Source: Gracilariopsis chorda
Taxonomy: Eukaryota; Rhodophyta; Florideophyceae; Gracilariales; Gracilariaceae
DNA: 34,615 nucleotides
NCBI GenBank assembly: GCA_003194525.1
Contig: NBIV01000454.1
Coordinates: 1 to 34,615 of the forward strand
Direction: 5' to 3'
Shown: positions 1-34,615 of the stretch, in pieces
How the letters are laid out: each line of letters begins with the position of its first letter
Position numbering within the stretch: the stretch's first letter is position 1
Position numbers and translations under genes: made by a program
Notes under the pieces: model-generated
The model's database searches: none
Told to the model about the DNA's origin: nothing
Seen by the model: the letters and a program-made list of their open reading frames with translations, nothing else

Positions 1-165
1 GACTTGTGTGCGAAGGGAGAGGTCTCCATAACGTCTTTTGGAAAACCAAACGCGTGGTCTGACGAACTCAATATGCACGTGGAATTCTTGCAAATACGAA
101 TGAGAACGCTCTAGCGTGGCTTCTGACCTTAGTTCAAATTGCTTCGAATGTCTCGAGGGGAAGGG
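1..165. other. left flank of the copia insertion, no gene seen
   Basis: No open frame longer than a few dozen codons and no recognisable motif. It is simply the DNA into which the Ty1/copia element was inserted. It resumes at 14962 if one copy of the target duplication is counted. Confidence 0.5.
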
Positions 166-170
166 ATGAT
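166..170. repeat. copia target-site duplication, left copy (ATGAT)
   Basis: ATGAT here and at 14957-14961 directly abut the LTR ends if the LTR is taken as TATG...CATT. With the canonical TG...CA ends (173-496 and 14632-14954) the flanks do not match, so the duplication fixes the outer boundaries. Confidence 0.75.
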
Positions 171-498
171 TATGTTAATGCAAGTACAAAAGGTGGCTTG
201 CTTGCATTTGATTTGGTTCGATGCATAGGTCGTTTTGCATTTCGTATGTGGTCATTTTCGTAGTCACACTCTTGGGTGCTTATTACGTTGCTATGTAGAG
301 GTTGCGAGCTATTACATGGGAGGGCTATTACGATTGCGTGGCTACTGGATTAATGATTAGGGCTGACTCTCCTCCTTTGGAATGGACTATATAAGGACCT
401 AACTGCGATACTCGTGGTAGAAGGTTTATTCAAGCACAACAGAGGACAACAATAAAGCGTGCTTCAGTTTATCCGTTCGTTTATCCATCTTTTTCATT
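171..498 (+). repeat. copia 5' LTR
   Basis: This is a 328-bp direct repeat of 14630-14956, differing by 9 substitutions and one 1-base indel in my hand alignment (about 3%). It contains a TATA box TATATAAGG at 388-396 and an AATAAA at 451-456. That gives the normal U3-R-U5 arrangement: transcription would start soon after about 420, and the same polyadenylation signal acts in the 3' copy. Confidence 0.93.
388..396 (+). promoter_or_regulatory. TATA box of the copia 5' LTR
   Basis: TATATAAGG is perfectly conserved in the 3' LTR (14846-14854). It lies about 60 bp upstream of the AATAAA of the R region, as expected for an LTR promoter. Confidence 0.7.
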
Positions 499-500
499 GC

Positions 501-511
501 TATGGGCCCAG
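501..511 (+). promoter_or_regulatory. copia primer-binding site, half-initiator-tRNA type
   Basis: TATGGGCCCAG begins two bases after the LTR end. It is complementary to the anticodon arm of eukaryotic initiator tRNA-Met (CUGGGCCCAUA), not to a tRNA 3' CCA end. Priming from a tRNA-iMet fragment cut in the anticodon loop is established for Drosophila copia. The identification is by matching the conserved tRNA sequence from memory. Confidence 0.8.
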
Positions 512-548
512 AAAGCTCAACCAACCTGCCGTTGAGGCCACGTTTTTC

Positions 549-3002
549 ATGGACATCAGGACTGTGCCTTGGAACGACGGTCGTGGCAATCAAGAAGAAT
601 ATGCGGAAGCCGTTTCGCTATGGAAGGCGTTTCACGATACGTTACCGGACTCGAATAGCAACAATATTTCGAAGGAAGTTCGTGTAATTATGTTGCAATC
701 ACAGCTCTATGGTCGAGCACGAGATATTTGCAAAGCAATCCCCGTAGAAGTTATACGATCAGAAGACGGAGCAGATGCTATCGTAGAGGCACTGTAAAAG
801 AGAGACCCACTCGCCATAGTGTCGGATGTTTTTCAAGATTATTTGTCGCTTATGAACACGAAGACAAAGCATAACGAAAGCTTTAAGAATTTCGAGCTCA
901 GGTTTCAGGCTCAGATATCGAGGCTCAACGCGCATGGATAGGAAGCTAAGCTTTCTGAATCGCTCGTGGCATTCGCCCTTCTAGCTCACGCCGATGTAGA
1001 CAACCACCAAAGAGTATCGGTTCTTGCGAATGGTGCGCCTAGGGACTCCAGCCTTAATGCGACTTCAACCACGAACGATTACTTGAAAGCAGTCTCTTAC
1101 GAATCAATAGCTTCGGTTCTCAGGCAATGCGACATAATGAAGAGCTCTGGAGGAGAGCCATCGACGAACCCGCTCTCTGCAAACTCAGCGCCCACCAACT
1201 CGCGTTCACATAAAAGGAACAACCAAGGGCACCGTAGAACCCCAGAACAGATCGCCGATCTAAAGAAAAGGACCACATGCAATCGATGTGGCAAGTATGG
1301 ACACTGGGCTAAAGATCACAAACGAGATGGATCGTTCAAGCCTATATTTAAATCTTTCGATGCACCTCCCAGCAGAGACAACAGAGAAAACAATGTTATT
1401 ATTCTCAATATTGCTGAGTTGAGTTCACTCGAATCCTCAACTCTGGAAGACTTCGTAGGACCGCTAGTCGACAACGCTGCACCGTACAGTGGGATTGGTC
1501 TTTTTGAGCTTCGTCGGATTGCTGAATTTATCTGTCCTGAATGGAATGGGACTCTTGAGGCTCTACCCAGCGTGGTCCCAGACAGACCGTTCTGCCATTA
1601 CGGTACCGGAGAACACAAGATCCCGGGAAAAAAAATACTTGGATCAATCATGATCAAGGCACGAACCGACGAAGGGAAGATTGTGTGTATCAGACATTTG
1701 GTAATCGAGGGGTCGTTTCAATGGGTTGTAGGACGCAACGTTACCAACAACTGCGATATCTTGCGAATCAATCAACACCTATTGAAGCTTCCATCAGACG
1801 AAACCGGCAAGTGCCAGGGACACATCACGTTAGTCGACAGAGATATGCACACCTACATCCCACACTCCGTATTTACGTACGAATCCGAGCAAACGACAGC
1901 TGAGAACGAAACTGCACTATTCTGTGCTATTGCGCATCTTGATGGCGACTTTATTGGACGACCGTGGAAGGATTTACAGAAAGTAGTGGACAAGGTCCAC
2001 AAACATGTTTGCGGACACTCTAGCTACTCCGACATCAGAGTTCTTTTGGAACGAAATAACGTTTCGACCACACAGGTGGATAAGTATCTGCAATATGTAC
2101 TGGAGAAGTGTCACGCCTGTAGAACCACTGCGAAGCCGAAGCCGTCAAGGAAAGTCTCTCTCAGCACAATGTCTAGGTCCTTTAACGAGGTGGTATGCTT
2201 GGATCATCTGTTTCTGGAACAACACGCTGTGCTGCATATTATGGATTCTGCTTCGAGATATTCTGTAGGTGCTGCAGTTGAAGATACCTCAATGTTCAAG
2301 GCCATCACGGTCTTTGATTCGCACTGGATAAAACCCTTTTGGACACCACAGGACGTTGCTTACGACCGTGCATTTGAGAATAACGCATTCAAAAAATACC
2401 TTCAGCATCAAGACATAGAGGCTCGACCACTCCCCACTCGCAGACATAACAAGAATGTACTGGAATCCAAACACAAAATCATCAGAGAGGTGTACTTTCG
2501 ACTCAAGGAATCGACAGAACTTGAAACAAACGACCAGTGTAACTCCCTTTTAATTCAGCAGGCTATCAGGGTTACCAATGATCTATACGGCAATGATGTA
2601 CTTTCCTCTCACGAACTGGCAAAGAGGTACGCAAGACCAGTAGCGAATGATGGCAAGCCTAAGCTGGTACCACAAGAATTGATAGATGCCCACCAGACCC
2701 TCCTGGCCAAACGAAAGCTGACATTGATACTCCGATCCAAAAAGTTCACAGAAGGCCCAATAGCAGCTGGAGACATGGTGCAGATTTTCGTCAAAACCCA
2801 GCAAGAGAAGAAAGTCAAATGGACTCAGGACAAGCCAGTGTTGGCATTCGATATTCAGAGCAGAACCGTAACCGTACCTGGAGCTAAGGGGAAAAAGATC
2901 AGCGCAGCTATCGAGAACGTTTGACCGGCAGTGTGCGACAACGAGCTAGCTACGGCTGTGCAAGATGCAATAGACGAACTGGATAGAAATTTGGACGAAA
3001 TT
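549..3002 (+). pseudogene. copia gag-protease-integrase (5' part of gag-pol)
   Basis: The ATG at 549, 37 nt after the PBS, is the first plausible gag start. The frame is broken by TAA at 795-797, TAG at 939-941 and TGA at 2922-2924 but keeps phase throughout, so decay is by point mutation only. Gag (549 to about 1380) ends in a zinc knuckle at 1278-1319, CNRCGKYGHWAKDH, whose last Cys is His. The protease region has LVDNAAPYSGIG at about 1467-1502, with D-N-A where an aspartic protease has D-[ST]-G. Integrase has a HxH...CxxC zinc region (CHAC at about 2109-2120) and catalytic D (2202), D (2364) and E (2463). The frame runs on to 3002, where the gypsy element interrupts it, and continues in phase at 12586. 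Confidence 0.9.
2998..3002. repeat. gypsy target-site duplication, left copy (AAATT)
   Basis: AAATT at 2998-3002 is repeated exactly at 12581-12585. Joining the copia sequence across one copy restores the reading frame (codon ATT at 3000-3002 followed by ATA at 12586), which proves that the gypsy element inserted into the copia pol gene. Confidence 0.97.
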
Positions 3003-3829
3003 TGTGGTGCAATGCCCCAAAGGGGAAAAACACCGAAAGACGTTCGGGATCTTCCTCTCACGAGGTGAACCCAGTTGGGTAGAGCTCTCCCAGAGGTGTC
3101 ACGGCGAAGCCGGTTTGTAAGACCAGGGACAACTGTCGCGACTCACGCAGGGAGGTGAAGGCGAAGAATCGGTATACGCGTGAGCGGGGTGTGATCCTCA
3201 GTAGAGGTATGTTTCCACGTTAGTGGGGGTGTGTGAGCGGATGCGCACACGAGGGCCGCGGATAGCGGGAGGTGCTACCCTAAAAAGGGGAAGAAGGAAG
3301 GGCGGAGAAGAGGAAGAGAGGACGAAGTGAGTCGCGAGGGCGACGAACAGATACGGCGATGCCGGTGGACAAGACTCCCTATACAGTGCGAAACACCAAT
3401 ATAATTGGAACAATTATACTCCCAAGGATGGGGTTCTTTAAATGTGCAAGGGGGTTAGATGTCCCGTGGTTTATGGCGTTTCCCTCCAAGAAGGAGTAGA
3501 GCACGTGCGCAAGCGGCAACAACTAGAGCCAATTCCCCAGGTTGGGGTCCCTTGTTGGGGAAAGTTTACTGTTGCGACGGCAGTGCGCCGTCGCCCTAAG
3601 TACTAGCTTCCCAGAAATGGGTGTGAAAATAACAAATAATATTAACTAAAATGCTCCACATTTCGTGGCAACATCCACTACTGTGGCCAACCGCCAATTG
3701 ACCCAAAACCGTGTCCCACGTGTCCATATCCACCATAGTGGGGCGTAGTTCATATACACACTACACAACCGATGACATCGGGAAAGCGTTCAAGTACCAA
3801 GAATCCCTTCCTGAGGGCGTTGCACTACA
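3003..3829 (-). repeat. gypsy 3' LTR (element sense is minus)
   Basis: This is a direct repeat of 11752-12580. I count about 54 substitutions in 827 aligned bases (about 6.5%) plus a 2-base indel near one end. The LTR holds about 16 perfect short hairpins, for example CCCCAAAGGGG at 3015-3025, CCTCTCACGAGG at 3054-3065, an 8-bp stem at 3574-3594 (arms GCGACGGC and GCCGTCGC) and CCCAGAAATGGG at 3610-3621. I see no convincing TATA box. Confidence 0.95.
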
Positions 3830-3842
3830 TATCCCCCCCTAA
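3830..3842 (-). promoter_or_regulatory. gypsy polypurine tract
   Basis: In element sense the bases directly before the 3' LTR read TTAGGGGGGGATA (seven G, plus-strand C at 3833-3839). This is the expected place and composition for plus-strand primer formation. Confidence 0.8.
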
Positions 3843-4084
3843 GACGGGAAAACGACCGCGGACGCGGAGGGTTCCCAGACGAAAATGGGTGATAAAATCG
3901 CGTGCGCCGTTTCCGGTTCTCCTTTCCTGGCATAGCCAGCTAGTAAAGTATAGTGTTGTTGGGAGCTAGCTGCTCCCTTGAATAAACTTACCCGTTTAGA
4001 ATGGTGATTCTCGTTTTAGTTCCCCGTCTTCGACGGACCTAGCCTTGTTATCCTTTCCTATCGCCCTCCGTTCGCGCGGCAACG

Positions 4085-4981
4085 TTACTCAACTTGGGCA
4101 TTAACCAGCGTAACTGGGGCTGCAGTTCCCGTTTGACGGTGGTATCGCACGACCTGTGATCGTGGGAGGTGTTCAATTGGCTCACACGTAACCCCACTGG
4201 GGTCGTACCCGTACCAGCGGACGCGGTATTGTAGAATACCATCCTGGTCCCAGGTCTGTCCCACAAGTCGGTCTACTACGAACTCTCGTTCGTAGACCTG
4301 CCGGCCGTGCCGGGTGGTGGTTGTACCTCCTTGCGGGGGCTGCCCGCTGTGAGGTATAATGTCCCTTAGCAGGGTGTTCGGCGATAACTCCGGCGTTGCC
4401 GTGCGCTGTGATAGCGGCCGCTGCTCATGCGGGAAGATATCCCTCAAGAGGGTGTGTGGTGCCACGGTTTTCACCGGCAAGTCATTCCCCATTGGGGCAG
4501 GTTCATTCCTGCTTTCGCGGTATTGCGGGCAAACCGCCAGTCGGCGGGAGACTTGGGCTCCGCCTTCGCGGTTGAGCTCACGAACCGCGAGTTTGCAGGG
4601 AGATGACCGCTCCTGCAGAATCGGCATTTCCACAATCCCCTGGGGGGTCCCGTGCAACACGGTGATTGGGTGGCAAACCGCCTCCCTGCCAGGCGCACGA
4701 GCGCTCTGCACCATACGTTCCGGCGATGCCGTGGTGTCCCCGGCTATTGACGGGTTGCCTGGGGCTAACTCCGTTACACCGGTATTTTGGTCAAAATTCC
4801 CCTTTGGGGGGTGCCGGGCAGGTGCCGATGACACCCTTCTCAGGGGCTTGGCCACTAAGTGCGGTGCAACGTCTCCACGCGGAGGAGCAGCGTCCGGTAT
4901 GAGCAGTCTCGAGCGTGCGATGGCGTGCGCATTTTCCGAGTTCCTCGGTTCTTCCCCGCAGCGTTGCGGGAGGTGGCGCAA
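4085..4981 (-). CDS. gypsy pol C-terminal region with chromodomain
   Basis: This is a 298-codon open frame at the end of the element with no ATG at its 5' end; it is a segment of pol, not a separate gene. Residues 230-282 (nt 4136-4294) form a chromodomain: REFVVDRLV, then QYRVRWYGY, then TCEPIEHLP. In chromoviruses this domain follows integrase and steers integration to chromatin carrying methylated histones. The position usually held by Trp in the T-W-E-P motif is Cys, which may weaken an aromatic cage. The preceding 220 residues are low-complexity and Pro/Arg-rich. They contain a repeated peptide TLLRDI(F/I)PH (about residues 178-186 and 203-211) that coincides with hairpin DNA. It is in the same frame as integrase, but several stops lie between them (4982-5365). 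Confidence 0.8.
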   Translation of the reverse strand: MRHLPQRCGEEPRNSENAHAIARSRLLIPDAAPPRGDVAPHLVAKPLRRVSSAPARHPPKGNFDQNTGVTELAPGNPSIAGDTTASPERMVQSARAPGREAVCHPITVLHGTPQGIVEMPILQERSSPCKLAVRELNREGGAQVSRRLAVCPQYRESRNEPAPMGNDLPVKTVAPHTLLRDIFPHEQRPLSQRTATPELSPNTLLRDIIPHSGQPPQGGTTTTRHGRQVYEREFVVDRLVGQTWDQDGILQYRVRWYGYDPSGVTCEPIEHLPRSQVVRYHRQTGTAAPVTLVNAQVE

Positions 4982-5362
4982 ATTATTCCCCGGAACGGGG
5001 CTTCAATTCCGTCGACGACGGGAGGTGTTCCCGGCGCTTGCGGGCCAGGGCCTGAAGCTTCGGATGCGGCTTGGCTGCCTTTCTCCCCAGGTTGGGTGTG
5101 GGGATTTCTCAGCGGCGCTGGTGTATCTGGGCGCCTCTTCTCCGCAAGGCGCGGGTCTGATCGACCTGATTGAACCGCTTCCGCGGGGACTACCGCCAAC
5201 GGCGGCTTCGAGGCATCGCCCTGCTCAGGGGATTGAGGGCGATCGTCGCCGTACTCCTGTAACGGGGATTCCTCCTTGACAGGGGTGTGCGGTAGCTGCG
5301 TTTCAACTTCCCGTTGCGACGGCGATATCGTTCCTCGAAAACGAGTGTTCTCCTCCCCCTTC
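4982..5362 (-). pseudogene. degenerate linker between gypsy integrase tail and chromodomain
   Basis: The integrase frame ends at TAA 5363-5365 and meets further stops before reopening at 4981. Other frames are open here for 67-114 codons but look like low-complexity Arg/Pro/Gly translation of hairpin-rich DNA. The simplest reading is that the pol tail was once continuous and has been shifted and stopped. I cannot say which frame is ancestral. Confidence 0.5.
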
Positions 5363-7575
5363 TTAGACGGAGCGCCGGGATAAGGGATAACATTCCCCGC
5401 CTGGCGTTTTGCCTGGAGCAGACGTGGTAGGGGCGGGCGCTGAGAGGCCTGAATTACCCGGCTGAGCCGGTGAGTCCGACAGAGTCGGTAGGTCTGAGAG
5501 TCCCCGGCTGGGGTGTGGTAGTACCGTAGGCCTAGTACTCCCGTATGGTTCCGGTGTTGCAGAGTCCGTAGAAACGGGATTGCCTGGATCCAGGACTACC
5601 TCTGACGAGGGAGGAGGGGCAAGGACAACACGATCACGGGAAATCCGTTCGTGCGTGTCCCCCATCTCTACCACGACAGTGTCGGTGTTTACACAGATGA
5701 CCTTGAACGGTCCATCCGCCACAGGCGAGAGTTTATGGCGCTTCTCCTGTTCCGGGTTGTAGTACTCCTTCCTGATGAAGACGTAGTTATTCGCCCGAAT
5801 CGGGGACGGTTTCCCTCGCCAGCAAGCCTCAAAATCCCGCTTGTAAGCGGCTTGGGCCCGTGCCATCGACATCCGCACAGCGGGGACCAGCTTGGAAAGC
5901 CATTGCTTCCATTGCTGCCGGTAGATACCCACAGATGGGAAATTGTCCAAGGTAGGTTGGGGTTCCAGCACCACAGGCGGGGTTGTTCTAGATAGAACCA
6001 ACTCGAATGGCGAAACTCCGGTAGTCCGGTGTACCTGCGTATTGTACGCGTAGGTTACCGCATCAGCATACATGTCCCAGTTCGTTGGGTTGTCCGTGAC
6101 GTAGGAACGTAACGCCGCGAGTAACGTCCAGTTAAACCGTTCAACGTGCCCATTACACTGGGGGTGGTAGGTATTCGTGAAGAAGTTCTTGACATCCAGG
6201 ATGCGACAAACATCCTGGAAGAACTTGCTCACGAACTGTTTCCCGTTATCGGAGAGCACCTCCACAGGGGGACCGTAGAGAAAAATCGAGTGCGTTACCA
6301 GAGCCTGGGCCACCATGAGAGCGGTTATCCTCTGAAGAGAGACAGTCCGTACCAGCTTAGAAAAGCGGTCGGTAATGACAAGTAGAAACTTGTTTCCACG
6401 TTTCGTGGTGAGTAGTGGTCCGAGAATATCGATCACGACAAACTCCAATCGCGCCGTTGCAGGGAATAGTTTCATCTTCTTCGCATTTTTGCGGAGCTTG
6501 ACGCGATTCTTCGGGCATTCGCTACAAAACCGCACGGTTGCGTAGCAATCCACCGCCATGGCGGGCCAATAGAAATCCCTTCGCAGGGTTAGGTAGAGTT
6601 TCCTCCCACCTGGGTGACCTCCAATGGGGGCGTAGTGTGATAGATGTAACACCCGCGACTGCAGGGAATGAGGTACCACAATCTGTGGACGGGCTTCGAC
6701 CTTCATTACGAGGTAGCCTTTGTCGTTTACCCTGAAAGGGAGATCTTCACCACCGTTAAGACGGGCACGAATCCTCGTACAGAATGGGTCGCCGAATTGT
6801 TCTCGGATCATTTCTTCCGGTGATACCGGTACAAAGTTTCCCGGTAACGGGTTCTCAGATTCATCTCGCGATGTGAGTAGTTCGTCAAAATCAGCATCCT
6901 CGTCCCAGTTCTCTGGCCCAGCCTCGACGGCATATTCTGGATCATCCGGGTCTATAGCCATGAAACATGGGACTTCATCATCCTCCGTTGGGAGTGCTTC
7001 CCCACTTGTGGGTAACGGCGACAAGGCGTCGGCTTGGGTGTTCTGCGCGCCCTTTTTATAAATGACTTGAAAGTCATATTCCGCGAGGCGGAGTCTCCAG
7101 CGCATGAGGCGTCCCGACGGGTCGGAGATATTCATTAACCACCCCAATGAGGAATGATCCGTGTACACGGTGAAGTGAACTCCCATAAGGTAGGGGCGCA
7201 GAGTGGTCATTGCCCATACGACGGCGAGGCACTCTTTCTCCGATACGGAGTAGTTCCGCTCATGAACATTGAGCGATCGCGACCAATAACCAATGGGATG
7301 TCGTTCCCCCCCGGGGGTGGTTTGAAAAAGAGCACACCCGACTAGGTAGTCGCTCGAGTCCGTATCTACGGAGTATGGCAACCCAAGGTTTGGGAGATGT
7401 AGGATTGGTGCTGATGTGACAGCCTCCTTCAAGGAGTTAAAAGCTTCCGATTGCTCGGGCGTAAATGTTCCCAGTTTTGGGGGGTTCCCCTTTCGCAACA
7501 ACGCGTTTAGGGGCGCCGCAGTATCTGAAAAGTTCGGGATAAACCGTCGATAGACGTTGACCAGCCCCACAAAAA
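5363..7575 (-). CDS. gypsy pol: RNase H and integrase (open 735-codon segment)
   Basis: The open frame (to 7570) is entered by a frameshift from RT, not by its own ATG (the first codon is GTG). RNase H has the acidic set in VDTDSSD (residues 68-74), SEKECLA (E112) and YTDHSS (D138). Integrase has a His/Cys zinc region (H312, H319, C349, C352) and the catalytic triad D381 (VVIDILGP), D441 (LSDNGKQF) and E477 (NGHVERFN), with the DD35E spacing of Ty3/gypsy. After integrase comes a 'VRKEYY...' type tail (about residues 590-660) that binds the SH3-like GPY/F region in related elements, then a Pro/Ser/Thr-rich stretch ending at TAA 5363-5365. All catalytic residues are intact, in contrast to the RT immediately upstream. 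Confidence 0.92.
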
Positions 7576-8433
7576 GCGCAGTTCCGTTTGAGTACGGGGT
7601 TCTTTCGCCTCAGCGAGGGATTTGACTCGAGCTTTCTCGATCGCTAACCGTCCAGGACGGATAATGTGACCCAGATACTTCACAGTATATGTGAAAAACT
7701 CGCATTTCCCCAACTTGAGGGTAATTCCCGCATCGCGGAGTACGGTCAGCACGTCTCGGACGTGAGTGAGATGGTCATCCAGCGAGTTGGAGAAGATGAT
7801 AATACACTTAAAGCGGTTGAGTAGAATATCTACTGCACGCTGAAAGGTGGTGGGGGAGTTGGTTAACGCAAATGGCATCCGCTTGAAGCGGTACGTTCCT
7901 GCGTGGCAGGTGAATGTGGTTTTGTCGCGATCCTCCTCTCTGACAGGTACTTGCCAATATCCCCAATTGGCATCAAGGGCCGTGAGCACGGTGGCGTCTC
8001 CAAGAGAGTCAATACACTTGTCCATACGAGGGATAGGGTACGTGTCCCTAACAGTCACGGCATTGACCCGCCGGTAGTCGACACAGAAACTACAGGGTCC
8101 GTCGGCCTTTAAAGCCAGTACAACTGGGGATGCCCAGGGTGATTGAGCGGGCTCAATCACACCTGCGCGGAGCATCTTGTCCACTTGGGACTGCTCCTCT
8201 TCCCGAGCTTTCGGACCTGCCCTGTAAGGGGGTTGTGCAACCGTTTGCGCACCCGGGATTAAATGGATCCGGTGTTCCGTTGCATTGATCTCGCCAAGCG
8301 AGCCATCCCACATTGTGGTGAATTCCCGTAACATGGTACGGAGTTTGTCGCGGTGCGACTCTGGCACTTGGCTAAAGTCCAGCGCTTCAAGTGCCTTTTC
8401 CGGATCAATCCGGTCGTTGATCGATGGAGCATT
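7507..8433 (-). pseudogene. gypsy pol: reverse transcriptase, YxDD segment missing, bounded by two frameshifts
   Basis: RT is recognised by VIEPAQSPWASPVVL, FCVDYRRVN, LTALDANWGYWQVPV (motif A, D132 counting from 8367), YRFKRMPFALTN and VKYLGHIIRPG. Between LLNRFK and CIIIFSNSLDDHL, where Ty3/gypsy enzymes have about nine further residues including Y-L-D-D, nothing is present. The junction is at about nt 7804-7809 and the frame is kept, so this is a short in-frame deletion of the catalytic loop. The frame differs from both neighbours: a one-base shift near 8432 separates it from the protease linker, and a one-base loss in a T run (plus strand A run at 7571-7575) separates it from RNase H. Confidence 0.9.
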
Positions 8434-8971
8434 ACGCTGAAGTAGCGGTTTCCTCCCCCTCCTTAGACTTGACGTCTTTGGACGGCGGGGCGAACTCCTC
8501 AGAAGAGGTTATAGCTCCAAGTACATTGGCGGCTGTCATCTTGGTTGGCAGCACTCCCATAGAATGGGGCGTTACATTCCCAATTACTTGGTGTTTTACC
8601 AGATACTGGGGGTGTTTGCCAAGGTTGGCAACCAATATCGGGAAAGGAACATCCGGGGAAATGGAGAAAATTCCATTAGCCAGCGCCAGCTGGGATTTCT
8701 CGTACAACGAGGCGAGGGGTTGTATAACCCGAAGACCGTGTTAACGGGAATTTACCTGCACCCAGACTTGGGACTCAGCCAGTATAGAAACCGAGGCAGC
8801 GACGCGGAGCTTGGTGGACTCGCGGGACGCGGGTGGTGGTTCCTGCGCAGCAGGGAGCGGAACTTGTTTCCGAGAGGACCGCTTTAGCGGGCGGCGAACA
8901 ATCGGAACCGACGATCCGTCGTCAAGTTCTACACGCCTGAGGCGGGGCCTGATTGCGTCGACAAATCTGTC
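8434..8971 (-). pseudogene. gypsy pol: protease-RT linker with stop codons
   Basis: This continues the protease frame but is interrupted by TGA at 8972-8974 and a TAA near 8743, then is open to 8432. Between the stops it encodes a basic and Pro-rich segment followed by a stretch with VPFPILVANLG and HQVIGNVTPHSMGVLPT, as in the pre-RT region of related polyproteins. Two stops plus the frameshift at 8432 make this copy unable to produce a gag-pol fusion reaching RT. Confidence 0.75.
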
Positions 8972-9487
8972 TCAGTAATCACATCCCAGTATCACTGGTG
9001 CTGCCAATGAACGGCAAACGATGAAGTCCAACTTCACCACAGAGGTACCAAGTGTCACGACGAGGTCCACTGTGCCCACCGTTTGTAGCGGATTGTTGTT
9101 CGCATCCGAAATGTCGGGGACCGCGTCAGAGCGGATACGAGACCGCACAAGCGGGGGTAACAATGATTCCACAACAAAGTTGGGGCCTGCACCTGTATCC
9201 AGGACGGTGAGAAACCTCACCATAAACTGGGGATCAAGGCCAAGGTCGGCATAGACCATGTAATTGCGCTTGGCCAAGACCAAGACTCTACCCGGAATCC
9301 CGGGATTTTTACTCCGTATCCATGGGCGACGCAACACACCAAGGTGCGCAGAGTCCGCGTCAGCGGTGTCTTTCCTCGAGAGGACTTTCACCGGGGAGCG
9401 AGGCGAGGACGCCTCCGGCGCCAACAGCTTCGTTCTTGAGGACGCCTCTCCCAAAGGGGAGACTCCCTCAGTTAGTTTTCCGCCTTC
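8972..9487 (-). CDS. gypsy pol: aspartic protease
   Basis: The active-site motif VLDTGAGPNFV lies at nt 9199-9191 (D-T-G, intact) and the second signature AAPVILGCDY is at the C-terminal end, both as expected of a retropepsin. The frame lies -1 relative to gag and overlaps the gag stop: it is open across TAA 9474-9472 and has no ATG at its 5' end, so expression would need a -1 ribosomal frameshift. A candidate slip region in element sense is GGAAAAC, two codons before the gag stop; it is not a canonical X XXY YYZ heptamer. The frame ends at TGA 8974-8972, right after the ILGCDY motif, where related polyproteins continue. Confidence 0.85.
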   Translation of the reverse strand, partial: EGGKLTEGVSPLGEASSRTKLLAPEASSPRSPVKVLSRKDTADADSAHLGVLRRPWIRSKNPGIPGRVLVLAKRNYMVYADLGLDPQFMVRFLTVLDTGAGPNFVVESLLPPLVRSRIRSDAVPDISDANNNPLQTVGTVDLVVTLGTSVVKLDFIVCRSLAAPVILGCDY

Positions 9488-11646
9488 GGCGGTGGGTTGG
9501 TTTCCTCGACAACGAGTGGTTCATCCCGTTTACGGGGGTTTCTATCCGCATAAGCGGGGGTTGCAACGGATGGTTGCGTGATCTCCCGAATCGGGGTGTA
9601 TGAAGCTTGCCGCGCACGCGGGGTCTGTGGCAGGCCATGGGAAAAGTCCGTTTTAGCACGGAGGTAGGAAGCCATCGGGACGGAACGTTGCTCCTCTGGA
9701 GTGAGGGCCTCATAATTTGCCACTAACTTGGCCATATCCTTCAGTGAACAAATACACTGAGGGGAGGTATGGCCATGGGCATAGCACAGGTGGCAAATGA
9801 GAGCCAATACCGCGACACGCGGATTATTATTCCGAGTATCGGAGAAGCGAACCGCAGGGCGGGTGTCAGTCCATCCAGGCCGTTGATAACGGGATTGACC
9901 GTTTGAAAACGGGAGTCGTTGGGGTTGAACCCGACTGTTACCACCGTACAAAACGGGGTCTTCCGTTCCTGTATCACGGGTCATCTCCGTCGTTGACGGT
10001 AAATCACTGGTGGGTATGGACACACCATCCTCCTGCACTAAATGCACGGTATCAAATCCCTGTCCAGGGTTCCCGTCCGCATTGAGCGGGAGTGAGGAAG
10101 CTTCGCTTTCTAGCAACAACGCCTTGGTGGATTTAGACCGATTGTTCGGAGTTCTTGCACGAAGTGCATCCCCTTTCACTCGGGCGTGTTGGACCAGCTC
10201 GAGGTAGGTGATCCTCCGCTTGTCCTCCCGATAACGCATAACTAAACTCCGGATTGCCGGGTCAAGACCATCAATGAACATGGTACTGCGCTCCCCAGCG
10301 GGGTATACGTTACCACATCTGTGGAAAGCCTTGTTAAGGCGCACCGAGTAATCAGTCTCGATCTCTCCAGCACGCTGGCTTGTATCTCGCAAAGCAAGGA
10401 TAGCCTGCTGAATAGCGGTGTTTGTGGCGTAGGAGCGCAGAAGATAATGCACAGCCTCCGCCCAGCAAGTAACTCCTCCCTCGGAGGCACGAGAAGATCC
10501 TCTGACAGAGGTGTATTCGTCCTCCGCCACTCCCCGTAAGAAATACGGTAAAGCCAAATAGCCTTGTCCCTCATTCATACCGAGGATATTGGCCTCCGCT
10601 ACAAAGCGGGATAGGAAATTCAGTACTAGGACTGGGTCCTCTCCAGTAAAATACTGGTTGCGGAGCGAGAGCTGCATTCGCTTAATGCATTCTCGCACCT
10701 TTCCCGTACCACAGGGCGTACGTCCAAGTGACGAGTCTTCGAGCCGGTAGTACCGGTATGATAAAAGCTTCCGGTAATCCGGGTTTGTCGGTTTCAATTC
10801 CCGAAGACCAGGGTGTCTACTCCCCTTCTGGCGAGTTCGGACCACACATTCAGTGGCCGATGACCGCTTCGAGCGGGAGGAGTAGCCTCGCTTCTCGTCC
10901 TCCGAGTCGGAGTCCGAGGAGCTCGAGCTAACCGAATGGTTTCGGGATGAGTCCGACGATGTCGAAGAACCGGAGTCCGAATATTTTCGGTGGTGTTTCC
11001 GTCGATGACGGCGTTTCTTCTTCCCAGCAAGCTGGTCGTTGTGCGATGCCTCGTTTACCGGATCATCCGGGGATGGTTTGTCCATGAGTACGAACTGCTC
11101 CAGCGTCTCCAGGCGGGCACCAATCCGATCAAATCGGGCTTCAACTCCTTCGATGAAGGTGGCGGGTTGTCCCATACTCTCCAACACGGAGTTGAAGTCA
11201 GACCGTAACATACGGAGTTCCTCGGCGACCTCCTTTACGGGGGTTGCCAAGACCACCTCTTGGAGGGATTTTAGTTCCCCTACAAGGGTGTCATGCGCGG
11301 TCCACAGAGCGCGGACCTGGGATTCCAGGGGAGTCCCCTGGGGGTTGTTATCGCCCGTTCCACGGGAGCTTAAAGCCGCGACAGCGGGAGCAGGCCGGGG
11401 CGCCTGGGGCACTGCGGCAACAGCCGGAGTCGATGCTGCATTCCCCTGCGGGGGTGATAACGAGGGCAAAAGGAGGTTCCGGGGTTCCCGGTCGGGGGTA
11501 TCATTCCGCGATGAAGCGGCGCCAGCACGGCTGGAACTTGTCCGTATAGGGATACGGGGTACGAACCGAACTTCGGAAGTGTCCGCGTTGTCGCGGGAGC
11601 GACCATGCGTAACCACTGGATCCGCATCGGAGGGATTTCTCGACAT
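9472..11646 (-). CDS. gypsy Gag, intact
   Basis: This is a 724-codon frame with a true ATG at 11646, about 90 nt after the PBS. The N-terminal third is disordered (Pro/Ala/Arg), followed by a Lys/Arg patch and a long Ser/Asp RS-like run (about residues 205-265). A retrotransposon capsid region follows, recognisable from YFTGEDPVLVLNFLSRF through ERSTMFIDGLDPAIRSLV. A zinc knuckle CHLCYAHGHTSPQC (CX2CX4HX4C, nt 9754-9795) lies near residue 618-631. It is the best preserved protein of the element. At its 3' end (9480-9621) the codons run through at least seven perfect hairpins. The gag stop is TAA at 9474-9472 and protease follows in the -1 frame. Confidence 0.92.
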   Translation of the reverse strand: MSRNPSDADPVVTHGRSRDNADTSEVRFVPRIPIRTSSSRAGAASSRNDTPDREPRNLLLPSLSPPQGNAASTPAVAAVPQAPRPAPAVAALSSRGTGDNNPQGTPLESQVRALWTAHDTLVGELKSLQEVVLATPVKEVAEELRMLRSDFNSVLESMGQPATFIEGVEARFDRIGARLETLEQFVLMDKPSPDDPVNEASHNDQLAGKKKRRHRRKHHRKYSDSGSSTSSDSSRNHSVSSSSSDSDSEDEKRGYSSRSKRSSATECVVRTRQKGSRHPGLRELKPTNPDYRKLLSYRYYRLEDSSLGRTPCGTGKVRECIKRMQLSLRNQYFTGEDPVLVLNFLSRFVAEANILGMNEGQGYLALPYFLRGVAEDEYTSVRGSSRASEGGVTCWAEAVHYLLRSYATNTAIQQAILALRDTSQRAGEIETDYSVRLNKAFHRCGNVYPAGERSTMFIDGLDPAIRSLVMRYREDKRRITYLELVQHARVKGDALRARTPNNRSKSTKALLLESEASSLPLNADGNPGQGFDTVHLVQEDGVSIPTSDLPSTTEMTRDTGTEDPVLYGGNSRVQPQRLPFSNGQSRYQRPGWTDTRPAVRFSDTRNNNPRVAVLALICHLCYAHGHTSPQCICSLKDMAKLVANYEALTPEEQRSVPMASYLRAKTDFSHGLPQTPRARQASYTPIREITQPSVATPAYADRNPRKRDEPLVVEETNPPPKAEN

Positions 11647-11734
11647 GAGAAAATACAGTTACGACGGGAAACGATCACGGAACGTCCGGTAAATAAAAAC
11701 AAACCTCGTAAGAGGGAAAACAAAAACCAATTCT

Positions 11735-11748
11735 AAGTCAGGAGACCA
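11735..11748 (-). promoter_or_regulatory. gypsy primer-binding site
   Basis: Three bases after the 5' LTR end the element-sense strand reads TGGTCTCCTGACTT, starting with the TGG that pairs with a tRNA CCA end. The matching tRNA would end in GTCAGGAGACCA. I cannot assign the amino acid without the host tRNA set. Confidence 0.65.
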
Positions 11749-11751
11749 CTT

Positions 11752-12580
11752 TGTGGTGCAAAATGCCCCAAAGGGGAAAAACACCGAAAGACGTTCGGGA
11801 TCTTCCTCTCACGAGGTGAACTCAGTTGTTTAGAGCCCTCCCAGAGGTTTCACGGCGAAGCCGGTTTGTAAGACCAGGGACACCTGTCGTGACTTGCGCA
11901 GGGAGGTGAAGGCGAAGAATCGGTATCCGCGTGAGCGGGGTGTGATCCTCAGTAGAGGTATGCTTCCACGTGAGTGGGGGTGTGTGAGCGGATGCGCACA
12001 CAAGGGCCGCGGATAGCGGGAGGTGCTACCCTGAAAATGAGAAGAAGGAAGGGCGAAGAGGAGGAAGAGAGGAAGAAGTGAGTTGCGAGAGCGACGAACA
12101 GATACGGCTATGCCAGTGGACAAGACTCCCCATACAGGGCGAAACACCAATATGATTGGAACCATTATACTCCCATAGATGGGGTTCTTTAAATGTGCAA
12201 GAGGGTTAGATGTCCCGTGATTTACCGCGTTTTTTTCCAAGGAGGAGTAGAGCACGCGCACAAGCGGCAACAACTAGAGCCAATTCCCAAGGTTGGGGTC
12301 CGTTGTTGGGGAAAGTTTACTGTTGCGACGGCAGTGCGCCGTCGCACTAATTACTAGCTTCCCAGAAATGGGTGTGAAAATAACAAATAATATTAACTAA
12401 AATACTCCACATTTCGTGGCAACATCCACTACTGTGGCGAACCGCTAATTGACCCAAAACCGTGTCCCACGTGTCCATATCCACCATAGTGGGACGTAGT
12501 TCATATACCCACTACAGAACCGATAATATCGGGAAAGCGTTCAAGTACGAAGAATCCCTCCTTGAGGGCGTTGCACTACA
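11752..12580 (-). repeat. gypsy 5' LTR (element sense is minus)
   Basis: This is an 829-bp direct repeat of 3003-3829 with about 54 substitutions between them. Differences fall preferentially in hairpin loops: CCACGTTAGTGG versus CCACGTGAGTGG, CCCAAGGATGGG versus CCCATAGATGGG, and CCGATGACATCGG versus CCGATAATATCGG. No unambiguous TATA box was found on the minus strand. Confidence 0.95.
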
Positions 12581-12585
12581 AAATT
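12581..12585. repeat. gypsy target-site duplication, right copy (AAATT)
   Basis: Exact copy of 2998-3002, directly abutting the CA-type end of the LTR. Confidence 0.97.
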
Positions 12586-14607
12586 ATACATGAACTGGAA
12601 CAGAATCCGGGGTCTCCCAATCAAAACTCAACAGAACCAGAAGTAACAGCAATCCATGAAAAAGATCCCGTAGGAGTGGAGAACGAACCTGACTGCATTG
12701 GACCAAGGCTACCGAAGGTGGGTGATAGGATCGAAGTGTATTGGCCTATGGACAACACATTTTACAACGGAACAGTAGATAATCACGACGCCAAGACCGA
12801 CAAATACTCGATCCACTACGCCGACGGAGATAAAGAACATCTCAGGCTGCAAGAAGAAGTATGGAACTATGTCAAAGACGACACCACAATTAATGTTCAG
12901 AATGACAGCCACACGGAGACGATCGCTCCAGCCACGATGGAAGCAGCCGAAGTAGAGCTCTCACCCGGACAAGAGTGGGAAAGTGTGCAGCAGGATCTCA
13001 CAAAAGCTTATTTCAAGGCGTTTGGTACCGAAGAGTTCATGTTACACCAATCTCAAGGTCTACCGCCGTTCACAACACAGAAAGCGTACGAGATAGAGGA
13101 GCAATCTTTTAAGAAGACAGTAAGAGATGTTCACGTGTCGCAGGTACCGAAAAAAGCGAATATTGTCACGAGTCATGTGTTTTACAAGGTGAAGAAGTGC
13201 GACGACAACACTCTGAAACTGGAGGCTCGTATTGCTGTATACGGACACAAGGACAGGTACAAGGATATTCTCAAAACTGACTCAGCAACTTGCCCTCCTG
13301 TGGGTATTAGAATCTTGCTTTCCCTCGCGACAATCAATCGTTGGACTTTGGCAAAAATCGACTTCAAGAGCGCCTTTCTACAGACGGAGGCTCAAAGAGA
13401 TGTGTACATGATACTCCCACGAGAATGCAGCACACGTCATCAGCACTACTGGCTTTTACTCTCCGCAGCATACGGTTTAGCAAACGCAGGAGCTAAGTGG
13501 GAGCAGCTCAATAACGATGTACTTCGTGGATTTGGATTTCTCCAGCTCGTATATGTACCACAGTTATTGTACAGGATGGAGAATCAAGCAATCGTCGCAG
13601 TAGCCGTCAAGGTAGTAGACGACATTCTTTTCGGTGGGTTTAGAAATCAGTTGTCAGCAGTAATCAAGAGAATTCAAGAAGACTACAAGTTGGGAACTAT
13701 CGTGTATGGTCCTGGGCAAATCAATTTTTACGGCCTTCGAATAACTCAGTATGAGGATTTTACTATATGCATCGACGGAGAAGAGAAGTTGGAAGGATAC
13801 GAAGCATATTCTATCAGTCGAAACAGAAGAAAAGTGCAGGAAAGTTCACTTAACAGCATCGAGCTTGGGGCATTCCGATCCCTTAACAGCTGCATTGGAT
13901 GGCTTGGTGTTTCCGCAAGTCCGTTTTGTTCTTTTGCTGCGAGTAACCTACAGCAAAAAGGTCCATCGCCCACTGTGAAGGATATGATTGCGCAGATTAA
14001 TATGTTAAAATCGTTGAAGAAGAAGGGTACATCTTTGAGGTTTATCAGGCCGTTAGAAGGTAAGACGTACAAAGTTTCAGTCGTAGTATTCTCGGATGCC
14101 AGTCGAACAGATGATTATGGCCAACTTGGGTTCGTCGCAGGACTATTATTTGGAGAGCTATCGGAGGACTCGGTCATTCATGTCGTTGCATGGGGTTCGC
14201 ATAAATCTCGCCGACCTGTAAAATCTATAGGTTCTGCAGAAACTTTAACAGCTGGAGAAGCTATCGATCAGGGGAAAGTGTTGGCGAAGGCTCTTAGTAC
14301 TTTACTCGGTATTTCTGTTGGACTATGGATCATTGTGGACTCCAAAGATCTGTACGGAACACTTTCTACATGTCGCAATGCTGCAGACCGTTCAATTAGA
14401 GCTGATGTAAGCGTGATTAGATATGAGTTTGAAACGCGGAACATAGATCGCATGATATGGATACCAGGAAAACTCAATTATGCCGACCCGCTAACGAAGA
14501 CAGACAGCCCTCTAAGTTCGTCTTTGGAGCTAATGCTTTATGACGGTTGCATATCTATGGATTTTGCAGGAGCATTATGGAATAGTTCGAACAAGTCAAC
14601 AGGTTAG
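12586..14607 (+). CDS. copia pol 3' part: Tudor-like domain, reverse transcriptase, RNase H
   Basis: This continues the frame of 549-3002 across the gypsy insertion and is open to TAG 14605-14607; the upstream codons 12562-12585 belong to the gypsy LTR and target copy. After an acidic linker, nt 12715-12867 encode a Tudor/agenet-like module (VGDRIEVYWPMDNTFYNG, then HYADGD, then EEVW). RT follows with IDFKSAFLQTEAQRDVYM (motif A), LLSAAYGLANAGAKW and VKVVDDILFGG (catalytic DD at 13618-13623, with Val where many copia RTs have Tyr). RNase H is marked by VVFSDASR, SAETLTAGEA, IVDSKDLYG and LNYADPLTK. This half has no stop codons, unlike the gag-integrase half. Confidence 0.9.
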   Translation: MHELEQNPGSPNQNSTEPEVTAIHEKDPVGVENEPDCIGPRLPKVGDRIEVYWPMDNTFYNGTVDNHDAKTDKYSIHYADGDKEHLRLQEEVWNYVKDDTTINVQNDSHTETIAPATMEAAEVELSPGQEWESVQQDLTKAYFKAFGTEEFMLHQSQGLPPFTTQKAYEIEEQSFKKTVRDVHVSQVPKKANIVTSHVFYKVKKCDDNTLKLEARIAVYGHKDRYKDILKTDSATCPPVGIRILLSLATINRWTLAKIDFKSAFLQTEAQRDVYMILPRECSTRHQHYWLLLSAAYGLANAGAKWEQLNNDVLRGFGFLQLVYVPQLLYRMENQAIVAVAVKVVDDILFGGFRNQLSAVIKRIQEDYKLGTIVYGPGQINFYGLRITQYEDFTICIDGEEKLEGYEAYSISRNRRKVQESSLNSIELGAFRSLNSCIGWLGVSASPFCSFAASNLQQKGPSPTVKDMIAQINMLKSLKKKGTSLRFIRPLEGKTYKVSVVVFSDASRTDDYGQLGFVAGLLFGELSEDSVIHVVAWGSHKSRRPVKSIGSAETLTAGEAIDQGKVLAKALSTLLGISVGLWIIVDSKDLYGTLSTCRNAADRSIRADVSVIRYEFETRNIDRMIWIPGKLNYADPLTKTDSPLSSSLELMLYDGCISMDFAGALWNSSNKSTG

Positions 14608-14615
14608 TTGTATTT

Positions 14616-14629
14616 CAAAAAGGGGTTCA
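14616..14629 (+). promoter_or_regulatory. copia polypurine tract
   Basis: CAAAAAGGGGTTCA lies directly before the 3' LTR and eight bases after the pol stop codon. It is the expected site of plus-strand priming. Confidence 0.75.
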
Positions 14630-14956
14630 TATGTAATGCAAGTACAAAAGGTGGCTTGCTTGCATTTGATTTGGTTCGATGCATAGGTCGTTTTGAATTT
14701 CGTATGTGGTCATTTTCGTAGTCACACTCTTGGGTGATTATTACGTTGCTATGCAGAGGTTGCGAGCTATTACATGGCAGGGCTATTACGATTGCGTGGC
14801 TACTGGATTAATGATTAGGGCTGACTCTCCTCCTTTGGAAAGGACTATATAAGGACCTAACTGCGATACTCGTGGAATAAGGTTTAGTCAAGCACAACAG
14901 AGGACAACAATAAAGCGTGCTTCAGTTTATCCGTTCGTTTATCCATCGTTTTCATT
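14630..14956 (+). repeat. copia 3' LTR
   Basis: This is a 327-bp direct repeat of 171-498. TATA box TATATAAGG at 14846-14854 and AATAAA at 14909-14914 are conserved. It is followed by the ATGAT target copy at 14957-14961. Confidence 0.93.
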
Positions 14957-14961
14957 ATGAT
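14957..14961. repeat. copia target-site duplication, right copy (ATGAT)
   Basis: Matches 166-170. Confidence 0.75.
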
Positions 14962-17055
14962 GGTGGGGTTTAATAATGTGTCTCATGCTCCGCAAGGCAC
15001 AATGACAGTTACACCAGATCTGTGTCTATGATGCCGAGAGTGCGGGGTGGTAGGTTGAGTTAGCGTAAATCATGCCGTGGAAGAGTGGGCGTCAGTCGCC
15101 CTTCGCGGCTGTAGCATCTGACGTAGCTTATCACTTCTGGCCACCATCGTACGTTGTACTGAACGGGAGGGAGTAGCCCTGGCACGGTCCTCTGTAACAA
15201 GGACTCATGGTGCTTACTAGCTGAGCTGTGGTCGCTCATTTGCTTGCCTAGGGCACATGGCTGCAGGTGTTGAAGTATTGATAGTTTCGATCTGCAGCTC
15301 GCTGCCACTACATACGTGTTGGTAGCAAGAAATGGCAGGCTACGTCAACCTGCGCACAATATGTCCTCGGCCCCTGTAAACTAGTTTTCTTTGAAGCAGT
15401 GCTTTCTGTTTGGGGCATGACAACTCTCGCCAACAGTATAACACGACATCCAGACTACCCTCACCGCCCCAAGGCAAGCCTCTCAGCTATGAACAAACCG
15501 AGATCGAGTGCCGTGTAAGTTATGTACCCTTCGCAGAATGCTTTGCAGAACACTTATTTGTGGTAATAAAGTGGTTCATGGGAGCCCGCTCCACTTTGAA
15601 CATTTCAGGAGAGGCGGGACTGATCATTTTCTTCGCTATTCAAGGAAAGATATTGATCAATCTCATGCTTTGAAGTGATTAACAAATGACTTGCCCAAGG
15701 ACATCTCCTATTTTTCCAAGAGCCGCCGTAAAGCAGCAGGGTCCGTGTAGTCTGCCTAAGCGCTACGACTGAAGAATGACGACTTCAAAGCAATGCCAAC
15801 TTCTGTCAATTGACATAAAATATTATAATTCGATGGGCCCACCTGTAATTTTGCGTCGCAATAGTGCTCAGACTGGTTGTAGCACTGCGACCATCTGCAA
15901 ATTCGGGGTCCACATACTCTAGCAAACAGTGGGCGAATAGGATGTCGAGAAACGCTAGCATCGTCATCGTTGCTGAGATGGCGTAGCACTTTGGCCTCAA
16001 GTGCCTTCCCACTACAAACGCTCATTCCTGAAACGTACACTACTAGTTGCCGTATCTTGCACCGGAAGAGTAAACAAAGAGCTTATACCGAAGGGTATCT
16101 CGTTTTTCCACATAGTCTGCGATAATATTCTTTATAGATTGCGCTATTGTATTCACAGACTTGTGGTTCCTAATATGCGGTTATTGAAGCCGGACGGTTT
16201 TTGATAGACTTGCATCTGTTCTTGTGGCGAATGCTTACAAGTAAGAAAGCGTTACCAAGGGAGTACACTTTAAACGTGCAAGCTTACGCGCACGTAACGT
16301 GTATGCCAGATCGCAATTGCGCGCGTGACGATGCAAAATTACCGGCTTGAGACGACCAGGCAGATGCGAGGCATTTGTACAGTCGTATCATATCAAAACA
16401 TAACGAAGGTAGCAATGTACCCTTGAATCTGTTCCTCAGTCTTTGCCGTTCTGGGCATATGTTACCGTCTTGTGAATTCTCATCTGCTCTTGTGCAGATT
16501 TTGGCGACACCCACTGGACTGTGTAATGCTTTATAGTCAAAGGGGGACTACTTAGTCCCCCTGTACTAAAACTCCTCAATTGGACATATATCCGCAAACT
16601 ACAATTCACGAGAAAAATTCAACACCGTGACCCTCCTTGCGTAATCTTTTACAACAACCTCAAGACAATGGCCCTTCTTGCGTAATCTTGTGCATTGCGG
16701 TTACAGCCTCTTTGTTTGCCTTTACGTGTACCAAGTTGGTACACGTACTACCAACCTGCATCTCCCTACCATCTTCATTGTAAACTGCTCGACATAAGTT
16801 TGATATCACTGTATATGCGTAGAAACCAGCACATTTAGGATAGCAACCTGTTTCAATAGTGTGCAAAGAGCGCCTTGCCCAAGAGGAGAGAGTTCACAAG
16901 AGCCAGCGAACAATTTCAGATGTGCCTCGTTCATGTGTTTCGGTCAAGCCGAGATGAATACCCTTGGGGCTCCTAATTCTGGGAAGTATCTCTACTATCA
17001 CCACAATATTGAATGACAACCACGCATCGCCCTCATTGCGTGTGACTGCCTAGAA
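14962..17055. other. 2.1 kb without a recognisable gene
   Basis: Only frames under 100 codons, none with a motif I recognise. Structures seen are the 22-bp palindrome at 16541-16562 and a short direct repeat: CTTGCGTAATCTT occurs twice within about 50 bp around 16635 and 16677. I see no tRNA, rRNA or transposon protein here. Confidence 0.5.
16541..16562. repeat. 22-bp palindrome
   Basis: Arms AGGGGGACTA (16541-16550) and TAGTCCCCCT (16553-16562) are perfect 10-bp complements around a 2-nt centre. It stands alone in AT-richer DNA about 500 bp downstream of the minus-strand membrane-protein gene. It might be a terminator-like or protein-binding site, but nothing in the sequence decides this. 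Confidence 0.7.
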
Positions 17056-18447
17056 CTATGTTCTCAGCATAAATCCAAATATTTCGGTCCCATCATTGTC
17101 GAATCTCCACCCCAGTTCCTTTGATTCGTCATTTCCTCTTGCAAAATCCTCCACATGGTGCGTATCGCTGAAAAACTCTTTCCATGCCCAACGAGAATCC
17201 ACGCCATCCTCCATACCCAACGCCACTGCCACAATCCAAACAACTACAAGAACTCCGCATATGATTAGGCTTGGAACGACCCCCATCCGAGGTCTAGTAT
17301 AGTACGCCAGCGGATCTTCAATCATGTCTAGATAGAAAAACCGATCTTCATTAGAGTACTCTCCACGTGCCTGGCCGGACGGAACTATCACCGAGTTGAT
17401 CGCGCCCATCAAAAACACTGGCATCACTCTATGTGGATCATTCCACGGACCATCTGATACGCCTGGTGCGTTCCACAGACTAGTACCTGTTACGTCTAGT
17501 TTGCTTATATCGAGAAGAAAAAGCAATGCCATGTTTCTCCCTCCGTCAACAGTGGAAGTAGGGGACGAAATATTCACTATTTCCCATGTGCGAACTGTGA
17601 CGTTTGCTCGGTTAAGTCTGGATGACACCACGTTTGCAACCTCTTCTTCGCCTTGATTAGTCATCGCAGAAAAGAAAGCCCCGTTATCCATCATCACAAC
17701 TCCTACTTTGTTGTACATGTCGAATACGGTTGCGTCATCTCGAAGCGTCGCCGTAATACCAACCACCCTGTTGATGATGAGAGAAATAAAGGCCTCGCCC
17801 GATTCACCGAACTTGCCGCCCGTTTTCAGAAGCGAGGCGGAATACCCAGTACACGCCTGTATATATGCTCGTGATTCAAACCCAGCCTTCTCGGCTATGC
17901 CTCCCATATTATTGCAGGTGTTAATCGGTACAGGAAATACAGACTCACAACCTCTATCTTTGAACTCAAATACTGGAACTGTGCCCAGATGTACGTCGAA
18001 TACCTTCTTTTGTCCGGTGGAGAGAAAAATGAATATAAACTCCATGCAAACTGCTACAAAACCCAGAACAACTAGACTGGCGTACGTCCATTTACCCGAA
18101 GTGAGCTGAGGTCCGAAAGCCTGGTTTCGATTCCAAGGCCTCTTAGTTCTAATTCCCCTAAGAACCGTCGCACACAACGTTATCGGATTGGAGCAATTAT
18201 CCACAATATGGCGTCTCAAAACAACTCTCTTACTCACTTCGCCATTCTTTGCGCGAACAGAAACTCGGAATATGATATCTACAAATAGCAGAAGAGAAAA
18301 GGATGTCGTGATTGCTGTTAAAATTGACACTGTGTTCTCTCCTAGATTGAAGTTCATCGGATCGTTAAACTTGTCATCGTAAAACCCGCGAACATCCCAT
18401 AGATCGGCTGCATTTGACCTGTTTCCCGGACACATTGACAATTCCAT
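17056..18447 (-). CDS. predicted three-span membrane protein, family unknown
   Basis: This is an intact 463-codon frame. I take the ATG at 18447 (MELSMCPG); the frame is open a further 11 codons upstream but without another ATG. Counting residues from 18480, hydrophobic spans lie at about 51-72, 133-154 and 401-422. Between the second and third is a domain of about 245 residues with several Cys (for example 178, 189, 210) and N-glycosylation sequons NVT (293) and NIS (303), which suggests that it faces the exoplasmic side. The tail after the last span is short and acidic. I recognise no enzyme or transporter motif. No introns are needed. It is the only long, unbroken, non-transposon gene in the window, so it is probably a host gene. 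A transposon passenger or a member of a lineage-specific family is also possible. Confidence 0.7.
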   Translation of the reverse strand: MELSMCPGNRSNAADLWDVRGFYDDKFNDPMNFNLGENTVSILTAITTSFSLLLFVDIIFRVSVRAKNGEVSKRVVLRRHIVDNCSNPITLCATVLRGIRTKRPWNRNQAFGPQLTSGKWTYASLVVLGFVAVCMEFIFIFLSTGQKKVFDVHLGTVPVFEFKDRGCESVFPVPINTCNNMGGIAEKAGFESRAYIQACTGYSASLLKTGGKFGESGEAFISLIINRVVGITATLRDDATVFDMYNKVGVVMMDNGAFFSAMTNQGEEEVANVVSSRLNRANVTVRTWEIVNISSPTSTVDGGRNMALLFLLDISKLDVTGTSLWNAPGVSDGPWNDPHRVMPVFLMGAINSVIVPSGQARGEYSNEDRFFYLDMIEDPLAYYTRPRMGVVPSLIICGVLVVVWIVAVALGMEDGVDSRWAWKEFFSDTHHVEDFARGNDESKELGWRFDNDGTEIFGFMLRT

Positions 18448-21242
18448 GGTGCAAAAAACTTTCAACAACTGAGGCAGCAAACAAGCTTTGATCTCTTACA
18501 GTTTCCGTGTAGAGCTTCAAGAGGAATGATGAGGGGGGCGAGTGTTTTTGAAATCTTGCTGATATTGACCGTACTCCTACCGAGGTGATGGCAGTCACCA
18601 TAATGCGTTCGCATCTGCATTTGAGTGAAACCCGCTTTTATTATGTTCATGTCACCCGGCTTAATCCACCAGGCTTCGGCAAGGAGGTATGTCCACGCTA
18701 CATGAAAATACAAGTGTAGATTCCTTCCCATAAGTGCACGACGTGTTACCCTTCAGTAACAACAGAGAAGATCCTCTTTGCAGGTAGTATTTCCATCTTT
18801 CGGAGATAGTGACGTACCGCCCTCTTGCACCATTTGCATCAGCTGCACAGCTCACGCTGATATATCGAAAGAGCTGACCTTGATCAGCTCGCACTGCACG
18901 GGAGCAGCTTCATATATCTCCAAATACATGCTTGGCAGTTCGTGCCGAGTGCGGGGGACAGTGGAGAAGACAGGACTTCACATTACATTCCCTTCTCCTC
19001 TGACGGATCCTGTGGGTTACGCGATATGTAGACACACCCGATACGCAAATGATGCAATTCGCACTGTATGCTCCCGACAGGAACGATTTCAGACGGGTTT
19101 TGACAACTTCCCAGATCTACGCTGTCGAAACTACTTGCTAATAGTATTTATTGGCGTACACTTGAATGCAAGTGATGGATCTTTTCAGAATCAGTGAGGC
19201 ACGCAGGGAGTTGTGGAAAATGTCGGATTTTCGACAAAGTATCAAATGGTCCAGGTGGAATCTTGAAAAGCATGTAAACGAAGCTTTGAAACAAAAAGCG
19301 CTGTTAGCTTAAACGTACCAAACCAGAACTTTCGTAAAATATCGTCGGAAAGAAGCTATCAAATGTTTTAGAGAAAGACAAGCTTGCAATATATGCAGTT
19401 CGTACTACTAACATACCAGAAAATCTTTCATATGGTTTTAAAGTATTTCTGCGGTCATAAAATGTACTTGTAGATTTTGAATTTCTTTTTCTATTAATGA
19501 CCCAAGAAAGTCTAGAGCTCTTTTGAAAAAGTTGCAACACATATCAATTTTCTTTACTCTACAACTTCATCGTTCTAATAAAGTTTTACTGTCAATTATC
19601 ATTCGTATTTTGAACCGATGAAATTGCATTAAGAAGTGTTTTGAGTACCTAAAAAATGTCATAACTCAGTATTGAAGCTCATAAGCATTTGAATTTGTTT
19701 TCCATTTTCAAAATGGTCTTCTATGAGTTTACCACCCTTTTGTTTTTCATTTTCTCCAAGATGCCTACACCATGAGCATTGCAATGTCCTTTTTGCATGA
19801 CGCGTTACTGAAGTAACCTGCATGTGCAGAATGTAAGGTACGGTATTTCCATAATTACTTCTATTCATCAAAAGTACTACATTGGTAGTAACTGATTTTT
19901 AGGGAACATCGAAAAGACAATATAAATGCACTCAATTACTGCAATATGTCAATTTAGAGTAGAACTGGTCTTTATTATGAATCAAATAGTATTTTCTCAT
20001 TCCGATTCACTATCTCAGTACAAAGGGTACAAAGCGCCTTCGGCTCTGCCACTCTGTCCTGCAGTTGTGACTTTTGCATTTGGTCACCAGGAAACAGTGG
20101 CAGGGCTAAACTGTGAGGCCAAAAAAACCAAAACCTGCACTTCCACCATCTTCATAGTCAAAAATGCTCGTAGTCCAAAAAGTTTGATTATGATTGGTGC
20201 AAAGATCTGACACACACAAAGCGGAACATTTAATGCTTCAGAACAGGATTCTGATTGCCAAACGAGTTTGCATAAAAAAAACCTACCGAGCATTTTTTGG
20301 TTTTACAGGCTGCAAATGTTATGGTTGCAAACCTTTCGATAAGTTAATTAACTGCAGGCTTTTGGATCAGTTTGTATTTTCGCGCTATGATGTTGGTTCT
20401 GTAAGCTGTTCTGTAGCAAAAATGTGATGGATGCATTGGCAATAATATTGATGGCACTGAGAGTACTGTATTTACGTTATGAACCCAGTCTGCAGCTCCG
20501 TTGCTGGAACTGCAGTCGTTTCTGCAGTTTCGAACATTCAGCAGCAGCTCAGAAGCTCTATGTTTTTTGCGGCTGCTACTGAGTGTTTCTACCAGCAGTA
20601 ACACGTTGCGCAAAAAGAATGCTTTCCATGGGCTGACGTAGGCATGAGAAGAGATTTCTGGCGCAACGCCACCCTTCAATCAACAGCTTCCATTAAAGTA
20701 CTTGTAAATCGTTATTGTACAGTTTTTCGGTATCACAGCAGTTACGTTAACATATAAAATAACATGTAATAAACTCTACGGCTAAAGACAGAAAACGGTA
20801 AAAGAATAGCTCAAAACCTCATAGCTGGATCTTATTCTTTCAGATTTATCTAACAGATTTGCACGTTTTGCACGGAGTAAAATTGTGCGCTTGTTTTCAG
20901 AACTACCACTAGCCTTCACATGATTTTCATTATCTGCAAATACACTCTCGATTTTTTTCCTAAATACTTTCAATTCTACGAAATTTCTGTTTGAAGAAGG
21001 ACCATATACCCAATAATTGTGGAAGATTAAATCGATAAATAAATTTTCGGAGCCAGTTCACAGCCCAATATTCTTTTCTTAAAACCAGTACGCATTTTAT
21101 CTCTCTTTTTGGAATTAAAATGCGTATTAGGGAGGTGTTTCTGACTAATTGAAGGCGTTGAGCCATAAACCTCTTTTCACGCCCCCATAGCCACATAAAG
21201 AACGCTCATTTCGCGCAACGTCTCCTTGCCACTTGAAGAAAA
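18448..21242. other. 2.8 kb without a recognisable gene
   Basis: AT-rich in 19200-21200, with only short frames. The longest (18778-19197, 139 codons, plus) shows no motif and no supporting context. I see no transposon protein. The short CAG/CTG inverted repeat at 21243-21292 marks its right edge. Confidence 0.45.
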
Positions 21243-21292
21243 TAGCAGCAGCAGCGCCAGCAAAGCGAACTGTGCAATGCCTGCTGCTGCTA
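21243..21292. repeat. CAG/CTG inverted repeat
   Basis: TAGCAGCAGCAG (21243-21254) and CTGCTGCTGCTA (21281-21292) are perfect 12-bp complements around a 26-nt loop. It lies just outside the left 19-bp repeat that brackets the Helitron. CAG/CTG-rich DNA also occurs inside the right end (about 28450-28520), so it may belong to the element's terminal structure. Confidence 0.6.
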
Positions 21293-21315
21293 AGTGGCTG
21301 CTCTTCCAAAATTTA

Positions 21316-21334
21316 CTATAGTGCCAGCCACTCA
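21316..21334 (+). repeat. left arm of the 19-bp inverted repeat around the Helitron
   Basis: CTATAGTGCCAGCCACTCA is the exact reverse complement of 28715-28733. The flanks on either side do not match, so the repeat has a defined length. Confidence 0.75.
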
Positions 21335-22078
21335 GTATAAGGGCAAGATGCGATTCAAGGTTAGCTTATTGTACTGCATCAGTGTAGCATGTGGCACAAA
21401 CATATACACGCAATGGAGAAGGGCAAAAGCACCTTGCGTGATGACCCTAACCACTACGTAACCTCCCATTTAAAGCTTGTCTAATAGAGCAGTCTCGTGA
21501 CATACTGCTACTTTAGGGACTGTTGCTGAGTTGGGAAATAACAAGGTCAAGCTCGTTTGCAGGTCATCACAAAAGTAACCCACTGAGTATCACGGATCTG
21601 GGAAGATTCAGGTCCTCTTCTGTAATTTAATGGTCGCTAAACGGCGATCCGGGAAGTAGGAGAGTTCTCCAAACTTACGATCAGCTTGTTGTGCAAAGCC
21701 CAGGGCGTCCACCGCTTCATACATTTTGGAGCCGGATAAGAGAATTAAGTGTGTGAGTAAAGGCAGAACCATTTCATTAACCGCACGGGGCTTAGAAATC
21801 AAGGGGTAAGAAAACCGGTTTAGCATACTTTGCTAGTCAAAGTTCAATAAGTGTTTGTGGGGAGTCCTTGTGCTGCTAACGACTGAATTGAGTAAGTATA
21901 CGTCTTGCAGCAGTTTCTTAACTGGTAATTCAAGTAGGCACCGTGGACCCAAAGCAATAAACTGCAACCACTGTTTTTCACTTTCAACTTGGTTTGTATT
22001 GGAATTTTTCTGGAACTCTGGCAACGTTTCTGGGGTTCAAAACAGTGGCATTGATTTTTTCTTCTTTTGTAATTCACT

Positions 22079-23400
22079 ATGATGCGAGGAAGTCTATCCA
22101 CGAATTCTGGTGGGGTAAAACCAAATTCTCGAGGTGTTCAAGGGCATTCGAGAGGTGCTCCATTCAGTTCTGGATGTGCGAGAGAGACATCAGGCAGCGC
22201 AAGGCAAAACACTGGGGATAGTCGAGTGGATAGTGGATTACGGCCACGATTTGGAAGACCTCGAGGATTGCCGTTTCGTCTCGCTACAGATGAGATGGGG
22301 GTAAAGAACAGCGAAGAGCACGTTCAAGGACCTATTGGTCCAGCTGTGGAAGAAGACGAAATTACTCATGCATCTAATTCGGTTGCAGCGGCAGTTACCA
22401 GAAACACCGCTGGAGCACCTGGGTCTGTTGCCAGAGGTCTACCAACTCCATGCCATATACTTAGATTTCTGGAGTTTGTGAGAGGCCTTCCGAATCACAT
22501 CTCTCCGCCTCTGATGCCTCCCCCTCTCCCACCGGTGCCTGCAGAACATATGCCCGTTGTGATGGCCGCAGAAGAGGATGAGACGACTCCTGCTATCGAA
22601 CATCCGCTGCAGCAGCCTGCTCTGCCGCAGGCTGGACAAGAAGAAAAGCAGATGCCTGCTCCCATGGAAGTTGAACAGTACGAGATCACTGCGCATTTCT
22701 CACAGCAGCCACAGCAGTAGTTTGATACGACAATCATGCACTCTGCTGAGCGCCTCGATCGAGGACCCTATCGTTTGTACTTTGCGTGGGTTCTGGTTGC
22801 AGCTCAAGCGAGGAATGATTCGCCGATCCCTGAAATGGTCCTAGAGTTTGAGGCGCTACTCATTGCGGGTCAAAGGCGATTTGGAAGATGCAGGGAACAC
22901 TTACACACGCTCTCTTCCTGCCCATAATCGGACTGGACATTGAAAACTCATAGCTGCAAGTATTGTGGTTGTGTTTTGCTTGGTAAAGAGATCACCAGAG
23001 TATGCTGTGAAATGAGACGAATGTCAGGATGGGGCGTTACGCTCTACAGAAGGCATAGCAACGAGTTGTTTCGCAGTCATTTTATCTTGAGAGCCTTTCA
23101 CAGCCATTTTATCGACTTTAATACAGTCTTCGCGACAACGCAAGCGTTCATGCACATGTCGTATGTGAAGGGAGGTGGTCGTTCCCCCCTCAGACTTGAG
23201 GGAAACCCAGCTCTTGCTCTGCCCATGCAGAACCAGAACAACACGCTCTACAGCTTTCTCTGAGGCACCATCTTACCTTCGTTGGATCTATCCCACTATG
23301 CAAGGGCAATTCTGCGTGCATTCATTCAAGACACCGACGTAAGAGGCATCCTGCCCAAGGTGTATGATTTAGTCTAGGCGTAGCCAGACGTGATGCGCGA
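22079..23400 (+). pseudogene. Helitron transposase, N-terminal part
   Basis: One reading frame runs from ATG 22079 with stops at 22718-22720, 22925-22927 and 23261-23263. The first 213 codons are low-complexity (Gly/Ser/Arg, then Pro/Glu/Gln), with no known fold. After them comes CKYCGCVLLGKEITRVCCE (about 22960-23010), a Cys-rich module, and then SHFIDFNTVFATTQAF and a stretch corresponding to the start of the Helitron helicase-like domain. The order (Cys module, then conserved Phe/Asn-rich region) matches Helitron transposases; the assignment relies on the clearer domains downstream. The sequence becomes unreadable before the solo LTR. Confidence 0.7.
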
Positions 23401-23542
23401 GCAGTACGGATCCAAAAAACCCTAGCACGCAACAACAGCAACAAAATGCAGAAACCGTCGTGAGTATTGTAGTGCACGCTCTCTCTGGGGGTGGATCTTG
23501 AGCACTTATTAATTTTCCGACTGTTCGCCTCATCTACAATAC

Positions 23543-24242
23543 TGTGGCACGGCTTGGCTGGATGCACCGTGGCAACGAACTCTGCACGTGTTACAAGGAT
23601 GTGCCACTGTAGTGGATAGGATTTTGCTATCTATTTATTAATTTATTTAGTTATTACAGTGAGATAGTTACTGTAATTAGTGCGCGGGCGAGTTGCCGTC
23701 CCATTAGTAAACCTTCCCCAACAAGGGGCCCCAACCTGGGCAATTGGCTCTAGACCTCACCGCCTTCGCGTGTTCCCTACTTCTCTTTGGAGGGAAGCAC
23801 CGTCGCATAAGGGAAGTCTAACCCCCTTGCCTATCTAAAGGACATGATAAATCGGATTCTTATTCCAACTTTCTTGGTGTTCGCATTGTATAAGGTTCAT
23901 ATACCGGCACTGCCGTTAGTCTTCGTCACGACACTCGTGACTCAGCTCCCCCTTACTTTTCCCTTTACAGGGTGGCTTTACGGCTACCTATGGATCGTGT
24001 TCGCGCGTGCCAGTAACGTGGAAACCTCACTTCTCTAGAGGACGACCACCCCCATACACCGCTCCTGGGATACTCGATTCTTGCCTCAACCTCCCTGCGC
24101 CAGTCGCGACGGGTGCCCTCGACCTTACAACCCGACATATTCGTGCCACTCTTGGGAGGGCTTTACCCAACTGGGCTCACCTTTAACAGGAAAGATTCCG
24201 AACGTCTTTCGGTGCACTCCCGCTCCCGGGCATTGCACTACA
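23543..24242 (+). repeat. solo LTR of the gypsy family, divergent, inside the Helitron
   Basis: The plus strand aligns with the element-sense LTR of the gypsy at 3003-12580 over most of its length. Examples are the shared tract around TTCCCCAACAAGGGG near 23713, CCAACTTTCTTGG near 23867, AACGTGGAAAC near 24016, and the end GGGCATTGCACTACA at 24242. It is strongly diverged and about 130 bp shorter. If it begins TGTGGCACGG at 23543, it is flanked by AATAC (23538-23542) and AATAT (24243-24247), a target duplication with one change. No internal retrotransposon sequence is attached, so it is probably a solo LTR left by LTR-LTR recombination. Confidence 0.8.
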
Positions 24243-24247
24243 AATAT

Positions 24248-26100
24248 CAGCGTGCAGGGAGCAGAAGAGGGAGTAATCATACGTTGATACGAAGGAACCC
24301 CAAGTGCCACAGTTAGTGATCGACATGCAGGTACTGGCCCTCTCCCTGAAGACGCTGCTGGTGAGGGGCCCACCATGATGAGAACACTCGTCGTAGATCC
24401 GAATGGTCTGTATCAAGTTTAGTCTCAAGTACCGCGCTTGATAGAAGGAACCGTAACAGAGGAGAATTCCGTAGTGACGGCTGCTCTTACTGCTGGAGCC
24501 GAGGCGACTGCGCATGCCGCAAAAACTGCGCAAATGCGTTACCGACTTCTAAAACCAGCGTCCAAACTTGCATGGAAAGGTACTTTCCCTTCTTTTCTAC
24601 CCGTAAGGCGGTGAGTAAGGTGCATGTGACATTGGCGTGTTTGTGAACGAATGGAATTCTACACAGCAAAGCTCAGGTCTCAAAGCCAAAAAAAAAAAGA
24701 TCGGAAAGCTTACTTGGGCTGAGAACCCAAAGCCATGTCTGTATTAAGACAACATCCTTCTGAACAGTGGATCGTTGATGCAGATGTGAGTGCTTTGCAC
24801 CCACAGAAACATTGAGGACATGCGACTGAATTTCCTGGAGAGAGAAAAACAGGCACCCATTGTAAAAGACCAGGAGATCCAGCAAGCAAAGGAATAAACC
24901 GATCAATTTTCACCATCCCAGTTCGCGCATATGGGACAGATCTATGTGACTGATGACTTGGTCAACTCAGCAGCCTACTGGAAGAAAAAACCCATGGGTG
25001 TGCAGGGGATGGAGGCGTGGAGAGGGTGGCCTTCTCTCATCATTAATATAACCTGGCGGGAGGACATCCAGCACCTTTGGATTGACAAGAGCAATCGTGG
25101 CGCACGTACAGCACAGAGAAATCGCCCTCGATCGTTTAATCGGCCGGATTTGATTGCAATGGTGGAAAACTAGTACGCCAATGACTTCATGAAGGAGCAA
25201 ATATTTGGAATGAAGTGCTTGGGGCTTGCATCAAAGCTTGAGCTTTAAGAACGCGATGTGCATCACCACTACATGCTCTTGTGGCTAGAGGGAGGCGTGA
25301 TTGAAGGATTTGATTGGATCGACCAGCTGATTTGTGCACGAGTGCTCCTTCCGTGTGAATACTACGCATTGCGTGCCCTCATTAGTTACATGCACAGGCA
25401 CTGCCCCTCCTCTTTTTGCCGGAATCGCGCTGGGTGGTCCAAGTTTGGGTACGACAGCAACATTATTGTGCCGAAGACGTACATCAAAGAAGGCACGAGT
25501 TGCGTGGTATACCGCAGAGGAAAGGAATATGATTTCAAGATTTTGTCGTACAGCCGAACCATTACCAGGAAGTACCATTTCCACAATAACATAGAACACA
25601 CTCAAGGAGGGGGCACAGTGTTCCATTTGCTGAGGTACGCGTTTAAGCAGCAAAACGCGCAGAAGTTGGTGCTCAATGTGAGTGGCGCTAACTATCCAGG
25701 CAGTCAGAGCAAGCAGCAACAAGTGCCGCAGGTGTAGAACAGCATTCGTGCATACATGCGCGCGCATGTGGTGGGCACTGTCAACGTAGCTTGGAAAATT
25801 TTTGAATTTTGCCATGTAAAACTCATATGTAAAGTACAGCGACTGGCCATTCACTTGGGAAAAGATCGCATCTTTCTGCTCAGAGGTCCAAACCATCTCC
25901 TTTCTGCATCGCAACCATCTACACTAGAGAGTTACTTTGCAAGGCCCAAAGCATATGCCAACCTCGACTACCTTTCTTACTTTGAAAAGCTGCGCGTTTT
26001 TGTCGCATGCGTTCTGCCCATTTGCTTCATTACCATGACAGTGAAAGCAATTAGGTGTCCACAGACGACTGCGATCTGCCCATGTACGTGGTAGAGCCCA
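24248..26100 (+). pseudogene. Helitron transposase, HUH Rep region
   Basis: Mostly one frame (24931-26094) with stops at 25171-25173, 25246-25248 and 25735-25737. WREDIQHLWID and RPDLIAMV (25050-25160) match the segment before the HUH motif. The HUH position itself reads HHHYMLLWLE (about 25261-25290), where the family has His-x-His, so the second His appears to be Tyr. Downstream are IDQLICARVL, ISYMHRHCPSSFC, and the segment with KYHFHNNIE that corresponds to the Rep tyrosine region, in which a Tyr expected by the family is replaced. The passage 25750-25940 (AWKIFEF, VQRLAIHLG, STLESYFARP) is a characteristic Helitron linker. Before 24900 only fragments such as QWIVDADVSAL are readable, in another frame. 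Confidence 0.85.
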
Positions 26101-28150
26101 AGAAACACGAGCAGTGCGTCGCAAGGATGAGAAGTGTGTAACCGTCCAGAATTGAGCTGTTTGCTCTTCCCTTGCTGCTCATGAATCACGGCCCGAGCTC
26201 CTAACAAGACGCAAGGACTTTCAATGAACAGCTGTATGGAACGCATTGTGAAACGGTGATTGCAAGCGGACTGCTCATGGACGGAACTGGGTTTCATATT
26301 AGGTTCTAGGAAGCAGTCCAAATCTACAGCATGCTTGCAGGTCTAAGACTTCTGGTTGCTACATTATACCAGCAAGGCGCAGACAAAAATGAAATGGCCA
26401 TCGAGAACTGGAAGGCACTATGTAGCGACATACTTAGAAGCGATGAGCAGCAACCAAAGCAAGTGATGTATAGGAGTGTGGTGGAGGTCTCAGACTGACA
26501 CGGTGGACCACTGCTTCGCGATCACAGCTTCTTCTCGCAACAGCTACAGCAGGGTTGTGCAGCACTGACCGAGAAACATCGAGCTAAAATCACTCGAGAC
26601 GCGCGCGTGATGCAAAATGCTTCAACGTTTCAATCACGGTACGCGACCTCAAAAACTTGCCATAGGCAAGTCATTGTCACCTTCATTGCTACCCTTCAAC
26701 AATCAGAAGTACTGAAAGAGCGAAAAAGCGTTCCGGGAAGGATGTTATCTGCGCAAGTATCCGCAGAAACCGAGAAGACATACGTTCTCAACCTCCTTCG
26801 CGATATCGCTGAATCGAAAGGAATGCTCACTGAAATAATTGCTACAACAGGCATTGAATAATTGTTGTACGAAGTTGGACGCACTTTACATAAACTGCTT
26901 GGACTGGTTGTAGCTGATAAGGGCAGCACAAGCAGCACTATAGCCACTTTGTGTAAGTACGGTCCCCAATTTCGACGTGCCAAACTGTTACGCAAAGTAC
27001 TACTGCTCTTCCTGGATGAGGCTTCCATGCTCTCTAGAAGACTATTCAAACTCATGGATGCGTTGCTCAAATACCTTAGGTTCACTGGAATGGAAAACAC
27101 GCCAATTCTTGCGGGCATGACTATCGTTCTATCCGGAGACCTCTCCCAACTGCTTCCATTTATGCCGCAGGTATACATGGAGGCTGAGAAGAGTGGTAAT
27201 GGGAGACCAGTGAAAACAAAAAATTCTCAACGGGTGTCGTAGAAAAGAGTGGTCTGTGGACATTGTGCTTGGTTTAAGTGCTTTACCTCACCGAACAAGT
27301 ACGCCAAGCCGATTATCCAGCATTTTCGTCACTCTTACTTTCGATTGCACGCAAAAAAATATCCAAAAATGATCCAATACCACTCAAATCTACCAGAACT
27401 TGCGAACAACTTCCTGTGAAAGTGGCTTACAGCACGCCACAAGGAGGGTGTGGATCTCAGAAAAAAATTCCCATTGCCTCCACAAACCAATTGATTGATG
27501 GCCATAATGCAGCAGCTATTGATCTTCTCCGTGTTGAGCGGTTCGTTCTTCCGTCAGCGTCGACTGTACAACCTGCTTGTGGACATAATCCATAGTCCAG
27601 CATCTTTAATACTACCTTTCCCAAGTTTGCCTATCAGCATGCGCCTACTACAATATCGCCTCATAACTTGGACTTGAAGATTGGTGTGCCAGTCAAGGGC
27701 ATTCAGAACGTGCAACATCCCGCTGTGGTCAATGAAAAGCTGTTCTTGGTTGTGTTTGTCGATCATTTTACGATGCAGGTGGCTCGATTCGACGAGAACG
27801 GACAGGTGCCAGAATGATAGATCCTGCACCTCATCGATTTCGAGTTTTCTTTTTGTAGACATTCGAATGATTCAAAGGTAGTTTCCCATTCTTCTTGCGT
27901 TTGCCGCAACCGTTCAAAAGGAACAGGGAAAGACCCTGGATGCCTTGGTTTTTGATGTGCAATCCAACTTGTTCTGCGCAGGTCACTTTTACTTGGCATT
28001 GTCGCCCGTTCGAAGGAATGACCATGTGCTGCTTCTGCGTGACCAACAGCTTACACCCGGAAATACACAGACACATCATCTCATGCCTGTGGCCATCGCG
28101 AAGCTATTGCTGTCGAAGCAATTCAGTTCTTTATCCCTCCACAACTTTAA
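26101..28150 (+). pseudogene. Helitron transposase, PIF1-like helicase region
   Basis: Readable in pieces across frames: RTFNEQLYGTHCETVIASGL (about 26210-26270) is the pre-helicase segment. At 26763-26780 the Walker A site reads AETEKT, with Glu in place of both loop Gly residues. Walker B is LFLDEASM (about 27006-27029), followed by SGDLSQLLP (about 27135-27161). Further on come VGVPVKGIQNVQHPAVVNEK (27684-27740), ARFDENGQVPE (27783-27815) and a final motif block with QGKTLDALVFDVQSNLF and YLALSPVRR (27930-28015), as in PIF1/Helitron helicases. Stops at 26859-26861, 27240-27242 and others plus at least three frame changes make it non-functional. Confidence 0.85.
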
Positions 28151-28265
28151 TCATATTTCTTGCTTTCTTCATTCATTGACTTAAACTACTTGATTTTCAT
28201 CTTTTCCGTACTCTACGCCCTTTCCTTCCCACCGCTTTTTCTCATTTCTTCACTGTCACTTGCAG

Positions 28266-28444
28266 CGCCGCACGCGGCCAAGGGCCTTTACCTCTTATCC
28301 CAACACCACCCGTACTATAATGATTTGCTCAAGGATGAGAAGGATGTTTTTGATTGACGGGAGGCATTGCGCCAAAACATCCTCTTGAAGCATCTTTTAG
28401 CGCATGAAATTTCCAATTTGGCCCGACGTCCCCCTGCCAATTAA
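28266..28444 (+). pseudogene. possible last exon of the Helitron protein or an adjacent gene remnant
   Basis: A pyrimidine-rich tract ending in CTTGCAG at 28265 looks like a 3' splice site. After it one frame reads ...HHPYYNDLLKDEKDVFD, a TGA at 28355-28357, then REALRQNILLKHLLAHEISN and ends at TAA 28442-28444. The residue pattern is protein-like, and the stop could be a CGA-to-TGA change. I do not recognise the domain. Confidence 0.35.
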
Positions 28445-28514
28445 AAACTCAGCAGCAGCACCAAAAAAGCTCAAACCTCATTGGCTGCTACTCCATGTTG
28501 ACTGCTCTTGCTGC

Positions 28515-28552
28515 TCATTGGCTGGCATTACAGTAGTACCAGCCAATCGGTG
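28515..28552. repeat. hairpin with CCAGCC arms in the Helitron 3' region
   Basis: Arms ATTGGCTGG and CCAGCCAAT flank a 13-nt loop. The same GGCTGG...CCAGCC pattern recurs at 28721-28753 (overlapping the right 19-bp repeat), and CCAAT/ATTGG boxes occur at about 28485 and 28595. It may be the subterminal hairpin of the Helitron or a short non-autonomous element. Confidence 0.55.
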
Positions 28553-28714
28553 GCAGAGTGGCTAACTCTGAAATCAATTCTGCATTGTCAGCCAATAGCA
28601 ATCAATCACACACTTGAACTCTGACATGTCGGTCAAAAGTTAAAAGAATTTAAAGTGGCACTAAACGGTTACCACTTTTCGTTCGGACAAATTAGGACAA
28701 TTCTTACTTGCGTT

Positions 28715-28733
28715 TGAGTGGCTGGCACTATAG
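28715..28733 (-). repeat. right arm of the 19-bp inverted repeat around the Helitron
   Basis: Exact reverse complement of 21316-21334. It lies about 270 bp after the last protein-like sequence (28444). Confidence 0.75.
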
Positions 28734-28815
28734 AAAGGAGTACAAAGCCAGCCATTTAACATTGAGCGCTTTAGTGCAAACTATGTACCATAGTCACTCT
28801 TGGCGCCGCAGTCCT

Positions 28816-28875
28816 CATTGGTCTGCAGGCCGTTTGTTCGCTATCGCTCGCAAACAGCCTGCAGGTACCCCAATG
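28816..28875. repeat. 60-bp hairpin
   Basis: Nested arms pair as CATTGG (28816-28821) with CCAATG (28870-28875), CTGCAGGC (28823-28830) with GCCTGCAG (28857-28864), and GTTTG (28832-28836) with CAAAC (28851-28855), closed by a 14-nt loop. Short mismatched gaps separate the stems. No protein frame explains it. It could be a small miniature transposon or a structured RNA. Confidence 0.65.
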
Positions 28876-29580
28876 TCACATGTATTCGGCGGCGCGCAGC
28901 GCTGCTGAAGGCCGCCTTCTCTTGTTTTACCTACCTAAAGAATTCTCTGACAATGAGCTAGTTGACCCTTTAGGATACATGAATAAACGCACATTCATTT
29001 CCCTACAAACGACTAGCCATTGGTAATCACATGATTTCCCCTACTGGTGCGAATCGGTCGAGAACGTGCAAGATCTGTCACTCTCAACAGCCTCAACTTT
29101 TATCAGCCCTGTCGAACCCGTCTCACACGTGGATATCTCTGAGAGCCAACGAACAGGCAAATCTTTGGTGCGTACGATCAGTTGGTACTCTTCCAATTCC
29201 ATGTACACGCTGTCGATCTTCGGGGCAACGGAGCACATAATCTCTTCCGAAAACCAACTTAAAGTGCCACGGTGCACACCAATTTTGCTTCATTTCAGAC
29301 AGTATCATGCAGATTTTTCCAATTATGTGCAGAAGCGCGGTCGAATAGACTCCTTATGGGGGCGTAAATGGTATTTTTGTAGGTAGCGGACATTTGTTTG
29401 GGACATATCGAGCATGGCGCGAGATGATAGTTGAAACGAAGAACCAATTACAGTGGAATAGGATGTAGGTGGCTGTTTGGAGAAACGTTTTCTGCAACTT
29501 TAGAGTATATTCTAGCATAAATATAAAATCGTTAGCCGATTAGATATTACGTAAAATAGAAATACATCCTATTCAGACAT
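28876..29580. other. 700 bp without a recognisable gene
   Basis: The frames are short (at most 106 codons at 29066-29386, plus) and carry no motif. Nothing else was seen. Confidence 0.4.
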
Positions 29581-29584
29581 CAAA

Positions 29585-29860
29585 AAAACAATTAGGTACA
29601 TTACCACCTACGTACACCCTTCTCATAAAAAATTGTTGTATTTTAGGTAGTGCAGACGTAGGCTACACTGTACTGCAAACCTATACCCTTCTAACAGAAA
29701 TAGTTATATGTTGCCTATTGCATAGGTACACTGCGCAGTACTGCAAACTTATACCATTCTAACAAAAATATTTCTGATTTATGTAGTGCATATGTAGACC
29801 ACAAAGTACCACAAAGGTACACCCCTCTAACAAGAATAGGAATAAACTATACGCTGCATA
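29585..29860. repeat. degenerate tandem repeat, period 68-69 bp, about four copies
   Basis: The phrase ACC(C/A)(T/C)TCTAAC or its variant starts at 29616, 29685, 29753 and 29821, spaced 69, 68 and 68 bp. Around it each copy has GTAGTGCA, TACTGCAAAC(C/T)(T/A)ATA and AGGTACA-like blocks. The copies have diverged, so it is an old minisatellite. Confidence 0.75.
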
Positions 29861-30140
29861 CGTAAGTAGAACTGTCCTCGAAAAGTTTTGACGTCTGAAA
29901 CGCATAGTAAATAAGAATGCAATGCATACGTACTTAGTAAAGTACTACTTATGTGAAATATCAATATAGTACTAGTGTCAGGAACATCTGGAGACTTTGA
30001 GGACAATATTTATACGCATATAGCATGCGTGCAACTATTTTGCACCACTAGCTCTCTACCTATGCTGTAGAGATGGTACATTTTTCATTGAAAAGTGAGC
30101 ACCCAATCTCTCAATTACTCTCTGTTTCCTGCAATCAGAC

Positions 30141-30565
30141 ATGAATTCTTCTTCGCTTCGACCACCATCAAGATTTATTGGACTACTGTCGGGAGCAGGC
30201 CGTCGTCCAAGAGAGAATATACAGCCCCTGAATCATCGATACATAACAAATGAATTATGCAGGTGGACGTAGGAGCTAGAGCCGACCTTCCCCAAAACGT
30301 TATGTACTTTAACTTCTCTCATTCTTCCAGCGTTCAACAGGAGCAAGATAAGACGTTTATGCAGTTCGCTGGGAGACCTGGTCAAGTCATTCACTATAGA
30401 GCGAAATATGTCTGGGATGCAAGGTCAGAAAGTAATTGTGAAGGTCTCCAACCTGCAACTTCTTTACATCCGGAGCACCAACTAATCACTGGCTCACTAC
30501 CAGCGTTTTGTGGGACGCGCATTGCAAACGTTCATCGAACGATTAGACGTAATCTCCAGTACTAG
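30141..30565 (+). CDS. two short overlapping frames, hypothetical, possibly exons
   Basis: ATG 30141 opens a 43-codon Arg/Pro-rich frame (SSLRPPSRFIGLLSG) ending at 30272. ATG 30257 opens a 102-codon frame ending at 30565. The sequence ATGCAG|GTGGAC at about 30257-30266 could be a 5' splice site joining the first frame to a later exon. Neither product is recognised. These may be the 5' part of the gene whose longest frame is 30949-31620, but no splice pattern is proven. Confidence 0.25.
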
Positions 30566-30948
30566 GCGTGAGTGCTTCGTATTGGTATGCGCAAGTATTT
30601 TGGCCCAGTTCTGCTTGTTACAGAGACGGAAGGAACATGCTGTCGATATGAAAGCTCCAGATCACTTGGGATTTCTTTCAGACGACTTCGTATCAATTCG
30701 TAACTTGAATACATATATCGATTACGTTCTTTTCTAACGCTATCAACACACTTAAATGTGTTACTTGCAACCGTTGTCACATTCATCGATATGTAGTACG
30801 TATGGGGTGGAGATCCGTCATTTGTTCCCCTTCAAAGCAATGTTTCTCTTTCTGTTCGAGGCTATGACGTGCGCTACACATATTTATGGTCCGGAGGTCC
30901 TCTCAGTCATAATTCACCGGATATTCTTCTCCTTTCAAGAGAAGAAGA

Positions 30949-31620
30949 ATGGTTTCTAATCCAAATAATCGATACATGGTTCCGAAGGTATACGATATCT
31001 TGCAACCAAGACCAAACATTGTCCGACAGAGATATAGAAATTTGTTCAGACCAGAGGAAAGCATTCGGAGGAGACCAAACTCGGACAAGTCTACTCTGGA
31101 TATATCTGCAGACTCTGTTGAGGAATTAATAGTTGTCCGGAACTACCAAGGTGCCCATGAACCCGGAGTAGATGTGATATCTGATGCTGGACGTTCACCC
31201 AAAGACAACCGAGGTACAACCCTTGCAATGAGAGCTGTCGTCGTAGAGCCAAGTGGATTATTCAGGTCGGAAGCTCTAGATGTCCAACTGGTAGGGGGAA
31301 AAGAATTGCATGAAATGGGAACCAGAAATCCTCGACGTCGAGTGGTCAAGTACAAGCGTTTGAAGCCTGATTCAATGGAACCTGAGAAAGGGTCATTTTC
31401 ACTGCTCTGCCCCTTATGGAGAGCTTCATGCCCTGTTCGGATACAGCAACATATATTTTATCAATGGATGCGAGAAAACCGAGACGAAGGGAGTGGACCA
31501 CAGGCAGAACATCCCAAACGTAGACACTATAGTGATAATCGGCTGCTGAACTCTGGCATTCTTTTTCAGCAATGGTTGCTTCGTACTAGCCTGAAAATTG
31601 AAGACTTGAGACTTCATTGA
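30949..31620 (+). CDS. hypothetical basic protein, 223 codons
   Basis: Open from ATG 30949 to TGA 31618-31620. The product is Arg-rich, with runs such as RQRYRNLFRPEESIRRR and RNPRRRVVKYKRLK, no membrane span and no recognisable domain. Parts of the sequence just upstream (30570-30930) look protein-like in other frames, so this may be the last exon of a longer gene or a decayed transposon protein. Length and composition alone support it. Confidence 0.35.
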   Translation: MVSNPNNRYMVPKVYDILQPRPNIVRQRYRNLFRPEESIRRRPNSDKSTLDISADSVEELIVVRNYQGAHEPGVDVISDAGRSPKDNRGTTLAMRAVVVEPSGLFRSEALDVQLVGGKELHEMGTRNPRRRVVKYKRLKPDSMEPEKGSFSLLCPLWRASCPVRIQQHIFYQWMRENRDEGSGPQAEHPKRRHYSDNRLLNSGILFQQWLLRTSLKIEDLRLH

Positions 31621-32113
31621 TTGGAAACAGAACAAATCGTCGGTGATCTCGGAATGCTAGATAGAGGTGCTAGATCGCAAGTTTCTTAGGCAGAAGCTCA
31701 AAAATACTAGGAAAATGATACATTCTGCTAGTTTCTGGCGCTTGCCAAGTAAAAAAAAACTTTTTTGGAATTCACACTTCCATATCTTACAGAGCCTTGC
31801 CTCACCTGCACTGTGCATCGCTAGTTTCAAGTTTGGAGCAAGTTCATTCTCCACTAAAAGCTAGATACAGATCTCGAAATGGCGCTGGGCGCGCAGCGGC
31901 CAGTGCCATTTCGAGCACCCAACCAAAATTAACATTTTTATTTCCATCTTTTGAATTTCAAACTTCATACTGCCCTAGTTTGACTTCCAACTCATCCTCA
32001 GGAACTCATCTGGGTAGCTCTCTCCGTTCTCACACACCCGACGCACCGCGCATCAGATTCCAATACCACCCATTCTGTCAACCTAACAGCCTCAACGACA
32101 ATCCTAAACATCA
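31621..32113. other. about 490 bp without a recognisable gene
   Basis: Contains a short inverted repeat around the phrase GAAATGGC...GCCATTTC (arms AGATCTCGAAATGGC-like and GCCATTTCGAG near 31875-31915) and otherwise nothing I can assign. Confidence 0.4.
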
Positions 32114-32800
32114 CTAGCCTTCTTCTCCCTCTTCCCTCTTTGCATGCCTCCTCTTCAACCGACTCTTAACCTCCAATCCTTCTTCGTCTTTCTCCTCCAA
32201 CCTCCTCTTCACACCCCCTCTACCTCCAGGAGTAACCGGAGACCCACTCCTGACAGCATCTCCCACCCCACCTTCCCTTCCACCTCCATACATCTTGTTC
32301 CACATATCCTCGACTAGATGCACAGCCCTGTCCACCAGTAAAAGCCGCTTCTACAACTCCAAAAGCCGTCCTCGCAACTCCTCATTTTCCTTCCACAGCC
32401 TCCCCAGCTCCTCTTCCACACACGCCACAACCCCATCGACGTGCTGCTCTGCCCACACCCCAGCCTCCCTCACCCTTCGGCGTAACTCATCCACAGCACC
32501 CATCGGCACTCCTTCCTCCGACGCACTCAGAACCATCCCTCCCAACTCCATGACAACCTCCTCAATACACTCATCCAAACGCTCCTTAAGTCCTCCCCCA
32601 GCGCTCCTCAATAGTTCCTTCACATCGTCGTAGAACCCATCCATTTGTCTCCTTACACCTCCCCCTACCCCTCCTCCTCGACCACCCTCGCCCGCACCTC
32701 CCTCCCCAACATCCCCTCCCATCATCGTCCCTACCCCAAGCTTACTGACTGAAAATTGCAAATAGTAGTCAAGGTGCGTGTGGGTGTTCTCAAATGACAT
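32114..32800 (-). pseudogene. Gly-rich, coiled-coil protein interrupted by one TAG
   Basis: ATG at 32800; an alternative Met-Met-Gly start lies near 32725. The frame reads through a Gly/Glu-rich tract (GEGGAGEGGRGGGVGGG), then helical, charged sequence with heptad-like leucines (ELLRSAGGGLKERLDE, VDELRRRVREAG, EELGRLWKENEELRGRLLEL). It meets TAG at 32351-32353, then continues in the same frame with RAVHLVEDMWNKMYGG and a C-terminal basic stretch (GGVKRRLEEKDEEG, RLKRRHAKREE) that resembles a nuclear signal, ending at 32114. Total length would be 228 residues. It is either a once-mutated gene or a sense-codon/stop polymorphism. I do not recognise the family; a gag-like or chromatin-associated protein is conceivable. 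Confidence 0.5.
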
Positions 32801-33399
32801 GAATGTTCAAGAGTCGTGAATGAATTTTCAAAAGTCGATAATGAATGTCCCACCTCTTCACTTGAACCAACTTTGTCACTGCTTAAATGCACAGCTCATC
32901 ATCTTCTCATTTGCTCACCCCTTGTCCTTCCCAACACAAAAAACAATATTTTGGACCTCTACACGATAATGCCTTCACCCTCTTCACTCTTCTTCATACA
33001 TCAAGCACGCCACAATGCATTCATGTATGAAAAGAACCAGTACTTTCTATATCAACAGAATGGACAATCGCGGTATTTGGCTATAACAACGGGATCCTTC
33101 ACACCCGTACAATAACCTTCAATTCTCATACATAATCCCATACTCAATTTTACATCCATTCGTGTTTCATATGAGCTGCCCCTTCATTCTCCCCTCCAAT
33201 ACACCCATCCCAAGTTTCTTCTCATACTTGTAGACCTTTTTTATGGAATATAACAAAGTGAAATCTTTGTAGACATCATCCCTTCATTATTACGCATCAT
33301 TCGAATGAAGCCGCATAAAAAGTAATCCCCATCGTAGTAAACCTCTCCCATTCACTATAAACATTTACTATAAATTCATTATAAAGATCAAAAAGCAAT

Positions 33400-34600
33400 C
33401 ATCAGATCTAACAAACGTATATCACTAGTTTACTTATCATTATCAATCGCTTTCATCGTCCTCACCTATCAGACCCTCTGCTCCTTTAGGAACCATTTCA
33501 ACCTCATCGTCATCCTCCTGTTCATAATCTCCGTCATTGTTCTTTTTCGCTGGTTTCAGTATATTCTATCATCCTCCTCATCCGACGGATTCTCACCTTC
33601 GGCTTTGCATAACTACATCTCTATCGTCAGCTTCATCTCCCCGCTCCTCTTCCCCTCCTCCCACCTCACATAATTCGCCACGGTCCTCTTCATCATTAAA
33701 AAGGGAGGCGAAAACCGCTTTGCCTATGCACCGCATACGGGAGATTGTATCCCTCAGGTACAAAGTAAATATGGTATCGCATGCAATAGCCTTTCGCTAT
33801 TGCATCATTGTACCCAGCCCCAGCATGAAATACATCCCCCTTCCAATGAACACAGAAAAAGGTGGAACTCTGAACTTCCGAACCATCATAGAAGCCAAAG
33901 CTCTTTCAAATTACCCCGTGTCATTGTCAGAGTATGTGACCGTTCAAAACCCAAATCATGAACGCATCGGTCCCGATGCCATTGCAAAATACCCCGGGTT
34001 CACATTTCTCATCCTTCATTCTCCGTCAAACCCTGAAATCTGTTGTAGCACCTGCCTCGGACAATCCTCTCCAGTACAAAGATACGGCCACCCGTGTGAG
34101 GGGCATACATCGTTCCACCTTCAGAAACCCGAAAGCCGCTGCAATCTGACCGAGCCTTGCATCCAACATGGCTCTCTTTCGAGCAAGAACCGCACCGTTT
34201 TCACGCTCCTCAATTCTGTCCGCAATCCTCGTCTGGTTGTGATGAAACGCCCACCGCCTTGATACCATTCTTAACATCCTTTACCCCTCCTTCATTGATG
34301 ATCATATTCCAGAAAACACGATTCGCTTCGTTCGTGAGATCCGGTTGCGAAACAAATCGCGTTCGAAGAAGTCCATCAGTTCTTCTATCACATCTTCGTC
34401 CTTTTGCAGTCCCCTGTTCGAAGCCTCACTCCCATGCCTTCATCTGTTCCGAAATTCTCCAGCACACAAAACCCTCTCTCGAAAGCTTCACTCTCTTCTT
34501 CGCAAAGTAAACACGAGCTAAGTCCTCTTCTCAAAAGCAGCCATCCATAACGCTTCCTCTTCTTTCGATTCCGTTCCTGATGACGGCATCTTCAGGCCCA
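33400..34600 (-). pseudogene. decayed minus-strand coding sequence, unknown
   Basis: Read on the minus strand, protein-like stretches occur in several frames. Examples are ADRIEERENGAVLARKRAML (34026-34277 frame), AIAKGYCMRYHIYFVPEGYN (about 33795-33735) and a strongly acidic segment (DYEQEDDDEVEMVP at about 33528-33487). They are separated by stops and shifts. The plus-strand frame 33537-34262 is probably their shadow. No domain is recognised. It may be another transposon or a host pseudogene. Confidence 0.35.
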
Positions 34601-34615
34601 GCACTGCACGTGTCG

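Follow-up and report, generated by a model that had tools for sequence, protein, structure and literature searches.

Anatomy of the Element

The window analysed here is a stretch of 34,615 nucleotides from the red alga Gracilariopsis chorda (contig NBIV01000454.1). A complete LTR retrotransposon of the Ty3/gypsy chromovirus type, belonging to a family termed A in this study, occupies 3003..12580 on the minus strand, where it is inserted in a copia element. The 5' LTR (11752..12580, 829 bp) has TG...CA ends and is 92.9% identical to the 3' LTR (3003..3829, 827 bp), with 59 substitutions over 827 aligned sites. A 5 bp target-site duplication, AATTT in the sense orientation, is found at 12581..12585 and 2998..3002. 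The purine-rich tract AGGGGGGGATA adjoins the 3' LTR at 3830..3840 and is presumably the polypurine tract, and a candidate primer-binding site, TGGTCTCCTGACTTAG, is predicted from the sequence 3 nt past the 5' LTR.

The gag ORF (9472..11646, minus strand) encodes 724 amino acids. Its translation and DNA contain a CX2CX4HX4C motif (CHLCYAHGHTSPQC) at 9754..9795, which had no match in a Pfam search of the element and which we take to be a zinc knuckle and a candidate RNA-binding module. An ORF at the position expected for the protease (8972..9454) also had no Pfam match. The domains that follow on the same strand were identified by Pfam and include the reverse transcriptase domain RVT_1 (PF00078, 7660..8085, inside the RT ORF at 7507-8367), the RNase H domains PF17917/PF17919 (7076..7465), the integrase zinc-binding domain PF17921 (6503..6676), the integrase core PF00665 (rve, 6161..6439), and a chromodomain PF00385 (4157..4282). 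This order (RVT_1, RT_RNaseH, Integrase_H2C2, rve, Chromo) is that of the chromoviruses, and the TG...CA LTRs, the target-site duplication, and the purine-rich tract ahead of the 3' LTR are likewise as expected for a Ty3/gypsy element. No Rfam family matched at gathering scores between 2900 and 12700.

Small Hairpins in the Element

Small perfect hairpins are found along the whole element at a density of ~30 per kb. All 29 examples listed in a preliminary description of this DNA were located at the coordinates given there, with perfect arms of at least 4 bp, including two adjacent hairpins at 7879..7910 (minus strand) that overlap or adjoin the TYRFKRMPF stretch of the reverse transcriptase; the G-first hairpin GGTATT-GTAG-AATACC begins at 4225. 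Compared with dinucleotide shuffles of 3003-12580, stems of 4 bp with loops of 3-5 nt are 3.3-fold in excess, and arms of at least 5 bp with loops of 1-6 nt number 171 versus 49.9 (z 14.7, 40 shuffles). The excess of 4-bp arms is 3.1-3.4-fold at loops of 3-5 nt, 1.85-fold at a loop of 6 nt, and falls to ~1 from a loop of about 10 nt onward. Counted without overlap there are ~300 hairpins (302 with loops of 3-7 nt, 291 with loops of 3-6 nt) that cover ~40% of the bases versus 15% in shuffles. The series is dense, as had been claimed, but it is not continuous, as the median gap is 13 nt.

The excess is found in coding sequence and LTRs to a like degree, in agreement with the preliminary description. 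When the ORFs were shuffled synonymously, stems were 3.15-fold in excess in gag, 2.81-fold in the RT ORF (33 stems versus 11.7), and 2.73-fold in the RNaseH-integrase region. A strict null that preserves the protein, the codon usage, and the dinucleotides still leaves a 2.4-2.9-fold excess (z 8-15), with 2.67-fold in gag and 2.43-fold in the RNaseH-integrase region; the 105 stems in gag compare with 33.4 under the synonymous shuffle and 39.3 under the strict one. In the 3' LTR (3011-3830) and the 5' LTR (11762-12580) the excess is 3.2-fold and 2.7-fold, respectively. As the excess remains under the strict nulls, the density in the element exceeds that of shuffled sequence of the same dinucleotide and codon composition, and the outcome that would have refuted the preliminary description did not occur.

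The C-rich arm was said to come first nearly always. Among hairpins with arms of at least 5 bp, 68 are C-first versus 11.8 in dinucleotide shuffles, and C starts 213 of the 291 non-overlapping hairpins, so a C-first bias is present; the wording was too strong, as G-first hairpins are also above chance (21 versus 11.2). An A flanking the hairpin on the 3' side was considered as a further feature and set aside, since its frequency (83 of 189 C-first hairpins versus 273 of 724 GG sites) partly reflects a general excess of GGA. No clear codon phase of the hairpins was seen, no loop consensus was found in family A or B, and the spacing is not regular in A, B, or C (gap CV 0.80-0.97).

As negative controls we used copia loci together with the flanks of the window. 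The flanking copia RT/RNaseH ORF (12562..14607, plus strand) is depleted in stems, with 8 versus 23.4 expected, and the window copia ORFs reach 0.82-fold and 0.34-fold of synonymous shuffles. Eight 3-kb stretches of the window outside the gypsy element range from 0.44-fold to 1.39-fold, the highest being 27600-30600 (z 3.0), and 15001-34615 holds 40 stems of at least 6 bp versus 26.3 (z 2.7). The copia element and flanks thus show no overall enrichment, as had been stated, but the flanks are not perfectly flat.

Families and Their Grammars

A scan of related copies had been proposed as a further check, and the excess is indeed shared by three related chromoviral gypsy families of this genome, A (the window element), B, and C; the other gypsy families sampled do not have it, three ambiguous loci apart. 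Families A, B, and C carry 30-34 hairpins per kb, the RNA phages MS2 and Qbeta 22.6, the hairpin-poor relative D 16.4, and shuffled sequences ~12. In the tree, A and B are joined with support of 100/100 and C groups with an Agarophyton protein (100/100), while the joint clade of A, B, and C is supported at only 84/91 in a tree with long-branch warnings elsewhere. Two scans of viral contigs for DNA relatives each gave one remote short match (L059 and L096), and these were left out.

Each of the three families has its own hairpin grammar, that of B and C being measured on one copy per family. In A the outer position is C in 69% of hairpins versus 30% in chance hairpins, and in B the second position is C in 56% versus 29%. 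In C the closing base is G in 51% versus 29%, the loop starts with A in 43% versus 26%, and tetraloops make up 55% versus 35%. Hairpins of A and B are C-first and those of C are G-first, so that the C-first bias put forward earlier does not hold as a general trait. Stems of 3 bp are not enriched, stems of 4-5 bp are strongly enriched, and stems of 6 bp are enriched in A only; in B and C, those of at least 6 bp do not rise above chance, on few counts. Individual hairpins turn over between families and their position is not conserved, as only 45 stem pairs are common to A and B out of 323 and 237. Covariation between families was not evident, since both sides had changed in just 5 of the 45 shared pairs and most of the difference is turnover.

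Variants among Copies

In family A, for which enough copies are available, widely spread variants of pol are found less often in stems than expected. In this region, 41 of 208 variants present in at least three copies fall in stems where the local expectation is 59.6 (P=0.002). No such avoidance is seen for variants in a single copy, of which 188 of 515 lie in stems where 190 are expected, or for those in two copies (19 of 51 against 19.3), and the difference between the widely shared and the single-copy class is significant (Fisher 9e-6). Single-copy variants are spread over all codon positions (167:165:205), as expected from decay after insertion. At non-CpG sites in an earlier set of 18 copies, 18 of 103 variants in at least two copies and 122 of 390 single-copy variants lay in stems. 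Sites at third codon positions differ by the Fisher test (35 of 151 versus 72 of 189, P=0.003) but not against the local null (P=0.09). These results suggest that widely spread variants in family A tend to leave the hairpins intact, in the way that selection to retain them would produce.

In gag alone the avoidance was not significant (4 of 14 versus 40 of 83), and in family B the few available sites pointed in the opposite direction (7 of 20 versus 31 of 110). L014 and L015 were left out of the variant sets because they cannot be aligned with the other copies beyond about 3.2 kb (L015 and L026, compared as a pair, likewise diverge past that point), and L074 was left out of the gag set as a near-duplicate of the window copy. 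For the earlier suggestion of selection for a structured genomic RNA, selection is supported in family A pol only and is not confirmed by gag or by family B.

Folding and Wobble Pairs

Folding energies were calculated in 210-nt windows over ~2 kb each with 30 synonymous shuffles, a procedure that differs from the published protocol. The sense strand of family A folds beyond its synonymous shuffles by 10.5% (window gag) and 14.5% (L026, 2.1 kb), compared with 7.1% in B, 5.4% in C, and 6.5% in D. The replicase genes of MS2 and Qbeta fold ~29% beyond theirs, so these phages have fewer small hairpins than A-C but far stronger overall folding, and their long stems are strongly enriched, unlike stems of at least 6 bp in B and C.

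Sense folding was not clearly favoured over antisense folding, and no wobble excess was found inside stems. The interior G-U test was rejected as evidence against RNA, because the 4- and 5-bp stems of the phage controls are equally neutral and the test cannot discriminate. Wobble pairs that extend stems outward number 53 in A, B, and C together versus 53.5 expected, and 42 versus 32.3 in MS2 and Qbeta. Tolerated stem variants in at least three copies show no sense/antisense asymmetry (10 sense-wobble, 15 antisense-wobble). That RNA is the selected molecule, as in one of the causes first offered, accordingly gains nothing from strand or wobble, the former being not clearly different and the latter neutral or non-discriminating.

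Possible Explanations

We tentatively propose, at somewhat less than an even chance, that related red-algal chromoviral LTR retrotransposons maintain dispersed and redundant mini-hairpins that are selected on the packaged genome, perhaps as contacts for Gag. The typical unit would have a stem of mostly 4-5 bp and a loop of 3-5 nt, 11-13 nt in total, in LTRs and coding sequence alike. Purifying selection on the active lineage would act on the number of hairpins and not on particular ones. With less certainty, the hairpins on the packaged genomic RNA may act as many weak and redundant sites at which the element's own Gag/nucleocapsid makes contact or condenses the RNA. This model would account for the separate grammar of each family, the short span and free position of the hairpins, and their like density in LTRs and coding sequence.

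Several observations count against the proposal. The selection signal is limited to one family and one region (A pol), B and C fold no more strongly than the hairpin-poor D, and both a loop consensus in A and B and a sense-strand wobble preference are absent.

A more specific version, which we consider doubtful, is that each family spells its hairpins in a dialect of its own, with an outer CC/GG or with G-closed tetraloops, and that a co-evolving Gag reads this dialect. If so, the whole RNA and not one packaging signal would mark self, in a genome-wide and position-free identity code.

Chance origin from composition, codon usage, or amino-acid bias is very improbable: the G+C content of 55% does make GC stems likelier, but the excess outlasts nulls that preserve dinucleotides, codons, and protein, and D-type loci, whose G+C is as high or higher (0.57-0.58), reach only 1.15-1.40-fold. 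A mutation process, in which template switching by the reverse transcriptase at near-palindromes perfects stems in each cycle without selection, had also been offered earlier. It could be expected to yield perfect stems in coding and LTR sequence alike, at positions that turn over, perhaps with a family-specific signature of the enzyme. Sites with a stem in the minor allele only are somewhat commoner among widely shared variants (20 of 208) than among single-copy ones (29 of 515), in a count that leaves the direction of change aside. The lack of enrichment of 3-bp stems, the chance level of stems of at least 6 bp in B and C, the family-dependent polarity, and the avoidance of stems by variants that passed through reverse transcription into at least three copies all disfavour this process, and we consider it improbable.

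Selection on DNA, either a single-stranded intermediate (e.g. hairpins in minus-strand cDNA) or the duplex, would fit the lack of wobble excess within stems, the outer wobble at expectation where the phages are raised, and the symmetry of tolerated stem variants, but the interior test misses wobble in the phage stems as well. We know of no DNA-level process that needs hundreds of 12-nt hairpins, and this explanation seems quite unlikely. Selection for general pairing that shields or stabilises the RNA, in which nothing reads the hairpins as such, is unlikely, though less so. This explanation, an ordered structure at genome scale as in persistent RNA viruses, agrees with the folding of family A beyond its synonymous shuffles. 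The hairpins also resemble what is reported for coronaviruses (PMC7642675) in being dispersed stem-loops whose positions are poorly conserved and whose paired sites carry fewer variants. However, B and C fold no better than D and far less than phage replicase, their long stems are at chance where those of the phages are enriched, and general folding predicts neither polarity nor grammar that depends on the family.

Comparison with Known Systems

Among the 120 matches listed out of 596, the protein relatives with a name belong to Ty3/gypsy chromoviral elements of Chondrus crispus and Agarophyton chilense, which share 39-63% identity with the query across 26-95% of its length. Yeast Ty3 is also a Ty3/gypsy element and is compared here through its published description. 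Its genomic RNA has been probed and has a well-folded core, and the cited portion of that account describes its cis-acting packaging sequences as not precisely defined and does not mention saturation with mini-hairpins (PMC11381356). How LTR retrotransposons mark or condense their genome is a question on which these hairpin families may bear. Families A, B, and C provide a natural comparison within one genome, having a like hairpin load and different grammars alongside families that lack this load, and the contrast of single-copy and shared variants is a simple route to selection on nucleic-acid structure in repeats.

Dispersed packaging signals, as outlined for MS2 and others in the cited part of PMC6281560, resemble the present case in having many small stem-loops scattered over a packaged RNA. 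Small hairpins are denser in A, B, and C than in MS2 and Qbeta. The present hairpins differ in that A and B have no common loop motif, the nearest to one being the closing G and loop-start A of family C alone, and binding by Gag is here putative.

Pervasive selected structure has been described for RNA viruses, and coronavirus genomes are reported to have dispersed stem-loops that are poorly conserved in location and less variable where bases are paired (PMC7642675). The present case differs in being a retrotransposon with mostly 4-5-bp perfect stems, a polarity and grammar specific to each family, and, in B and C, a folding energy no better than that of a hairpin-poor relative. The two are alike in that hundreds of short-range stem-loops extend over coding sequence, in that pairing is distributed and position is not conserved (here in all three hairpin-rich families), and in that paired sites carry fewer variants, which here applies to pol of family A only.

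The hairpin-rich element in the window

The element at 3003-12580 (minus strand) is a complete chromoviral Ty3/gypsy LTR retrotransposon, here called family A, in a genome of 91.3 Mb and 1081 contigs. The two LTRs (829 and 827 bp) are 92.9% identical, the target AATTT is duplicated around the element, a purine-rich tract is also present, and gag (with a CCHC zinc knuckle seen by eye in the translation), RT, RNase H, integrase and a chromodomain are all encoded. Among the 120 of 596 protein matches listed for the RNaseH-integrase ORF, most are unnamed and the algal names are Chondrus crispus and Agarophyton chilense, both red algae, which makes a florideophyte the probable host. The insertion site is the interior of a copia element, with copia-type ORFs on the flanks, one of which (12562-14607) matches the RVT_2 profile; a direct repeat of 97% identity (176-475 and 14634-14933) probably belongs to the copia LTRs. 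The hairpin CCAC-AAA-GTGG at 11747-11757 runs from the end of the 5' LTR into the beginning of the presumed primer-binding site. Contig G000:C17 carries two matches to gag and one to the LTR (30890-32336, 43433-44879 and 51658-52155) with 99% identity to the element, against 97% or less for the other copies; they are either duplications of this locus or closely related copies. Elsewhere in the window, a 474-aa minus-strand ORF (17056-18480) has hydrophobic stretches by eye and no Pfam match, and in the right part, at 32001-34000, C strongly outnumbers G (skew -0.575 and -0.379 per kb).

The preliminary description proposed that this element is saturated with small perfect hairpins, and all 29 of its listed hairpins were found in place. 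Hairpins with arms of at least 5 bp number 171 compared to 50 in dinucleotide shuffles, and the excess is observed for loops of 3-5 nt, with none left by about 10 nt. The excess survives the dinucleotide and codon control that the description itself had set: strict shuffles that keep the protein, codon usage and every dinucleotide (200 each; z 8-15) gave 2.67x for gag and 2.43x for RNaseH-IN of the window copy, and 2.89x for L026, another family A copy. Enrichment in the LTRs equals that in the coding parts.

The host copia element and the flanks were described as free of the trait; this holds for copia, but the flank stretch 27600-30600 is mildly enriched (1.39x, z 3.0). Eight copia loci gave 0.80-1.18x over the locus, the single exception by ORF being that of L065 (1.36x, synonymous shuffle), and the copia ORFs inside the window gave 0.34x and 0.82x. 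The copia RT/RNaseH ORF at 12562-14607 has fewer small hairpins than expected (8 against 23.4; z about -4), the opposite of the adjoining gypsy element. Six copia RT matches at G000:C383:36202-50459, spaced by about 2680 bp (one gap of 2793), look like a tandem array, and three contigs (G000:C530, C468 and C582) carry pairs of such matches with a spacing of exactly 6044 bp, perhaps tandem copia elements with a common LTR.

Distribution and hairpin grammar

Relative to dinucleotide shuffles, loci fetched from the same genome gave 3.1-4.1x for family A (20 RT-centred loci, L009-L028), 2.8-3.2x for family B (7 loci: L051, L052, L056-L058, L060, L063) and 3.15-3.4x for family C (4 loci: L036, L037, L054, L062). 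The D-type relatives (12 loci, L038-L049) gave 1.15-1.40x, seven further loci (L029-L033, L035, L055) 1.04-1.36x and L061 0.89x. Three integrase-centred loci are intermediate (L034, 1.8x; L050, 1.5x; L053, 2.0x), to which LTRs of neighbouring elements may contribute. The pol protein identities, with L026 as A, are 73% for A-B, 63% for A-C, 57-58% for B-C and 47-50% for A-D. In the tree A is sister to B and C is sister to an Agarophyton protein; the clade that unites all of these is moderately supported (84/91), and several branches of the tree are long.

The hairpins of each family have their own grammar, determined from two copies of A and one each of B and C. Outer C pairs are found in 69% of family A hairpins (30% in chance hairpins) and a second-position C in 56% in family B (29%), while in family C 51% have a closing G (29%), 43% have A as the first loop base (26%) and 55% have a loop of four bases (35%). 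The preference for a C-rich first arm, described for the element in the window, holds for A and B but not for C, where G-first is preferred: against synonymous shuffles, L063 (family B) has 34 C-first hairpins vs 7.3 and 5 G-first vs 4.4, and L062 (family C) has 23 G-first vs 6.7 and 11 C-first vs 5.7.

No enrichment is seen in A, B or C for stems of exactly 3 bp (0.92-1.18x), and 4-bp and 5-bp stems are enriched 2.5-3.5x and 3.8-5.8x. At 6 bp, A has an excess (19 vs 5.1 in the window copy) and B (2 vs 1.8) and C (2 vs 1.2) are at chance, and none longer than 6 bp occurs in the 3 kb examined of B or C. In the phage RNAs MS2 and Qbeta, used as a structured control, the enrichment is 1.9x for 4-bp stems, 6.5x for 7-bp stems and 20x for stems of at least 8 bp. 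Families A, B and C have 30-34 mini-hairpins per kb; the phages have 22.6, D has 16.4 and shuffles have about 12. The sense folding z is about -13 for phage replicase genes, -4 and -8 for A, -3.8 for B, -2.7 for C and -2.9 for D. Since hairpin density is high in A, B and C but folding is far weaker than in the phages, the trait is one of many small hairpins rather than strong general folding. Wobble pairs, used to tell RNA from DNA, showed no excess inside stems in A, B and C, a test that the phage control showed to be blind, and none as outer extensions (53 vs 53.5; phages 42 vs 32.3), a result that speaks weakly against ordinary RNA folding.

Turnover and selection

Over RT-IN, where A and B are 66% identical in DNA, 45 stem pairs (of 323 and 237) are common to both, compared to 4.2 expected by shifting, and 40 of these are unchanged. 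Density is kept between the families, and individual hairpins are mostly not conserved.

Variants were counted in 28 family A pol copies (L009-L028 minus L014 and L015, plus L086-L095; at least 15 copies per site), with expectations from sites within 90 nt matched for codon position and base. Single-copy variants fall in stems as expected (188/515 vs 190), as do two-copy variants (19/51 vs 19.3), while variants in at least 3 copies avoid them (41/208 vs 59.6 expected, P=0.002; Fisher 9e-6 against single-copy variants). At third codon positions only, the counts are 35/151 vs 72/189, with P=0.003 by the Fisher test and P=0.09 against the local expectation. All these P values are approximate, since common descent partly links the shared sites. 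The effect was also present at the non-CpG sites of an earlier set of 18 copies, where stems held 18/103 variants in at least 2 copies and 122/390 single-copy variants; in that set the single-copy variants were spread over codon positions as 167:165:205, as expected for decay after insertion. The difference in gag (12 copies; 4/14 vs 40/83) is not significant, family B (7 copies; 7/20 vs 31/110) gave no support for stem avoidance, and the four copies of family C are too few to interpret.

We infer that the active lineage is under selection for hairpin number. Gag is the first candidate for a putative reader of the hairpins because each family has its own grammar and LTRs and coding sequence carry hairpins alike.

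Comparison with known systems

None of the literature matches listed (titles and abstract starts, with subscription journals largely outside) described retrotransposons saturated with hairpins. In the available parts of the respective reports, Ty1/Ty3 packaging is treated (PMC4974528), Ty3 RNA has been probed (PMC11381356) and dispersed packaging signals have been proposed for MS2 (PMC6281560). As far as the available part of that report extends, coronavirus GORS (PMC7642675) shows an evolutionary pattern that resembles that of these elements.
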